Part shown: positions 1 through 64,000 of the stretch, piece by piece
How positions within the stretch are numbered: position 1 is the stretch's first letter
Layout: the number at the start of each line of letters is the position of its first letter
Assembly: GCF_001467825.1 (NCBI RefSeq)
Contig: NZ_LNYK01000026.1
Span: forward strand, 21,385-85,384
DNA: 64,000 nucleotides
Source: Legionella londiniensis
Lineage (GTDB): Bacteria > Pseudomonadota > Gammaproteobacteria > Legionellales > Legionellaceae
Direction: 5' to 3'
Program-made: the position numbers and the translations under genes
The notes under the pieces: generated by a model
Database searches by the model: none
The model's input: the letters and a program-made list of their open reading frames with translations, nothing else
Told to the model about the DNA's origin: nothing

Positions 1-1467
1 GATAATGCTGTGCGCCATTATCAAGAAGCCTTGCGGCTGAATCCCCGCTACGCCCAGGCGCACAACAATCTTGCGGTGCTCTATGATGCGAATAAAGATT
101 ACAAATTGGCGCTCTATCATTACCGTGAAGCAGTTCATGCCCAACCAGATTTCCTGCCCGCGCACTACAATTTGGGTTTATTGCTTTTAAAAAAAGGGCA
201 ATTGCATGCAGCCAAAAGGCAATTTACCAATGTCATTTCCCTTTATCCTAATCATTTGGATGCCCATTTTTATCTTGGAATACTGAACCTTCAAGAGGAC
301 AATCTCGACGAGGCTGAACAATCTTTTCAGGCTGTATTGGGTATTGACAGCGAGCATATAGAGGCATTGATTAATTCAGGGGTTATCGCTTTGAAACGCG
401 ATGAGGGGCAAAAGGCGGTTGATTATTTTACCAAAGCATTGGCTCTTGACGAGCGCAATATTGAAGCCCGCAATAATCTCGCCGCCACTTTTATGCATTA
501 TGACCGATTTGAAAATGCCTTGATGCATTATGACGTCTTATTGGAAAAAGAGCCACAAAATATTGAATATCTTTATAATTCAGGCGTAGCTCAGATGACT
601 TTAGGTCATCTGCAGGAGGCAACGAATTATTTTGAGCAGATCCTGGCGCTGGATGATGCTCATTTTGCTTCCTTAACCAATCTTGCAGCCATTTACATCC
701 GGCTTGAAGATCACGCTTCAGCCATTGATTTTTTAAAACGTGCCCTCCAAATTCAGCCAGAGGATTCCTCCGCGCGCTTTATGCTGAATGCGCTGACCAA
801 CGAAGACAAAAATCCTGAACCTTCCAAAGATTATGTGACCAATTTATTTAATAATTATGCATTGTATTATGACAAGCACATGCAGGAAACCTTGCACTAC
901 AAGCTTCCTAATTATATCGCGCAAGTGCTGCATCGGTTGCACTGTTTGCAGGCCAAGCGCACCCTTGATCTTGGCTGCGGCACCGGGTTATGCGGCGTGG
1001 TATTGCGTGAACTGAGTGAGCACTTGACCGGCATCGACATTGCCCCCAAAATGCTCTCCATTGCCCGGGAAAAAGGAATTTATGATGAATTAATTGAGGC
1101 CGATTTACTGAGTTATCTGCAAGGGAACAAAGAAACATTTAATCTGGCAGTGGCAGCAGATGTCCTTCCCTATCTTGGCGATTTAAGCCAGCTGTTCGTA
1201 GCCGTCCGTGCCAATCTGGCTGACAATGGCCTATTTTTATTCACCAGCGAAATAAGCGTTCAACAAGACTGGTGTTTACAATCGAATGCCAGATTCTGCC
1301 ATCATCCTGATTATATCCAAAATTTGGCCAGGAAATGCCATTTTCGACTCCTTCATCAGGAAAAAATTACGGCGCGAACTCAAAATCAAGAAGCAGTTCC
1401 CGTAATGTTATATGTTCTGAAAGCCAATCCTGACCCAGAAAAGACAAAAGCGCGGCAAGCCGATTAG
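1..1467 (+). CDS. TPR-repeat protein fused to a SAM-dependent methyltransferase (5' end outside window)
   Basis: The reading frame is open from base 1, so the N-terminus lies upstream and the GTG at base 10 is not the real start. About 270 visible residues are tandem 34-residue tetratricopeptide units (N-NLA, Y-NLG, A-NNLA signatures). The last 190 residues or so are a class I methyltransferase fold: the glycine-rich SAM loop DLGCGTG lies about residue 320-326 counted from base 10, followed by GIDIAPKML (motif II acidic residue). TPR-methyltransferase fusions of this kind are known in gammaproteobacteria, usually with unknown substrates; the TPR part probably selects a protein partner. A similarity to BioC-type methyltransferases covers only the catalytic fold and does not justify a biotin role. 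The architecture is certain, the substrate unknown. Confidence 0.85.
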   Translation, partial: DNAVRHYQEALRLNPRYAQAHNNLAVLYDANKDYKLALYHYREAVHAQPDFLPAHYNLGLLLLKKGQLHAAKRQFTNVISLYPNHLDAHFYLGILNLQEDNLDEAEQSFQAVLGIDSEHIEALINSGVIALKRDEGQKAVDYFTKALALDERNIEARNNLAATFMHYDRFENALMHYDVLLEKEPQNIEYLYNSGVAQMTLGHLQEATNYFEQILALDDAHFASLTNLAAIYIRLEDHASAIDFLKRALQIQPEDSSARFMLNALTNEDKNPEPSKDYVTNLFNNYALYYDKHMQETLHYKLPNYIAQVLHRLHCLQAKRTLDLGCGTGLCGVVLRELSEHLTGIDIAPKMLSIAREKGIYDELIEADLLSYLQGNKETFNLAVAADVLPYLGDLSQLFVAVRANLADNGLFLFTSEISVQQDWCLQSNARFCHHPDYIQNLARKCHFRLLHQEKITARTQNQEAVPVMLYVLKANPDPEKTKARQAD

Positions 1468-1580
1468 CCATACAAAAACAGTCTTGCCCTGACCGTAATG
1501 ATTTATTTTTAATCAGTTAATTATTCCTTAAGAAAGGCCGAATATAATACAAACACCGAAACTGCAAGGCGAAGAGGGTT

Positions 1581-3668
1581 ATGCCTTATACAGAGCAAGG
1601 TGCCATTATTGACGGCATAAACCGACAATACAAACGAGACCGGTTTCCGGCTGAGCTTAAATTAAATGATGAGGGCGTTTGCCGCGGCCTGTCAACAGTA
1701 TATGCGTATTATGCACTGCAGAACAAGGAAGATGATTTTAAAAAAATCTTAGAAATCATTGCCAGCGGCAATTTTGAGAATGGAGGCCTTAGCAAAGAGG
1801 AGATTTATCTTTTTGCACAACGGGTACTGATTGCTCAATCACCCCAAAAATATGCCTTGCACCTCTCTCAGCCCACCTCCATGGAAACGCTTCATATTAA
1901 TCATAAGCCTTTACGATCTTCTTTTAATTTCGCGCTGGCTGCAAGCGATCAAAGCTGGGCAAAAATCATCAAAGAGATTAATTTGCAATCAAACGAGGTC
2001 ATGCTCCTTGGCAGCACCGACCATGCCGCAGCAGTCCGAAGAAAAAATAATGGCTATATTGTTTACGACCCAAATTACGAGAGTAGTTTTAAATATTTTA
2101 ATGATGAAAAAGCCTTGATAAGAGAACTCCATGGCAATGTTTTTGGTTATCTGATGTTTGGTAACCTGGGCCTTTCAGTCAATGTGATACGGCATCCTGA
2201 AGCTCAAACCAGAATCTGTCCATTCCCCGATGCCACAAAGCTTTATGAAACATATGCGGGTTCAAAAAACAGTTCAGCCACGACTGTTCATACTTTTCCT
2301 AAATTGAAAAAATTCAATACGTTGATTCAATCCGCCAGCAGAGTCAATGATGCGAATGCCATTGCTTATTTACTGAACAATACAAACCCTAGTCATAAAG
2401 AAATTTTTTCTGCTGCGGTAAATGCCGTAGCGCACAATAATGTGGGGGCGTTAAAACCGCTCATTCCCAAAATCAAAGCACAAGATACCCAAAGGGACGA
2501 GATGAAAGGGCTTTTCTTACAAGCCCTGAAAGATGGCCGCCTTGAGGCTTTTTTGGCCCTGGAAGGCGAATTCCAGGAATATTTTCCTGGCTTGGCAGCC
2601 GTTCCTCTCATCAAGTGCGCAGCTCAGGGCGGAAACCCGCTTTTATTGGAAAAATTGCTGCAAAAGGTTAGCGATAATCTCAATAGCCATTTAAGTCACG
2701 AATTAGAAAAAAAATACAACGAGAGCAACGGCAGTTACAAACAATTACTGCTAAAACTGGTCAAAGAACATATTCTTTCTGAAAGGTTACGCATAGCTAT
2801 CCCCGAAGCGATTCAAAGCGGCAGTACAGGCTGCGTTGATATCCTGTTAAAAGAATTAAAAAATCAAAACCATCAATTGAATGACAGGGAAAGGCTAGAT
2901 TACCTGCTTGAGGCTGTTGCTAATAACAAGTTAGAAATAGTCAAGCATTTAATCGAAAACAATCCTGTCATTTCCAAAGAGCTGCTTTCGACAATTTCCA
3001 TGACAAGCCTTGCCGTTAAGAGAACAGAACTACAAGTGCTCATGGTTCTGAAGCGGCAGGGGGTCATTTTCTCACCTGAAGCCTCAAACATCATTGATCA
3101 GAAACTTAAGGGTGGCTGGCTGAATGTTCATACCGTATTAGATTTGCTGTTGAATTACTTATATGATCTCTTTGGCAAAAAACAGGTTACCTATGAAGAA
3201 AGGCTTAAGGAATATAAAAAAAATAATTGCGAGATATTGCTGGCTGATCTTGAAAACCAGCTTAAACATTGCACCCAGGAAAAGCAAAGTGAGGTGGCGG
3301 CCTTCATTAAAAACAAGAGAGAAATGATTCATGCGGAAAAAGATTTAACCAAGCTGGACAGGGTTGCCAAAGAGCTCCAAGAAAAGCTCGAGGAACTCAT
3401 ACCCAAGATTTCGCTTGATGAAATAATTAATGATCTGCACGATATGGATCTAATATTAGATGAGTTGTTAGAGGGCAAGGTAGATGATGAGCACGATGAA
3501 TTAAATGACGCAGAAACTGACGCGCTGCCCTCTGGCCAAGAAACTGTAATGAAGCAGGAAGAGGATTCAGTAAAAGCGCTGAAAAACCAAAGTTTTTTTT
3601 CTGACCTGCAAAACACTCAGGCACCATCAACACAACCCCCAAAGAATCAGCACTCAGCCAAAAAATAA
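1581..3668 (+). CDS. Ankyrin-repeat protein with N-terminal papain-like cysteine-protease-type domain; candidate Dot/Icm effector
   Basis: 695 residues, start ATG preceded by GAGGG at good spacing. The N-terminal 220 residues hold what looks like a Cys-His-Asp triad: Cys34 in GVCRGLS, His148 in TDHAAAV and Asp163 in VYDPN, the order and flanks seen in papain-fold clan CA enzymes. Residues about 230-560 are ankyrin-like helix pairs (for example around VDILLKEL and IVKHLIENN). Residues 570-650 are charged and likely coiled coil. The tail is acidic, then ends in a short polar/basic segment, like E-block-containing Dot/Icm substrates. The layout recalls the L. pneumophila effector AnkH/LegA3 (cysteine-protease-like domain plus ankyrins), but this protein is longer and orthology is not shown. 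Host-directed function is inference. Confidence 0.7.
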   Translation: MPYTEQGAIIDGINRQYKRDRFPAELKLNDEGVCRGLSTVYAYYALQNKEDDFKKILEIIASGNFENGGLSKEEIYLFAQRVLIAQSPQKYALHLSQPTSMETLHINHKPLRSSFNFALAASDQSWAKIIKEINLQSNEVMLLGSTDHAAAVRRKNNGYIVYDPNYESSFKYFNDEKALIRELHGNVFGYLMFGNLGLSVNVIRHPEAQTRICPFPDATKLYETYAGSKNSSATTVHTFPKLKKFNTLIQSASRVNDANAIAYLLNNTNPSHKEIFSAAVNAVAHNNVGALKPLIPKIKAQDTQRDEMKGLFLQALKDGRLEAFLALEGEFQEYFPGLAAVPLIKCAAQGGNPLLLEKLLQKVSDNLNSHLSHELEKKYNESNGSYKQLLLKLVKEHILSERLRIAIPEAIQSGSTGCVDILLKELKNQNHQLNDRERLDYLLEAVANNKLEIVKHLIENNPVISKELLSTISMTSLAVKRTELQVLMVLKRQGVIFSPEASNIIDQKLKGGWLNVHTVLDLLLNYLYDLFGKKQVTYEERLKEYKKNNCEILLADLENQLKHCTQEKQSEVAAFIKNKREMIHAEKDLTKLDRVAKELQEKLEELIPKISLDEIINDLHDMDLILDELLEGKVDDEHDELNDAETDALPSGQETVMKQEEDSVKALKNQSFFSDLQNTQAPSTQPPKNQHSAKK

Positions 3669-5090
3669 TTAAAAAGGAATTGCAAGACTTTTATCTACTG
3701 CGAGCAACTGGGTCTTAAACAATGCCTGGATTTCATGAAGGCTGGCTGTATCAATGGCTTCAAATCGGGCTACAAGACAGGGAGTAGTGTTAGATGCGCG
3801 AATTAACCCCCAGCCTTTTTCGAATTCAACACGTACTCCATCTACCGTAATTAAACTCGCTTCCGGGAAAGATGCCTGCTCAGAGAAGCGACGCATGAAA
3901 ATAAATTTTTCCTCATCCGGGAGGGGTATTTTAATTTCAGGTGTATTAATACTGTCAGGAATCCTTTGAAATTGCTCACTGACCGACTCGCGGGAATAAC
4001 TTAAAATTTCCAGCAGCCGGCATGCGCTGTAGAGTGCGTCATCAAAACCATACCAGCGGTTTTTGAAAAAAATATGGCCGCTCATTTCTCCAGCCAGCTC
4101 GGCTTGTTCCTGGCGCATGAATTTTTTGACCAGCGAATGTCCTGTCGGACACATTTTGGCCACTCCGCCTTTCTCTGCAATGACACGGGCTAAATGAGCA
4201 GAGCATTTCACATCAAAGACGATGGTAGAGCCTGGGTTATTTTTTAATATATCGCAAGCATAAAGCATCATGAGCCTGTCTGGCCAGACGAGTTCCCCTT
4301 CATTCGTAACAACACCCAGCCTGTCAGCATCGCCGTCAAAAGCAAGTCCAATATCAGCCTGATGCTGTAAGACCATGGCTTTTAAATCCAATAAATTGGC
4401 CTCGACAGTGGGATCAGGATGATGATTGGGAAAAGTTCCATCGACCTCACAATAAAGCGGTATCACTTCACACCCCAAACGCTTGATAAGTTCTGGCGCT
4501 ATGGGGCCTGCAATCCCGTTTCCGCAATCAACAACGACTTTTAAAGGCCGTCCAAGTTTGATATCACTGACTATACGCTGGCAATACGGGCCTATGAGAT
4601 CAAGCGCTTTATAACGGCCTGCTCCGCTTAGCTGTTTAGCAGACTGATGAAGTTCATATAATAAATCAATCTCATCATTGGCGAGCGTCGACCCCTGCAA
4701 TACCATTTTGATGCCGTTATAATCTGCAGGGTTGTGGCTGCCTGTCACCATCAAGCCACAATCAATTCCCTGAGTATGCGTTGCAAAGTACATCAAAGGA
4801 GTCGGTACCTCACCCAAGTCGAATACATCAATACCGCTGTCTAAAAGACCCTGACGCAATGCCCTGGCCAAAGCTTCGCTGCTTAAGCGACCATCGCGAG
4901 CCAGAAAAATAGAGCTTTGATTAATACCGGCTAAACGGCAACTGATGGCCTTGCCAATACTGTAGAATGAATTTTCATCCAGTTGCTCGCCAATCACGCC
5001 GCGGATATCATAAGCGCGAAATACGCTTTTGGTAACAGGTTTATATTGATATAGCTGCAAATTAACTTCTCCCTGAGCTGCCAAATCCAT
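3669..5090 (-). CDS. algC: Phosphomannomutase/phosphoglucomutase, AlgC type
   Basis: Alpha-D-phosphohexomutase interconverting hexose 6-phosphate and 1-phosphate for GDP-mannose and LPS/exopolysaccharide precursors, cytoplasmic. Family landmarks are all present: FRAYDIRG near the N-terminus, phosphoserine loop VTGSHNP, Mg-binding DGDADR, sugar-binding GEMSGH and the C-terminal phosphate-binding loop RASNTTP. The reading frame extends further upstream inside dut, but two starts are plausible: ATG at 5090 (473 residues, GAGG upstream) or TTG at 5060, one base after the dut stop, behind a strong AGGGAG. I chose the ATG. The gene overlaps or abuts dut and is probably translationally coupled to it. 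Confidence 0.92.
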
Positions 5091-5520
5091 TTTCGCCTCG
5101 ATGAGTTCCAGCAAATGAGTCAACAATCTCAAATGCCGCTTTGACGACAGGCAAAAAAACCAGTTGAGCGATGCGATCGCCTGGTTCAACAGTGAAATGC
5201 TCCTGGTTGCGGTTCCAGCAAGAGATTTTTAATTCGCCCTGATAGTCGGAGTCAATTAATCCCACTAAGTTGCCAAGTACAATCCCATGCTTATGGCCGA
5301 GACCGGATCGGGGTAAAATCACCGCTGCCATATTCGGATCAGCTATATGAATGGCAATGCCTGTGGGAATTAAAACTGTTTCGTGAGCAGCTATCTGCAA
5401 AGGAGAATCAATGCAGGCGCGCAAATCAAGTCCTGCCGAACCAGAAGTAGCATAAGCAGGCAATGGAAAGACTTTGCCGATGCGATGATCAAGAATCTTT
5501 AATTGAATTTGATGCTCCAT
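5062..5520 (-). CDS. dut: dUTP diphosphatase
   Basis: Hydrolyses dUTP to dUMP and diphosphate, keeping uracil out of DNA and supplying the dTMP precursor; acts as a homotrimer. All five trimeric dUTPase motifs are readable: [14 protein letters not shown], the [11 protein letters not shown] block, RIAQLVFLP and the C-terminal [10 protein letters not shown] arm that closes over the substrate. The start is set at the ATG giving MEHQIQL (152 residues), because the extra eight residues upstream have no family counterpart. It lies between coaBC and the algC-type gene, all on the minus strand; coaBC-dut-algC is a familiar gammaproteobacterial gene order. Confidence 0.95.
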
Positions 5521-5640
5521 ACCCGTTCCAAAAAATAAGGGCAACGCTTGTTTAATTACCCCATCGACCTTTCTCTCCGTTCATCTCCTGCAAGCAGTAG
5601 AGAGGAAAAAGGGCGGCAAAATTAAACAATCGTTTTGTTG

Positions 5641-6846
5641 TCAAGATGCAACATTTTGCAAGTTTGCTGCAAGGATTGCAATAATTTGTCCGGCAAGACT
5701 TGTCTTATTCGTAAGCGAGAGCTCAATTTTTTCTTTAGCAGTCAAGATGGTGACCTCGTTGTAATCCTCATCAAAACCAAGTCCTTTGCCGACTTGGTTG
5801 GCAATAATCATATCCAGTTTTTTATTGATTCTTTTTTTCTCGGCATTCTGGATCACTTGTGATGTTTCTGCAGCAAACCCCACTACATAAGCTGCCTTGC
5901 CGCTTTTTGCTACTTGAGCCACAATATCAGGATTGGCAGTTAATTCGATGCTTGGATTCGGATTATCTTCTTTTTTGATTTTATGAGCAGCAGCATTCTT
6001 TGGGCGATAATCTGCAACCGCAGCCGCTGCAATAAAAATCATATCTTCCTGCAAATGATTCATCACAGCATTTGCCATTTCTTCGGCTGATTCAACACAT
6101 TGAAAATTGACTCCAGGAGGGGGAGGCAACTCAGTTGGACCGCTTATCAGAGTCACTTCGGCGCCTGCTATACTTGCGGCCATTGCCAGCGCATACCCCA
6201 TTTTTCCCGAGCTTCGATTGCTGATATAACGCACGGGATCAAGCGCTTCGCGGGTAGGGCCTGCGGTTATCAAGACTTTTTTGCCCATTAAAAGCCGATT
6301 TACCTTATGGAGCAGCAAGGCTTTAACAATGTTATCCGTCTCGCTCTGGCGTCCAAACCCCTCCTCTCCACAGGCCTGTGATCCGGTTTCCGGGCCAATC
6401 ACAATGACGCCGCGGCGTTTGAGCAATACAATATTGTCCTGGGTGGCTTGATGCTCCCACATGCTGCGGTTCATCGCAGGACAAACAAAAACCGGTATTT
6501 CGGCAACCAGATATAATGTTGACAACAGATCATCGGCTATTCCATGGGCAAACTTTGCAATGGAGTTAGCTGATGCCGGCGCTATGACCAGATAATCAGC
6601 CCATCTTGCAAGCTCAATATGGCTCATGGCCCGCTCTGCTTCAGTATCAAATAAGGTGCAGCGCACATCATGGCCACTTAAAGCCTGCATGGTCATAGGC
6701 GTTATAAATTCCCGGGCAGAGGACGTCATCACCACCCTGACCTCGGCGCCCTGGCGCGTCAACGCACGCACAAGAAACGCAGATTTATAGGCAGCAATGC
6801 CGCCTGTAACGCCAAGCAATATCTTTTTACCTTTAAAATCTTGCAT
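5641..6846 (-). CDS. coaBC: Bifunctional phosphopantothenoylcysteine decarboxylase / phosphopantothenate-cysteine ligase
   Basis: Two consecutive steps of coenzyme A synthesis: CTP-dependent ligation of cysteine to 4'-phosphopantothenate (CoaB) and FMN-dependent decarboxylation (CoaC). The N-terminal half carries the flavin-binding start GVTGGIAAYK, the catalytic-histidine block SHIELARWAD, the substrate clamp PAMNRSMW and the active cysteine in ACGEEGFGR. The C-terminal half has ITAGPTREALDPVRYISN-type CoaB nucleotide binding and the AAAVADYRP motif. Its 401 residues match the family. It is divergent from the radC gene, with a 105-bp gap to the chosen radC start. CoA supply is relevant to the polyketide synthase in this window only in the general sense that carrier domains need phosphopantetheine. 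Confidence 0.97.
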   Translation of the reverse strand: MQDFKGKKILLGVTGGIAAYKSAFLVRALTRQGAEVRVVMTSSAREFITPMTMQALSGHDVRCTLFDTEAERAMSHIELARWADYLVIAPASANSIAKFAHGIADDLLSTLYLVAEIPVFVCPAMNRSMWEHQATQDNIVLLKRRGVIVIGPETGSQACGEEGFGRQSETDNIVKALLLHKVNRLLMGKKVLITAGPTREALDPVRYISNRSSGKMGYALAMAASIAGAEVTLISGPTELPPPPGVNFQCVESAEEMANAVMNHLQEDMIFIAAAAVADYRPKNAAAHKIKKEDNPNPSIELTANPDIVAQVAKSGKAAYVVGFAAETSQVIQNAEKKRINKKLDMIIANQVGKGLGFDEDYNEVTILTAKEKIELSLTNKTSLAGQIIAILAANLQNVAS

Positions 6847-6951
6847 CTAACACCCATTTCAAATAAGAATAATTCCCTACGGGTCAAATTCCATGTTGAT
6901 CTGCATGCAGTATATGATCAAAACAAAAACCTCGCTATAAAGGAATCATTC

Positions 6952-7626
6952 ATGAACAACACTCGAAGCCCAGGAGGGGCGTATGGCCTATTTCATGCTG
7001 ATTTACAGGCACTTTCTGACACAGAACTTTTGGCTGCATTCCTGGGAAGCATCCGTGACAAGCACAAAGCCATAACTTTAGCTCATCGCTTAATGGCGTG
7101 TTATGGAGATTTGCGCGCCCTGTTAAACAGCAGCCTTGAAGCCTTTTGCGCTGCTTCAGGCATAAACAGCTCGTTTTACATTCAAATGCAAGCAGTGCGC
7201 GAAATGTGCCGCCGCAGCGACTGGATTCATCTGCAAAATCAAACAGCACTTGCAAATATAGAAGAGACTCATGTTTTTTTAAAACGAAGGCTTCGCGACA
7301 ATAGAAATGAAACCTTTGCCATTTTATTTCTCAATAATCATCACCAAGTTCTGGCATATGAAGAATTATTTCATGGCACGGTCAATTATGCGACAGTTCA
7401 TCTGAGAATCCTTGTTGAACGAACACTCCATCATAATGCCGCAGCACTTATCCTGGCCCACAATCATCCTTCAGGCATCTCAAGGCCAAGCGCTCATGAT
7501 TTGACAATAACAAAGAAATTGGCCAAAGCCTTGCAACTGATTGATGTACGGCTTCTTGATCATCTGATCATTGGTGATAATGAAATTTATTCTATTATGC
7601 AATCTGGCAAAAAGCCCTGTTATTAG
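6952..7626 (+). CDS. radC: RadC family (JAB1/MPN) protein
   Basis: 224 residues, the usual RadC length, starting at ATG 6952 behind AAAGGAA; the longer upstream extension of the frame is rejected because it has no RadC counterpart. The N-terminal part is a helix-hairpin-helix-like segment (ELLAAFLGS, AASGI), and the C-terminal part is the JAB domain with the metal motif HNHPSG followed by a conserved Asp in SAHDLTITKKL and an upstream Glu in EELFHG. The RadC role in DNA repair, first proposed in E. coli, is now doubted and the biochemical activity is unsettled. Its stop is one base from the stop of the convergent phaC. Confidence 0.9.
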   Translation: MNNTRSPGGAYGLFHADLQALSDTELLAAFLGSIRDKHKAITLAHRLMACYGDLRALLNSSLEAFCAASGINSSFYIQMQAVREMCRRSDWIHLQNQTALANIEETHVFLKRRLRDNRNETFAILFLNNHHQVLAYEELFHGTVNYATVHLRILVERTLHHNAAALILAHNHPSGISRPSAHDLTITKKLAKALQLIDVRLLDHLIIGDNEIYSIMQSGKKPCY

Positions 7627-7627
7627 G

Positions 7628-9511
7628 CTATCTTTCTTTTACATATAAACCCGGGGCGTCAGCCAGAATCTCAAGTCCTTTCTCTGGCGCTCCCATGCCT
7701 GGCGGCGGGATTTTTTCGGATGATTTATCAGCCAGCCATTGATGCCATGCCACCCACCAGGAGCCTTTCTTGCTTTTATGTTCTGCAAACCATTGTTCGG
7801 GGGCAATGTATTTCATCTTGGCTGTTTTTTTACCGATGCGATAACTTCTGCCCTTATGGCCAGGCTCAGAAACAATTCCGCCATTATGCCCCATATTGGC
7901 AAGCACAAAGGTAATCTCTGCCCCATGTACATATAAATTAATCTTGTATACCGATTTCCAGGGGGCAATGTGATCTTTTTCTGTCGCTACCGAAAAAATA
8001 GGAATTTTGACATCGCCCAAGGTGACAGGTTCGCCATCAATCTGATAATTTCCTTCTGCCAAATCATTATTCAAATGAAAATGGCGCAAATATTCGGAAT
8101 GCATCTTATAGGGCAATCTTGTGGTGTCTTCGTTCCAGGCAAGCAAATCGATCATGCGTTGGCGCTCCCCCAGTAAATAGTGGGCAACAGCTTTTGACCA
8201 AATCAACTCCTTAGGGCGAAGCAAATCAAAAGTGGATGAGAGCTGATCGCCACGCAGGTAGCCTTGTGAAAACATGATGTCTTCGAGATAGCAAAGCTGA
8301 TTTTCATCAATAAAAGTCATTAACTCTCCCGCTTCCTCAAAATCGGTTTGAGCAGCGAAAAGCGTCATGGTTTTTAGGCGTTTGTCCTCTTGTCTTGTTA
8401 AATATGAAGCGGTCATGGCAAGGATAGTACCGCCGATGCAATAACCGGCCGCATGTATTTTTCCCTGTTCGGTGATTTCTGTAACCACATTGAGGGCTTT
8501 TAATACCCCTTGTTTTAAATAATCCTCCATTCCGTATTCCCGATAGCTGGCATCAGGGTTTTTCCAGGAAATCATAAATACAGTATGTCCCTGTTTAACC
8601 AGATAATCGACCATGGAATTCTCAGGAGACAGATCCAAAATATAATATTTCATAATCCAGGCAGGAATAATGAGCAACGGCTCAGGATAAACCTGTTTGG
8701 TCTGCGGCTCATACTGGATTAGTTCAAAAAGATGATTACGGTAAACAATTTTACCAGGAGTGACTGCAACATGTTTGCCGACAATAAAATTTTCTGTGCC
8801 AACAGGCCCTTCATTAGTCAGAAACCGTTTTAGGTCTTCCTGCCAGTTTTTCCAGCCATCCAATAAGTTTTTGCCTTTGGTAGAAATAATTTTTTCCTGG
8901 ACTTCAGGATTAAAAAAAATACTGTTTTCCGGGGATAAAGCATTTAACCATTGAAAATGAACAAAAGACACCAGATCCTTGTGGTTTTTATCCAGCCCGC
9001 GTATATTCGTTGCCTCCTGCCACCAATCCTCTACCCGGAGAAAAAATTGGGCGATAGCGCAATAAGGCCATTTCTTCCAAGCTTCGCTTTGAAAACGTTC
9101 ATGAAACCGCCTGTCCTCAATGTCAAAACAAGAACTGGATTTTTTATAAAAATAATCGGCATTGCTGTTCCAGAAATCTGTATATTGTTTGCAGGCGCTT
9201 TCGATTAATTGCAAACGCTTGTTTGGCGAAATCATCAGATGGGCAAACCAATCCGTGTAAGCAATCAGCAAGGCAGCCGGAGAAAGGCCTGTGGTCATTT
9301 GACCGATATTGGCATGAAAAACTCTATCAAGCAGTTCTGCGCGTTTTTTTGAATTTTTTTCTTTAAAAATATTTTCAAATGAAAGAAAGCTCTCGGTCAC
9401 TTTTTTTAATGCATGATGCAGGCTTTTATGAACGATCGTATGCTTGGTCAATTCTGAAAAATTTTTATTGCTGCTTTCCTGATCCATGGCGGCCAATAGC
9501 TCCTGTTGCAT
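7628..9511 (-). CDS. phaC: Class I poly(3-hydroxyalkanoate) synthase
   Basis: Polymerises (R)-3-hydroxyacyl-CoA into intracellular polyester storage granules. The alpha/beta-hydrolase core has the synthase version of the lipase box, GYCIGG with Cys358 as nucleophile, and the other two triad residues Asp513 (EKDHIAPW) and His542 (NMGHNGG). At 627 residues it is typical of class I PhaC with its poorly conserved N-terminal domain. The first ATG (9511) lacks a ribosome site; the in-frame ATG at 9487 has AGGAG 12 bases upstream, so the first eight residues are uncertain. No phaA, phaB or phasin gene is adjacent. PHB storage is well known in Legionella. Confidence 0.95.
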   Translation of the reverse strand: MQQELLAAMDQESSNKNFSELTKHTIVHKSLHHALKKVTESFLSFENIFKEKNSKKRAELLDRVFHANIGQMTTGLSPAALLIAYTDWFAHLMISPNKRLQLIESACKQYTDFWNSNADYFYKKSSSCFDIEDRRFHERFQSEAWKKWPYCAIAQFFLRVEDWWQEATNIRGLDKNHKDLVSFVHFQWLNALSPENSIFFNPEVQEKIISTKGKNLLDGWKNWQEDLKRFLTNEGPVGTENFIVGKHVAVTPGKIVYRNHLFELIQYEPQTKQVYPEPLLIIPAWIMKYYILDLSPENSMVDYLVKQGHTVFMISWKNPDASYREYGMEDYLKQGVLKALNVVTEITEQGKIHAAGYCIGGTILAMTASYLTRQEDKRLKTMTLFAAQTDFEEAGELMTFIDENQLCYLEDIMFSQGYLRGDQLSSTFDLLRPKELIWSKAVAHYLLGERQRMIDLLAWNEDTTRLPYKMHSEYLRHFHLNNDLAEGNYQIDGEPVTLGDVKIPIFSVATEKDHIAPWKSVYKINLYVHGAEITFVLANMGHNGGIVSEPGHKGRSYRIGKKTAKMKYIAPEQWFAEHKSKKGSWWVAWHQWLADKSSEKIPPPGMGAPEKGLEILADAPGLYVKER

Positions 9512-9636
9512 TGCACAATACTAGCTTAGTTGAGAATGCGCTATCTTTCCAGCTACAACACTCTTGGAATGCCAATTTGTAAATATTGAGATCTTGTTGT
9601 ATTATAAATTTACATAAAATCATCAAGGACGAGCTC

Positions 9637-9786
9637 ATGAAACGATGGATAATCGCCTTTCTTCTCTCCCTTTCTGTGACTGGCATTACTGGATGCGGAT
9701 TTGATCTTAATTGTGAAACCTGCGGCGGCACGAGTTACGTTTTTAATTATTCAGCAACCAGTTGCTGTCCTGCCACACCATGGTAG
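9637..9786 (+). CDS. Small cysteine-rich lipoprotein
   Basis: 49 residues, ATG at 9637 with AAGGACGAG upstream. The N-terminus is a lipoprotein signal peptide (MKR, a hydrophobic stretch, lipobox ITGC), giving a mature peptide of about 30 residues with five further cysteines (NCETCGG, SCCP). No family recognised. The high cysteine density could mean metal binding or disulfides in the periplasm; that is inference. It sits alone in the + direction between phaC and the dehydrogenase gene. An upstream ATG at 9586 is disfavoured because it would bury the signal peptide. Confidence 0.6.
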   Translation: MKRWIIAFLLSLSVTGITGCGFDLNCETCGGTSYVFNYSATSCCPATPW

Positions 9787-9821
9787 AATAAAATAAGGCT
9801 TGATTCACAATCAATTCTCCT

Positions 9822-10877
9822 ATGCTCACTGTGAAAGGGTATGCAGCCCCCGCAGCCAAACAAAAACTGGTTCCTTTTTCTTTTACAAGGCGTGCGCCTG
9901 GAAAAAATGATGTCACAATAGATATTCTTTTTTGCGGTATCTGCCATTCGGATATTCATAAAGTCCGTAATGAATGGGGTGAAGGCGTCTTTCCAATGGT
10001 GCCGGGCCATGAAATCGTAGGCATCGTCTCTGCAGTAGGCACAAAGGTTGAACGCTTTAAAGTAGGTGATCCGGTTGGCGTTGGCTGCTTTATCGATTCC
10101 TGCGGTCTCTGTGAAAATTGCCTTGAAGATTTGGAGCCCTATTGTACTTCAGGTGCAACTTTAACCTATGGCAGCCCAACACATGATGGCAGAGGGATTA
10201 CCCAAGGCGGATATTCAACCTGCATCGTGGTCAAGGAAGATTTTGTCGTTCATATTCCTCAAGGCCTCGCTTTGGCAAAAGCTGCTCCCTTGCTCTGCGC
10301 CGGAATTACGGTTTATTCTCCTCTGAAACACTGGAAAGCCGGCCTCAATAAAAAAATCGCCATTATTGGACTTGGCGGATTAGGCCACCTTGGCGTAAAA
10401 ATAGCCCATGCACTGGGTGCGGAGGTCACTATCCTGAGCCATACGCTTGACAAGCAGGAAGATGCCCTAAGGCTTGGAGCATCATATTTTTACGACACAT
10501 CAGATCCCCATGCCTTCGCAACGCTTAAAAGCCGATTCGACCTGATTATCAATACTGTATCTGCACCAATCGACTGGAACCAGTATCTTGCTTTATTAAA
10601 GCGTGATGGAACCATGGTTGTTGTTGGAATTCCTGAAGAGGCAATTCCCGTTCATGCCTTCTCTCTCATTAGCGCGAGAAGAAGTTTATCAGGCTCACTG
10701 GTAGGCGGTATCAAGGAAACGCAGGAAATGCTGGATTTTTGCAGCCAGCACAACATCACAGCCGAGATTGAAGTCATCCCTATCCAAAACGTCAATAAAG
10801 CGTTTGAACGGATGCTTAAAAGCGATGTTCGTTATCGTTTTGTTATTGACATGGAATCTTTAAAAAACGACGGGTAA
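9822..10877 (+). CDS. Zinc-dependent NAD(P)H alcohol dehydrogenase, cinnamyl-alcohol-dehydrogenase/YahK type
   Basis: Medium-chain dehydrogenase, 351 residues. The catalytic zinc site is visible in CGICHSD and PGHEIVG, and the structural zinc site as four closely spaced cysteines (CGLCENCLEDLEPYC). The Rossmann loop is GLGGLGHLG. The SHTLDK segment after the second beta strand, in place of an acidic residue, suggests NADP(H) preference as in YahK/CAD enzymes. It probably reduces aldehydes of broad range; the physiological substrate is not predictable. Its last 35 bases overlap the convergent GGDEF-EAL gene. Confidence 0.9.
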   Translation: MLTVKGYAAPAAKQKLVPFSFTRRAPGKNDVTIDILFCGICHSDIHKVRNEWGEGVFPMVPGHEIVGIVSAVGTKVERFKVGDPVGVGCFIDSCGLCENCLEDLEPYCTSGATLTYGSPTHDGRGITQGGYSTCIVVKEDFVVHIPQGLALAKAAPLLCAGITVYSPLKHWKAGLNKKIAIIGLGGLGHLGVKIAHALGAEVTILSHTLDKQEDALRLGASYFYDTSDPHAFATLKSRFDLIINTVSAPIDWNQYLALLKRDGTMVVVGIPEEAIPVHAFSLISARRSLSGSLVGGIKETQEMLDFCSQHNITAEIEVIPIQNVNKAFERMLKSDVRYRFVIDMESLKNDG

Positions 10878-13644
10878 ACTCCGCTTCTGCCAGAGGTTCG
10901 CTGTAATAATATCCTTGTTGTATGAAACAACCGAGTTCTGACAATAGTTGAGCCTGCTCGATATTTTCTACACCTTCAGTGACTAAATCCATTCCGAGGT
11001 TACTGGCCAATGCGACAATAGCCTTGACAATGTTGATGTTTTTTTTATCCTCCGGCAAACCCTGGATGAATATTTTATCGATTTTGATGGTTTTTACAGG
11101 AAGCATTCTTAAATAGCGCAATGAAGAATATCCTGTGCCAAAATCATCGATACATACTTTACTGCCAATTTTATTGATTTGATTCAAGATCAAATTGGTG
11201 GTTCTGAAATTTTCTATTAAAGCGCTTTCTGTAACTTCAAATTCCAGGCAGCCGGGATCTATATTGTATTCTTTGACAATGAGCTGAATTTTTTTGCCAA
11301 GTTCCTGTTTCGTTAATTGTTTTGCCGCAAGATTAACTGCAAGCGGAGGCGGTTTAATGCCTTGATTTTGCCACCTTTTAATTTGCTCACAGGTGGATTG
11401 GATAACCCATTCTCCTATAGGAAAAATCAAATTGGATTCTTCAGCAAGCGGGACAAACAACTCAGGTGATATCATCCCCCGCGCGGGATGATGCCAACGT
11501 ATTAACACTTCTGCTCCCACAAGCTCATGATTTCTTTGATCCACTTTTGGCTGAAAATGGAGCAGAAATTCCTTGTTTTCCAAGGCGCTATGCATATCCT
11601 GCAGCAGCCGATTGCGCTCTTGAACCATGTCTTCAAGTTCACTCGAGAAAAACTCATAACGGCTTCTTCCGCTTTCTTTCGCCTTATACATAGACATATC
11701 GGCACACTTCAACAACTCATCAGCAGTTTTGCAATCATCTGGGTAAATGACAATGCCGATACTTGCCGAGGCATAGTATTCTATGTCTCGCAGGTTAAAG
11801 GGCTGTTTAAACGAATGTAACAATTTTTCGGCAACTGCCATGCATTTGTGACGCGCTGTTTCGTAGTTGACAAGATCAGTTATTAATATGGTAAATTCAT
11901 CACCGCCAATGCGTGCCAATAAAATATGATCGCCAATTGCCTGCTGCATGCGTTTGGCAACTTGAGCCAACAAATAGTCGCCAACCGTATGACCCATGGC
12001 ATCATTTATGTCCTTAAAATTATCAAGATCCACAAACATCAAAGCACAGCGATTATCCATTCGGCCAGCGCGTTGGATTGCCTCATGCATCGCGTCTCTC
12101 AATACCAAACGATTGGGCAACCCGGTTAAATCGTCATACCGCGCTTGTCTGTATAAACGCGCTTCCCACTCAGCATGAGTAAAAGCGACTGAAGCGCGAT
12201 AAAAAACATCGTGCAATTGTTCTGTATCGCATTCATTAAAGGTATTGATATCAGAAAATCCAATACAAAATAATGCAGTTACCTTCTCCTGGTAGAAAAT
12301 GGGGAAAATAAATGCATACTTAATATTGTGCTGAACCAGTATTTCAAGATAAGGAGGCGGATCCGATTCAGTTAAATTTAATGCGCTGTCCCCGCTGTTG
12401 CAGATCTGCTCCAGCTCATGGTGTGTAATGTGCGTTATACGGGTTTGTACCGCATCATGGTCAGGATCATCGCTTAATAGATGAATTTTTTTGTTTGGCT
12501 TGTCAGAAGGTTGCAATATTCCAAGGACAAGCAAATCATAGTCAACCAATTCTCTTAATCTTTCAAAAATAATGCGCAAAACCTGCTCTCCTTTCTCAGT
12601 CGCCAGAATTGCCTGATCGAGGGTAGAGAGTAAAGACAGGGTTTGAAACTGCTGGCGCAACCTTTTCGACATGGTATTAAAAGCATCACCCAATTCTTCA
12701 AACTCATCATTACTCTTTACATTCACTGGTTGCGTAAAATCCCTTCTTGCTATCCGCCTTGTTGCCTGTCTTAGCTTTTCAAGGGGAATCAAATAACGTC
12801 GAATTTGAGCTTGGCTTAACAACAGGCTTAACAACAGGGCGAAAACAACGATGGGAATAAATAAGGCGTATAAGGATTTTGCTTGTGAAAAGATGCTGGC
12901 TTTCGGCTGGGCCAACGCGATAAACCAATTTTGAGAGTAAAGGCGCTGGCGTAAGAATATTTTCCAATAGCCTACAAAATAGGTGGTATCCCCAAACTCC
13001 CAGGCAAAAGCACCCGAGTCTTTCCTGGCCTTTTCTATGGCTAAATTTCCTGGGGGTGAAATAGCGGTATTGGATCTAATTAAACGATCCTCTGGCCCGA
13101 TCACCCAGAATTTCGCATGAGTTGGAATGTCAAAATCCCATATATCGCCTACTTGTCCCAACAAATACTGCTTCTTATCCAGGCGATGAACCAAAATGAC
13201 CTTGCTATTCTTTTTTGCTTCCCCTTCCTGCACCGTAATCCAGCTGCTGCCTTCCGGAATTGAGGGCATCCCGGCAGGAATGGATAAAAGCTTGCCTTTC
13301 AGGGCAATGGCGCCTGATGCAGATAAAAAGGTAATAGCTGCAAAATCAGGCGCTAAGAATATGAAGTTTTTTTCATTTTGACCTTTTTCGCTCGCCAAAA
13401 AAAGAATTGCCTTTCCCAAAAGATTAAGCTGGTTTTCAAGATGCAGCAGGCGCCCGATAATTTCCATGCCCATACTTTTGGCTTCCTTACGAACCTCGGC
13501 AAGGCTGCTTTCCCGGATTTGACGCTCAGTTTGAAATATTTGAAAAAAAGCAAGAAATATGAGAGGAATTAAGGCAGATACAACAAACAGCAGGAATATT
13601 CTGCGCGCTACTTTGCTCTGAAAAAAATTCAGTTCAATTTGCAT
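10843..13644 (-). CDS. Membrane-bound c-di-GMP signalling protein: sensor-TM-HAMP-GAF-GGDEF-EAL
   Basis: 933 residues. Two membrane helices (about 14-32 and 258-280) enclose a periplasmic sensor of roughly 220 residues. HAMP follows (about 281-335), then a GAF-like domain (350-490), GGDEF and EAL. The cyclase signature is intact: GGDEF at 580-584. The EAL signature reads EVL with the metal-binding Glu712 kept, and the other phosphodiesterase residues are present (TESALIEN, DDFGTG, KIDK, VTEGVE), so both activities are possible. It starts 15 bases after the stop of the pseudopilin gene and is probably co-transcribed with it. Confidence 0.92.
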   Translation of the reverse strand: MQIELNFFQSKVARRIFLLFVVSALIPLIFLAFFQIFQTERQIRESSLAEVRKEAKSMGMEIIGRLLHLENQLNLLGKAILFLASEKGQNEKNFIFLAPDFAAITFLSASGAIALKGKLLSIPAGMPSIPEGSSWITVQEGEAKKNSKVILVHRLDKKQYLLGQVGDIWDFDIPTHAKFWVIGPEDRLIRSNTAISPPGNLAIEKARKDSGAFAWEFGDTTYFVGYWKIFLRQRLYSQNWFIALAQPKASIFSQAKSLYALFIPIVVFALLLSLLLSQAQIRRYLIPLEKLRQATRRIARRDFTQPVNVKSNDEFEELGDAFNTMSKRLRQQFQTLSLLSTLDQAILATEKGEQVLRIIFERLRELVDYDLLVLGILQPSDKPNKKIHLLSDDPDHDAVQTRITHITHHELEQICNSGDSALNLTESDPPPYLEILVQHNIKYAFIFPIFYQEKVTALFCIGFSDINTFNECDTEQLHDVFYRASVAFTHAEWEARLYRQARYDDLTGLPNRLVLRDAMHEAIQRAGRMDNRCALMFVDLDNFKDINDAMGHTVGDYLLAQVAKRMQQAIGDHILLARIGGDEFTILITDLVNYETARHKCMAVAEKLLHSFKQPFNLRDIEYYASASIGIVIYPDDCKTADELLKCADMSMYKAKESGRSRYEFFSSELEDMVQERNRLLQDMHSALENKEFLLHFQPKVDQRNHELVGAEVLIRWHHPARGMISPELFVPLAEESNLIFPIGEWVIQSTCEQIKRWQNQGIKPPPLAVNLAAKQLTKQELGKKIQLIVKEYNIDPGCLEFEVTESALIENFRTTNLILNQINKIGSKVCIDDFGTGYSSLRYLRMLPVKTIKIDKIFIQGLPEDKKNINIVKAIVALASNLGMDLVTEGVENIEQAQLLSELGCFIQQGYYYSEPLAEAEFTRRFLKIPCQ

Positions 13645-13659
13645 GCCGCACCATCCTAG

Positions 13660-14196
13660 TTAATAATCCGAACCAAGGCCGATGTAGCTGCCATTGTTGG
13701 CTCGAATTACATCATCTTTACTGGCTTCCTCGCTGAGTGAGATTTTTGTTTTTCCATCAGCCCCCATACTGTATAGATCATAATCCGAGTTCAGTGGAAA
13801 GAGATTCTTATCCTTACGGGCTTGAGGATCGTTACCTTTTTCTGGCAATTCAGCAATATTTAGGTAATTATAAGGTTTCCCCCAAGGATCTAATCGGCCA
13901 TCCATTCCGATTGCTGCAAGATTTGGGGGATATTTATATCCATTTTCCAAATAATAATTTTCAATGGCTATTTCTATATCCTTAATATCAGAAATAGCCT
14001 GCTCAACATTCGCCCTTTGGCGAGATGTATCATAAGTTTGCACAGTGACAACCAGCAATACAGCAATCAAAGCGGATACCAAAAGGATTTCTAAAAGAGT
14101 AAATCCCTTGTCCCGGCATTGCTTTGCAATAAGCATCAACTTACTGTTATTGGTTCGGCTGGCAATGTCAGCTGAAGATGATTTTTTGTTTTTCAT
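13660..14196 (-). CDS. GspG-like type II secretion pseudopilin, solitary
   Basis: The prepilin peptidase site KGFTLLEILL is followed by the usual hydrophobic N-terminal helix. The C-terminal half contains the GspG signatures DPWGKPYNYL and SMGADGK near the calcium-binding end. No other T2SS gene is near. The start is unsettled: ATG 14196 gives a leader of about 30 residues before the cleavage site, whereas ATG 14136 (MLIAKQCRDKG) gives a normal 11-residue leader. The frame reaches upstream to 14232 but that part lacks support. It is upstream of, and probably in one operon with, the GGDEF-EAL gene, suggesting a link between c-di-GMP and a surface structure; this is inference. Confidence 0.8.
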   Translation of the reverse strand: MKNKKSSSADIASRTNNSKLMLIAKQCRDKGFTLLEILLVSALIAVLLVVTVQTYDTSRQRANVEQAISDIKDIEIAIENYYLENGYKYPPNLAAIGMDGRLDPWGKPYNYLNIAELPEKGNDPQARKDKNLFPLNSDYDLYSMGADGKTKISLSEEASKDDVIRANNGSYIGLGSDY

Positions 14197-14358
14197 ATTA
14201 TCAATATGTAGCACAGTTAGACATAATGGCAAGCTCTGTTTGCTCCTTTCCCTGACGTAAAAAGATGTTTTTATTTAATAAACTGACTATGCTTATTAAC
14301 GAGGCGATATTTAATTTTTACCAATAAATGAAATTGTCATTACTCAATCAAAAATGCG

Positions 14359-16434
14359 ATGAAAGGCTTTAAAATCAGCATCAGGGTTAGCATCATCACC
14401 TTATTCCTGCTCCTTTTAAGTTTAGTAGGGTTCACAATAATTGCTATAAATTACGTGGCACTTGATAAAATTCTGAGTACCAGCGCACAAAATTTAATTG
14501 AAAAGACCACATTATTGGTAAAAGAACGATTCAACAACTACCTGCATCCATTAAGTCAAGATTTAATCGAGATAAAGAATGCCATTAACCGCGGTATTGT
14601 CGATCCGGACAATACCCGGCAATTTGATCGCTTTCTCTTTGAATCCATACGTTATAATCCTGAAATATTTATGGTTTATTATGGAACAGCTGAAGGCGAT
14701 TTTTATGGCGTTGACCGCGAACAAAAAGGGATCATAGGCTTAACCCATGTCATTAATTCAAAATCACCGCCAATTTCTGTGCGGTACGAATTAAACGAAC
14801 AAGGAGAAAAAATCCAAAAAAAAATACTAACCCGCCACTATGATCCAAGAGTCCGACCCTGGTATCAAGAAGCAGTAGCTGCTGGAAAACCAATATGGAC
14901 TGAGATATATCAATTTTATGTCTTTGAGAAAAGTGACTTTCTTGTTCCAGGAATCACTGCGGCTGCGCCCATTTATGATAAAAATCAAAAACTAAAAGGC
15001 GTGATAGCGCTGGATCTGACTGTAGACGGATTGCAGGAGTTTATCAGGCAATTGGATGTGACTGGGAATACAATGATTTATGTTACAAACAATGAATCCG
15101 CTGTTATTGCTTTTCGCGATCCAAATCACACAGAAGATCTCCGTGGGGAAAAACTGGGTCCTGATGAGATAAAAAAATATAACATCCCTCTTAAAGATCT
15201 TCACTTTCAAAACCGCATACCCTTGCAAAAATCCTACATGCATAACGATAAAGAATATTTTTTAGCATATCATTCTTTAGAAACCATAAACCCTGAAAGA
15301 CCCTGGCACATCACCATCATTGTTCCTGAACATGATGTCCTGGCTCCGCTTAAGGCACTAAGCATGCGCACTTTTATCCTGACGATTTTGGTCTTGATCA
15401 TTGGCGCATTCATCGCTCGCTTTTTATCGCAAAGAATCTCAAAGCCAATCATCCAGTTGGCAAATGATGCTCAAGAAATAACCCGCTTGAATTTAACTCC
15501 AAAACCATTGCTGAATACCATCATAAAAGAAATTAGTTATATGGATCAAACTTTGTCCACCCTTAGATCGAGCTTAACGTCCTTCCAACGTTATGTACCG
15601 AGTTCTCTGGTCAAAAAATTGATGAAATCAGGAAAAATTGCGGAAGTTGGCGGGCAAAATCAAATCATTACCATTTTATTTTCCGATATTAAAGATTTCA
15701 CTCATATGGCTGAATCCACTCCTCCCGAACAATTAATGACCTACCTGTCTGATTACTTTCAAACCATGACTGACGCTGTAATACAACATGAAGGCACTCT
15801 TGATAAATATATAGGCGATGCAATCATGGCATTGTGGAATGCGCCCACAAAAGATGTAAAACATCCCTATCACGCCTGCCTTGCCGCAAGGGATATGATG
15901 CAGCGCGTTGAAAAACTGAATCAAAAAAACAGACATCAGGGGATTCCTGAATTTACCATCCGCATCGGCATTCACACGGGCGAGGCAGTTGTTGGTAATG
16001 TAGGCTCAGAAGACAGGCTAAGCTTTACAGCCCTTGGCGATTCAGTGAATTTAGCCAGCCGCCTTGAAGCCATCAACAAAAATTATTCAACCAATATTAT
16101 TGTCAGCAAGGCCACCTACCAGGAGGTAGCCGATTTATTTCCTTTCCGCCTACTGGATCAAGTGACAGTACACGGCAAACAGGAAAGTACGGAAATATAT
16201 GAGTTAGTTACGGCTCGGAATATTGAAAATCTTGAACAACACAGAAAAGAATTTAAGAAAGCTTTTTCCCTGTATCAAAAGGGGAAATGGGTAGACAGCA
16301 TTGAAGCATTTGAAAAACTCACGCCCGCCTACCCAGGTGATATGCTCCCATCGACTTACATTAAGCGCTTGAAGCTTCTTGCTGAATCCCAACCAACCGA
16401 TTGGGATGGTATCTGGCGCGAGAAGAAAAAGTAA
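14359..16434 (+). CDS. Membrane class III adenylate cyclase with periplasmic Cache sensor and HAMP
   Basis: 691 residues. Membrane helices at about 10-30 and 335-360 flank a double-Cache-like ligand-binding region (PWYQEAV, VIALDLT, features typical of dCACHE). HAMP follows. The catalytic domain has both metal aspartates (Asp443 in FSDIKDF, Asp487 in YIGDAIM), purine-specifying Lys483 and Thr557, and transition-state Asn564 and Arg568 (NLASRLE). The Lys/Thr pair points to ATP, hence cAMP. The C-terminal 90 residues look helical and TPR-like. Several similar cyclases occur in Legionella genomes. The ATG has no clear ribosome site. Confidence 0.9.
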   Translation: MKGFKISIRVSIITLFLLLLSLVGFTIIAINYVALDKILSTSAQNLIEKTTLLVKERFNNYLHPLSQDLIEIKNAINRGIVDPDNTRQFDRFLFESIRYNPEIFMVYYGTAEGDFYGVDREQKGIIGLTHVINSKSPPISVRYELNEQGEKIQKKILTRHYDPRVRPWYQEAVAAGKPIWTEIYQFYVFEKSDFLVPGITAAAPIYDKNQKLKGVIALDLTVDGLQEFIRQLDVTGNTMIYVTNNESAVIAFRDPNHTEDLRGEKLGPDEIKKYNIPLKDLHFQNRIPLQKSYMHNDKEYFLAYHSLETINPERPWHITIIVPEHDVLAPLKALSMRTFILTILVLIIGAFIARFLSQRISKPIIQLANDAQEITRLNLTPKPLLNTIIKEISYMDQTLSTLRSSLTSFQRYVPSSLVKKLMKSGKIAEVGGQNQIITILFSDIKDFTHMAESTPPEQLMTYLSDYFQTMTDAVIQHEGTLDKYIGDAIMALWNAPTKDVKHPYHACLAARDMMQRVEKLNQKNRHQGIPEFTIRIGIHTGEAVVGNVGSEDRLSFTALGDSVNLASRLEAINKNYSTNIIVSKATYQEVADLFPFRLLDQVTVHGKQESTEIYELVTARNIENLEQHRKEFKKAFSLYQKGKWVDSIEAFEKLTPAYPGDMLPSTYIKRLKLLAESQPTDWDGIWREKKK

Positions 16435-16488
16435 TTAGTAAAAACAGAAAAAAATTGATATTTTAAAAAGTAAAAAAATTTTTCTTTC

Positions 16489-17442
16489 ATGTTTTTTATC
16501 TCATCTTTTATCAATATCTTAATCTTACTTTTACTGGCGATGCCCGCTTTTGCCGATGATCCCTGGTTTACTGGCCCGCTGATCGCTATTCCTGGAAAAA
16601 CGATCCCGCCGGGGCATTCGTTTCTGGTATTTTTTGCCCCATATACTGCGATTAGCAGCAAATTCAATGAAAAAGGGGAAAGGGTAGCCGCAAGGCACAC
16701 CCGTACTTTTCAAGCAAACCCCTTGTATACTTACGGCTTAGCTGAAAATCTGGACGTTCAATTCAGCGTGCCTTATATATTCAAACAAGCTGAAGAAAAT
16801 CATCGTCGTCATATAGGCGATGTTTCAGTGTTGCTGGGATATCAGGCACTGAGGCAACAGGATTCATACCTAAAGCCCAATTTACGGATTACCTTGCAGC
16901 AAATTTTTCCAACTGGCAAATTTTTGGCGCTGAGCCCTGCCAATGAAGGAAGCGACGGTACTGGACTTGGCAGCTACCAAACTAACCTCGGATTTAATTT
17001 TCAGCATTTGTTACCCATAGAAGGAAAACACTTTCTGCGCTCACGATTCAATCTCAATTATTTATATGCACAAAAAGTGAGTATTCGCGGCATAAGCGTC
17101 TTTGGCGGCACAGCAAACACCCGCGGCCAGATAAAGCCCGGAAATTTGTATTCCATTGATATTTCAACAGAATTCAGCCTGACAAAACACTGGGTTTTGG
17201 TAATGGAAAGCTACTATTTTTCGCGCGGCTCGGCTCATTTTAAAGGATTCCCGGGTCTTGGTCCTATCGGGAAAGAAATATCGCTGGACCAGGGCAAGGA
17301 GTACTCATTAACGTTTGCACCTGCTATTGAATATAATTTCTCCGCGCAGTATGGCATCATCGCCGGAATCTGGTTTCCTGTAAAAGGAAAAAACAGCCCT
17401 GATTTTTTATCCACCATTATTGCATTTAATGCCTATTGGTAA
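16489..17442 (+). CDS. Outer-membrane beta-barrel protein, phenol-degradation MetA-pathway-like (PF13557-type)
   Basis: 317 residues with a clear signal peptide (hydrophobic 5-18, cleavage near AFA/DDP). The mature protein alternates short beta strands with turns, and the C-terminus ends in an aromatic residue (AFNAYW), the usual signal for barrel insertion. The pattern of NLDVQFSVPY, GDVSVLLGYQ and TLQQIFPTGKF matches the 'putative MetA-pathway of phenol degradation' transporter family, a poorly characterised barrel family. It follows the cyclase gene by 54 bases and is closed by a strong terminator. The substrate is unknown. Confidence 0.65.
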   Translation: MFFISSFINILILLLLAMPAFADDPWFTGPLIAIPGKTIPPGHSFLVFFAPYTAISSKFNEKGERVAARHTRTFQANPLYTYGLAENLDVQFSVPYIFKQAEENHRRHIGDVSVLLGYQALRQQDSYLKPNLRITLQQIFPTGKFLALSPANEGSDGTGLGSYQTNLGFNFQHLLPIEGKHFLRSRFNLNYLYAQKVSIRGISVFGGTANTRGQIKPGNLYSIDISTEFSLTKHWVLVMESYYFSRGSAHFKGFPGLGPIGKEISLDQGKEYSLTFAPAIEYNFSAQYGIIAGIWFPVKGKNSPDFLSTIIAFNAYW

Positions 17443-17460
17443 ATGATCAGGGTAAGAAGC

Positions 17461-17491
17461 AGCTGTTGGGCCTGTAGGCCCAACAGCTTTT
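17461..17491 (+). terminator. Rho-independent terminator after the outer-membrane protein gene
   Basis: A perfect 12-bp inverted repeat (arms 17461-17472 and 17477-17488) with a TGTA loop is followed by TTTTG on the + strand. The minus-strand side has no T run, so it serves the + strand gene ending at 17442. Confidence 0.85.
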
Positions 17492-17494
17492 GAT

Positions 17495-17752
17495 TTAAAT
17501 GTGGTAATAGACATAGGTATTGTTATAGGGTTTTACTCTATATTTTACACCTTCATAAACAAAAACATGACGCGGGTTTTTACGATAAACGACTAAATCG
17601 CGATCAGTAACCACTCTGCCTTCATAAGCATATACTGCCGTATCCCGAATAGCAGCATCTTTATCCATTACATCGGGTTCTGTACGGAAACCACAGCCCA
17701 CAAGAGTTGATAGCGCGCTTACAGCAATTATTGATAAAATTAGCTTTTTCAT
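17495..17752 (-). CDS. Small lipoprotein of unknown function
   Basis: 85 residues starting at the ATG behind AGGAGGAAAC, an excellent ribosome site that decides against the upstream ATG at 17776. The lipobox LVGC follows a 20-residue hydrophobic signal, giving a lipidated mature protein of about 65 residues. The mature part is rich in Tyr, Val and Arg, with a predicted all-beta tendency (VFVYEGVKYRVKPY). No family recognised. Monocistronic between the terminator at 17461-17491 and the AT-rich upstream region. Confidence 0.65.
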   Translation of the reverse strand: MKKLILSIIAVSALSTLVGCGFRTEPDVMDKDAAIRDTAVYAYEGRVVTDRDLVVYRKNPRHVFVYEGVKYRVKPYNNTYVYYHI

Positions 17753-17917
17753 GTTTCCTCCTGAAAGAATATCCATGTTTTTTTATAGAGCTACAGTTTT
17801 TTAATGCAGCAAATAAACTATAGTGCATAGTAAAGAAATGTAAATTTTGATAATGAGAGAATATTTGAATTCCTCAATCAGGGTTAATCGATACAAACCG
17901 AGCTTTGAGAAGCCATT

Positions 17918-19252
17918 TTAATATATCCGGCTGTTTTTTCTTGAAGATTCATCCTCTTGACTGGATTCTGGTTCCTTAAACTGATTTTCTTGATTGGTTA
18001 CAGTATTAAATAATACCTGCTTCAAATTGAAGGATGAGTTTTTCGAAAGCAAATTTTCTTTGATCAAGCCGCCTTCTTTTTTATCCAGGTAGATGGAAAA
18101 AAATTTTTGTATTTCCTCGTAATCATTTTTTTCAATATGGTTTAACTGATATTCTTTTTCAAAGAAAGTTTGAATTTGTTTTATATCATCTGAACATATA
18201 GCCAAGGTGAACTGGTCAAGGGTTTCATTGATCATTTTTTCTGCAGACCCAATGTCTTTCTCTACAAGCATCTCTTTGTGAATACGTTTAGAAAAAATAT
18301 TTAAAAGACATAGAAAAACTGTTTTATAAAAATTAAAATTGAAGAAAAACAAAAGCCTTGCCTCAAATCGAGCCCAGAATTGTTGCATATATTTTCCCCA
18401 ATATTCAGGGTGGTTATCATAATTTAAATAATGCAAATAACCTTTCAGGGGGTTTTCTGGCCAATTTTTTATAGCGCAAGTGGCACGCCCATCCATAATG
18501 TACTGATAAAAACCGGTCATTTTGTGTTGGTTTCCCAGGGTAAAATTCAGCAGAAAATAGCTGGGCAAGGGGAAAAAAGGTGTTTTGGGATATAACAATG
18601 ACCAATCAAATTGGTAAGGGATATCGCAACCTGAAAGTATGCCGATATGTCCATTACAGGAATTAACGGCATTGACTTCTTTAGACAAATACGACTTGAT
18701 ATCTGAATCTTGCTCCAGTACATCATTGGCTTGCAAGATGCCTTCATCAATTAAAATCTCAGCGAGATCTTTGATACCCGGCGAATCAAAAGTAATCGCT
18801 TTCGCCCCGGAAGCCATCCAGCATTTACTTAATTCCGCAAATGCCGCTCCCAACGAATGACCCGTGAACATAAATTGCAATTCAAAATCAGGGTATTTTT
18901 TTTCTAATTCCTGGGAGAGGTTTTGCATAAATGGAATCGCATGATGTTTAAAATCAGCAGGTACGGTTTTGAACAAAAGATAAACATCCGAAATAAGATC
19001 AGAAAATTTATCAGTACCCCTGTACGCTACGAACACTAAAGCAATTTTTTGACTGAGAGACGGTTTATGGATATAAGCTTCTGCATAACATTGATTGCTT
19101 GACGCCACATTAATTTTTTCTAAGTCAGGCGGTAAATCAGGGGCAAGCTTGTCATGGTAAACAAGCAAGCTTAAGGTCGCGCAAGTTTTTAAAAAATCAA
19201 GCCCTTGTTCAGATTGCGGCTGTTGTTTTTTTTGTAGATTGAAAAACAGCAT
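17918..19252 (-). CDS. Class 3 (alpha/beta-hydrolase) lipase-like protein; possible effector
   Basis: 444 residues, start chosen at the ATG preceded by GGAAGGAAACC. The nucleophile elbow GHSLGAA (Ser133) follows the oxyanion-type segment VAYRGTDKFSDLISD, as in PF01764 lipases; the acid may be the Asp in ITFDSPG. There is no signal peptide. The C-terminal 200 residues are helical and of unknown type, and the extreme tail is strongly acidic and serine-rich (EPESSQEDESS) before a short basic end. That resembles an E-block Dot/Icm translocation signal, so an exported phospholipase or lipase acting in a host is possible but unproven. GC is lower than in the neighbours. Confidence 0.65.
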   Translation of the reverse strand: MLFFNLQKKQQPQSEQGLDFLKTCATLSLLVYHDKLAPDLPPDLEKINVASSNQCYAEAYIHKPSLSQKIALVFVAYRGTDKFSDLISDVYLLFKTVPADFKHHAIPFMQNLSQELEKKYPDFELQFMFTGHSLGAAFAELSKCWMASGAKAITFDSPGIKDLAEILIDEGILQANDVLEQDSDIKSYLSKEVNAVNSCNGHIGILSGCDIPYQFDWSLLYPKTPFFPLPSYFLLNFTLGNQHKMTGFYQYIMDGRATCAIKNWPENPLKGYLHYLNYDNHPEYWGKYMQQFWARFEARLLFFFNFNFYKTVFLCLLNIFSKRIHKEMLVEKDIGSAEKMINETLDQFTLAICSDDIKQIQTFFEKEYQLNHIEKNDYEEIQKFFSIYLDKKEGGLIKENLLSKNSSFNLKQVLFNTVTNQENQFKEPESSQEDESSRKNSRIY

Positions 19253-19390
19253 GGTTTCCTTCCGTTCTGTCCATTTCACCCCAAAAGCTTTGATGCTCCT
19301 GAATGCCACTTGCAATCAGTGCTTAAGCGGATCTCTTCCAGTTGAAATTTAGATAAGCCTGGATTAGACATATTATCCAGGCCCTGCAAA

Positions 19391-20914
19391 TCATGAATAA
19401 ATTTTTGGTAACAACTCCCCTGTAAAAAATTTAGGCCCGGATTTGCTGTAATTAAATGCCACTTTAAAGACAGTCCTGGTATCCTGTGCCCTGCCTATTA
19501 TCTGCATGCCAATCGGTATTCCTTGTTTGCTTAATGCAACTGGCACATTAATGACAGGCATCCAATTTAAAATATTAAATGGCATGGTCATTAATACACC
19601 CAACTGTGGATGGTACTGAGTGCCATCAATTTTGATTTTGTCTTTTGTAAAATCATAATCGGCGGGGATATTGGGCGTGACCAGTGTCGGGGCAATAATC
19701 ACGTCATACCCTTTTGCAAACGTTTCATCCACTATCATTTTATACATTAATTTTGCACGTGTTTCCGCTTCCTGACTTTGCTTGCTGCCATATTCCCCTC
19801 TGGCAGCCAGTTTAACAAAATGTGCCGCATAGGAAGTCATGTTGTCTGTTTGATCAGTGTAGTGTTGAAGCATGCCGCCCATCGGACCGCCTAATGCCAT
19901 TTTTCGAAATAATTCATTAAGCTCTTCATCCGACAAACCAAGATTGAGATCAATTTTATCTATTACAGCACCCTGTTTCTTTAATAAATCAATGGCCTGC
20001 TCCATTGCTTCCTGAACTTCCCGGGACGGATTTGCAATCCCTAAACCACCAACATAAGCTATTTTCATACCTTGAATGGAAGGATAGGAGAGCGGGAGTT
20101 TTTTAGTTGGATGCACATTCAATGAATACTTGGTTGGCCCTGAAATGATATTTTCCATTAAGACAAGATCAGCAAATGTTCGTGCCATAGGGCCTGTTCC
20201 CGAGTAATGAGAAAAAGGCATTTCAGTATGAACTTCCCCAAACGCAGGTTTATAACCATAAAGGCCACACAGAGAAGAAGGGATACGGATAGAACCTCCC
20301 ATGTCAGACCCGGTTGCCAAAGTGACATAGCCTGCCGCTAGAGCAGCGCCTGATCCGCCAGAAGAGCCTCCTACCGAGTAGGCCAAATTCCAGGGATTTC
20401 TGGTTACCCCCCATGCTTTGGAATGGGTCGCAAAAGTCAGATAAAACTCGGGAACTGTTGTCTGCATGACTAAAATAGCCCCGGCATCCTTTAACTTCTG
20501 GGTTATGGGATCGGCTTCCTCTTTTACCGGATCATTTTTATGAAGCAATGATCCTTGTGAAACAGGCCAACCCTTATCATAATGCTCGTCTTTTAAGCCG
20601 ACTGTTATTCCTTCCAAAGCGCGATAATTGCCCATCCTATAACGGCTCTCGGCTATTTTAGCTTGCTGTAGAGCTGCGCTAAAAAAAGTTTTGGTGGCCG
20701 CATTGACTTCTTTATTTGTTTTATTAAAAAGATTGATTTGCGCATTTAATACATCCACAGGAGAAATGATTCCATTCTTAAAAAGCTCAATCTGGGTACT
20801 GGCCGGCATAAATGCTAATTCTTCCTGAGTGAAGGAAGCAGCTAACGCCACATCAGATTGAGTTAAAAATAACAGCAGCAGCAAATGTAATCTTAGGCTC
20901 CTGGAATTTGCCAT
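19391..20914 (-). CDS. Exported amidase-signature family hydrolase
   Basis: 507 residues, start at the ATG behind GGAGGTGAT. A signal peptide (ALAASF cleavage region near residue 26) places it outside the cytoplasm, unusual for this mostly cytosolic family. The Ser-cisSer-Lys triad is intact: Lys108 (GLKDEHYDKG), Ser185 in the GGSSGG loop and Ser208 in DMGGSIR. Family members hydrolyse amides, aryl-acylamides or peptide amides; no feature identifies the substrate, and it lacks GatB/GatC neighbours so it is not GatA. Nothing recognisable occupies the 205 bases upstream to 21119. Confidence 0.88.
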   Translation of the reverse strand: MANSRSLRLHLLLLLFLTQSDVALAASFTQEELAFMPASTQIELFKNGIISPVDVLNAQINLFNKTNKEVNAATKTFFSAALQQAKIAESRYRMGNYRALEGITVGLKDEHYDKGWPVSQGSLLHKNDPVKEEADPITQKLKDAGAILVMQTTVPEFYLTFATHSKAWGVTRNPWNLAYSVGGSSGGSGAALAAGYVTLATGSDMGGSIRIPSSLCGLYGYKPAFGEVHTEMPFSHYSGTGPMARTFADLVLMENIISGPTKYSLNVHPTKKLPLSYPSIQGMKIAYVGGLGIANPSREVQEAMEQAIDLLKKQGAVIDKIDLNLGLSDEELNELFRKMALGGPMGGMLQHYTDQTDNMTSYAAHFVKLAARGEYGSKQSQEAETRAKLMYKMIVDETFAKGYDVIIAPTLVTPNIPADYDFTKDKIKIDGTQYHPQLGVLMTMPFNILNWMPVINVPVALSKQGIPIGMQIIGRAQDTRTVFKVAFNYSKSGPKFFTGELLPKIYS

Positions 20915-21119
20915 ATCACCTCCAATGTGTTTTTTAAATCTGGTTGAAAGGATTATCAACGCTCAGTCCCATTTCCTGATAATAAACTTTTGCTACCTCA
21001 TTTGCATCAATTTTTAAAATGAGTCCGTATCATTGCCCTATTTTTGGCAGCAATTATTTTTTGGGACGATTACCGTGTCAGATTAAGTGGAAACTAATTC
21101 ATATAAATCCCCCTCAAAG

Positions 21120-21851
21120 TTAAGTCATAAGATATAAATTAGCTGATTTATCGAGATATTGTTTTACCTGCTTCCAGTTGGGAGCAACCTGACTTAATAA
21201 ACGATAAAACTTATCGCTGTGATTATGTTCAGAATGGTGGCATAGCTCGTGGAGTATCACATAATCAATACATGCTGTCGGTGCTTTAATGAGATGAGTA
21301 TTAAGCGTTATTTTTCCATTAACTGCACAGCTACCCCACCGGGAACGCATCGCTCTTAAATTTATCGTGGGGCGTTCTTTTATCCAAGGGACTGTCAATA
21401 GAAGTTGATCCAATCTTTTGCTAAAAACCCCAAAAGCTTTCTGCTTGTACCAATCTGACAACAATTGGCGTCTATGCCCTATATTCCTTGCTGCAATAAT
21501 TTGAAGTTGACCGCGTACTAATTTGACTTGCGGTTTGGCTTTTGAATCATCAATCACTTTGAGCAAATATTTTTTACCTAGATAGTAATGACTTTCGCCG
21601 CTTATATATTGTCGAGGAGTAATATAATCTTGCTGAGATCTGAATACACGTAATTTGTTATACACCCATTTTGCGCGTTTATTTACAGCCACAATAATTT
21701 CGTCATGAGTTGCGGATGGAGGTGCAAAAACAATAACCTGACAATCAGGTTTGACTTTAATTGTGATGCGGTGGCTTTCTTGTCTTTTGGGTCGAAGCTC
21801 AAAAGGAATTTTATCTATCCCAAATGTAATATAGGTTGCATCTGTAGACAT
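21120..21851 (-). CDS. YgjP/WLM-type zinc metallopeptidase of the restriction island
   Basis: 243 residues with the DUF45 (PF01863) layout. The zinc motif HELCHH (His201, Glu202, His205) is followed by EHNHSDKF supplying the third ligand, and the upstream block RAMRSRWGSC is diagnostic of this family. Genes of this type are often the last gene of type I restriction operons, and here it lies 13 bases behind hsdR. The role is unknown; processing or turnover of the restriction complex is a guess. Confidence 0.85.
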   Translation of the reverse strand: MSTDATYITFGIDKIPFELRPKRQESHRITIKVKPDCQVIVFAPPSATHDEIIVAVNKRAKWVYNKLRVFRSQQDYITPRQYISGESHYYLGKKYLLKVIDDSKAKPQVKLVRGQLQIIAARNIGHRRQLLSDWYKQKAFGVFSKRLDQLLLTVPWIKERPTINLRAMRSRWGSCAVNGKITLNTHLIKAPTACIDYVILHELCHHSEHNHSDKFYRLLSQVAPNWKQVKQYLDKSANLYLMT

Positions 21852-21864
21852 CGATTATCCTTAA

Positions 21865-24800
21865 TCATATTGAAATTAAACCCACACGAACAATTTGAAT
21901 AACTTGTTCAATAATGTTTTTTGCATGTTCCATTCCAAAACCTAATTCTTTACACGCTTTAAAAATAATAGGTAATAATTTTTTCCGAATGTCTGCTTCT
22001 GTATTTTGTTGATTCAAAGAATGTTCCGCAATCGAAATATTAATTAATTCGTCCGCAGTAAAAGCAAGATCAATCCATTTTTTTTGCTCTTCTTCTGTGA
22101 GAGTTGCAAAAGAAACGGGAAGTTGAAGCTTGAATACGCCATAATAAGCTTGCGCATGGTGATTATCAGAAAAATCCGCTGGAATTTCCTTTAGTTTTCT
22201 GTTTAGCACATCATGTTCAAATTCTTGAAATAGTAAATATTGTTTTAATGGATGTTCAAATAGCTCATCTGCCTCTTTTATGGCTATTTTTAAAAGTTCT
22301 GAGAATGTTTCTTGAGCATAAGGATCATCTCTTAAATCCTGTTCAATCATTTTAGCGATGCGTGTTTTTATGATATCTGTTTCATTTCTTGTTTTTTCTT
22401 CATTCCATTCTTCGGGGCGTTCTTGATGTCCCATTTTGCCAACTTCATATACACCTTCTGGCTCTTTAATTTGCACACCAACAACATGTTTATCCATAAG
22501 CTTTTTTACAAGCTCAGCGTATTTGTCATATATAATGATTTCACCTGCATCGAGTTTTGCAATTTGGCGCAGGCTGGTGAATTGTTTTAATGTTTCTTTA
22601 TAGTGAGTACGTTGGGCATCAGTAATACTTTTGTCTTCAAAAAAGCTATCAGACTGTAAAGCAACTTTGAGGCAATTCGCAAATTCACTCAGTGCATCGT
22701 AGAAATCCTCTCTAACTTTCAGATTTGTATCGACGAGATCGCCATCAACTTCTTGTATTTTGGGGATAAGTACTTGCCTTAGTTGTTCAAAATCCCCTTT
22801 GTTTTTAACTTCTTTGAAGATTTGCCATAATGCATCATAGAGCAGGGGAAGACGTTTATATTCACTAGACATTTGGTGATATAAACCATCTAGATCGGTA
22901 ATGTCATAACCTTGTTGTGTTCTGGATGCTAAATCCTGATATTTGGCAATAGTGGTATCAAGCTCTTTAAGGATTCCTCTATAATCAATCAATAATCCAA
23001 ATTTTTTCTTTTCATGTAATCGGTTAACACGAGCAATAGCCTGAATTAAATTATGCTCTTTGAGCTGCTTATCAATATAAAGCACCGTATTTCGCGGTTC
23101 ATCAAAACCGGTAAGCAGCTTATCAACAACAATAATTATTTTTAAATCCTCATCATTGGCAAAACGCTCTATGACTTGTCGTGTGTACTCACGTTCATCT
23201 TGATTACCAACATTATCTTTCCACCATTTTGTTACTTCTGGAATTTTAGACTCATCAACTTCCACGTTTCCTTCTCTGGTATCAGGAGGTGACATCACGA
23301 CAGCTGATTCAAATAATCCAACTTCATCTAAATATTTTTTGTAGCGAATAGCGGACAGTTTGCTATCACAAGCAATTTGTCCTTTTAAGCCCTCATCAAT
23401 ATTTTTTACAAAATGGTGCGCTATATCCAGAGCAACAAGCTCAATTCGATTTTCAGAGCGGTAGATTTCGCCTTTTTTGGCATATTTTTTCTTTAAATCA
23501 GCCCTTTGATCCTCAGAAAGTTCCTCAGTTATTCGTTCAAACCAAGAGTCAATTGCGCGGTCATTGACCATGAGCTCAGGACGTCTTTCTTCGTATAAAA
23601 GAGGTGTCACCATTTTATCTTCTACTGCACGCTGCATGGTATAAGCGTGGATGATAGACCCAAATTTATTCGTTGTTTTATCTTCTTTAAGCAAAGGCGT
23701 ACCTGTAAAGGCAATGAAGGCAGCATTGGGCAAGGCCTGTTTCATGCGAATATAATTTTCCCCGCCTTGTGAGCGGTGGCCTTCGTCCACTAAAACGACA
23801 ATATCACGACTTAAATTCTTGCATTGTGGCAGCTTGGCCGCGGTATTAAATTTTTGAATGAGAGAAAAAATAACACGTTCAGTGCCTTTGCTGATTTGCT
23901 CCGCCAGCCGTCTACCGGATGTGGCTTTTGCATTTGAAAATTCTGTTTTTCCAGAAAATTCACCACCAGAATGAAAGGTATTAGATAATTGTCTTTCCAG
24001 ATCGACGCGATCAGTGACGACAACGATGCGACATTGTTTCAAACTGTCATGCAAAATAAGCGCGCGCGATAAAAAGACCATCGTTAGCGATTTACCAGAA
24101 CCAGTCGTATGCCATATAACGCCACCTTCTCGCCCACCATCAGGGCGAGAACTGTTAATTCGTTCAATCAGCCGTTGGATACCAAAGAACTGTTGATATC
24201 GTGCAACGATTTTCCCGGCTTTCTTGTCAAATAACATGAAATAACGAGTGATATCGAGCAATCGTTGGGGTGATAATAAACCGATAAGCAGTTTATCCTG
24301 TCCTGTTACAGCTAATTGTCCTTGCGAGATGAGTTTTTCAAACCAAGCTCTATCTATTGCTCGCCGATGGTTAAAAAAGCCGTCTATTTGTTGAGGGGTA
24401 AGGGCTAAATTTTTAATTTGATTGAATTGATTCTCGTCTATATCTTCATCTCGCCAAGTTGCCCAAAATTTTTTATCTGTGCCCTGTGTTGCATATAAGC
24501 CATCAACGCCATTAATGGATAATAAAAGCTGGCTATAAGCGAATAACTGAGGGATTTCACTTAAACGCTGGTTACGCAGATGTTGTGATATCCCTTCCTC
24601 AATGGTTGGACCTTTCTTCCCATCAGGACGTTTCGCTTCGATGACCGCGAGTGGTAAGCCATTAACGAAGCAAACGATATCAGGACAACGGGTTTGTGCG
24701 CCACCTGCACCTAAAACAGAATATTCCTCTGTAAATAAAAAACTATTATTTTTGATATCATGCCAATCAATCAGCGGAATAGTCGGATTTATTTTTTTAC

Positions 24801-25137
24801 CGCCAACAAATTCAGTGACAGTAATTCCATATAAGATGTGGTTATATATCCGCTCATTTGCTTTGGTTAATCCCTCATTTAATGCGGGAGTGGTAATTTC
24901 TGCAACAATAGCATCAATTGACTTGTCTGAAAGGGGGTATTCTTTTCCTGCATATATAAAGCGGCGTTTTCTTAATACTTCATACAACACGGTTGTTAAG
25001 ACAACTTCACTGGGCTTGTTATCACGTGCTATTAGCGCTTGGTCTGGGGACAAAAACGTCCAACCTAAATTATTCAATACAACCAATGCGGGTATTTTTG
25101 CGCTGTATTCTTCTTGGAAGCGAGGTAATTGGGTCAT
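21865..25137 (-). CDS. hsdR: Type I restriction enzyme R (endonuclease/translocase) subunit
   Basis: 1090 residues. The N-terminal nuclease domain has the PD-(D/E)xK signature with Glu167 and Lys169 (VIEAKRPDGK). The SF2 translocase follows, with Walker A TTGSGKS (Lys349), motif II as DEGH, and motif III AFTGTPL. The C-terminal helical part binds the HsdM/HsdS core. The start is placed at MTQLPRF, giving a 4-base ATGA overlap with the upstream AlbA_2 gene; the longer frame start would intrude 24 bases further. All key residues are intact, so it should cut unmodified DNA when complexed. Confidence 0.95.
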   Translation of the reverse strand: MTQLPRFQEEYSAKIPALVVLNNLGWTFLSPDQALIARDNKPSEVVLTTVLYEVLRKRRFIYAGKEYPLSDKSIDAIVAEITTPALNEGLTKANERIYNHILYGITVTEFVGGKKINPTIPLIDWHDIKNNSFLFTEEYSVLGAGGAQTRCPDIVCFVNGLPLAVIEAKRPDGKKGPTIEEGISQHLRNQRLSEIPQLFAYSQLLLSINGVDGLYATQGTDKKFWATWRDEDIDENQFNQIKNLALTPQQIDGFFNHRRAIDRAWFEKLISQGQLAVTGQDKLLIGLLSPQRLLDITRYFMLFDKKAGKIVARYQQFFGIQRLIERINSSRPDGGREGGVIWHTTGSGKSLTMVFLSRALILHDSLKQCRIVVVTDRVDLERQLSNTFHSGGEFSGKTEFSNAKATSGRRLAEQISKGTERVIFSLIQKFNTAAKLPQCKNLSRDIVVLVDEGHRSQGGENYIRMKQALPNAAFIAFTGTPLLKEDKTTNKFGSIIHAYTMQRAVEDKMVTPLLYEERRPELMVNDRAIDSWFERITEELSEDQRADLKKKYAKKGEIYRSENRIELVALDIAHHFVKNIDEGLKGQIACDSKLSAIRYKKYLDEVGLFESAVVMSPPDTREGNVEVDESKIPEVTKWWKDNVGNQDEREYTRQVIERFANDEDLKIIIVVDKLLTGFDEPRNTVLYIDKQLKEHNLIQAIARVNRLHEKKKFGLLIDYRGILKELDTTIAKYQDLASRTQQGYDITDLDGLYHQMSSEYKRLPLLYDALWQIFKEVKNKGDFEQLRQVLIPKIQEVDGDLVDTNLKVREDFYDALSEFANCLKVALQSDSFFEDKSITDAQRTHYKETLKQFTSLRQIAKLDAGEIIIYDKYAELVKKLMDKHVVGVQIKEPEGVYEVGKMGHQERPEEWNEEKTRNETDIIKTRIAKMIEQDLRDDPYAQETFSELLKIAIKEADELFEHPLKQYLLFQEFEHDVLNRKLKEIPADFSDNHHAQAYYGVFKLQLPVSFATLTEEEQKKWIDLAFTADELINISIAEHSLNQQNTEADIRKKLLPIIFKACKELGFGMEHAKNIIEQVIQIVRVGLISI

Positions 25138-26774
25138 AGTTGCCCCTTGTTTTTTAACCACTGCCTTCCTTTCTCTGTGATAGCGTAAGCTTGATTTGGA
25201 TGATTTCGTACCTCTGGATGGGTATACGTTATCAAACCCTCGTCACACATAGGTATAAGTTGTTTCGTTTTTAAAGCACTCGCGTTTCTATTAAGAATAG
25301 TCGCCATTTGATCGGCAGAATACGAATGATGTAGGCATAACTTCAAAATGACAGGCCTTATATGACGAGATTTTGGAGTCAATCGTTCAATTTCCTCTCG
25401 CAAAGCATCAGGTAAGTGACTACTATTTGCATCGAGGTCACTACTATTTCGATTGAGGTCATTACTATTTGCCATGAGGTTACTATCATTTCTATTGAGC
25501 TCATCTTTATTTTGATGCTCAGGAGGATGATAGCTCATCAGCAAATGGGTTGGTTTATAATAGGTATTACGTCCACTTCCACCTTTTTCAATCAAATGGT
25601 ACTGTTGCCAGAGGCGACCAAGTACTTTGCTTGCTGCCAGCGTATCTAGGTCTGTAATCGCTCGCAGCGCACCATTGTCAATGGCTCCCACTTCTCTAAT
25701 TAAGACCAACGCTTTGGCTTCATCGGAACTTAAATTCAAATCTCTAAACTGCTTTAACCAAAGCAATTGCTCTTCGTTCATGAGCTGATGGACATGATAA
25801 TCTCGATGCATCACTGCATTAACAATCGCTTCGCGAATCACTTTTTGAGGTAAGAAAGGCTGATCAGAGCGTTGTAGCTGTCCCTCTTCTAAACGAAAAT
25901 AGCGAGGCATGTCATCTAATATCACATTTTCAAGTTTAGGAATAAGGGTTAATAATGGTTCTCGCAGATCAAGAGAATACTGAAACCGTTGTTCTGGATC
26001 TTCTACCCATTCAGTGCCAGCAACTCGAACATAATCTACACGCACAGCGGGTAGTAATCTGCGTAAAGAAAGTGTTTTTCCAAATAAAAGTAACCCGGAA
26101 ATATTGGGGATATACTCGCCGCCATGTTTTTTAACAACACGCAAAGCACGCAATAATCCTAAATCATCAGCTTGTAATTCTTCGGCATTAGGTCGAACTT
26201 TTGCACGTAGTTTTCGATATAGGGCAATAGCATTTTCATCCAAATCATCGAGCGTGGTATCCGGTAAAATAATTTGTTCATAGCTCGTGCCAGCCTTTGC
26301 TATTAAAATAGGCTCTAGTTCTTTTTCGGTGCATTCATAATCACCGTTTGCACCGCGTCGCCAAACGCCCGTTTTACGCTTGTTATGTTTATCAGGTTTT
26401 CCAATAAAACGGCATGGTTTTGCATTAGGTTCAAGTTCATGGACAAAAACACCAATAACTGATTTGCCATCAAATTTTTCATGCTTACATTCAATGCGGA
26501 TGGAATGTTCAAACTGTGTGCGACAATTATTTTGCAGCTCACCTAATAATTTGTCGATATTATCAACACCGCTAACCCAATGTGTGCTATGTTCAGAGTC
26601 TGGTTCAGCAATACCAAGAAGCAGCCAGCCGCCTCCTAAACCGGGTTCGTTTGCAAAAGCACAAATAGTTTGCATGATTGAGTAACCAATATCACTTGCG
26701 TATTTGGCTTCGATGCGTTGGTGCTCATCGAGTTGGATGAGTTCTTCAAATATTTCTCTTACATTCCAATTCAT
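25134..26774 (-). CDS. AlbA_2 (Schlafen-type) DNA-binding/ATPase-fold protein with an internal deletion
   Basis: 546 residues. Residues 10-150 form the AlbA_2 domain (RIEAKYASDIGYSIMQTICAFAN). Residues 170-330 resemble the RecG-like putative regulator architecture, ending in the N box of a HATPase_c_4 domain (REAIVNAVMHRDY). At about residue 330-331 the sequence jumps straight into LMNEEQLLWLKQF, which in relatives lies after the ATP-lid region; the GHKL ATP lid and G boxes are absent. A linker of two near-repeats of 14 residues (about 426-453) precedes a winged-helix C-terminus. Genes like this commonly sit between hsdS and hsdR; proposed roles are regulatory. ATP binding is probably lost here. 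Family membership is firm, function is not. Confidence 0.75.
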   Translation of the reverse strand: MNWNVREIFEELIQLDEHQRIEAKYASDIGYSIMQTICAFANEPGLGGGWLLLGIAEPDSEHSTHWVSGVDNIDKLLGELQNNCRTQFEHSIRIECKHEKFDGKSVIGVFVHELEPNAKPCRFIGKPDKHNKRKTGVWRRGANGDYECTEKELEPILIAKAGTSYEQIILPDTTLDDLDENAIALYRKLRAKVRPNAEELQADDLGLLRALRVVKKHGGEYIPNISGLLLFGKTLSLRRLLPAVRVDYVRVAGTEWVEDPEQRFQYSLDLREPLLTLIPKLENVILDDMPRYFRLEEGQLQRSDQPFLPQKVIREAIVNAVMHRDYHVHQLMNEEQLLWLKQFRDLNLSSDEAKALVLIREVGAIDNGALRAITDLDTLAASKVLGRLWQQYHLIEKGGSGRNTYYKPTHLLMSYHPPEHQNKDELNRNDSNLMANSNDLNRNSSDLDANSSHLPDALREEIERLTPKSRHIRPVILKLCLHHSYSADQMATILNRNASALKTKQLIPMCDEGLITYTHPEVRNHPNQAYAITEKGRQWLKNKGQL

Positions 26775-26832
26775 TCATAGTCTCTTACAATTTTATTAAT
26801 TTCACGCCAGTGATTTTGTAATACAATAATTT

Positions 26833-27065
26833 TCATTTTTTATCTTTTGGAGGACAAGGATCATTGCCATAGCTATTTCCTCTGCGTATTTTCCCATCTT
26901 GCCCATGAATCTTTGTATCCAACTTTTGATTTCGAGCTATATTTTAGCAATCTTAATCGCTTCAGCTTGAGTTTTAGTAACCTTGGTGGCTTTGCTATTA
27001 CCTTCACCTTTTACAGCCCATCCATTGGAATGTTTGACAACATATTGATTTTTTCCTTTGCTCAT
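26833..27065 (-). pseudogene. DUF2188 small protein gene broken by a single-base frameshift
   Basis: Read on the minus strand from ATG 27065 (GGAGG upstream), the frame gives MSKGKNQYVVKHSNGWAVKG and a DUF2188-type continuation, ending at a TAG (26937-26939) after 42 codons. Shifting frame at about 26940-26946 restores the rest of the family: IARNQ, IHGQDGKIR and the C-terminal SYGNDPCPPKDKK, stopping at 26833. One missing base in the GCTAAAATATAGC stretch explains everything. DUF2188 proteins of about 75 residues often lie within type I restriction operons, which fits the spot between hsdS and the AlbA_2 gene. Either a real pseudogene or a sequencing error in an A/T-rich run. Confidence 0.85.
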
Positions 27066-27083
27066 AAAAACCTCCTTGTTAAT

Positions 27084-28229
27084 TCACACTTGTACTCTTC
27101 GTTTTCCTGTTAATAATTGTTGCATAAGGGCTTTTTTTTCTTGTTGCAAACAATGCAGTTTTTGCTTGATATTTTCGATTTCTCTATCAGTGATAGAAAG
27201 TACAGAAGTGATTTTTTGCTGCTCTTCGAAGCTGGTTGGAAAATAAACGATTAGATTCTCTAAGTCTTTTTTCTGGATATTAGGTAAACCCGATCCAACG
27301 CGAAGCCGCATAATTTTGTTTTCATTAAATTTGAGGAGCTGATAAGTAGTCTGTATTGGTAATTTCAAATCACTTAAAGCATAACAATGTCCACCACACC
27401 AGAAATCATTTTTCTGATATGAGACATATCCACAAGAGTTTCCACCTTCACTTATTGTAATAGCGTCACCAGACCAGTTCGCTACATCATTATATCCAGA
27501 AGGTGCGATGCCTCCATTTATCACTGGGTATCTTCCACTCTCGTTTAAAGTGTTTCTATTTAACTGTTGGCCTTTTGAAATTCTTACTAGTTTTTTAAGT
27601 GGGGAATGTTGCCATTTTTCAATTTCTACAAATCGTTTTTTCCCAGTAAGCAACTGTTGCATTAACGCTTTTTTCTGTTGTTCGCTGTTGGCTAATAATT
27701 TTTCGGTGGTGGTGATGGCTTTGTCCCATGTTGATAGGATTTGGGCGATTTTTTTTTGTTCGTTTTTGGGAGGTAACATGATCTCAAACGATTTAATTTT
27801 TTGTAGGGTTAATCTTGTGATAGCCTGCCCTGCCATTTCATCTTTAATCATTGATTGACACTTTGGTGAAAGAAGAGTTTGCAAAAGAAATTTATTAGAA
27901 GTAAATTCTGGATTTGCACGAATAACAGCTACGCTAGATAGTAAACTAAATTCTTCGTTTAATTCATTTAAAGCTGCATTTCCTGTATTGGCTCCATCCT
28001 TAGTAAGAAGCAGGTCACCATATTTAACTGGACATCTCTTGTGAATTAATTCATGCTCTTCCGCTGAAATGTAAGAAATATCGTTTAAATCCATTTTACC
28101 GAAGCGAATATTCTTTGAGGTTATGTACTTGTATGGGCCAGCTTTTGACTTTGGTGAGAAATGAGTTCCATCTAAAATCAAGCTTGTTACTTCATCAAGT
28201 TTTTTCTTTTTCCACCCATTAGGCACCAT
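27084..28229 (-). CDS. hsdS: Type I restriction-modification specificity subunit
   Basis: 381 residues with two target-recognition domains (about 1-150 and 205-345), each followed by a helical spacer. The two spacers share the near-identical segment KKALMQQLLTGK (mid-protein and C-terminal), the normal internal repeat that gives HsdS its pseudo-symmetry and sets spacing between the two half-sites. The first 11 bases overlap the end of hsdM. It directs the methylase and nuclease to a bipartite DNA sequence that cannot be predicted from sequence alone. Confidence 0.93.
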   Translation of the reverse strand: MVPNGWKKKKLDEVTSLILDGTHFSPKSKAGPYKYITSKNIRFGKMDLNDISYISAEEHELIHKRCPVKYGDLLLTKDGANTGNAALNELNEEFSLLSSVAVIRANPEFTSNKFLLQTLLSPKCQSMIKDEMAGQAITRLTLQKIKSFEIMLPPKNEQKKIAQILSTWDKAITTTEKLLANSEQQKKALMQQLLTGKKRFVEIEKWQHSPLKKLVRISKGQQLNRNTLNESGRYPVINGGIAPSGYNDVANWSGDAITISEGGNSCGYVSYQKNDFWCGGHCYALSDLKLPIQTTYQLLKFNENKIMRLRVGSGLPNIQKKDLENLIVYFPTSFEEQQKITSVLSITDREIENIKQKLHCLQQEKKALMQQLLTGKRRVQV

Positions 28230-29820
28230 AACCTAACTCCTTCAAATAAGCTTCCATCTGAAGCTCAAGCTCAGCCAGTTCTTTTTTAAGTGCCATGCGT
28301 TCAGCTCTAACCGCCATCAAGTCAATTTCTTCCTCCTCTTCAAAGGTATCCACATAGCGGGGAATATTCAGGTTGTAATCGTTCTCTTTGATTTCATCGA
28401 GGCTTGCAAGATAGGCGTATTTATCAACAGATTGACGCTGTTTGTAGGTCTCAATAATTTTATCAATGTTTGCTTGTGATAACTGGTTTTGATTTTTGCC
28501 TGATTTAAATTCTTTAGACGCGTCAATAAATAGCACTTTATCATCTGATTTTTGCTTTTTGAAAATGAGTATGGCTGCAGGTATTCCTGTGCCATAAAAG
28601 AGTTTTTCAGGTAAGCCAATCACAGCATCCAGTAAATTTTCTTCTATCAATTTTTGCCGGATTTTTCCTTCACTTGAGCCTCTAAATAAAACCCCATGAG
28701 GTACTACGACACCCATGCGGCCTGTTTTAGGCTTAAGCGTCTCAATCATATGTAAAATAAACGCATAATCGCCTTTGGTCTTAGGCGGTATGCCTCGGTG
28801 AAAGCGGCCAAAATGATCATTTTCAGCTTCTTCATGACCCCATTTATCCAAAGAGAAGGGTGGATTCGCTGTGACAATGTCAAACAACATCAAATGCCCT
28901 TTGCTATCCAATAGCTTTGGATTTCTAATGGTATCGCCCCATTCAATTTTGTGATTATCCTCGCCATGTAAAAACATATTCATCTTGGCGAGCGACCATG
29001 TCGACCCAATCGCCTCTTGTCCAAAGAGCGCATAATTTTTTTGGTGATGGTTTTCTCTAATCAGTCGACCACATTTCATCAATAAAGAACCTGAACCACA
29101 AGCAGGATCGCATATGCTGTCACCAGGTTGAGGATCAAGTAATGTTGCCATCAAACTGGATACTTCAGGAGGGGTATAAAATTCCCCTGCTTTCTGGCCA
29201 CCACTGGCAGCAAAGTGTTTGATAAGATATTCGTAAGCATTGCCAATAATATCAAGTCCTGCGACACGAGAAGGTCTTAAATTCAATTCAGGCTTGGCAA
29301 AATCTTCTAACAAATGTCTTAATATAGTATTTTTCTGTTTTTCTTCGCCGAGCTTATCGGTATTAAAACTGATATCTTGGAAAACACTTTTAGCGTTATC
29401 GCGCAGTTTGGTACCATTCGCTTCTTCTATGGCATGTAAGCACAGATCAATCCGCTCGCCATTTCCGGGTTCATGGCGTCGTTCCCAAAGGTTTTTAAAC
29501 GTTGCTTGAAATTGATCTCTAACAGAGCCATCTTCATTTTTAAGAATAATTTCTGGGATCACAAAACGCTCATTTTTCATCATTTCATGAATTAATTCCG
29601 GCTCATCGCCATATTGCTTTTGATATTCCTCAAAATGATCTTGCCAGACATCTGATATATATTTCAGAAAGAGCATGGTAAGAATAAAATCTTTATAGGT
29701 ATCGGCACTAATCGTTCCACGAAAAGTATCACACGCTGCCATCAGCGCTTTATTGATGGCGTCTTGATTAACAGGGTCGGCATTGGTGGCTATAGTGTTT
29801 AACGCATTGCTATTTAGCAT
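28219..29820 (-). CDS. hsdM: Type I N6-adenine DNA methyltransferase
   Basis: 533 residues. The helical N-terminal HsdM domain (SADTYKDFILTMLFLKYISDVW) precedes the methylase core, with SAM motif I DPACGSGSLL (about residue 238) and catalytic motif IV NPPF starting at Asn319. The C-terminal coiled coil (EEEEIDLMAVRAERMALKKELAELE) is the usual contact to HsdS. Its ATG lies seven bases inside the end of the preceding half-S gene, so translation is probably coupled. Protects host DNA from HsdR. Confidence 0.96.
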   Translation of the reverse strand: MLNSNALNTIATNADPVNQDAINKALMAACDTFRGTISADTYKDFILTMLFLKYISDVWQDHFEEYQKQYGDEPELIHEMMKNERFVIPEIILKNEDGSVRDQFQATFKNLWERRHEPGNGERIDLCLHAIEEANGTKLRDNAKSVFQDISFNTDKLGEEKQKNTILRHLLEDFAKPELNLRPSRVAGLDIIGNAYEYLIKHFAASGGQKAGEFYTPPEVSSLMATLLDPQPGDSICDPACGSGSLLMKCGRLIRENHHQKNYALFGQEAIGSTWSLAKMNMFLHGEDNHKIEWGDTIRNPKLLDSKGHLMLFDIVTANPPFSLDKWGHEEAENDHFGRFHRGIPPKTKGDYAFILHMIETLKPKTGRMGVVVPHGVLFRGSSEGKIRQKLIEENLLDAVIGLPEKLFYGTGIPAAILIFKKQKSDDKVLFIDASKEFKSGKNQNQLSQANIDKIIETYKQRQSVDKYAYLASLDEIKENDYNLNIPRYVDTFEEEEEIDLMAVRAERMALKKELAELELQMEAYLKELGYGA

Positions 29821-30428
29821 GATGGAACTTCCTCTTGATTCAATTGGGTTTGACTGATTTCATTAAGCAGGGTTTGCATCAGTAACTCACCGTTAGCGAT
29901 CATTTTGTACGCTAGCTGTTTTTCTTTGCTAATGGTTTTAGCTAATTCTACGATGGTTTTTTGTTGCTTTAATGAAGGTAAAATGATTGGTGTTGCTTCT
30001 AATATCTGCCTACGAATACTTGGCGTTGAGCTGCCTTCGGCATTACTGAGAAAATAGCGTTGTGCGATAGTCTGATTTAAAAACCAAGCTATATATTCTG
30101 GTAGAACACAGGGAGTATTTAAGCGAATTACAAAAAATTGAGGTGCAGCAATCGCATGGCGCTCCTTCAACTCATCATCTATGAATGCAGCAAAATTGCG
30201 TTGACCTCGAGCTGCAAATAAAATATCTCCATGCTTAAGCCAATTCGGTGTTTGCCGCCCTGTTAATTGCGTTTCAACTACTGAATTCCAATGGATTGAG
30301 TAATTCGCATCGATATCCTTCATTTGAATAACTCGCACGCCCGAGTTATTCACTTCAAGAATTTTGCCTCTAAAAGGGTAACCCGCATTTATTGTTGTAA
30401 TATCGCTAAGAATCAAAATGCTTTGCAT
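29814..30428 (-). CDS. Half-size specificity-subunit-like protein, first gene of the restriction operon
   Basis: 204 residues with a single target-recognition domain (VIQMKDID, GDILFAARG, STPSIRRQILEATPIILPS, the standard HsdS landmarks) and one helical tail (QQKTIVELAKTI). Full-length HsdS already exists downstream, so this is a second, half-length S-like protein in the same operon. It could dimerise to direct methylation to a palindromic split site, could be a spare recognition module, or could act as a regulator. Not a simple truncation: it has its own start with AAGG, ends exactly over the hsdM start and keeps a complete domain. Confidence 0.8.
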   Translation of the reverse strand: MQSILILSDITTINAGYPFRGKILEVNNSGVRVIQMKDIDANYSIHWNSVVETQLTGRQTPNWLKHGDILFAARGQRNFAAFIDDELKERHAIAAPQFFVIRLNTPCVLPEYIAWFLNQTIAQRYFLSNAEGSSTPSIRRQILEATPIILPSLKQQKTIVELAKTISKEKQLAYKMIANGELLMQTLLNEISQTQLNQEEVPSC

Positions 30429-30450
30429 CCTTGAGTGTTATGCTAAGGAG

Positions 30451-30477
30451 TGTATAATGCAAACTCTTATTCGTCAA
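30451..30477 (-). promoter_or_regulatory. Candidate promoter of the restriction-modification operon
   Basis: On the minus strand TTGACG (30477-30472) and TATACA (30456-30451) resemble sigma-70 -35 and -10 elements, 23 bases before the half-S start. The 15-base spacing is shorter than the ideal 17, so activity is uncertain. Confidence 0.4.
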
Positions 30478-30489
30478 AGATATTTTACG

Positions 30490-30735
30490 TCATAATAGAT
30501 GATGCACAACAATCCACATTAAGAACTTGGAGAGTGATTGATTGTATGAAATACATAAATGAATTTTCAGCAAGTTTGGTTGGATTAGGGACGCATCTCG
30601 ATTAGGAAAAACCGTATTAATTGCTTCTGGAAAACCCATTAACCCCTCAACATAGGCAATAAAAATATCTTTTATGCCGCATTGGTTGAGTTCTATCAGC
30701 ACGGAAAGCCAAAATTTAGAGATTCTTTGAGCGTA
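30490..30735 (-). pseudogene. IS256-family (mutator-type) transposase remnant
   Basis: The minus-strand translation contains KFWLSVLIEL, then GIKDIFIAYVEGLMGFPEAI and NTVFP, which is the conserved block around the second catalytic Asp of IS256-type transposases (consensus: FWL.VL.ELKNRGV.DIFIACVDGLKGFPEAI). The catalytic D of the VDGL motif is E here. After NTVFP the match decays; an HLCI segment resembling RIQLCIVH reappears about 13 residues later and then goes out of frame. Only about 80 codons survive, without both ends, so it is a dead fragment marking past insertion near tRNA-Pro. The rest of 30429-30882 holds the promoter and palindrome listed here and nothing else I recognise. Confidence 0.8.
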
Positions 30736-30794
30736 TGGGAGCTTCTAAGATCAAAAGAAAGCTGAGAAATGGAATTTAATAAACATTGCTTATC

Positions 30795-30814
30795 TGGTAC
30801 CAAAAGTGGTACCA
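30795..30814. repeat. Direct repeat of the palindrome TGGTACCA near the tRNA-Pro 3' end
   Basis: TGGTACCA occurs at 30795-30802 and again at 30807-30814 with a 4-base spacer (AAAG). Each copy is itself a perfect palindrome. The pair lies 69 bases beyond the tRNA 3' end, between it and the transposase remnant. It could be a protein-binding site for an operator or recombinase; no such gene is present nearby, so this is only an observation. Confidence 0.5.
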
Positions 30815-30882
30815 AGAATATTTTGTTTTATAATTTTCAAAAATTGATTTGCACGTAATACATTGATTTAATTTATAAAATT

Positions 30883-30959
30883 TGGTCGGGACGGCGGGAT
30901 TTGAACCCACGACCCCTAGCGCCCCATGCTAGTACGCTACCAGACTGCGCCACGCCCCG
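30883..30959 (-). tRNA. tRNA-Pro (anticodon GGG)
   Basis: 77 bases reading CGGGGCGTGG... on the minus strand and ending with an encoded CCA. The acceptor stem pairs fully (one G-T), the D arm has CTGGTAGCG, the anticodon stem CTAGC/GCTAG closes a 7-base loop ATGGGGC with GGG at positions 34-36, and the T loop is GTTCAAAT. First C and the CATGGGG-type loop are as in bacterial proline tRNAs. It forms the right border of the restriction island, a typical integration neighbourhood. Confidence 0.97.
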
Positions 30960-31104
30960 ATTGGAAGCGTATAATAGCTTTTCTATTAGTAAATAACAAG
31001 ACAGAAAATAATTCGGGTTACTTTTTCAATGAGTCAACGGGGGGTTAAAACAACATTTAGGAAATACAAGCCGCGAGATTCGTAATTTCGTCATATCGCC
31101 TTAG

Positions 31105-31136
31105 ATAAAAAGGCCTCTTTGAAAGAGGCCTTTTTC
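31105..31136 (-). terminator. Rho-independent terminator, possibly bidirectional
   Basis: AAAAAGGCCTCTTTGAAAGAGGCCTTTTT: a GC-rich stem of 9-10 bp with runs of A on one side and T on the other. It lies 10 bases after the stop of the minus-strand gene at 31146 and is correctly oriented for it; the symmetrical tails would allow termination on the + strand as well. Confidence 0.85.
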
Positions 31137-31145
31137 GCAAAAAAC

Positions 31146-31391
31146 TTATTTGCTATAAACTTCGCGCCACCAGTTGCTTTCTGTGTTAGATACCCAGTCA
31201 GCCTGGCGAAGCTTGGCAACGAATTCTTCGGTTTTTTCAGGGGTTGAGTGCTCTTTATCCAGTTTGATGCACCAGTCCCAATCCCCAGAAGTAGACCAGA
31301 TTTGTTTTACGCCGGGCCATTTGCTTACTTTATCCGTATCAGTCCATGAACCCTTGGTTTTGAGGAATACTACGCTGTTCCAATCAGCCAT
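31146..31391 (-). CDS. Small conserved-looking protein, possibly a lone Lrp/AsnC-type ligand-binding (RAM) domain
   Basis: 81 residues with a strong ribosome site (AAGGAGATAAAA) and its own terminator, so it is a real, probably well-expressed gene. No signal peptide or DNA-binding helix-turn-helix. The spacing VKQIWSTSGDWDWCIKLD recalls the beta-strand/GDYD segment of Lrp/AsnC ligand-binding domains, followed by an amphipathic helix (PEKTEEFVAKLRQ). Tryptophan-rich (8 of 81). The family assignment is tentative; otherwise unrecognised. Confidence 0.55.
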   Translation of the reverse strand: MADWNSVVFLKTKGSWTDTDKVSKWPGVKQIWSTSGDWDWCIKLDKEHSTPEKTEEFVAKLRQADWVSNTESNWWREVYSK

Positions 31392-31500
31392 TTTTATCTC
31401 CTTATTTCATATTTATTTTTTAAACACGCAATAAACTATAAGACAAAATATTTATTCCTGCCAATTAAAACTAAAAAAATTTTGGGAAAAAGCGGTTGCC

Positions 31501-32676
31501 TCAACTGAAAGCATTAATCCCGGTGATGTGTCTTCCCAAAACCAGGGTGTGCACATTATCCGTACCTTCATAAGTAAAGACAGATTCAAGATTCAGCATA
31601 TGGCGTATCACATGATATTCAAGGCTTATGCCATTACCGCCTAACAAATTGCGGCAGCCGCGGGCAATTTTTAACGCTTCGCGACAAGCATTGCCTTTTG
31701 CCAGTGAAATCATTGTTGGAGTTTCCCGCTGCTGATCTTTTAAGCGGCCGATTTGTAAATTCATCCATTGCGCTTTGATAATCTCGGTGTACATTTCTGC
31801 TAAATCTTTTTGTATAAGCTGAAATGAAGCTAATGGTCTGTCGAATTGTTTGCGTTCCAACAAATAGTCTCGGGTAATATCAAAACAGGCCATGGCAGCG
31901 CCGATTGCGCCCCAGGCAATACCATACCGTGCCTGACTCAAGCAACTTAAGGCCGCAGATAATCCGCGCTCTGTACCAGGTAAAATATTGGCATCAGGAA
32001 TAAATACATCATCAAACACAAGCTCGCCAGTCAGCGAAGCGCGCAGGGACATTTTTAATTTTATTTCGCGACGGATAAATCCCTCAAACTCTTTTTCTAC
32101 AATAAAGCCGCGGATTCCATCCTCTGTTTTGGCCCAAACAATGGCAATATCCGCAATCGGCGCATTGGTGATCCAGAGTTTTGCACCGTTTAAACGCCAG
32201 CCGCCCTCAACTTTTTTGGCAAAGGTTCGAAGACTTGCAGGATCTGACCCTGAATCCGGTTCCGTTAAACCAAAACAGCCTATCACTTCACCTCGGCTCA
32301 TCGCGGGCAAAAAGCGTTCTTTTTGTTCCTCACTACCAAAACGAAATATCGGATACATACACAAAGAACTTTGCACGGACACAAAACTTCTCAGTCCGCT
32401 GTCTCCTCGTTCTAACTCCTGGCAAACCAGACCATAGGCAATATAGGATGCTTCTGCCCCCCCATACTGACCAGGCAATGTTAGTCCAAGCAAGCCGAGT
32501 TCAGCTGATTTTTTAATTAATTCGCGCGGGAATACTGCTTGTTCAAAAGCTTCAGCCATTAATGGGACGACATCATTTTTGACAAAACGTGCAACACTGT
32601 CACGAATCATTCTCTCTTCGTCATTAAGCTGTTCATCAATAAATAATAAATCATCCACATTATTCTCCTTATCCAA
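31501..32676 (-). CDS. gcdH: Glutaryl-CoA dehydrogenase
   Basis: Flavin acyl-CoA dehydrogenase that oxidises and decarboxylates glutaryl-CoA to crotonyl-CoA in lysine, hydroxylysine and tryptophan breakdown. The features separating GcdH from other acyl-CoA dehydrogenases are present: Arg96 in GLRSFVSVQSSL, which contacts the glutaryl carboxylate, and catalytic Glu370 in TYEGTDNVH. FAD/substrate motifs FGLTEPDSGSDP and RYGIAWG are also standard. 391 residues is full length. It follows the E1 gene with a 20-base gap and is probably co-transcribed; together they could degrade lysine/2-oxoacid carbon. Confidence 0.9.
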   Translation of the reverse strand: MDKENNVDDLLFIDEQLNDEERMIRDSVARFVKNDVVPLMAEAFEQAVFPRELIKKSAELGLLGLTLPGQYGGAEASYIAYGLVCQELERGDSGLRSFVSVQSSLCMYPIFRFGSEEQKERFLPAMSRGEVIGCFGLTEPDSGSDPASLRTFAKKVEGGWRLNGAKLWITNAPIADIAIVWAKTEDGIRGFIVEKEFEGFIRREIKLKMSLRASLTGELVFDDVFIPDANILPGTERGLSAALSCLSQARYGIAWGAIGAAMACFDITRDYLLERKQFDRPLASFQLIQKDLAEMYTEIIKAQWMNLQIGRLKDQQRETPTMISLAKGNACREALKIARGCRNLLGGNGISLEYHVIRHMLNLESVFTYEGTDNVHTLVLGRHITGINAFS

Positions 32677-32696
32677 GGCAAGTCCCGATTACTTAA

Positions 32697-34943
32697 TCAT
32701 TTAACATACACAGGGTTTGTATACTTCTTCAATACCGTATCGGTGTTTTGATAAAAATTTTGCACAGCTGCTACAATCTTATCGCGGCTGGGTAATAAAT
32801 ATTGCCAGGATTGGCCCAAGGGAATAAAACAGTCTTCTCCAGTCAGGCGTCTGATTATTAACTTGGGTGAGGCGCGCTCTACAAGCAAACTGATGATTCC
32901 TTCACTGACTGATGCGCTTTTTCTTCCTTCATCAACAATTAATACGTGCTTCGCCTTGGCTACTTCCCGTAGAATGGCAGCTTCAGGTAAAGGATTCAGC
33001 CAGTGCAAATCCACAATTTTCACTGAAATGCCATAACTATCCCGCAAGATTTTCGCAGCTTGCCTCGATAAATAGTACCCATTCGCATAAGTCAGGATCA
33101 CCGTTTCACCTTTGCCAAAAGTACTGACTTCTCCCAGTGGAATTGATTCCGTCAGCGGCGGATAAGTGAATAACCACTGTCCATCACCCGCCTCATGCAA
33201 ATCCTTGGTCATGTATAATGCGATGGGTTCGAGAAAGACAACCACCCTGCCTTCTTCCTCTGCGAGGCATAAGCAGGTTCGCAGCAATTTAACCGCATCA
33301 GCGCCATTGGAAGGGCATGCCACAACCACACCTGGCAGATCACGCAATACGGCAATAGAGTTATCATTATGAAAATGGCCGCCAAAACCTTTTTGGTAAG
33401 CCAGTGAGGCAATGCGCACCACCATTGGATTTTGGTATTGTCCATTAGAAAAAAAAGAGAGAGTTGCTGCTTCCCCGCGCAATTGATCTTCAGCATTATG
33501 CAAATAGGCGAGAAACTGAATTTCAGGGACAGGCAAGAAACCATTGTGCGCCATGCCAATTGCAGTCCCCAATATCGTTGTTTCATCAAGCAGCGTATCA
33601 AACACCCGCCGCTTGCCAAATCGCGCCTGAAGATCGGCAGTCACCCGATAAACGCCGCCTTTTTTTCCCACATCTTCGCCAAAAACCACCATATTGGGGT
33701 ATCGGATCATGGCATCGGTCAAGGCAAAATTAATCAGCTGGCATAAATTGCGCTTCATTTTAAGCTGCGGGTATGCTGTGCCAAAAACATGCTCACGGTT
33801 TGCTTCCAAGGGCAAGGGATGATGTTTTTTTAATCGTTTTTTTGGCAGGATGGAAGACATCACCGCTGCTGCATCGCCTAATTGAGGAGAATTTAATGCT
33901 TCCATTGCTTTTGCTTGAATGAGCGCCTGGTTATTCTGATAGAGCTCAAGGATTGTTTTTTCTGTCATCCACCCAGCTTGAAGTAAAATGCGGGCAGTAT
34001 GCAATAAAGGATCATCCTTTTCAGTTTTTTCAATCTCCAAGAGACTGCGGTATTGCGATTCAATATCTGAGCCTGCATGTCCCAGCAGGCGCACACATCT
34101 TACATGCAAAAAAACCACCTGTTTTTTTACCCGGGTTAGATAAAGCGCCTCCTTAGCTTTGCTATAACAATCTGCTATATTTAATCCATCACAAGCGATG
34201 TACTGAATATGGGGCTTTGAGGAGACTGTTTTTTCAATCCAATCACTGGGGGTGGGCACGGAAATGCCAAGGCCATTGTCCTCACAAATCAACAAGAGAG
34301 GCAGAGGATACCCTTGCCCCGCTATCCACGAGCAGGCATTTAGCGTCGTCTGCGCGCTTGCGTGGTTTACTGACGCATCACCAAACGAACAGAGTATGAT
34401 TGCGTCTTTCGGCAGTATACTTTCAATGCCAAGCTCTTTGGCGCGCGTAATTGACAGTGCGGTGCCTAATGCTTTTGGCAAATGAGAGGCGATGGTCGAA
34501 GTTTGGGGCGGAATATATAATGGCACACTGCCAAATACCTTATGGCGCCCTCCGGCAATGGGATCTTCTGCTGAAGCAACCAATGAAAGCAAAATATCCC
34601 TTACAGGATCGCAATCCGGAATTTGCTTACTGCGCTGAATAAAAAAAGCGCCGCTTCGGTAGTGTAAAAAAGCCATGTCGTTATAACGAAAAACATGGCC
34701 AAACACGGCGTTACCTTCATGCCCGCTGCTGCCAATCGTATAGTAGGATAACCCTTTTTCTTTTAATTGCCGGGCAATGAGATCAAGTTGCCTTGATTTA
34801 ATTTGGGAATCAAAAATTTCAATGGCTGTTTTTTTTTCCATTCCCGCTTCATGCGGCGTTATTGCGCTTTTTGCACTCGGAAAATCAGCGTTCTTTACCC
34901 GCTTTAAAAACTGCTCATCAATTACACTTGCCCTGTCTAGCAT
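32697..34943 (-). CDS. Fused alpha-beta E1 component of a 2-oxoacid dehydrogenase (branched-chain or pyruvate type)
   Basis: 748 residues from the ATG at 34943; the further upstream frame would start with TTG and lacks support. The first 370 residues are the thiamine-diphosphate-binding alpha part (GSSGHEGNAVFG, then the cofactor motif GDASVNHA...EDNGLGIS). The last 340 are the transketolase-like beta part (VFGEDVGKKGGVYRVT, FDTLLDETTILGTAIGMA, C-terminal transketolase domain VDLHWLNPLP). In most bacteria these are two genes or, in the longer AceE family, one protein of another type. No E2 or E3 gene is adjacent, so lipoyl partners must be elsewhere. Pairing with gcdH suggests amino-acid catabolism; the exact 2-oxoacid is unknown. 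Confidence 0.88.
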   Translation of the reverse strand: MLDRASVIDEQFLKRVKNADFPSAKSAITPHEAGMEKKTAIEIFDSQIKSRQLDLIARQLKEKGLSYYTIGSSGHEGNAVFGHVFRYNDMAFLHYRSGAFFIQRSKQIPDCDPVRDILLSLVASAEDPIAGGRHKVFGSVPLYIPPQTSTIASHLPKALGTALSITRAKELGIESILPKDAIILCSFGDASVNHASAQTTLNACSWIAGQGYPLPLLLICEDNGLGISVPTPSDWIEKTVSSKPHIQYIACDGLNIADCYSKAKEALYLTRVKKQVVFLHVRCVRLLGHAGSDIESQYRSLLEIEKTEKDDPLLHTARILLQAGWMTEKTILELYQNNQALIQAKAMEALNSPQLGDAAAVMSSILPKKRLKKHHPLPLEANREHVFGTAYPQLKMKRNLCQLINFALTDAMIRYPNMVVFGEDVGKKGGVYRVTADLQARFGKRRVFDTLLDETTILGTAIGMAHNGFLPVPEIQFLAYLHNAEDQLRGEAATLSFFSNGQYQNPMVVRIASLAYQKGFGGHFHNDNSIAVLRDLPGVVVACPSNGADAVKLLRTCLCLAEEEGRVVVFLEPIALYMTKDLHEAGDGQWLFTYPPLTESIPLGEVSTFGKGETVILTYANGYYLSRQAAKILRDSYGISVKIVDLHWLNPLPEAAILREVAKAKHVLIVDEGRKSASVSEGIISLLVERASPKLIIRRLTGEDCFIPLGQSWQYLLPSRDKIVAAVQNFYQNTDTVLKKYTNPVYVK

Positions 34944-35176
34944 GATATCTACCCTGTAAGAGACTCCTAATGACAATCATCAAGCGGTCATTAAGATGGA
35001 TCCTTTCCTGCCTGCCGCCACTTATTGCGTGCCGCGGTCAATAATACTGGCATCAGTATAGTGAAAGCCCATGCAAAAAAACAAGAAGAGGGAATAAATA
35101 TTTCAATGCCTAATATTCATGGAAAAAACCAAAAACATCCTCTACCATTTAGATAAAAAAATAACAGGAATAACTG

Positions 35177-35353
35177 ATGAAATGGATGTGTTGCCTGCCA
35201 ATTTTCCTTATTTTGACTGCTTGTGGATTTAATCGTGCGGAAATCATTGAACCCCAAGAAGTAATAGCCGTAAAGCCTCTGCTTGAAAATAAAGCTTTTA
35301 TTAATTACGGCACATCCCTCGATGTGACGCACACCAGAGTGTATTGCAATTGA
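35177..35353 (+). CDS. Small lipoprotein, 58 residues
   Basis: ATG at 35177 with AGGAA seven bases upstream, running to TGA at 35353. The N-terminus MKWMCCLPIFLILTACGF is a complete lipoprotein signal with lipobox LTAC, giving a mature peptide of 43 residues ending in VYCN. It lies on the + strand between two leftward genes. No family recognised. The signal peptide and ribosome site make it a convincing small gene despite its length; the remainder of 34944-35420 shows nothing else. Confidence 0.6.
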   Translation: MKWMCCLPIFLILTACGFNRAEIIEPQEVIAVKPLLENKAFINYGTSLDVTHTRVYCN

Positions 35354-35420
35354 AAACCTTGGGTAAGGCTCATAACGCTGCCGGATACAGTGCTCCAATC
35401 CGCAGTTACTGCCTTAAAAT

Positions 35421-37079
35421 TTAAGGATAAATATTGGTTGTATTTTGATTAAGACGCCTTAAAGCAGACGTAAAACTTTCTGCGCTGACAGGTTGTGAAA
35501 AATAGGGGCCTTCTCCATACTTGCAGCCCAGTTGTTTCAATTCGCTTAAAGTATTTTTATCGGCAATTCCTTCTGCAAATACTTCAAGATTCATTGTGTC
35601 AGCCAAACGGGTAATTGCGTGCACGAGTTTGCGTTTTTTTTCGTCTTTCATCATATTCATCGTAAATGACTTATCAATTTTTAATCCATGGATAGGGAAA
35701 TTGATCAGATAAACAAAGGATGAATATCCGCTGCCAAAATCACTGATAGCAATTTTTATTCCCATTTCGGCAAGCTTGTTTAGAAAATTAACAGAACGCG
35801 TCTGATCGCTTAAGCAAGCCTTCTCTGTTAATTCAACCCGCAAATAAGAAGCAGACATATTGTGTCTTTTTAATAAATCCTCGATAAATCCAGGCAGCTC
35901 CATATCCGTGGCATTAAAAAGATGGACTCTGATAAATATCTTCTGATTGATGCCATGCCATAAAACCAGCTGTTCTGTCGCTTTGCGAAGGGTAAATTCA
36001 GTTAATTTCTTAACAAGACTCGTCCCTTCTACGAGGGGAATTAACTTCTCCGCATTAAATACGCCATACTTCTCGCTGCTGATGTGAATTACCGCCTCAG
36101 CGCCGACAATATTTTCATTGTTTAATTGAATAACCGGCTGATATAAAGTTTCAATTTCTTCATGATCAATTGCGCTGCTTATTTCCTTAAGCATAATTCC
36201 TTTGGTTTTGTATCCTTTATCCATGCTGGGCTTATACATTGCATAACGCTGTTCTTCTTTTTCTGCGTGCAATAAACAAAGCGTCGCATGATGAATTAAC
36301 TCTTCATCATTGCTGCCATGCTCTGGATAAACAGCAACCCCTGCTGTGGTGGAAATATTGATATTATTCCCGTCAATCATAAAGGTTTTAGAGGTACCGT
36401 CGATTATATTGGCCACTATCTGCTCTAAATTATGATCTTTTCTTAAGCGGGGAATAAGCACTGCAAACTCAGCTGCCTGTAAGCGCGCAATCATGTTCAT
36501 CCCCATATATGATTGCAACATGTAAGGTTCCAAAAGAAGGGATTTTAATGTTTCCGAAAACTGGAGCAGCAAGCTGTTTGCGCTAAAATTCCCATAGGTA
36601 TAGTTAACATCCTTAAAATTATTGATATTGAGAATGATAACCGCCAGCATTTCGCCTTTTTTCAACTGTTGAATCCCCTGATTAATCCTTTTTGACAGCA
36701 AACGTATGTTAGGTAAATTGGTTAGGCTGTCGTGATTGCTTTCATATTGTAATTTTTGCTCCAGATCGCCGCGTTTATCGACCAGTTCCCGGGTTTTGTC
36801 TTCGATGATCAATTCAGCCTTGCTTGCAAGCTCATAGCAGAAAGACTGCCCCCAATAAGCGAACATAAAAGGAGTTAAATCAAGCGCCCAAATAGCAGGG
36901 TTTGAAGTCTGCGCATGAATCAAGCCACTCAGGCTAATTCCGCCAGTCATCTGATAAGAAACAAGAATTGTTGCGACAATAATACTGCTTATCGAGATAA
37001 TTAAGCCTAATATTGCATACTTATTAACATGCCCTTTTAATACAGAGGAGCGAATTGTAAGATGCTGTTTTATTCCCAT
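35421..37079 (-). CDS. Membrane GGDEF-EAL protein with degenerate catalytic sites
   Basis: 552 residues: two hydrophobic segments (about 20-42 and 62-80), a short coiled coil, then GGDEF and EAL folds. The GGDEF loop is replaced by QAAEF (201-205), so cyclase activity is unlikely. The EAL domain keeps Glu328 (as EAV), the TEK glutamate, KIDK and the AEG glutamate, but the paired aspartates are SD (446-447) instead of DD and the conserved Asn near 388 is not evident, so phosphodiesterase activity is also doubtful. A c-di-GMP-binding or protein-docking role is the likelier reading. The N-terminus is short, with no large periplasmic sensor. Confidence 0.88.
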   Translation of the reverse strand: MGIKQHLTIRSSVLKGHVNKYAILGLIISISSIIVATILVSYQMTGGISLSGLIHAQTSNPAIWALDLTPFMFAYWGQSFCYELASKAELIIEDKTRELVDKRGDLEQKLQYESNHDSLTNLPNIRLLSKRINQGIQQLKKGEMLAVIILNINNFKDVNYTYGNFSANSLLLQFSETLKSLLLEPYMLQSYMGMNMIARLQAAEFAVLIPRLRKDHNLEQIVANIIDGTSKTFMIDGNNINISTTAGVAVYPEHGSNDEELIHHATLCLLHAEKEEQRYAMYKPSMDKGYKTKGIMLKEISSAIDHEEIETLYQPVIQLNNENIVGAEAVIHISSEKYGVFNAEKLIPLVEGTSLVKKLTEFTLRKATEQLVLWHGINQKIFIRVHLFNATDMELPGFIEDLLKRHNMSASYLRVELTEKACLSDQTRSVNFLNKLAEMGIKIAISDFGSGYSSFVYLINFPIHGLKIDKSFTMNMMKDEKKRKLVHAITRLADTMNLEVFAEGIADKNTLSELKQLGCKYGEGPYFSQPVSAESFTSALRRLNQNTTNIYP

Positions 37080-37398
37080 ATAATCTGCTCACTGTATGCG
37101 GATATGATTAAAATCGGCAAAATTATTTACAACTTTAACAAAAAAACAAAAAACATATTAAATAATTAGTCTTTTTTTTCTTTTTTTGCCAATTGAGCCA
37201 AGATGTTTGGCTAATAAGCTCATTGGGAAATCGAAATTTGCAGCAGGTAAAAGATAAGGTCATAGAACCTATAATTGTCCCGTTTAAGGAACAATAATTT
37301 TTTCATTGGGATTTTACGAGCGATTGGCAGAGAAAAAAGCCCTTATTCCCTGAATAAGTTTTGAGCCGTAAGCATCATCAATTTTTACCCTTTCTTGA
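37080..37398. other. Intergenic region, 319 bases, no gene
   Basis: AT-rich, with runs of T and A around 37140-37190. No tRNA, no convincing hairpin terminator and no supported gene. A 30-codon leftward open tail ending near 37314 is discussed among the rejected items. Confidence 0.5.
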
Positions 37399-38349
37399 TT
37401 AAAATGGCCTTCTTGGTTTTATTTTAAAGGCAATGATATGCAATATACTTACAATAGGTAATAAAAATAAATAGCTTATTTTTTCAATGAGCGTATATAA
37501 GTATTTCAGCTTTCCGTCAGACGAGGCATACATATAGTCAAACCTCTGAAATACAGGCCATTTATATAGCCTAAAGCCCGATTCTTCTTTAAATCCAAGG
37601 AAGAAATGGCCAGTAAAATGACCTAAAAATTGAAAGAATTTATTAGGATAAAACACATAAGTCGCTGAGGAAGAAGGCTCAAGATACTCAGTATAGTGCC
37701 AACAATTTCTAGGCAAAAACAGCATATCTCCCCTTTCCAGAATAACTTCATAACCCTCAGCCTGCGCAAGCTTTGGGTATTGTTTCAATAAAAGGTCATC
37801 AGGTTCTGAGAAATCAATTAATGAATCACCGAAAAAAGGTAGTTTATATAGATACTTATTTTGTTCTTTCGTAAAAAGTAATAACCTCTTTTTCCCACTC
37901 AGACATAAATGAAGGTTGCAAGTATGCTCTCTATCATAATGAAGCGGCGTGTTCGTATTGGCACCTCCAAAATAAAAAGTCATTTTGATTTTTTCATTAA
38001 AATACCTTGGCCTAAAAGGGATTATTTGCCATAGCGGCACATGCTTTTCTATTTCGGATGTTATATTGGAAGAAAACATCTCAGCAAATATTCTGTGGGG
38101 TTCGTTATTTTTTATTTGGGAAATGACCTCTGCAAAATTTCCTGTACGAAAGTTAATCAGTTTATTATTCAAATAGGTACAGTAAGTTGTCTGAATGGTG
38201 TTAAAACGTTCAAAATATTCCAAGGAAAATGTATCAGTAAATTGGGGTATTTTTAAAAGAATCGGTTCTTTTGAGTGATAAAGGATATTTTTGATTAATC
38301 TTTCCTCACTATATCCATATATAATCGTTTTTATTTTTTTTATTTTCAT
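37399..38349 (-). CDS. JmjC/cupin_8-like Fe(II)/2-oxoglutarate oxygenase
   Basis: 316 residues. The double-stranded beta-helix iron site is visible as His137-x-Asp139 in PLHYDREH and distal His218 in CWHYTEY, after LERGDMLFLPRN, the characteristic JmjC/cupin_8 segment. Such enzymes hydroxylate proteins or small molecules. The C-terminal 30 residues are a hydrophobic helix ending in a basic tail (KIKPRRPF), suggesting membrane attachment. It overlaps the preceding methyltransferase gene by one base (TAATG), so the two are translationally coupled. Both are markedly more AT-rich than the flanking genes, consistent with recent acquisition. Substrate unknown. Confidence 0.75.
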   Translation of the reverse strand: MKIKKIKTIIYGYSEERLIKNILYHSKEPILLKIPQFTDTFSLEYFERFNTIQTTYCTYLNNKLINFRTGNFAEVISQIKNNEPHRIFAEMFSSNITSEIEKHVPLWQIIPFRPRYFNEKIKMTFYFGGANTNTPLHYDREHTCNLHLCLSGKKRLLLFTKEQNKYLYKLPFFGDSLIDFSEPDDLLLKQYPKLAQAEGYEVILERGDMLFLPRNCWHYTEYLEPSSSATYVFYPNKFFQFLGHFTGHFFLGFKEESGFRLYKWPVFQRFDYMYASSDGKLKYLYTLIEKISYLFLLPIVSILHIIAFKIKPRRPF

Positions 38350-39320
38350 TATTTAACCTTTTGAATTAGATAATAAAAATAATATTTTTTACCCCAAAAC
38401 TTATCCTTTCTGGCAACCTTGGCCACCCATTGCAAGGCTGGATTTTTAAACCTGATTTTCCACCAAGGCAGGAATATGAGACCGAAAACCGCCGCTAAAG
38501 TGGGAAGTTCCTGGAGTATTTTATTTGGCTCATGGCCGATAATGGATAGGGCAGCTCTATAAAATGATTCTTCATTAACAATTAAACGTTGATAGAGAGA
38601 AGCTTGCACCAATTTTGTAATATCAGTTTTTTGAATAATTTTTAATTTTTTGCTCTCTTTAACAAATTTTTCTAATTTGGTTGATTGATCCTTATGAATA
38701 TAATAATGATCTGAATAGCAAAAAAAACCACCAACAGACAAGATGCGCTCAACTTCTGAAAAAAAATCTTCGATATTAGGGTACAAATGGGAGCTCTCAA
38801 GGTTGGTAATAATATCGAAGCTTTCATTTTCTAAAGGAAGGTTTTCTGCATCAGACTGGATAAAATTCACTTTGTTTTGCAAATAGAAATGATCATTGGA
38901 GTGAGCGATTAAGCGATCAACCAAATCGACACCTAATGCGTAATTGGTTTTTAATAATTCAGCGCTTGCTTTAAGGCCAAGACCATTACCGCAGCCGACG
39001 TCTAACAGTCTTTTGTTAAAAAATTGATTTTTTATTAATGGTCTTATCAGAAAATAAAGAAGTAATTGAGAATTGATATCTTGTACTTCAGATACAGATG
39101 AAAAATTGAAATTTAGCTCTTTGTATTCACTGTAAATTTTTTCATCCCATAATCCGAGGTTCAAAAAAATTTTATCATGGTGCAATGCCCCAAACGTGTT
39201 ATAGCTGTCTTGGATGAGTTTTTTGAGCAATCTAACTTCTGAAGATCCAAGGTGATGGTGCTTCATCACAAAACCAATTTGCCTGGCAGCCTGACTATAA
39301 GTTTTGATATTGTTATTCAT
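38349..39320 (-). CDS. SAM-dependent methyltransferase, phthiotriol/sterol-C24-methyltransferase-like
   Basis: 323 residues. SAM motif I is LLDVGCGNGLGLKA, followed by the acidic GVDLVD and the DAENLPLENESFD post-motif and a NLESSHLYPNIEDFF segment. That last pattern (E.SHCYP/HLYP) is shared with methyltransferases acting on lipid or polyketide hydroxyls, such as the mycobacterial phthiotriol methyltransferase. The first 75 residues are an all-helical extension. Coupled to the JmjC-like oxygenase downstream and AT-rich like it. A lipid or polyketide substrate is plausible; no direct evidence ties it to the synthase 11 kb away. Confidence 0.75.
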   Translation of the reverse strand: MNNNIKTYSQAARQIGFVMKHHHLGSSEVRLLKKLIQDSYNTFGALHHDKIFLNLGLWDEKIYSEYKELNFNFSSVSEVQDINSQLLLYFLIRPLIKNQFFNKRLLDVGCGNGLGLKASAELLKTNYALGVDLVDRLIAHSNDHFYLQNKVNFIQSDAENLPLENESFDIITNLESSHLYPNIEDFFSEVERILSVGGFFCYSDHYYIHKDQSTKLEKFVKESKKLKIIQKTDITKLVQASLYQRLIVNEESFYRAALSIIGHEPNKILQELPTLAAVFGLIFLPWWKIRFKNPALQWVAKVARKDKFWGKKYYFYYLIQKVK

Positions 39321-39454
39321 TAATTTGGAGGCATGGTGAATCTAATTTGAATTATAGTAAAGGAAATTCAAAAAACATTTAATGATGAGTAATGATAAAA
39401 ATTTCTGATCGAGGTATAAAGATTTCTTTTTGAACAGATCAACCATGCCTCCGG

Positions 39455-40297
39455 CTACTGTCGCGCCATTCTGATGTTTTTAACCGGTGAAATGGGTATT
39501 GAACTTCTTGTCGGGTTGATATCAAGCCCCCCGCGCCTTGTATATCTTGCAGTAACAATCAATTCAGATGGCTTGCAATATGTTTGAATGTCCATAAATA
39601 TCCGCTCGACGCATTGCTCATGAAATTCATTGTGGTTGCGGAATGATATAAGATATTTCAGAAGCCCGGCCTCATCAATTTTCGCGCCTGTATAAGAAAT
39701 CTGGATAGATCCCCAGTCCGGTTGACCCGTTACCAAACAATTTGATTTCAGCAAGTGTGAGTACAGTGTTTCTTTCACCTTGCGGTTCTCTTTGGCGCTT
39801 AAGAGTTGCGGGTTTACCTGGTAAGAGTCAGGCTCAATGTCCAAAAAATCAAGACATGTTCCTTCGAAAGTCTCAATTTTTTGGCTCAACAAATCATCCA
39901 GTGTGTGTAGGGTTATCAACACGTCTCCATCAACCGCCCGCTTTATATCTTTCAACAGGCGCGCGCGGAGCTCATCAACTGAAACCAGCCGAGTATTGTT
40001 AAATGAATTCAGATACAATTTGAATGATTTTGACTCAATGAGATTGACTGAATGACAGCTTATGTCGAACTGGACAATTGCGTTTTGCGGCTTACCTTTA
40101 GGGTTCAGCCAGGAAACCTCATAGGCATTCCAGGTATCAAAGCCAAAGAATGGCAGGGGCTCTGGCACCTTGATCTCATCGCGCTTGCCTTTTCGAGGAA
40201 TGGGAAATAACAATTCCGGAGCGTATTCAGAAACATAAGTGATTTTCTTCCCAAGCGGCGAGTTGCTTGCTTCTTTGCAATGATCATCTTTTACCAT
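39455..40297 (-). CDS. queF: NADPH-dependent 7-cyano-7-deazaguanine (preQ0) reductase, QueF
   Basis: Reduces the nitrile of preQ0 to preQ1 in queuosine tRNA modification. The 280-residue length is the bimodular (E. coli) form of QueF. The catalytic Cys187 (KSNCLVTGQPDWGS) and the proton-donating Asp194 are present, as is the ESKSFKLYLNSF substrate block in the N-terminal half and the EQCVERIF C-terminal segment. Monocistronic on the minus strand; I see no convincing preQ1 riboswitch in the upstream bases. Confidence 0.96.
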   Translation of the reverse strand: MVKDDHCKEASNSPLGKKITYVSEYAPELLFPIPRKGKRDEIKVPEPLPFFGFDTWNAYEVSWLNPKGKPQNAIVQFDISCHSVNLIESKSFKLYLNSFNNTRLVSVDELRARLLKDIKRAVDGDVLITLHTLDDLLSQKIETFEGTCLDFLDIEPDSYQVNPQLLSAKENRKVKETLYSHLLKSNCLVTGQPDWGSIQISYTGAKIDEAGLLKYLISFRNHNEFHEQCVERIFMDIQTYCKPSELIVTARYTRRGGLDINPTRSSIPISPVKNIRMARQ

Positions 40298-40611
40298 CGA
40301 CTTTGGCCTTTCTGCATATTCAAATTTGGGTTTTATTCTAAAATGACGCGCCGGCAGGGCGTAACCCCAAAGCCTTTGTCTTAAAAGTGTATTCTTTGGA
40401 TAACATCATTAGAAAAACGGATTACATTATAAAAAAACTGGTCGCATTGTTCAATGCGAGATAATAATCAAAATTGTTTTTGTCGCACTGTAAAATTTTA
40501 AAATCCATATGTCATATCAATGTATTTCCATATCAGTTGATAGACTTCCCATATGAATTGTTTTAAATTCATAAATGTTACGCCTATAAACCCAAAACAG
40601 GGACGTAGAAA
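40298..40611. other. Intergenic region between divergent queF and the hydrolase gene
   Basis: 314 bases of AT-rich DNA that must hold promoters for both genes. No small gene, RNA gene or clear hairpin is evident. Confidence 0.5.
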
Positions 40612-41709
40612 ATGAAACTCAAGGCCGCCTTTATATTCATTCTTTCATTCAATTTAAGTCTCTCTTTTGCCTGTACGAATATCTTAATCAAGGCAAAGGA
40701 TGGCGCTGTTGTTATTGGACGCACTTTGGAATTTGGCCCGCCGCTTGACAGTGAAATCATCACGTCCCCAAAAGGACGAAAGTTTACGAATAAAGCTTTA
40801 AATGGCCAGGAAAGTCAATCATGGACTGCAAAATATGGCTATGTGTATTTAAATTTCTTCCATCAGGATCATGCTGTTGACGGCATGAATGAAAAAGGGC
40901 TTTCCATGGGGTTTCTCTATTTGCCGGGTTTTACAGACTATCCCGAAGCCACAAATGAGAACGTCAAACAAGGCATCCCCTATTACCAACTGGGGGACTG
41001 GATTTTAAGTCAGTTTGAAACGGTAGAGGAAGTCAAGGCAAAATTAAGCAGGCTGATTGTATTTGGCCAGGATTTGGATGTGCCTCAGCAAGGAAAAGTA
41101 ACTTTTCCGGTTCATGTAATTGTTAATGATTCCAAAGGCAAAAGTATTGTTATCGAGTTTAACAAAAAAGACATGCAAGTATACGATAACCCACTTGGAA
41201 TCTTGACAAACGCCCCTACTTTTGACTGGCATATCAATAACTTGAAAAATTACACCAATTTAAGTCCTTATGCTGTTGAACCAATCAAAGAGGATGGAAT
41301 TACATACAGCGCAACCAGCCAGGGCGCCGGCATGTTCGGCCTGCCAGGAGACAGTACATCCCCTTCGCGATTCGTGAAAATGGCTTTTTTACAGACAACG
41401 GCTTTACCTGTAGAAAATGCTGAAAAAGCTGTGGTTTTAGCCCATCACATCATTGAAAATGTATTTATACCAAACGGGATGGTGCGCAATCCCAAGGGAT
41501 CTGCTGGAACAGAAACAACGCAGTGGACAGTGTTTAAAGACTTAAAGAATGCCAAGCTCTATTTTAAAAGCTATGACTACCCCATGCTGCAGTCAATTGA
41601 TCTTAAAAAACTGGATTTAGGTGAAAATGCCCGTGTGCTGAGATTGCCGGTTAACCATCAAGCCGAACTCTCAAAAGATGTTACTGAGATTATTGCCGGG
41701 AAAGCGTAA
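40612..41709 (+). CDS. Exported choloylglycine hydrolase / penicillin-V-acylase family (Ntn) amidohydrolase
   Basis: 365 residues. The signal peptide ends at SFA and the next residue, Cys21 (CTNILIK), becomes the N-terminal nucleophile, exactly as Ntn hydrolases need. Supporting residues are present: Arg in GRTLEF, Asn in LTNAPTFDWH, and Arg in SPSRFVK. Relatives hydrolyse bile-salt amides, penicillin V or N-acyl homoserine lactones; gram-negative exported members often prefer acyl-homoserine lactones or penicillin V. The specificity is not decidable from sequence. The ribosome site AGGGACG is well placed. Confidence 0.9.
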   Translation: MKLKAAFIFILSFNLSLSFACTNILIKAKDGAVVIGRTLEFGPPLDSEIITSPKGRKFTNKALNGQESQSWTAKYGYVYLNFFHQDHAVDGMNEKGLSMGFLYLPGFTDYPEATNENVKQGIPYYQLGDWILSQFETVEEVKAKLSRLIVFGQDLDVPQQGKVTFPVHVIVNDSKGKSIVIEFNKKDMQVYDNPLGILTNAPTFDWHINNLKNYTNLSPYAVEPIKEDGITYSATSQGAGMFGLPGDSTSPSRFVKMAFLQTTALPVENAEKAVVLAHHIIENVFIPNGMVRNPKGSAGTETTQWTVFKDLKNAKLYFKSYDYPMLQSIDLKKLDLGENARVLRLPVNHQAELSKDVTEIIAGKA

Positions 41710-41726
41710 ACCCAAACCGGCAAGCT

Positions 41727-42644
41727 TCAGCTTTTTGCCATGGTTTCTACGGGTTGGTCTTTATCATGCATAGTTATAAGCATCTGGCTTTGAGCCTTAC
41801 TCATCAAGGCATCAAAATCGACGAGATTACGCGTTAAATTCTCAGGCGAATTCAGGATTAGCCGCGCAAAGCAAGTCGCAAAAAGCAACCGCCTGAGCTC
41901 CGATAGCGTGCCCTGGAATTGCGCAACCTCTTTTTTTAAAGCTAAATCGGCGCTTAAATCCGAAACGAGGCTTTCTGCTGCCTTTGCCAAAGCAGAAAAG
42001 CGTTCATTGGTTTCATCTCGCAGCCTGGAAATATAGGTATAACGATTCACTGGCAAGTTTTTTTCTTCCCGCAGTTCCTGCGCTTTCTTTTTGAGAAAAC
42101 GATAAGTCAGCAATTGGTGAAAAAAATAAAGCTTGCGCCCGTAACGATAGGAATCAAACAAAAAATAATCCGCAGATAGAATAATAGCAACTCCGATTAA
42201 GGTGCAGATTGCCCTGTTTAACACCATCTCGACCGGACCTTCTGCTGTTATTTCTTCAACTGTTAGCGCAGTGAGCAGAAATACAAAAAAAGTGGTAAAA
42301 AAAACTTTGATGTCATATCGATTCGAGTTCATGCCGGAAACAACCATCAAAATTGCAGATCCAATCAACAAAACGGGAATCAAGCGATAATTTATTTGCA
42401 CAAGATAAAGTACTGGCATCATTAAAACGAGAGCAAGCATAGTGCCTTTGATTCGCCGAATCGAGCGCTTGACAATCAAACCGGGCTGAATACCCGCACA
42501 TATCACCATCACCGAAAGAAACACCCATCTTTTATGGGGGATTGTTGAAAATAAAAAGACACAAAGCGCCATGATGTACATAAGCGCCAAATGCGTGAAC
42601 CTCGCATATTCTAGTTTTCTTTTTAAGAAGGATAGTTGTTGCAT
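41727..42644 (-). CDS. FUSC/AaeB-type efflux pump, C-terminal half encoded separately
   Basis: 305 residues: five or six membrane helices in the first 150 residues (for example ALMYIMALCVFLFS and AILMVVSGM), then a cytoplasmic helical domain. The segment QPGLIVKRSIRRIKGTMLAL is the FUSC signature (R-I-GT). FUSC pumps such as AaeB and YccS are single proteins of about 650 residues with two such halves; here the halves are two overlapping genes. The ATG at 42644 has GGAACC upstream and is preferred to an upstream GTG at 42659. Overlaps the preceding gene by 22 bases. Confidence 0.75.
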   Translation of the reverse strand: MQQLSFLKRKLEYARFTHLALMYIMALCVFLFSTIPHKRWVFLSVMVICAGIQPGLIVKRSIRRIKGTMLALVLMMPVLYLVQINYRLIPVLLIGSAILMVVSGMNSNRYDIKVFFTTFFVFLLTALTVEEITAEGPVEMVLNRAICTLIGVAIILSADYFLFDSYRYGRKLYFFHQLLTYRFLKKKAQELREEKNLPVNRYTYISRLRDETNERFSALAKAAESLVSDLSADLALKKEVAQFQGTLSELRRLLFATCFARLILNSPENLTRNLVDFDALMSKAQSQMLITMHDKDQPVETMAKS

Positions 42645-43558
42645 AACCGGTTCCAGCACATAATGATCTTGATGAGATATTCACTCACAAGATTTTGCAA
42701 TGGCGTTTCCGGCCTTAACCGCAGAAGACAAGGCAGGCGCTGCTGTTTTTGATGCTTCATATGGAGTTTTAGCAACTGCAAATAGCGTCTTACAGTCCAC
42801 CAGAACCGCATATTGTTATCCGCTTCAAAGCGATTAAACAAGGCAAATTCAATATTCCTAAGGTTAGCAGATAATTGGCATACATCCCGAAAACAGGATT
42901 TAGGAACGAGCCGTCGGTAGGTTCGCATCATACCAAGATGAGGAATTTCTATCATATACTCAGGGCTCATTTTTTGATGGACACTGGCTTCAATTCTTTT
43001 TTCAAGACAAACGATAAACTGTCTGACCGCATGTACCCAGATGATGAGATAACGATTAGGAAAAACAATCAAACAAACAAACAACGTTCCCATGGAAAGG
43101 AGGCTTGCCATTAAAATTTCATAAGCACCCCCAAGGTTGGCAGCCGGCTGCAAAGATAAATTAATCGTGCTGACGGCGATGATGAGCATGGAGGCATTTT
43201 TAAACTTTGGGAAATGGTCGGCAATGATAAAATAAACAACGGCTAAAAATAGAATGGCATAAAAAAAGAAAAAAAATCGAAAGGGAAATATCAAATAAAA
43301 TGAAATACTCCCAATAATAATTGCTGTAAAAACAAAGAGTAAAATACAGTCTCTTTCTTGAAAGCTTGTCGCTGTTGGTAATTCGTATAAAAATACCACA
43401 ATCACAGGCGCTATGAAGGCAAGAAACCTGTCAGGTAAAAAGAGCCAATACACAAATACCATAACGACCGCTGTGAATAATGCCTTGTGAAAAGTCATAC
43501 GGTACAAACCGTAAGGATCATTTCGCTCAAGCCAGCTGGCAAGGTTTGATGTAAACAT
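42623..43558 (-). CDS. FUSC/AaeB-type efflux pump, N-terminal half encoded separately
   Basis: 311 residues with five or six membrane helices at 30-180 and a cytoplasmic C-terminal helical part. YRMTFHKALFTAVVMVFVYWL matches the first helix of AaeB-like pumps, and the LFVCLIVFPNRYL region ends the membrane block. It lies between the membrane-fusion gene (32-base overlap) and the second pump half, so all four proteins are probably made in fixed ratio. Start set at MFTSNLA with GGAG upstream. Confidence 0.75.
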   Translation of the reverse strand: MFTSNLASWLERNDPYGLYRMTFHKALFTAVVMVFVYWLFLPDRFLAFIAPVIVVFLYELPTATSFQERDCILLFVFTAIIIGSISFYLIFPFRFFFFFYAILFLAVVYFIIADHFPKFKNASMLIIAVSTINLSLQPAANLGGAYEILMASLLSMGTLFVCLIVFPNRYLIIWVHAVRQFIVCLEKRIEASVHQKMSPEYMIEIPHLGMMRTYRRLVPKSCFRDVCQLSANLRNIEFALFNRFEADNNMRFWWTVRRYLQLLKLHMKHQKQQRLPCLLRLRPETPLQNLVSEYLIKIIMCWNRLCNNYPS

Positions 43559-44543
43559 AAGCACTCGCTCCAACCCGCAAGGGATAACGGGGGTCAGGAT
43601 CAGTCACGCGAATAATAACCGGCAATCGTTGTGGAAGAAGAATCCACTGGTTCTCATTAATGACTGTTTGCAGCTGTGTTCTGGGATCAACAAGTTGTCG
43701 ATTGGCCGACCAAAAATCGGAATCTACAATCCCATGAAACATCTTTCGTCCAAGATACATACGGGGAAAAATATAGGCTTTACATCCCTTGCGCACATTC
43801 CGTAAATCTGTCTCGTTAAAGTTAGCCTGAATGAAAAGGTCATCGGTATTAATAAACGAAAATAGCGGTTGATTCACATTGACAGGCGTCCCCAATGTTA
43901 AAAACAGATTTTGAACAACGCCATTATTCTCTGCAGTGACATTGGTTAGCTCAAGATTGATTCGGGCTATATTCAGCTCTGCTTCAATGGCTTTGATTTT
44001 CTCTTCTTGCGCTTTAATCACATGGTTATCAATTTCAAGTTGTTTTAAAGCTGCTTTCCATTCATCAAGAGCGGCTTGGGTTTCCTGCTCTGAATTTTGC
44101 AGAGTAATTAAGGACACCGAGCGGATGGCATACCCCTTGCGGTATTTTTCATCATCCTGTTTCCGTTTGATATAAATTTTATGGCGAGTTTCACTGATTT
44201 TTTCATCCCGCTCATGGGTTTTCTGCAGGGCTGCCAATCTGGCGCGCGAAGCTCCAAGTTCTGCAGCGATTTTATCAACCTTGTATTGATAAGGCATGCT
44301 AAAAACAGTAAATAAAGTTTGTCCACGCTTGACATACTGCCCGTTTTTAACCTGAATACTCGTGATGAACCCGCTGACCTGCGCTGCCACAGGTCTTACA
44401 TTATTCAACACAAAGGCATTATCGGTAATGGGAAAAAGAAAAGAGAAAACATAGATCAACGCCGCTATTAATCCCGTAAAAATAATAAAATTCGGCAGAG
44501 TGATAAGCCTTCGCGCATGCTTTAATTTTGTAAAAATAGTCAC
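43527..44543 (-). CDS. HlyD/EmrA-family periplasmic membrane-fusion protein
   Basis: 338 residues: one N-terminal membrane helix (about 17-38), then the biotinyl-lipoyl-like strand VRPVAAQVSGFITSIQVKNG, a long alpha-hairpin coiled coil (AKIAELGASRARLAALQKTHE through IKAIEAELNIA) and the second lipoyl half (NNGVVQNLFLTLGTPV). Typical of the AaeA/EmrA adaptor that bridges an inner-membrane pump and an outer-membrane channel. It follows the channel gene by 27 bases and overlaps the first FUSC half, forming one tripartite export operon. Confidence 0.88.
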   Translation of the reverse strand: MTIFTKLKHARRLITLPNFIIFTGLIAALIYVFSFLFPITDNAFVLNNVRPVAAQVSGFITSIQVKNGQYVKRGQTLFTVFSMPYQYKVDKIAAELGASRARLAALQKTHERDEKISETRHKIYIKRKQDDEKYRKGYAIRSVSLITLQNSEQETQAALDEWKAALKQLEIDNHVIKAQEEKIKAIEAELNIARINLELTNVTAENNGVVQNLFLTLGTPVNVNQPLFSFINTDDLFIQANFNETDLRNVRKGCKAYIFPRMYLGRKMFHGIVDSDFWSANRQLVDPRTQLQTVINENQWILLPQRLPVIIRVTDPDPRYPLRVGASAYVYIKPCQLA

Positions 44544-44570
44544 CTTGTCACCGAATATCCGTATCCGTTA

Positions 44571-45911
44571 TTACCTAATAGCATAACCCCCCGCTAAATC
44601 CTGATAAAGCTGCACCAGCGAAAGGGCGAGCTGCAATTTGGCCTGATTGGTTTCCAGCGCGAGCTTGTCCAAATAAATTTTGTTTTCTAGCAACATCTTA
44701 TAAGAAATTAATCCTGTTTTGAACAATCCTTCCTGCAACTTATACTGATAAGCATAATCCGCTTCAGCTTTTTGCTTTTCTTGAAAAAACGCACGCATAC
44801 GGCGATTGGCTGATAAATCATTATCCACTTCGTTTAAGATACGATGAACTGCTTTCATGTACTCTGCCATGCGCGCAGCAAGCAACCCCTTTCGTGCAGT
44901 AATTGTACCGAAGGTTGCAGGATCTATAATTTCATGCAGATAACTGTCCGTCACCTCAGCAAGCTTGCTTTCAGGAAGATGCGCCTCACCAATAAATTCA
45001 TCAAGCTGCAAACTTGGGAAAAAATCGGCAAAGGCCATAGAAACCCCGGCATGCGCTTTTTTAATGGCAAATTCTCTCATTCTTAAATCCGGCCGGTTGC
45101 GAAGCACCGCAGCAGGCAAACTGCCAGGCTTAAACCGGGTCAAGTCAATAGCAGTAAAATTGTTCCGTGTTTTAATGTTTCCGGGATTTTGGTTCAGGAG
45201 AAAACGAAGGGCATTCTGGCTGACGATAATATTATGCTCTACCGGCTTGATAAGGGCTGAGACCGCCTTCTCATCCACAGAAATTTTTGCCAAATCAATA
45301 TTATTTTGCAAACCGATCCTAACATCTTCTTTCGTGAGATTAATGAGATCCATTAAATCCCTGTCCAGCTCGTTGAGTAATTTTAATTCTTCCTGCTGCG
45401 CCATCAGGGTAAAATAAGCAGCGGCTATTTGCCCGATGACCGTCAAACGAACCCCATCAATCATGGCGTGATAATACTCAACGTTGTAGCGAGCCTGCTT
45501 TTCGCGTTTAAAATGGCGGGCAATATTCATGGCATAAGATGGCCATACGCCATAAAATCCGCCAGGCACGCCAAGCGCTGGGTTTGTGGAATAGCCGGCA
45601 AATAACTCCAGTGATGGAATCCAGCCCAGTTTGACATGCTGCAGTTCGCCACGCGCTTCCTTTAAATTTGCCAAGGCAATGTGAATATCGGGATTATTTT
45701 GTAATCCCGCCGTTATCAGCTTATTCAGATCTGAATCTTCAAATTGCCGCCACCAGGCAAAACAAGGCAAATCGGATCTATCCTGAAGCGCCTGCTGGGC
45801 TGAAGGGAATTGGTCAGGGACAGCTGCCTCCGGAATCGGTGCGCTTTGGCGTGAAGCACAGCCCCAAAGAACGGTTAGAAGCAATAATAGGATACAGATT
45901 TTCTTTATCAT
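44571..45911 (-). CDS. Outer-membrane efflux lipoprotein (TolC/NodT family)
   Basis: 446 residues from the ATG at 45911; the frame opens 30 residues earlier but that part lacks a signal sequence, whereas MIKKICILLLLLTVLWGC is an ideal lipoprotein signal with the modified cysteine at 18. The mature protein shows the duplicated OMF coiled-coil plan (ALANLKEARGELQ, LRNRPDLRMREFAIKKA, the NodT block). First gene of the export operon with the HlyD-like adaptor and split FUSC pump. Substrates of FUSC pumps are often aromatic acids; here unknown. Confidence 0.88.
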   Translation of the reverse strand: MIKKICILLLLLTVLWGCASRQSAPIPEAAVPDQFPSAQQALQDRSDLPCFAWWRQFEDSDLNKLITAGLQNNPDIHIALANLKEARGELQHVKLGWIPSLELFAGYSTNPALGVPGGFYGVWPSYAMNIARHFKREKQARYNVEYYHAMIDGVRLTVIGQIAAAYFTLMAQQEELKLLNELDRDLMDLINLTKEDVRIGLQNNIDLAKISVDEKAVSALIKPVEHNIIVSQNALRFLLNQNPGNIKTRNNFTAIDLTRFKPGSLPAAVLRNRPDLRMREFAIKKAHAGVSMAFADFFPSLQLDEFIGEAHLPESKLAEVTDSYLHEIIDPATFGTITARKGLLAARMAEYMKAVHRILNEVDNDLSANRRMRAFFQEKQKAEADYAYQYKLQEGLFKTGLISYKMLLENKIYLDKLALETNQAKLQLALSLVQLYQDLAGGYAIR

Positions 45912-46067
45912 AGATAATGGGCTGCAATAATCATTTGCGTGATATGGGAAAAGCCCTGCGTCAAAGAAAATCATCGCACAAAAATCATAGGAATGTAACA
46001 AATGGAATCCCTAAGAAAGACATTCCATTAAAATAAGCTACCGATGAAATTGTAAATACAAAGGTTG

Positions 46068-47291
46068 TTATCTAGGGGCAATTGCATATTTATTTTGATA
46101 TTTGTCCATAAATCCCAGAACCACAAAGCCCAGGACTCCTATCAATAATGTAATTGGAATAACACTCATCCCATAAGAAAATGCGTGCTCTGCATTTGCA
46201 CCGCCAGAAGCGTTAATGACATAGCCTATGGTGCTATGAAAGGCATAGCCAAAACTCATGATAATTGTGTTGGCAACAGCTATGGTCAGTCCTGCGATAT
46301 TTTCTTCAACGTAAGTTGACGCTTTATAGATGGCAATAATTTGATAAGCACAACACACCCCAATTAGAATAAAATTTACGGCAATACTGCTTATCGAAAG
46401 CTTTCCTGCCACCAGCAGCGTGAAAATGATAAACATTGTGCTTGCTGCGGCAATAATGGTTCCTATGTAATATCCAGATTTTTCTGCAATAAGGCTTAAA
46501 GCCGACGACCCCAAACACATCCCGACAAATATTAATGAAGGAAAGTAACTGGCAGAAGCAGCATCGATACCATAAATGTGTTTTAAGAAAGCAGAACCCC
46601 ATACATCGGCAAAACCTTCTAAAGGGCCAACCATCATGCCAGCCGAGACACAAAGCAATAACACTTTTCTGTTTGTAAAGACGGCCTTTAAATCCGAGAG
46701 CACTGTGCTTTGGTGGTCAGACGGCATATCAGGGACAATGAAAAAGTTGATGCCTGCGAGCATCAATCCTATTGCAGCAAACACCAATACAACAGTTTGA
46801 TAGCCCCACAGATGAACCATATAATTCACAGGACCGCCCCCATAAATGGCGCCTATTAGGCCAATGGTTACGGAAAACCCCAACATCCTCGTAAAACGTT
46901 CTTCCCTGAAAAGCATGCGGATGATTTTGAACACGCCAAGGATAGCCGCAGAAGACCCGATGCCGATTAAGGCGCGTCCCATGACGGGGTATATCCAATT
47001 TTTGGCAAAGATAATGGGCATCAAACCAATAACCGTAAGCAAAATGCATACTGTCATGACTTTTCTGGGGCCAAGACGGTCAATCAAAATCCCAAGCGGT
47101 AAATGCATTAGGGAATAGCCAATATAATAAATCCCGGAAAATTGCCCAAAAACGGCGGGATCCATAGAGAATTGCTGCATGAGATCATTCAGCATAACAT
47201 TGGGCATAACCCTTAATATATACTGATAGGCATAGAAAATTGATGCCAGCAGCCAAATAAACCACACTACCCTTTTTGAATTGATCATCAT
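46068..47291 (-). CDS. Major facilitator superfamily transporter
   Basis: 407 residues with 12 predicted membrane helices and the loop-2 motif GILIDRLGPRK. The start WLLASIFYAYQYILRVMPNVML and the absence of a sugar signature resemble the MFS groups that Legionella uses for amino acids or nucleosides (Pht-like); this is suggestive only. A separate gene, with a 156-base gap to the start of the efflux operon. Confidence 0.85.
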   Translation of the reverse strand: MMINSKRVVWFIWLLASIFYAYQYILRVMPNVMLNDLMQQFSMDPAVFGQFSGIYYIGYSLMHLPLGILIDRLGPRKVMTVCILLTVIGLMPIIFAKNWIYPVMGRALIGIGSSAAILGVFKIIRMLFREERFTRMLGFSVTIGLIGAIYGGGPVNYMVHLWGYQTVVLVFAAIGLMLAGINFFIVPDMPSDHQSTVLSDLKAVFTNRKVLLLCVSAGMMVGPLEGFADVWGSAFLKHIYGIDAASASYFPSLIFVGMCLGSSALSLIAEKSGYYIGTIIAAASTMFIIFTLLVAGKLSISSIAVNFILIGVCCAYQIIAIYKASTYVEENIAGLTIAVANTIIMSFGYAFHSTIGYVINASGGANAEHAFSYGMSVIPITLLIGVLGFVVLGFMDKYQNKYAIAPR

Positions 47292-47580
47292 TTTTCCTAA
47301 TTAACAGGATGAAAAACCCGGTATTTGTTTCGACCTGGTTAGGCCCATGAAAAAATTGTCTGCAAGAAAAGAATATGCTCCGCCATCAGCGGAGAAGGAG
47401 AACGCCAGGGAGAGACGTATGGAAAAAAATTATGTCCTTTGAATGCATGGGATTACTCAACGCAAAAAATATGAAAAAAATTTTCTACAATGAATAATGC
47501 TGTCACAATCATCATGAGGCTGTCAACATCCGCTTTGGGAATTACTGGGAAATCAGCCCAAAATCGTGAGCGAATATTTC

Positions 47581-47604
47581 CCTGGTTGCTCTACAGCAAC
47601 CAGG
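47581..47604 (-). terminator. Hairpin after the small secreted protein gene, possible terminator
   Basis: Perfect 10-bp inverted repeat (47581-47590 with 47595-47604, loop CTAC), ten bases beyond the stop of the minus-strand gene at 47615. The minus-strand sequence after it is only weakly T-rich, so termination is possible rather than certain. The rest of 47292-47580 holds no gene that I can support. Confidence 0.45.
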
Positions 47605-47614
47605 ATTCAGGGCG

Positions 47615-47995
47615 TTATTTTTTTAACAAACAAATGAAATCATTTGGGAATACGACAGAAACACTGCTGCCAGGATGGCTTAATCTAACAGCGCCTGCTC
47701 TTAATTCACATTCCCCAATTGCTCCGCCATTTAAAATTCCATAACGGGTAGCTGAAATGACGTATGGATTATCAACACATGGCAATTTGTCTATAACATA
47801 AGGAGCGCTTCCGCCGCTTAACGTGACAGAACGGTTAACGCCAATATCATTGCTTGCGTTAAAAGCAACATTTTCATAGAGTTCAACTGGAGGAGATGCC
47901 ACGGCGACTTCAATGAAACAGGACTCTTCCGCATGCGCCGTCAAAACACTGCTTGCCAGTGCTATGGCTGCCATTTTTGCAATTTTGTTAATCAT
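47615..47995 (-). CDS. Small secreted protein of unknown function
   Basis: 126 residues with a signal peptide (MINKIAKMAAIALASSVLTAHA/EES) behind AAAAGGAATACTCT. The mature part is beta-rich with four cysteines (SCFIEV, LPCVD, GECELR, FICLLKK), which could form two disulfides in the periplasm or outside. No recognised family. Confidence 0.65.
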   Translation of the reverse strand: MINKIAKMAAIALASSVLTAHAEESCFIEVAVASPPVELYENVAFNASNDIGVNRSVTLSGGSAPYVIDKLPCVDNPYVISATRYGILNGGAIGECELRAGAVRLSHPGSSVSVVFPNDFICLLKK

Positions 47996-48268
47996 AGAGT
48001 ATTCCTTTTGACATTAATAGCCAAGCATACTCTATGCCAAAGACAGTTTATTTTCAAGCTAGAAAGAACAAAAAAATACCTTTTCTCACAATACCCGAAA
48101 TAATAGCTGCTGCGGTTCATGTTCTGAATGGCGACAAGAAAAACATTTAATTTATATTTTGGCTTCAAGGGTACCGGCACCTGATAGTTAAAATGAAAAA
48201 AACAGTTTGTTATACTGGCCGGCAAACAATGAAATGGAATTTATAATTTTCTTAATCAGCGGAATATT

Positions 48269-48793
48269 ATGGATATAAAAATGATACGGGTATTACTTGG
48301 ATTGGGCCTCATTATAATCAGCAATTTGCTCACCGCAAGCCCCGCGCCTCAATCAGCCTTGAGGCTAACCCCGTGCTTTAACATGAATGACATGAAACAG
48401 ATTGGCAAACAAATCCGTGAGCTTTTGCAGCAGGAATTTTGTGAAGATCAAGTTCATCCTAAAAAATTTGCTTTTTTCAGTCAAAACATACTGTCAGAGA
48501 TCATGACTGAATCCTTCCTTGGCGTTGCTCCGCCAGAAAACTGGCAGCAATCAACCAACGATATTATTGAAAACTGCATAGACAATCGAGACCTTTGTAA
48601 AAAAGAAGGCCGGAAAAAATTTGAAGCGTGCCTCAAGCCCAGAATTCCTTTGCTCCTGGTTCAATTCGGACCCTGGCTTGTTGAACATTGTCCACAATTG
48701 AATCAATCAGTAGTACAGCAATGGCCAAATAAAAAAGAAATTCTGAAAAACGTCATAGATGAGAGTAAAGCACAAAAAAATCCGGCCTTGTAA
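48269..48793 (+). CDS. Hypothetical exported protein, cysteine-containing
   Basis: 174 residues. A hydrophobic N-terminus (VLLGLGLIIISNLLTASPA) is a likely signal peptide. The mature part is helical with six cysteines (PCFNMND, EFCEDQ, ENCIDN, DLCKK, ACLKPR, EHCPQL), an even number compatible with disulfides. It precedes the methyltransferase gene of the polyketide locus by 65 bases in the same direction, but nothing links it functionally. Not recognised. Confidence 0.55.
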   Translation: MDIKMIRVLLGLGLIIISNLLTASPAPQSALRLTPCFNMNDMKQIGKQIRELLQQEFCEDQVHPKKFAFFSQNILSEIMTESFLGVAPPENWQQSTNDIIENCIDNRDLCKKEGRKKFEACLKPRIPLLLVQFGPWLVEHCPQLNQSVVQQWPNKKEILKNVIDESKAQKNPAL

Positions 48794-48858
48794 GAGCCTT
48801 GTTACAAATTGTTTGATGAATCAAAAAAGTGGACAATCGAGGCTAAAACAGCGTAAAT

Positions 48859-49656
48859 ATGAGGCGAATAAGCCAGATGAGGATTGGAGGCAACGTGTCA
48901 TGGGATCCTGAGCGTTATGTGCATGGAAATTATATTCAAAATAAAATCAATGAGGCATTTTGCAAACGTTTAAATTTCAGATTATTTGGAAATATCCTGG
49001 ATATTGGCTCTGGTGATGGATTATTCACTAAGTTATTGGCGGATAACCTAAAAAGCGGCCAAATACTTGGTATCGACAGCTCGGAACCTATGGTAAAACA
49101 TGCAAGGCAGCATTGGGCCCGGAAGAATCTTTCCTTTGAGGTACAGCGCATCGAAGAACTCAAGCATACTCAGCCGTTTGATTTTATTCTCTCTTTCTGG
49201 TGCTTGCACTGGACTCCTATTGAATTGTCCTTCCCTAATATTTACCAGGCTTTAAAACCTGGAGGTAAAATGTATGCCGTCTTTTCTTCATTCTCCGACA
49301 ACAGCATTTTGCAAACCTGGCGTGAGTTGGCCAAACAGAATCGTTACCGTGATCTGACGGATAAATATATCAACTCAACAAACGAACAGTATTTTTTGCG
49401 TGTGGTTAATATCCTGAGCCATTTGCCGTTTAAGCAAGTCAAATTAAATTTGGAAACCGCAAGCGTGCCTCTTCCAACCCTTGATCATTTTAAGAATTTG
49501 CTCTTGACGATGCCGTTCATGCATACCTTTCCGGCAGAAATCCTAAACGATCTTATTAGAGATATGCAAGAAGCGCTGCAAGTCATTTGTCAGCGTAAAT
49601 ACGCCGGTAAACTTTATTATGAAACCCGCCCTATTTTCCTGGAGGCTGTTAAGTGA
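48859..49656 (+). CDS. SAM-dependent methyltransferase, trans-aconitate-methyltransferase/BioC-like
   Basis: 265 residues. SAM motif I is ILDIGSGDGLFT, followed by GIDSSEPMV and the FILSFWCLHWTP catalytic-region segment typical of methyltransferase_11/Tam-type enzymes that esterify carboxylates or modify small molecules. It ends 21 bases before the dioxygenase start and is the first clear enzyme of the polyketide operon. A tailoring role (O-methylation or carboxyl methylation of the product) is inferred from position. The ATG at 48859 lacks a ribosome site; the ATG at 48877 is an alternative. Confidence 0.75.
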   Translation: MRRISQMRIGGNVSWDPERYVHGNYIQNKINEAFCKRLNFRLFGNILDIGSGDGLFTKLLADNLKSGQILGIDSSEPMVKHARQHWARKNLSFEVQRIEELKHTQPFDFILSFWCLHWTPIELSFPNIYQALKPGGKMYAVFSSFSDNSILQTWRELAKQNRYRDLTDKYINSTNEQYFLRVVNILSHLPFKQVKLNLETASVPLPTLDHFKNLLLTMPFMHTFPAEILNDLIRDMQEALQVICQRKYAGKLYYETRPIFLEAVK

Positions 49657-49677
49657 TTGCATTTTAAGGCGATAAGC

Positions 49678-50718
49678 ATGAAGTTAAATATCGTAACAGA
49701 GCCAAGCACCAATATACCTATGGTCACCGCTTCTTCTGAACGGGAGGCGCCCCCTGCATCTTTATTGGAACTATTAACCCTGTATCATGCCGAACTTATG
49801 GCTGAGCTCCACCAGAAAGGCGCTATTTTATTCAGGGGATTTGGCTGTCTTGATGCAGATCATTTCTCTCAAGCGGTAGAATTATGCGGGCTTGGCGAAA
49901 GATGCAGTACCAGAGACTATGATTTGCCAAGAACCTTGCTGGCGAATGATATATATACCTCGTGCGATCTGCCTTCCCACATCCCTTTACCACTTCACCA
50001 TGAAAAACCAAGATCGAAAAACCCGCCAACCCATATCTATTTTTGCTGCATTACTCCGCCAGCAAAAGGCGGCGGAACCATTTTTGCGAATGCTTTGGAT
50101 ATTTGGCTTAACATGCCGAGAGAAATTCAGAAAAAAATCATAAAGCACGGCGTCTTGTACCAGCAGTTTTTTCATGGGAAATCACTCAAGTATCATTGGC
50201 TAAAAAAGATTTTAGGCCAACACTGCGCCCAAGGCTGGCCTGATTATTTCGGCACAACGGATAAAACAACCGTAGAAAAAAGGCTCATGCAAGACGAGGT
50301 TACCTGGGAATGGGTCAACCCCTGCCATGATTTGATCCTCTCAAGCTATTTACCGGGGGTCTTGCACCATCCCTTGAGCAATCAGATGGCCTGGTTTAAC
50401 TCTTCTGCTTACCTGAATTACTACTCAAATATGATTTATAACGGCTTAAAAGCTTCACACTTTTGGAAATATGCAGCTTACCGCTATCTTATCTTGAAAG
50501 ATATGTTCCCTATAGTATGCCATTATGGTGATGGCCAAGCTTTTTCGCCTGGCGAGGTCAAAGAAATTAATCGGGTTATTGAGAATCATGCTTGTGTTTT
50601 AAATTGGCAAAAGGGAGATTTTATGATAGTGGATAACTTTACCTTTATGCATGGAAAAGAAGCTCATCAGGGCGAGCGGTTATTGTATTCTTGTATGACT
50701 GCATTGCATACACCATAA
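49678..50718 (+). CDS. TauD/SyrP-like Fe(II)/2-oxoglutarate-dependent oxygenase
   Basis: 346 residues from ATG 49678, chosen for its AAGGCG ribosome site over an upstream TTG. The iron facial triad is His107-x-Glu109 (PLHHEKPRS) and distal His325 (FMHGKEAHQG), with Arg334 to hold 2-oxoglutarate. The ligand spacing and the AILFRGF N-terminal block are those of the TauD/TfdA family, and such enzymes in natural-product operons (SyrP) hydroxylate carrier-bound amino or hydroxy acids. It lies 21 bases after the methyltransferase and 33 before the synthase. Glu instead of Asp in HxE is tolerated in SyrP-type members. Confidence 0.82.
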   Translation: MKLNIVTEPSTNIPMVTASSEREAPPASLLELLTLYHAELMAELHQKGAILFRGFGCLDADHFSQAVELCGLGERCSTRDYDLPRTLLANDIYTSCDLPSHIPLPLHHEKPRSKNPPTHIYFCCITPPAKGGGTIFANALDIWLNMPREIQKKIIKHGVLYQQFFHGKSLKYHWLKKILGQHCAQGWPDYFGTTDKTTVEKRLMQDEVTWEWVNPCHDLILSSYLPGVLHHPLSNQMAWFNSSAYLNYYSNMIYNGLKASHFWKYAAYRYLILKDMFPIVCHYGDGQAFSPGEVKEINRVIENHACVLNWQKGDFMIVDNFTFMHGKEAHQGERLLYSCMTALHTP

Positions 50719-50751
50719 AGTCTCACACCACACAATATTGTAGGAGCAGGC

Positions 50752-53700
50752 GTGGCCCACGAAAATCAAAGAAATCATATTGAAGGTATTCTCAATGAAC
50801 CCCTTGCCATCATCGGGATGAATTGCCAGTTCCCAGGAATCGATGCCGATGTTGAAGATGTGCAGGCATTTTATGAACTGTTGTTGAGTAGGCAGTCGCC
50901 AATTAAGGAAGTGCCAAGGAGCCGATGGGATATTGAAAAATATTATGATGCTGATAGAAAAAAGGCTGGTAAAATCATTAGCCGCCACGGAGGATTTTTA
51001 AATAATCCAGAGTTATTTGATGCCGCTTTTTTTAAGCTGTCATCCGCAGAAACAAAACAAATCGATCCCCAGCAGCGTTTATTTCTGGAAGTGTCCATTC
51101 GCGCTTTAAACCACGCCAACATCACTCTTGATTCATTAAAAGATACTAATACTGGGGTATATTGCGGAATTTCAACTCATGAATACAGCCAACTCAAGTA
51201 TAAAGACAATGTAAAATTTAATGCCTACACCCCTATAGGAATTGCTAACAGCGCTGCAGCAGGAAGACTGAGTCATGTATTAAATTTAAAAGGTCCAAGC
51301 ATGGCTGTTGACACGGGATGCTCTTCCTCCTTTTCCGCTCTTTATCTTGCAGCCACCGCGCTCAGGATCCACCAATGCAATATGGCGATTGTTGGGGGAG
51401 TTCATCTTAGTCTTTGTCCTGAAAGCTTTATGGGCTTAACCAAAGCAAACATGCTCTCCGCCTCGGGTAAATGCCGAAGCTTTGATGCCAAAGCAGACGG
51501 TTTTGTTCGCAGCGAAGGCTGCGGGGTGATTATTGTCAAACGGCTGCAGGACGCAATAGAGGCTGACGACAAGATCCATGCGGTTATTAAAAGTATTGTC
51601 ATGAACCAAAATGGCGACGGGACAGGCTTAATGGTGCCTGACATCGAAGCCCAGATCGCGATGCATCAAGCTGCATTGGCACAAGCGAACCTGGCTGCCG
51701 GCGACATTGATTACATTGAAACGCATGGAACCGGAACTGCTGTTGGCGATCCGGTGGAATTTCAGGCAATTCAATGCGTCCACCTGGGCCATCATCGCCA
51801 AGATAAGCCGCTGATTATAGGCGCATTAAAAAGTAACATCGGCCACACCATCTCTTCCTCCGGCATTGCCTCACTTATCAAAGCAGTTTGCGCCTTCAGA
51901 TATGAAACAATCGCGCCGAACTTGCACTACACAACACCCAATAACATGATTGAGCCAGACAGCATACCCGCGCTGATTGCAACTGAAAGTGTCCCCTTTC
52001 AGCACCATCCAGGGAAAAAAAGATACGCGCAAGTATCCAATTTCAGTTTCAGTGGAACCAATATCAGTGTTGTGATAGAGGAACCGCCCAAGCAGATAAA
52101 ACAATACCCTGAGGCAGAACATGGAAAGCCCTATTGTTTTGTGGCTTCTGCCCATAGCGAGCGTTCATTGCGGCAAATGCTGACAAACTATGTCCAATTT
52201 CTAAGGGAGTCGGCCGCAAGCCTTCATGATGTGTGCTGTACTTTAATCAATTGCCGCGATCATTATCAGTTCCGCCTGGCAATCATCGTCCGCGACAAGG
52301 AAACATTAATTAAACAAATTGAATCTGAAGAGTATGAAATAAAAAAAACCATCGTACACCATGAAAGCATAACCCTGGCAAATGATGCCCAACAAATTTA
52401 TGACGCTTATTTAAAAGGATTGAAGCCAAGGCTAAATCCAATTCAGTATCAAAAAATAGACTTGCCACTTTATTATTTTGACAGAAAACCTTATTGGCAT
52501 GAACCCAGAAACCGCGACGCTGACAGCCACTGGCTAAATAGCTTGTATTGTTCTTCCAAAGAAGGACAGATAGAAACCATCAAGGGAAAAATCGCACCCC
52601 TTATTCAGGAGATTGTCGAGAAAGAACCGATAGATGAACATCAAGACTTTGAATCATTGGGCTTTACCGAACCCTTGTTGGACGACCTTTATCAGGCGCT
52701 TTTGGGACTGTTCCCATCACGGCTCAAGATTCCAAATTCGCTGTTATCACCTTATTTAACTCTAGATAAGCTGGCGAGGCATTTGCAGCAAATCATCATG
52801 CCGCCCGCTGTCCATCGCCAACCTTCCATAAAGGTTCTGAATATCGAACCGATTGCCATTGTGGGCATGAGCTGCCGCCTGCCCCGGGCAGCGAATGTCG
52901 ACGAATTTTTATCCTTGCTGGTGCATGGCGAAAGCGGCATGGTCGATATTCCGCCGGAACGATGGGATAATGATCAATATTATGATCCTGATGCCAATGC
53001 ATTAGGCCGGCTTTATATCAAGCAACTGGGCTTAATTGATCATGTTAAAGCCTTTGACGCGGATTTCTTCAATATTTCCCCTCGCGAAGCCAAACTCATG
53101 GCTCCCCAATTACGGGTATTTATGGAGGAAAGCTATCACGCACTCGAAGATGCAAATTTACCCCTTGACATCATCAAGGACAGCAATACGGGAGTATTCG
53201 TTGGCGTTGGAACAAATGAATATCCAGGCGCCCTGGCAGCGCTTGGCGTCAGTTTAGAAGAATTAAATATCTACTTTGCGACAGGAAACGTTCTCAATGC
53301 CTTGGCGGGGCGCGTGGCCTATGCATTTGATTTTCATGGACCAATCCAGGCAATTGATACTGCCTGTTCATCTTCCATGACTGCCATTCATAATGCCTGC
53401 TTAAGTTTGCAGTCTGGCGAGTGCGATATGGCTCTTGCCGGCGGCGTCAATATCTTACTCACCCCCTATTCAAATATTACGCTGTCGAAAGCCAAAATGT
53501 TATCGCCTGAAAGCCGGTGCAAAACATTCAGCGAGGATGCCGACGGCTATGCCAGATCCGAAGGGTGCGGTGTGGTGGTATTAAAGCGTTTAAGTACGGC
53601 CATTCAAGATGAAGATGATATTCTCGCTATTATCAAGGGGTCTTCTATCAATAGTGATGGGAAAAGCGGCGGATTCACCGTTCCCAATGGGATTGCCCAA

Positions 53701-56700
53701 GAAGAAGTGATACGCAGTTCGCTTGCAAAATCAGGGCTATCTCCAAAAGATATCGATTATATTGAAACGCACGGCACGGGCACGCCGCTTGCTGATCCCA
53801 TAGAAGTCAACGCGTTAACCAGGATTTTCAGTGAACACCATAGCCCCGAGAAGCCGCTTTATATCAGCTCGGTAAAAACCAATATAGGCCATAGCGAAAG
53901 CGCTTCAGGTGTGGCAAGCCTCCTCAAGGCAGTGTTAAGCATAAAAACACAAAAAATTTTCAAGCATTTGAATTTCAAAAAGCTAAATCCCGCAATTGAA
54001 CTAAAAAATACCGCCATCCCATTGCAAACAATAGATTGGCATAAGCCTAATGGACCAAGATGCGCGGGCGTCAGTTCATTTGGGTTCAGCGGGGCAAATG
54101 CGCATATCATCCTGCAAGAAGCCCCCCGCAAAAAGCAAGAAGGCCGTACCTTGCCAAAAGAATCCCTATTGCTCATATCGGCAAAAAATAAAACCTCCCT
54201 TGAATTGCTGTTATCCAGTTATCAAACCTATTTATCCCTGACAGAACATGAGTTTGCCGATATCTGTTTTACTGCAGCAACCTGCCGGAGCCATTTTTTA
54301 TTCCGCGTGGTCATTAAAGCCAACTCGGCAAGAGAGGCCGCAGCCTTGATTGCTAAAAAGGAATATCAAATTCATCAAATTCAAAAGGAACAAGAGTTCT
54401 GCCAAAAACCAGGTACCTTGGAACAAATGCAGGTTGCATATCAGGAAGGCCATAAAGTAAATTGGCGAGAGTGTTATCAGTCACTGGGTTATCAATTTCT
54501 CAAGGTTAAATTGCCGCTATATGAGTTCACCCGTACAGAGCATTGGTATGGCCATAAAGATAAGTTGAAAGATGCGCTGCCTCCCAAAGATTGGTGTTTC
54601 CAATTGCAATGGGAACAGCAGGCATATGACAACACTCATCGTAAAACACAAGGCGGGCATTGGCTCCTGGTTGGCAACCCGCAAAAGGCTTCTGATTTTG
54701 GCAAGGAAGGGTTGCATATTCTCCAGGAAGAGGATGATTATTCATTCAATGCATTAGCCGGCATTATTTTTGCCGCGCCATTAGAAACTTGCCGCAACGA
54801 TATTCATTCCCAAAAGGAAATATTAAAAACGCTCCTCAACCTGATTAAAAAGATTAAAAAGCAAAACAGGAAAGAAGCTGATTTACGGCTGGTTGTGTTG
54901 ACCGCAAACGGCATACCGGAGCTTGCTGGGGATAATTTAAATTTAAGCCATAGCTCCCTTACCGGATTTTGCAAAACCCTTGCCCTGGAGTTGCCGCAAT
55001 ATTCCACCATTTTGATAGACTTGGAAAATCCTGACGATAAACAATATGCAGCACAAGTAGTTGCAGAAATTGAGCACAATCAGGGGGCGCATTATGAACA
55101 CCTGGTGGCGTATCGTAAGGGCAAACGCTATGTTCCGCGTTTAAAAAGAGTTGCGTTGGAAGACGGCAGGCGCTCGTTGCACAATGCTGGCCGTTACCTC
55201 ATTACCGGAGGCTCTGGAGGGCTTGGGCTCGTCACTGCACAAGCTTTGTTATCGGCTGGGGCAAAAGAGCTGATTCTTACTGCAAGGCATATAGACAAAC
55301 CCGAGATAAAAAAAGCGATTCAAAAAATTCAATCCTTTTATCCAGGCCGCACAGTCCGCATGGTCAGCCTGGATGTAACGGATAAGGAAGGGCTGCGCGC
55401 ATTTCTAGCAGAGATAAACGCAGATGGACTTCTCAAGGGAATTATTCATGCCGCCGGCGCTGCAGTTAAAGCGCCTTTGCTGGAGCATCGGGAGGAGGAT
55501 GTAGACTATGTATTTTCTGCCAAAGTCCAGGGCGGATGGAACCTGCATGAGCTAACTCAACACTGTGATCTGGATTTTTTTATCGTTTATTCGTCCATTG
55601 CTTCAGTATTTGGGAGCAACAAAGAATCAGTATACGGTGCTGCCAATGGCTTTCTGGATGCTTTGATTGCCGAAAGGCAACGCCTGGGCCTCGTCGGTAC
55701 CGCCATTCAATGGGGGCCATGGGGAGAAGTTGGCATGGCCCAGAACCGGTCTCGCAACCAAAACCTAAAAAAAGCCTTAATTGCTAACGACCAGGGCTAT
55801 ACGCTCATTAAGATGCTTCTCAATAGCCGGCTAAGCCATGCAGCCATTATTTCGCCGGACTACCTCAAATTCATGCTTGATTTTGTACCAAAGCCCAGGC
55901 CTCTTTTCCATGAGCATTTGGCAAAAGATCTGGCTGACAACATACCCGAAGTCAATCCACTGTTGTCACCGTGGCTAAGCAGTTATCTCCGAATTGATTC
56001 TGATAAACGCCTTAAGGCCTGCAAGGACATGCTGGGCAAGATTTGCAAAGAGATACTGGAGCTCGCGGATGCTGAAGATATTAATGAAGACACCGGCTTT
56101 TTTGAGCTTGGTTTTGATTCTTTGATGATAACGGAAATGGCAGCCCGGCTTAAGAAAGAGCTTGAGCCATACCTTAAGGTGACGGTGAGTATTGGCTTTG
56201 ATTATCCATCGATTGATAAATTAGCAAGATTCATAGAATCTGAGCTGAATCATCATTTGATTAAACAACAGGTTTCCAACTCTTCTGAGGCATGTGATGA
56301 TTCCATTGCTATTGTTGGCATGAGCTGCTCTTTGCCGAATGCGCCTGATGTGGCGGCATTTGAACGCCTGCTCGAACAAGGGCTAAGCGGCATTCAAGAT
56401 ATTCCTCTGGAACGTTGGGATAATCGCAAATACTATGATCCAAATATCAATGCGCCTCTGAAATCCTATGTAAACAAACTTGGATTGATAGAAAACATCA
56501 AATGTTTTGACGCCCATTTTTTTGGGATAAGCCCTCGTGAAGCCAAATTGATAGAGCCCCAACAACGGATTTTTTTGGAATGCTGTTATAAAGCCCTGGA
56601 AAATGCCAATTATCCTGCAAATGCATTGCGCGGCAGCCTGACAGGCGTATTCGCCGGTGTTGGTCCCAATGAATACTATGGCCTGCTCGAAAAAATGGGG

Positions 56701-59700
56701 TTCTCAAATGAGGAGCTTAGCGCCTATTCCATAACCGGCAATGTATTAAACCTCATACCGGGACGGGTAGCGTATACTTTTGATTTGAAAGGACCGTCAA
56801 TTAGTGTCGATACTGCCTGTTCTTCTTCCCTTGTGGCCATTCATTATGCGTGCCAAAGCTTGAAAAACCGGGAAATTGATTATGCTTTGGCGGGCGGCGT
56901 GAATATACTGCTCTTGCCGGAATCCAATATAACCTTATGCAAGGCCCGCGCCTTGTCACCGGATGGGCAATGCAAAACCTTCGATGAAAAAGCCGATGGT
57001 TATGTGAGAGCAGAAGGCTGCGGCGTGCTATTCCTTAAAAGAACATCGGATGCCTTGCGCGATAAAGATCATATTCTTGCCGTCATTAAAGCGTCTGCTG
57101 TCAATAATGACGGCCAGTCTGCCGGGTTAACCGTGCCGAATGGCAAAAGCCAGGAGGAAGTGATGCTGAAAGCCTTGGCGCAGAGTGATCTGGCTTCTTG
57201 CGATGTTGGTTATATTGAGGCGCATGGCACAGGAACGGCCTTGGGCGATCCAATAGAAGTTCATGCCATCAATAAAATCTATGGGGAATCGCGCGACCGT
57301 GACAATCCTTTATATATTGGCACGGTTAAAACAAATATTGGCCACCTTGAAAGCGCGGCTGGTGTTGCCGGCGTGATTAAAACCGTGATTGGGATACAAA
57401 ATAAGAAAATTTACAAAAATTTAAATTTTAACCGCTTAAACCCAAATATAAAATTAAATGGCACACGCATCGCTTTACAAAATATAGATTGGCATCATGG
57501 CTCAAAGCCCCTGTGCGCGGGTGTCAATGCATTTGGATTCAGCGGCACCAATGCGCATGTCATTTTGCAGGAATTTCCAGCTAACCAAAGCGCGACCTCA
57601 ATCAGGGCGTTTAAAAAGCATTTGCTGGTTTTATCCGCAAAATCCAGGACTGCCTTAACCAATTTAGCTAACCGTTATCAACAATATTTAGCAACCACTC
57701 CACATCATTTTGCTGACATCTGCTTTACGGCGGCGACCTGCCGGGAACATTATCCCCATCGCCTTGCGGTGATGGCAGCGAGCGCTGAAGAGGCCAGCCG
57801 CTTGCTCAGCAGCGGGCAATTTGTCGAATCAGCCAAAGAAAATCACAGACTTGATATCCAGGATATTGCGCTTAAATCGTTATTGCTGGCCTACCTCAGG
57901 GGCGAAGAGGTCAATTGGGCTTCTTACTATAAAACCCGCGGGGATGAATTTAAAAAAATTTTGTTACCGAATTATACATTTGACCGCCATGAATATTGGC
58001 TGGACAAAAAAAGCAGTGGGAATGTCTTTCCAAACGCGGTGCATCCCCTCTTGGGGCAAATGATTTCCCTGCCGAACAATGAGTATTTATTTCACCAAAA
58101 ACTGGACTTGGAAAATTTAAGCTATATCAACCAGCATAGCGTATTTGAAAAAATGGTTTTTCCAGCAACAGCTTATATCGAGTGTGGTTTGGCCGTGGCT
58201 GGATTAATCTTTAAGGGGAGCGCCTGCACAATAGAAAAATTCACAATTGAGCGCCCCTTCTTCCCAAAGCAAGACCAGGAGTTCCAATTACAGGCAAAAC
58301 CCCAAAATGACGGGCTATACCAAATCAATATTTTTGCCAGGGAAGATATCAGTTGGCAACGATTTTCTTCAATGGAGATTAAGCCGCAAACCACGCCAAA
58401 GACTGAAACCCTGGATTTGGATGCGCTTAAATCCGAATGCATTGAGAAAATAGATGTATCAGAAATTTATGAAGATTTCAGGAAACGATCATTGTTTTAT
58501 GGCGATGAGTTTCATGTTTTACAAGAAGGGTATGTGCAGGTTAACCAGGTTTTGGCTAAGGTAGGATCAACCAAAGCCAACTATGGTTCTGAATATTACT
58601 TTCATCCCATTCTCCTGGATGGCGCGATGCAAAGCCTGCTGTTACTCGCTACCCGTCATGCCGATACTGCCACCTACGTGCCCTATGCCATAAAAAACAT
58701 GACGACTTACCAGGAAGCCCCAAGAAATATTTGGGTGCACTTAACCAAGCGCGCAACAAAGCATGAAAATGAACTTGGCGTCGATATAAAACTGTATGAT
58801 AACTCGGGCTTGTTGATAGGCGAAATTGAGGAACTGAAATTAAGAGCCGTCACAAGAAAGCATTTTGCCTCATATGAACCGGGGATTCAGCATCTTTACA
58901 GCATCAAATGGCAGCCTCTTGATTCAATCTTGCAAGCTAATCCTGTAATCCCTGAGCTTTGGGTTGTGGCCAAGGATGAAGTGAAAGCTGAAAAAGCATT
59001 AGGACATATGAATTATCAACTTATTAAGGATATGACCCAATTCACCAATATCAAAGATAAACACATCGTCTTTCTCCATGATCAAGAGTTTTCAGACTTG
59101 TTTCATTGCTGCCAAACCATGTTTAAGTCAAGCCCCCGCAGTTTTATCTTTGTTACTGAAAATGCTTATGCCGTGCGCGAGGGTGAACCGGTTAACCCTT
59201 ACCATACAATGGCCAGCTCTTTCTGGAAAAGTTTTAGCAATGAGCTTGAGCTTAACAAAAATTACACAGTCGATCTGGGCCCGAATGAGACTCTGGCCAA
59301 GCCACTAACTTATATATTCAGTACTGATGATCCAGAAAATCAACTGGCTGTTCGCGATTCAATCTACGTACCAAGACTTAAGAAAACAAAGCTGCCAGTT
59401 TCAAATGTACAAGAAGAGCCTTTGTTCGATGCTCATGCGACTTACCTCATTACCGGCGGTACTGGAGGGTTAGGCAAGGCATTAATTAAATATCTCACGC
59501 GAAGAGGAGCAAAACATCTGGTCATTACCAGCCGCTCTGAGTGCCCGGAAGATATCAAGATATTGATTAAACATGAAAAACAAAACCAGGCCTTTATCAC
59601 CCATTATAAAGTTGATGCCTCCCATTATCAGCATATGGAACAGCTTATCGCGGACATTCAAAGCATAAGACCCTTAAAAGGCGTATTCCATCTTGCAGGC

Positions 59701-62001
59701 CTTGTTCGTGATGGATTGATTGTGAATTTAAATGATGAAGACATGCAAAGCGTATTCAGCGCAAAAATGGAAAGCGCCTTAATTCTGCATCAACTAACCA
59801 AACACCTTCACCTCGATGTATTTGTCTTATTTTCATCTACAGCTTCGCTGCTGGGAGCCAGAGGGCAGGCAAATTATGCTGCTGCCAATGGATTTTTAGA
59901 CGGATTGGCACATTTTCGCCAGCAGCAAGGCTTGCCGGCTTTAACCATCAACTGGGGACCTTTCCATGAAACCGGGATGACTACAAACCTTACGCAAATC
60001 CTGAAGCAGCGCGGATTTATGCCGCTTAACAAAGATAACCTTGAGATTCTCGATGTTTTATTGAAAACCCAGTTACCCCAAATTGCGTTATGCCCTGTTG
60101 CCTGGGATACCTATTTTAACTATTCGCCAAAACAGGCATGGCTGTCTGAACTGGCTCATCACAAAATTCAAGCGCAGCAGCATTTTTTAAATTCCTTAAA
60201 GTTGCGAACCCGGGAAGAAAAAATTGCAATACTGAGCCAGACCTTATGTGAGATTGCAGCAGATGTGTTGGGGTTAGACGATACAGCGCAAATCACAGCC
60301 AAAGATAATTTATTCTCAATGGGCATGGATTCCTTGATGGCCATAGACATCAGAAACAGGATTCATGATAAATTACAATGTGAAGCGCTAAGCCTGTCAA
60401 TCGAGTATTTTATTAATTCTCCAAGCATTGCAAAAATTGCAAGAAATATCGCGGATGAAATCCAAACCCTCTTTGCCGCAGGAACCAGCAATAATCTGCC
60501 ATTTGCAGAACCGGATGAAGAAATACCTTTATGTGATTTCCAGTATATATTTTGGGTGCTCAACAAGTTTCAATATAGTTTTAATATCGGCATGCAAGTT
60601 CAATTACACGGCAAACTCAATCAGGATTATTTATTTCAGGCTTTTAATTTTGTTATTCATCAAAACAAAGCCTTCTGGATTTATTTCAACCACAAGACTC
60701 CCACGCAGCGGTTAAGACAAGAAGGCCAATTCAAGTTACTCTACAAAGATATTTCTTTAAGCCATGAAATCAAAAGCCTCAATGATGAATTCCACAGCAA
60801 CACCATGCGCGTCATTCCTTTGAATGAGCAGCCGTTGATTCGCGTGTATCTTTATAAAATGAACCATGAATTGCATGAGCTGCACATGATTATCCCGCAT
60901 ATTATTGTGGATGATGTCTCATGTGAAATTGTATTCAGTCAATTTAAAACATGTTATGAAGCTCTCGTATTGGGGAAAAAACTAACAGGCGAACCAATAG
61001 CGAATTTGTATTTCCGCTATGTAAAACAAAGCAATCATTATTATGAGAAAAATCTGCAAGAAAAAATCGGCTTTTGGCAGAAATACAATCATGGCTTTCA
61101 AATGTTAAGTTTCGGCGCCAAACATCATTTGCCCGATGCTGCAAGACAAGTAAAACATTTATTCCATTATACCCTTGAGCCGTTGGCGATCGAAAAATTA
61201 ATCAATTGGCATAGGGAAAAAAATCTTAACGTTAGCTCAGGATTAATCGCTGCTTGCCAGATTGTTTTTTACAAGATAAGCCGCCAAAATAAAATTCCAA
61301 TTATTCTGATTCACAGCGGCCGTGAAAGGAGTGAATACAAATCAGTAGTAGGTTTATTCTCAGAATATAAGAGAATCAATATTACTTTAAGCGAACAATA
61401 TCAATTTATTGATTGCATCCAATCTATTGAAGAACAGCTGACTAAAACTGCCCCTTACCAAAAATGTTCCCATTTCATCCGAGATGCCGGGTTGAAAGGC
61501 TCGAGGGTAACAATTGGCCAATACCTGACAACTCAGTTGAATAAGCTCCTTCTTACCAGGAATTTTAAAGAAAAAAAGGTCAATGCAATACTAACTGACT
61601 TCTACATAAAATACCTAAGCCAGATAGCCGCCATCAGACGAAGTATTTCAATTAAATTTAAGCTGAATCAATTATTCAACTGGAACCTTTGCCTGCAGAA
61701 ACCGGACAGATTACGGACTCTTATCAGCATTACGCCAAGCTTTTTTACCAAGGAAATTCAGAATCAGCGTTTTGCCAATCTCAATTATTCATTTCCGGAT
61801 CATTTTGCCTCTGCAAACCGTCCTATCGGCAACCAAACGCTATGGATTTACTTTTCAAAAAATCAACATGGCGAGTATCAGCTTTCAATCAATGGGCCAT
61901 TGACTACTGAGTGTAAAAATCTTATCGCATCTGAGTTTAGCAGGATTATTTCTGCGGTAGTCGAAAATGACGGGCAATGCATCAATAACTTATTAGAGTG
62001 A
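50752..62001 (+). CDS. Hybrid polyketide synthase-NRPS: KS-ACP(inactive)-KS-KR-ACP-KS-DH-KR-ACP-C, no acyltransferase
   Basis: 3749 residues, GTG start with TAGGAGC. Domains: KS1 17-445 (Cys190 in DTGCSSS, His325, His365); an ACP-like fold 608-680 where the phosphopantetheine Ser is Glu640; KS2 700-1127 (Cys872); KR 1480-1660 (GGSGGLG, YGAANGF); ACP with Ser1790; KS3 1851-2279 (Cys2023); DH 2431-2715 (His2462, Asp2623); KR 2895-3075 (GGTGGLG, NYAAANGF); ACP with Ser3194; C-terminal condensation domain 3257-3749 (PHIIVDD, catalytic His3383). The KS-AT and post-AT linkers are kept next to each other (for example EFADICFTAATCRSHF then KVNWRECYQ) with no acyltransferase GHSxGE block between, so extenders must be loaded in trans. 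No thioesterase; release by the C domain is inferred. Neighbours are methyltransferase, oxygenase and VOC genes. Confidence 0.93.
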   Translation: MAHENQRNHIEGILNEPLAIIGMNCQFPGIDADVEDVQAFYELLLSRQSPIKEVPRSRWDIEKYYDADRKKAGKIISRHGGFLNNPELFDAAFFKLSSAETKQIDPQQRLFLEVSIRALNHANITLDSLKDTNTGVYCGISTHEYSQLKYKDNVKFNAYTPIGIANSAAAGRLSHVLNLKGPSMAVDTGCSSSFSALYLAATALRIHQCNMAIVGGVHLSLCPESFMGLTKANMLSASGKCRSFDAKADGFVRSEGCGVIIVKRLQDAIEADDKIHAVIKSIVMNQNGDGTGLMVPDIEAQIAMHQAALAQANLAAGDIDYIETHGTGTAVGDPVEFQAIQCVHLGHHRQDKPLIIGALKSNIGHTISSSGIASLIKAVCAFRYETIAPNLHYTTPNNMIEPDSIPALIATESVPFQHHPGKKRYAQVSNFSFSGTNISVVIEEPPKQIKQYPEAEHGKPYCFVASAHSERSLRQMLTNYVQFLRESAASLHDVCCTLINCRDHYQFRLAIIVRDKETLIKQIESEEYEIKKTIVHHESITLANDAQQIYDAYLKGLKPRLNPIQYQKIDLPLYYFDRKPYWHEPRNRDADSHWLNSLYCSSKEGQIETIKGKIAPLIQEIVEKEPIDEHQDFESLGFTEPLLDDLYQALLGLFPSRLKIPNSLLSPYLTLDKLARHLQQIIMPPAVHRQPSIKVLNIEPIAIVGMSCRLPRAANVDEFLSLLVHGESGMVDIPPERWDNDQYYDPDANALGRLYIKQLGLIDHVKAFDADFFNISPREAKLMAPQLRVFMEESYHALEDANLPLDIIKDSNTGVFVGVGTNEYPGALAALGVSLEELNIYFATGNVLNALAGRVAYAFDFHGPIQAIDTACSSSMTAIHNACLSLQSGECDMALAGGVNILLTPYSNITLSKAKMLSPESRCKTFSEDADGYARSEGCGVVVLKRLSTAIQDEDDILAIIKGSSINSDGKSGGFTVPNGIAQEEVIRSSLAKSGLSPKDIDYIETHGTGTPLADPIEVNALTRIFSEHHSPEKPLYISSVKTNIGHSESASGVASLLKAVLSIKTQKIFKHLNFKKLNPAIELKNTAIPLQTIDWHKPNGPRCAGVSSFGFSGANAHIILQEAPRKKQEGRTLPKESLLLISAKNKTSLELLLSSYQTYLSLTEHEFADICFTAATCRSHFLFRVVIKANSAREAAALIAKKEYQIHQIQKEQEFCQKPGTLEQMQVAYQEGHKVNWRECYQSLGYQFLKVKLPLYEFTRTEHWYGHKDKLKDALPPKDWCFQLQWEQQAYDNTHRKTQGGHWLLVGNPQKASDFGKEGLHILQEEDDYSFNALAGIIFAAPLETCRNDIHSQKEILKTLLNLIKKIKKQNRKEADLRLVVLTANGIPELAGDNLNLSHSSLTGFCKTLALELPQYSTILIDLENPDDKQYAAQVVAEIEHNQGAHYEHLVAYRKGKRYVPRLKRVALEDGRRSLHNAGRYLITGGSGGLGLVTAQALLSAGAKELILTARHIDKPEIKKAIQKIQSFYPGRTVRMVSLDVTDKEGLRAFLAEINADGLLKGIIHAAGAAVKAPLLEHREEDVDYVFSAKVQGGWNLHELTQHCDLDFFIVYSSIASVFGSNKESVYGAANGFLDALIAERQRLGLVGTAIQWGPWGEVGMAQNRSRNQNLKKALIANDQGYTLIKMLLNSRLSHAAIISPDYLKFMLDFVPKPRPLFHEHLAKDLADNIPEVNPLLSPWLSSYLRIDSDKRLKACKDMLGKICKEILELADAEDINEDTGFFELGFDSLMITEMAARLKKELEPYLKVTVSIGFDYPSIDKLARFIESELNHHLIKQQVSNSSEACDDSIAIVGMSCSLPNAPDVAAFERLLEQGLSGIQDIPLERWDNRKYYDPNINAPLKSYVNKLGLIENIKCFDAHFFGISPREAKLIEPQQRIFLECCYKALENANYPANALRGSLTGVFAGVGPNEYYGLLEKMGFSNEELSAYSITGNVLNLIPGRVAYTFDLKGPSISVDTACSSSLVAIHYACQSLKNREIDYALAGGVNILLLPESNITLCKARALSPDGQCKTFDEKADGYVRAEGCGVLFLKRTSDALRDKDHILAVIKASAVNNDGQSAGLTVPNGKSQEEVMLKALAQSDLASCDVGYIEAHGTGTALGDPIEVHAINKIYGESRDRDNPLYIGTVKTNIGHLESAAGVAGVIKTVIGIQNKKIYKNLNFNRLNPNIKLNGTRIALQNIDWHHGSKPLCAGVNAFGFSGTNAHVILQEFPANQSATSIRAFKKHLLVLSAKSRTALTNLANRYQQYLATTPHHFADICFTAATCREHYPHRLAVMAASAEEASRLLSSGQFVESAKENHRLDIQDIALKSLLLAYLRGEEVNWASYYKTRGDEFKKILLPNYTFDRHEYWLDKKSSGNVFPNAVHPLLGQMISLPNNEYLFHQKLDLENLSYINQHSVFEKMVFPATAYIECGLAVAGLIFKGSACTIEKFTIERPFFPKQDQEFQLQAKPQNDGLYQINIFAREDISWQRFSSMEIKPQTTPKTETLDLDALKSECIEKIDVSEIYEDFRKRSLFYGDEFHVLQEGYVQVNQVLAKVGSTKANYGSEYYFHPILLDGAMQSLLLLATRHADTATYVPYAIKNMTTYQEAPRNIWVHLTKRATKHENELGVDIKLYDNSGLLIGEIEELKLRAVTRKHFASYEPGIQHLYSIKWQPLDSILQANPVIPELWVVAKDEVKAEKALGHMNYQLIKDMTQFTNIKDKHIVFLHDQEFSDLFHCCQTMFKSSPRSFIFVTENAYAVREGEPVNPYHTMASSFWKSFSNELELNKNYTVDLGPNETLAKPLTYIFSTDDPENQLAVRDSIYVPRLKKTKLPVSNVQEEPLFDAHATYLITGGTGGLGKALIKYLTRRGAKHLVITSRSECPEDIKILIKHEKQNQAFITHYKVDASHYQHMEQLIADIQSIRPLKGVFHLAGLVRDGLIVNLNDEDMQSVFSAKMESALILHQLTKHLHLDVFVLFSSTASLLGARGQANYAAANGFLDGLAHFRQQQGLPALTINWGPFHETGMTTNLTQILKQRGFMPLNKDNLEILDVLLKTQLPQIALCPVAWDTYFNYSPKQAWLSELAHHKIQAQQHFLNSLKLRTREEKIAILSQTLCEIAADVLGLDDTAQITAKDNLFSMGMDSLMAIDIRNRIHDKLQCEALSLSIEYFINSPSIAKIARNIADEIQTLFAAGTSNNLPFAEPDEEIPLCDFQYIFWVLNKFQYSFNIGMQVQLHGKLNQDYLFQAFNFVIHQNKAFWIYFNHKTPTQRLRQEGQFKLLYKDISLSHEIKSLNDEFHSNTMRVIPLNEQPLIRVYLYKMNHELHELHMIIPHIIVDDVSCEIVFSQFKTCYEALVLGKKLTGEPIANLYFRYVKQSNHYYEKNLQEKIGFWQKYNHGFQMLSFGAKHHLPDAARQVKHLFHYTLEPLAIEKLINWHREKNLNVSSGLIAACQIVFYKISRQNKIPIILIHSGRERSEYKSVVGLFSEYKRINITLSEQYQFIDCIQSIEEQLTKTAPYQKCSHFIRDAGLKGSRVTIGQYLTTQLNKLLLTRNFKEKKVNAILTDFYIKYLSQIAAIRRSISIKFKLNQLFNWNLCLQKPDRLRTLISITPSFFTKEIQNQRFANLNYSFPDHFASANRPIGNQTLWIYFSKNQHGEYQLSINGPLTTECKNLIASEFSRIISAVVENDGQCINNLLE

Positions 62002-62061
62002 ATTTTGGACATCATAAAATATGCTAATCTAATAGGAAATATGCTTAACAAGGAAAACCTG

Positions 62062-62439
62062 ATGGCCAATGGAATCCCTAAAACAGGAGAAATAGGCTGG
62101 AATCGCTTGATGACCGATGATATTGAGAAAGCCAAAGCTTTTTATCAAGATGTTTTTGGCTGGGAAACTTTTGAAGTGGATCTGGAAGGAGCGCCCTATT
62201 TTATCTTCAAATTAGGCGCTAAAAAAATCGCAGGCCTCATGCAATTACCCCAACAGTGGCAAGCGCCGCCTCATTGGATGAGTTTTATAGCGGTAGAGAA
62301 TATCGAGAACACCATTAACGAAGCCAGGCGTCTTGGTGCGGAGTTGATAATAGAGCCTAAAATCATCACCGGTCTCGGATTAGTAGCCCTTTTTAAGGAT
62401 CCAACAGGTGCTGTTGCAGGCCTTTATCAACCATTCTGA
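62062..62439 (+). CDS. VOC/glyoxalase-fold protein, first of a tandem pair
   Basis: 125 residues starting at ATG 62062 with AAGGAAAACC upstream; an earlier TTG is not supported. The fold shows two beta-alpha-beta-beta-beta modules: GEIGWNRLMTDDIEKAKAFYQDVFGWE and WMSFIAVENIENTINEARRLGAE. The C-terminal DPTGAVAGLYQP is characteristic of YycE/Glo_EDI-type VOC members. It follows the synthase stop by 60 bases. Whether it binds metal or acts on the polyketide is unknown; VOC proteins often bind or sequester small molecules for resistance. Confidence 0.85.
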   Translation: MANGIPKTGEIGWNRLMTDDIEKAKAFYQDVFGWETFEVDLEGAPYFIFKLGAKKIAGLMQLPQQWQAPPHWMSFIAVENIENTINEARRLGAELIIEPKIITGLGLVALFKDPTGAVAGLYQPF

Positions 62440-62457
62440 ATAAGAGGGAGAACCTAA

Positions 62458-62856
62458 ATGACCGATAAAGCCCGGAATGCAGGAGAAATAGGATGGAACC
62501 GATTATTAACTGTGGATGTTGAACAAGCCAAGGATTTTTATCATCAGTTATTTGGCTGGGAAACCATTGAAGTAGAACTTGATGGAATAACTTACTTCAT
62601 ATTCAAATTAGGCAACAAAAATATTGCCGGTTTAATGTGGCTGCCTCCAGCATGGCAAGCACAAGATCCAAGGATAAGCCCCCATTGGATGAGTTACATC
62701 ACGGTAGAAAACATCCAGGAAGCGGTATCCAAAGCCGTGCGCCATGGAGCCAAACTGGTAGTAGCGGCAAAAACCATTCAGAATTTAGGAATGATTGCCA
62801 TGCTTCAAGACCCAACCGGTGCTTATATCGGATTATTTCAGCCAATCTTGGGCTAA
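62458..62856 (+). CDS. VOC/glyoxalase-fold protein, second of a tandem pair
   Basis: 132 residues, ATG with GAGGGAGAACC upstream. It is plainly a paralogue of the gene 19 bases upstream, sharing GEIGWNRL, AKxFYxxxFGWET, KIAGLM-type, PHWMS and DPTGA blocks, with an insertion of about five residues (WQAQDPRISPHW). A recent tandem duplication is likely. The pair closes the + strand run that starts at the methyltransferase; resistance to or binding of the product is one idea. Confidence 0.85.
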   Translation: MTDKARNAGEIGWNRLLTVDVEQAKDFYHQLFGWETIEVELDGITYFIFKLGNKNIAGLMWLPPAWQAQDPRISPHWMSYITVENIQEAVSKAVRHGAKLVVAAKTIQNLGMIAMLQDPTGAYIGLFQPILG

Positions 62857-62950
62857 AACAATTTAATGTAAGCGCCAAGCCCAACATTATGGACAAGACA
62901 ATGCGCCATCGCTAATATGCTGAGTTTCAATAGCATCCTATGTCGATCAT

Positions 62951-64000
62951 ATGATCAAGACGCCATTACCTGATCGTCTCAAACAAGCCTGGAATGCCAT
63001 ACGTGCGCAGAAGTATGCTGCTGCACTGAGTTTGCTCGATTCTATGAATCCTCTTTACAACGAAAGCCATCAATACGCCAAAGTAATCTGTTTGTTTAAT
63101 TTGCAGCGGTATTCCGAATTGATAAGCTTTGTATCATACATCCAAAGGGATCTGGGTAATAGCGAACGTCTTTTGTTAGCACGCTCTTATCAACACTTAG
63201 GTAACTATCAAGAATCTCTGCAAGCTTTCAAAAAAATCCCTGACTGGGAGAAGGACAAAAAAGCGTTGTTAGGCTTGGCACGCTGCTATGAAGAAATGGA
63301 GCATTATGAAGAAGCCTTGAAAATATTTTATAAAATACCTGATTGCGCTCAAGACAAAGCAGCATTGTTAAGTTTGGCACGCTGTTATGAAAAAATAGGG
63401 CATTATGCAGAAGCCTTGCAAACTTATATGAGCATTCCTGGCTGGAATAAAGACAAAACAGCATTATTAAGCCTGGCACGCTGCTACCAAGAAATAGAGC
63501 ATTATGCGAAAGCCTTGCAAACTTATACGAACATTCCTGGTTGGAATAAAGATAAAATTGTTTTATTAAGTTTGGCGCGCTGTTATCAGGAAATGAACTG
63601 TTATGCAGATGCCCTGCAAACCTACTTCAACATACCTGATTGGGATAAAGACAAAACAGCATTATTAAGCTTAGCACGCTGCTATCAAGAAATAGAGCGT
63701 TATGAAGAAGCTCTGCAAACCTTTACCAAAATACCCGGTTGGGAAGAAGATAAAACAGCATTGTTAGGTTTGGCGCGTTGTTATGAGGAAATGGGCAACT
63801 ACGCAGAGGCTCTGCAAACTTTTAGAAGAATACCCAATTGGGCTAAAGATAAAACAGCTCTGTTAGGCCTGGCACGCTGCTATCAGGAAATGGGCAAGTA
63901 TGTGGAGGCTCTGCAAACCTTTAGAAAAATACCCGAGTGGGCTAAAGATAAAACAGCCCTGTTAGGTCTGGCGCGCTGCTATCAGGAGATGGGCTCTGAT
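62951..64000 (+). CDS. TPR-like tandem repeat protein, running off the window
   Basis: Open from ATG 62951 to the last base with no stop, so at least 350 residues and the C-terminus lies outside. After about 95 residues of non-repeated helical sequence come eight copies of a 33-residue unit with consensus I-P-x-W-x-x-D-K-x-A-L-L-x-L-A-R-C-Y-x-E-M-x-x-Y-x-E-A-L-Q-T-F. Each unit is a helix pair like a TPR, one residue shorter than the classic 34. No other domain is visible. A preceding in-frame TGA at 62921 rules out earlier starts. Probably a scaffold for protein-protein contact; in Legionella such repeat proteins are sometimes secreted effectors, which is not shown here. Confidence 0.85.
   Translation, partial: MIKTPLPDRLKQAWNAIRAQKYAAALSLLDSMNPLYNESHQYAKVICLFNLQRYSELISFVSYIQRDLGNSERLLLARSYQHLGNYQESLQAFKKIPDWEKDKKALLGLARCYEEMEHYEEALKIFYKIPDCAQDKAALLSLARCYEKIGHYAEALQTYMSIPGWNKDKTALLSLARCYQEIEHYAKALQTYTNIPGWNKDKIVLLSLARCYQEMNCYADALQTYFNIPDWDKDKTALLSLARCYQEIERYEEALQTFTKIPGWEEDKTALLGLARCYEEMGNYAEALQTFRRIPNWAKDKTALLGLARCYQEMGKYVEALQTFRKIPEWAKDKTALLGLARCYQEMGSD
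63236..64000 (+). repeat. Tandem 99-bp coding repeat, eight units
   Basis: Unit starts at 63236 and every 99 bases after it (seven complete, the eighth cut by the window edge at 64000). Units are nearly identical at the DNA level in the CTGGCACGCTGCTATSAAGAAATG-type stretch, and the later ones are more alike than the first two, as expected for expansion by unequal exchange. Confidence 0.9.

What the first reader, a model, noticed from the sequence alone, without database searches (positions are those of the whole stretch)
50752..62001. Acyltransferase-less PKS ending in a condensation domain, with no thioesterase
The 3749-residue synthase has three ketosynthases but no acyltransferase, and a terminal NRPS condensation domain where a thioesterase would be expected. 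The two flanks of each missing acyltransferase are still there, joined directly, which looks like acyltransferase loss from a cis-AT ancestor instead of descent from classic trans-AT lines. The likely product is a short chain (one ketoreduced step, one reduced and dehydrated step) condensed to an amine or alcohol. Known: PKS domain logic. Inference: release chemistry and product.
Basis: partly seen in the sequence, partly recalled or inferred. Interest (0 to 1): 0.78.

Follow-up and report, generated by a model that had tools for sequence, protein, structure and literature searches.

The report
Legionella polyketide synthase without acyltransferases
This Legionella gene encodes a large polyketide-making enzyme that lacks the parts that normally pick up its building blocks and ends in a condensation domain; it likely lost those parts and would borrow the cell's fatty-acid enzyme FabD instead, which makes a known gene family a good case for how such enzymes lose parts.

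Summary
In detail: ORF 50752-62001 encodes 3749 aa with three ketosynthases (KS), no acyltransferase (AT), no thioesterase and a C-terminal condensation (C) domain. The window is Legionella. PKS-type relatives of the C-terminal region occur in 46 of 143 genomes of its family, and an L. pneumophila protein of 3780 aa is a full-length relative. A C-terminal C domain on the L. pneumophila PKS was already in print (PMC5126622). KS trees do support it: all three KSs fall among AT-carrying enzymes (100/98), and joining them to classic trans-AT KSs is rejected. Relatives show truncated or dead ATs; one protein has an intact, a dead, a partial and two missing ATs. The genome's only AT is FabD, so FabD is the likely malonyl loader. 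Product, starter and acceptor stay inferred.

The parts
50752..62001 (+). AT-less modular PKS, 3749 aa, KS1-(carrier without serine)-KS2-KR-ACP-KS3-DH-KR-ACP-C
50800..52086 (+). KS1 (aa 17-445), Cys-His-His present
52087..52497 (+). KS1 C-terminal linker and post-AT motif LPLYYFDRKPYW, no AT between
52549..52821 (+). carrier-like stretch (about aa 600-690) without the phosphopantetheine serine (LGFTEP)
   Evidence: boundaries by eye
52846..54132 (+). KS2 (aa 699-1127), Cys-His-His present
54133..54546 (+). KS2 linker and post-AT motif LPLYEFTRTEHW, no AT between
55189..55731 (+). KR1 core (about aa 1480-1660): GGSGGL, YGAANGF
   Evidence: boundaries by eye
56038..56235 (+). ACP1 (aa 1763-1828), LGFDSL
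56302..57588 (+). KS3 (aa 1851-2279), Cys-His-His present
57589..57999 (+). KS3 linker and post-AT motif LPNYTFDRHEYW, no AT between
58042..58863 (+). DH (aa 2431-2704): HSVFEKMVFP and DxxxQ
59437..59967 (+). KR2 (aa 2896-3072): GGTGGL, YAAANGF
60232..60441 (+). ACP2 (about aa 3161-3230), MGMDSL
   Evidence: boundaries by eye
60517..61998 (+). C-terminal condensation domain (from aa 3256), motif PHIIVDD at aa 3382-3388
48859..49656 (+). SAM methyltransferase directly upstream, likely tailoring gene
   Evidence: with the dioxygenase in 4 of 18 relative loci
49657..50718 (+). TauD-type Fe/2-oxoglutarate dioxygenase directly upstream, likely tailoring gene
   Evidence: 4 of 18 relative loci

Best explanation
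It is an acyltransferase-less modular polyketide synthase of Legionella whose ketosynthases branch with acyltransferase-carrying (cis-AT) enzymes: it likely lost its built-in acyltransferases, is likely loaded with malonyl units by the fatty-acid enzyme FabD, and would release a short chain onto an amine or alcohol through its terminal condensation domain. Shown by sequence: the domain order, Cys-His-His in all three KSs, the cofactor and Tyr/Asn motifs of both KRs, the DH His and Asp, two carriers with a serine and one carrier-like domain without it, a C domain that keeps the second His and the Asp of HHxxxDG, and FabD as the only AT found in the genome. Inferred: the single PPTase arms the two carriers; FabD charges them with malonyl; KS1 takes a starter (perhaps from fatty-acid synthesis) and passes it on without an elongation of its own; KS2-KR-ACP makes a beta-hydroxyacyl chain; KS3-DH-KR-ACP makes an alpha,beta-unsaturated one; the C domain transfers it to an unknown nucleophile; the methyltransferase and the dioxygenase next door modify the product.
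For: No AT piece in P0001-P0099. One AT in the genome (completeness given as 100%): FabD, with GHSLGE, among plsX, fabH, fabG, acpP and fabF (gene names by sequence, not by a family search). Of 46 PKS-bearing family genomes, 40 were also in the AT search; 4 of 40 have a single AT (G000, G004, G049, G111), and in all 4 it is FabD beside fabH and fabG; G111 is one contig. The genome's only multi-KS frame is this one. FabD was shown to load an AT-less module in Pseudomonas and indicated for barnesin (PMC12828459, PMC13096860; passages). CurL, whose chain has room for an AT between KS and post-AT motif, is the best single-KS solved match of all three KSs: 435 bits against 343 for PksL (KS1), 492 against 376 (KS2), 504 against 389 (KS3). 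In an 85-KS tree all 9 Legionella KSs lie in a 54-row set with 16 of 17 intact cis-AT KSs, CurL and DEBS (100/98); a 422-KS tree agrees, with all 17 Legionella KSs, 22 of 24 cis-AT KSs and both PDB rows in one group (0.945). Held together with classic trans-AT KSs: p-AU 0.0129 (nine with 30), 0.00124 (KS2 and KS3, six with 29), 0.00122 (KS1, three with 29). KS2 and KS3 are sisters (100/99), the duplication pattern that PMC7930024 ascribes to cis-AT lines. Relatives show AT decay: KSs of P0122 (5 of 5), P0125 (4 of 4), P0129 (3 of 4) and P0174 (2 of 4) keep short AT remnants, and none of these four proteins has GxSxG[EQ]. P0123 has a full-length AT reading GHGEGE, a partial one, an intact one (GHSLGE) and two KSs with none; those two are sister to Legionella KS2/KS3 (99/93; 0.974), and its KS1 with the dead AT groups with Legionella KS1 (0.968). 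C motif PHxxx[DE] in 97 of 98 proteins; the 50 listed structure matches are C or C-like domains by title.
Against: 36 of the 40 counted genomes have two to seven ATs, so many relatives could use another enzyme. Nothing here tests FabD on these carriers. In a first FastTree run (237 KSs) KS1 fell next to the outgroup, outside both sides; its place within the cis side is unresolved, and the branch that unites it with P0123_KS1 was seen only after more proteins were added. The side of 29 trans-AT KSs has modest support (93/78), the classic trans-AT label rests on absent ATs and on names such as PksN, and the groups of all three AU tests were set after a tree had been seen. The C-domain model is poor (pLDDT 60.5, TM-scores about 0.3), and the first His of HHxxxDG is Pro in 97 of 98 proteins. 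Tailoring genes differ between relatives.
Confidence: 0.68

Rival explanations
1. A dedicated trans-AT encoded elsewhere loads the enzyme, as in classic trans-AT PKSs; FabD is not the loader.
For: 36 of 40 PKS-bearing genomes with counts have two or more ATs, and several genomes of the family show free-standing AT frames of about 280-294 aa that were not examined.
Against: The window's genome and three other PKS-bearing genomes, one of them a single contig, show only FabD. No AT was found in the fetched flanks of 18 relative loci, some of them short.
Confidence: 0.15
2. The KSs are of cis-AT type because KS-containing blocks were swapped into an AT-less line, not because ATs were lost in place.
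For: The tree shows only where the KSs belong; module-block exchange is described as common in trans-AT lines (PMC7930024, passages).
Against: KS2 and KS3 are sisters, as after module duplication, and related proteins have ATs at different stages of decay in the same position.
Confidence: 0.2
3. The C domain does not release the product to a free amine or alcohol but hands the chain to a carrier-bound partner on a separate NRPS, so the PKS is the first half of a hybrid line.
For: C domains normally act on two carrier-bound substrates (general knowledge); the genome has a 1529-aa frame with a weak match to the C-terminal region at C14 (23% identity), NRPS-like by inference.
Against: None of the 10 flanking proteins scanned (41727-62856) has an adenylation or condensation domain, and the C14 frame is on another contig.
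Confidence: 0.25
4. The gene is an idle or decaying remnant.
For: One carrier lacks its serine, and the copy in G003 is split into two frames.
Against: The frame is open over 3749 codons; in 63 three-KS proteins Cys-His-His is kept in 61 KS1, 63 KS2 and 63 KS3; two carriers keep the serine motif.
Confidence: 0.05

Closest known systems
PKS cluster I of L. pneumophila (Tobias et al. 2016, PMC5126622; figure legend read)
   Same: C-terminal condensation domain on a PKS. P0003 from L. pneumophila (62% identity over the C-terminal region) has the same domain order and no AT. That P0003 is cluster I is inferred.
   Different: The parts read name neither a cis-AT origin, nor FabD as loader, nor the carrier without serine.
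Terminal C domains of trans-AT PKSs: lasonolide, palmerolide, basiliskamide, phormidolide (PMC9600693, PMC8739492; passages)
   Same: C domain in place of a thioesterase, proposed to release the chain.
   Different: Those are long macrolide-type lines; here only two elongation modules look complete and the KSs are of cis-AT type.
FabD-dependent modules PipC (PMC12828459) and BrnF (PMC13096860); passages
   Same: AT-less module in a genome where FabD is the AT candidate.
   Different: Single PKS modules in NRPS hybrids with a TE named in the passages; FabD was tested there, not here.
CurL-type cis-AT module (PDB 4mz0)
   Same: Best single-KS solved match for all three KSs.
   Different: CurL keeps its AT.
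Algal PKSs with AT displaced in trans (PMC4661987; passages)
   Same: AT loss from integrated lines inferred from KS phylogeny.
   Different: Eukaryotic giant PKSs; no decay intermediates in the passages read.
Hybrid trans-AT KS subclass (NaPDoS2, PMC9582728; passages)
   Same: AT-less KSs that clade with cis-AT KSs.
   Different: That subclass groups with hybrid cis-AT KSs; here no NRPS module precedes the KSs.

Membership tests
trans-AT PKS (functional sense: AT supplied in trans) | no AT in any module | tested here: met
trans-AT PKS (functional sense: AT supplied in trans) | a free AT exists that can load the carriers | tested here: inconclusive
   FabD is the only AT found in the genome; loading not testable here
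classic trans-AT PKS lineage | KSs fall in the trans-AT KS clades | tested here: not met
   AU tests; transATor reference clades were not available
classic trans-AT PKS lineage | dedicated AT gene in the cluster | tested here: not met
   one AT in the genome, among fab genes; none in the fetched flanks of 18 relative loci
cis-AT modular PKS | AT inside each module | tested here: not met
cis-AT modular PKS | KSs branch with cis-AT KSs | tested here: met
   100/98; 0.945; the first FastTree run left KS1 outside
NRPS condensation domain | Pfam Condensation above cut-off | tested here: met
   123.2 bits against 30.6
NRPS condensation domain | HHxxxDG active-site motif | tested here: inconclusive
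   second His and Asp/Glu kept in 97 of 98 proteins, first His is Pro
PKS released by a terminal C domain | C domain is last and no TE is present | tested here: met
PKS released by a terminal C domain | C domain shown to release the chain | not testable with these tools
   needs enzymology

The most novel reading that the evidence does not exclude
Legionella and its nearest PKS relatives record a separate birth of trans-AT polyketide synthases: a CurL-like cis-AT line eroded its acyltransferases in place, first the catalytic serine, then the fold, once the housekeeping FabD took over loading. P0123 (one intact, one dead, one partial and two missing ATs in one protein, with KS1 next to Legionella KS1 and KS3/KS5 next to Legionella KS2/KS3) and P0122/P0125/P0129 (truncated ATs) are the intermediates, and the Legionella enzyme is the finished state.
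Probability: 0.45. Interest if true: 0.68.

Novelty: new variant of a known kind. Interest (0 to 1): 0.5.

Why it matters
How AT-less assembly lines arise is mostly argued from trees in which the two kinds are already far apart. Here the AT-less enzyme sits among AT-carrying kin with ATs at several stages of decay, and some host genomes show a single AT, FabD. That makes a cis-to-trans change and the takeover by a fatty-acid enzyme directly testable. It also gives a whole Legionella gene family, one member of which may be the PKS tied to lysosome avoidance (cited in PMC5126622, original not read), a concrete product hypothesis: a short acyl chain joined to an amine or alcohol.

Tried and rejected
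Flanks as proof of AT loss: rejected. AT-less P0156 and PDB 7zma keep the same post-AT motif.

KS1 as a dead KS: a pattern search seemed to show lost His residues in KS1 of some relatives; an alignment showed Cys-His-His in 61 of 63, so the idea was dropped.

AU tests (p 3e-09 and 2e-05) are not relied on: their trans-AT set of 27 KSs is not one clade by itself, which inflates the difference. No test of the trans-AT sets of 29 and 30 alone was run as a control.

Label caveats: of 22 KSs labelled ATdecayed I rely on 16 (P0122 five, P0125 four, P0129 three, P0174 two, P0123 two). P0145_KS4 is cut by the protein end, P0178_KS1 keeps a serine (GTSMGE), and P0138_KS1, P0159_KS3, P0162_KS3 and P0167_KS1 score only 11-21 bits. 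'Dead' means without the serine, not shown inactive. Rows dropped: 12 of 57 proteins (P0122-P0178) taken as near-duplicates by eye, and all but 7 of the Legionella-type proteins, before the 237-row tree; 85 of its rows were hand-picked. The 38 proteins of the KS1 search (P0179-P0216) were left out there and added, where they moved KS1 from beside the outgroup into the cis-AT side. P0002 (the window itself) was left out of the 98-protein counts, which include P0001.

C-domain structure: a model from 17 sequences was weak; no second job was run. A hand-set pattern missed the C motif in 28 of 98 proteins, a looser one found it in 97. The domain orders printed come from such patterns and miss some domains.

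Gene number of the L. pneumophila PKS: one guess (lpg2186, recalled) found no paper; dropped. Paper searches; no title or abstract start listed there describes this PKS line as cis-AT derived. Of PMC5126622 I read the abstract, passages, section 11 part 1 of 2 and section 18; of PMC13096860, PMC12828459, PMC4661987, PMC7930024, PMC9600693, PMC8739492, PMC9582728, PMC6113372, PMC3250452 and PMC11828895 passages only; Shevchuk et al. 2014 not at all.

Full report
What is there. ORF 50752-62001 (+) is open over 3749 codons. Pfam and motif scans give KS1 (17-445), a carrier-like stretch with LGFTEP in place of LGxDSL (about 600-690), KS2 (699-1127), KR, ACP1 (LGFDSL), KS3 (1851-2279), DH (2431-2704), KR (2896-3072), ACP2 (MGMDSL) and a C domain from 3256. 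There is no AT, no G[HFY]SxG motif and no TE. An AT profile made from 17 intact ATs scores FabD at 169 bits and finds nothing in P0001-P0099.

Where it is. The closest named records are Legionella (18 Legionella or Legionellaceae loci among 24). The host genome G000 has 2.40 Mb in 34 contigs, completeness 100%. The C-terminal region has PKS-type matches (over 200 bits) in 46 of 143 genomes of its family; one, in G003, is split into two frames. The other 20 of the 66 genomes with a match show only weak ones (up to 102 bits, 22-28% identity), NRPS-like by inference. Within the genus the count at E 1e-10 is 3 of 7. Among 5.8 billion proteins, searched by shared words and by length, the C-terminal region finds 151 at E 1e-5, of which 120 are listed: P0002-P0099 without PF00698 (the named ones Legionella or Legionellales), then P0100-P0121, at most 25% identical, most with NRPS adenylation domains. 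P0003 is from L. pneumophila subsp. pneumophila and stands for 802 member sequences. Tobias et al. 2016 state in a figure legend that the L. [quoted passage not shown]). That P0003 is that PKS is inferred.

Loading. PF00698 has one match in G000: FabD, with GHSLGE, among plsX, fabH, fabG, acpP and fabF. PF01648 also has one match, in a 266-aa protein of Sfp-like size, which agrees with the single Sfp-like PPTase that PMC5126622 reports for its Legionella genomes. Of the 46 PKS-bearing genomes 40 were also in the AT search (134 genomes); 4 of 40 have one AT (G000, G004, G049, G111), and in the other three it is again FabD between fabH and fabG. The remaining 36 have two to seven, so FabD need not be the loader everywhere. 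KS matches in G000: three in this protein, FabF, three other single-KS frames and two weak ones. FabD loading of an AT-less module was measured in Pseudomonas (PMC12828459) and indicated for barnesin (PMC13096860) (passages). For the window it is inference.

Origin of the missing ATs. Each KS is followed after 123-126 aa by the post-AT motif. AT-less proteins on the classic trans-AT side have it too (P0156, 4 of 5 KSs at 154-158 aa), so the flanks do not decide. Solved relatives: CurL is the best single-KS match of KS1, KS2 and KS3, ahead of PksL (AT-less, recalled) by about 93 to 117 bits; 7zma scores higher in total, with two KS stretches summed (327.6 and 307.5 bits each for KS3). KS trees: a first FastTree with 237 KSs puts KS2 and KS3 in a 72-leaf group (0.83) with 16 of 17 intact cis-AT KSs, CurL and DEBS, but KS1 next to the FabF outgroup. 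With a mixture model, 85 hand-picked KSs and 1000 ultrafast bootstraps, all nine Legionella KSs fall in a 54-row set with 16 of 17 cis-AT KSs, CurL and DEBS (100/98), apart from 29 KSs taken as classic trans-AT (93/78). A FastTree of 422 KSs, with the 38 proteins of the KS1 search added, has all 17 Legionella KSs in a 102-leaf group (0.945) with 22 of 24 cis-AT KSs, CurL and DEBS, but also 39 AT-less KSs. AU tests reject holding the Legionella KSs with the trans-AT KSs: p 0.0129 for all nine with 30, 0.00124 for KS2 and KS3 with 29, 0.00122 for KS1 with 29. The groups were set after a tree had been seen.

Decay intermediates. In P0122 (5 of 5 KSs), P0125 (4 of 4) and P0129 (3 of 4), all without names, the KSs are followed by AT remnants of 45-97 matched profile positions of 319, and none of these proteins holds GxSxG[EQ]. 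P0174 is similar (2 of 4). P0123 has, in one protein, a full-length AT reading GHGEGE, a partial AT, an intact AT (GHSLGE) and two KSs with none. Those two are sister to Legionella KS2/KS3 (99/93; 0.974), and P0123_KS1, the one with the serine-less AT, groups with Legionella KS1 and P0208_KS1 (0.968). The simplest reading is AT loss within a cis-AT line. The trees cannot alone exclude block exchange.

KS1 and the carrier without serine. In 44 three-KS proteins over 3500 aa (the window's included) none has LGxDS between KS1 and KS2; 33 have 246-263 aa there and 11 only 151-169 aa, too short for a carrier beside the linker. KS1 keeps Cys-His-His in 61 of 63 three-KS proteins; the other two have Asn for one His. 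In 31 of 33 two-KS proteins the first KS is of KS1 type; P0034 and P0039 have it directly before a KR and an ACP, P0045 directly before the next KS. So KS1 is kept active but in the three-KS form has no carrier of its own; a loading or relay role is likely and untested.

C domain. Pfam gives 123 bits; the motif is PHxxx[DE] in 97 of 98 proteins, so the second His, the catalytic one in C domains (PMC8739492, passage), is kept and the first is Pro. A model from 17 sequences has pLDDT 60.5; the 50 listed PDB matches are C or C-like domains by title, one of them from the polyketide synthase MokA, with TM-scores about 0.3. By sequence the best solved matches are NRPS C domains (47 bits at most). 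Terminal C domains are proposed to release lasonolide and palmerolide (PMC9600693, PMC8739492; passages). The acceptor here is unknown.

Neighbours. A methyltransferase and a TauD dioxygenase sit directly upstream. The same pair is upstream in 4 of 18 relative loci. Five others have a methyltransferase with a Cupin_8/JmjC-like protein, and a Methyltransf_2-type gene family occurs in 8 of 18 (Pfam was run on one or two members of each family, and some flanks are short). Methylation and iron-dependent oxidation recur through different genes, which suggests tailoring of the product. The other 12 window neighbours tested had no match in these loci.

Judgement. The gene is a member of a widespread, already reported Legionella PKS family. 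New here, as far as the searches named go, are the cis-AT placement with decay intermediates, the single-AT genomes pointing to FabD, and the serine-less carrier behind a KS1 that keeps its active site. Interest 0.5.

Noticed in passing
   Followed up: no
P0123 (6132 aa, unnamed contig): One PKS protein with an intact, a serine-less, a partial and two missing ATs; possible transitional form.
   Followed up: partly
genomes, e.g. G060, G062, G072: Free-standing AT frames of about 285-294 aa, over 1 Mb from the PKS on the same contig; whether they are FabD or a further AT was not examined.
   Followed up: no
window 62005-62439 and 62458-62856 (+): Two adjacent small glyoxalase-superfamily proteins just downstream of the PKS, with no match in the 18 relative loci.
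   Followed up: partly
window 41727-47291 (-): Divergent export-like set upstream (FUSC, HlyD, outer-membrane efflux protein, MFS), with no match in the 18 relative loci.
   Followed up: partly
G000:C1:197072-199128: Two adjacent single-KS frames of about 430 aa, possibly a type II pair.
   Followed up: no
P0008, P0045: Relatives in which KS1 and KS2 are joined with no carrier-like stretch.
   Followed up: partly
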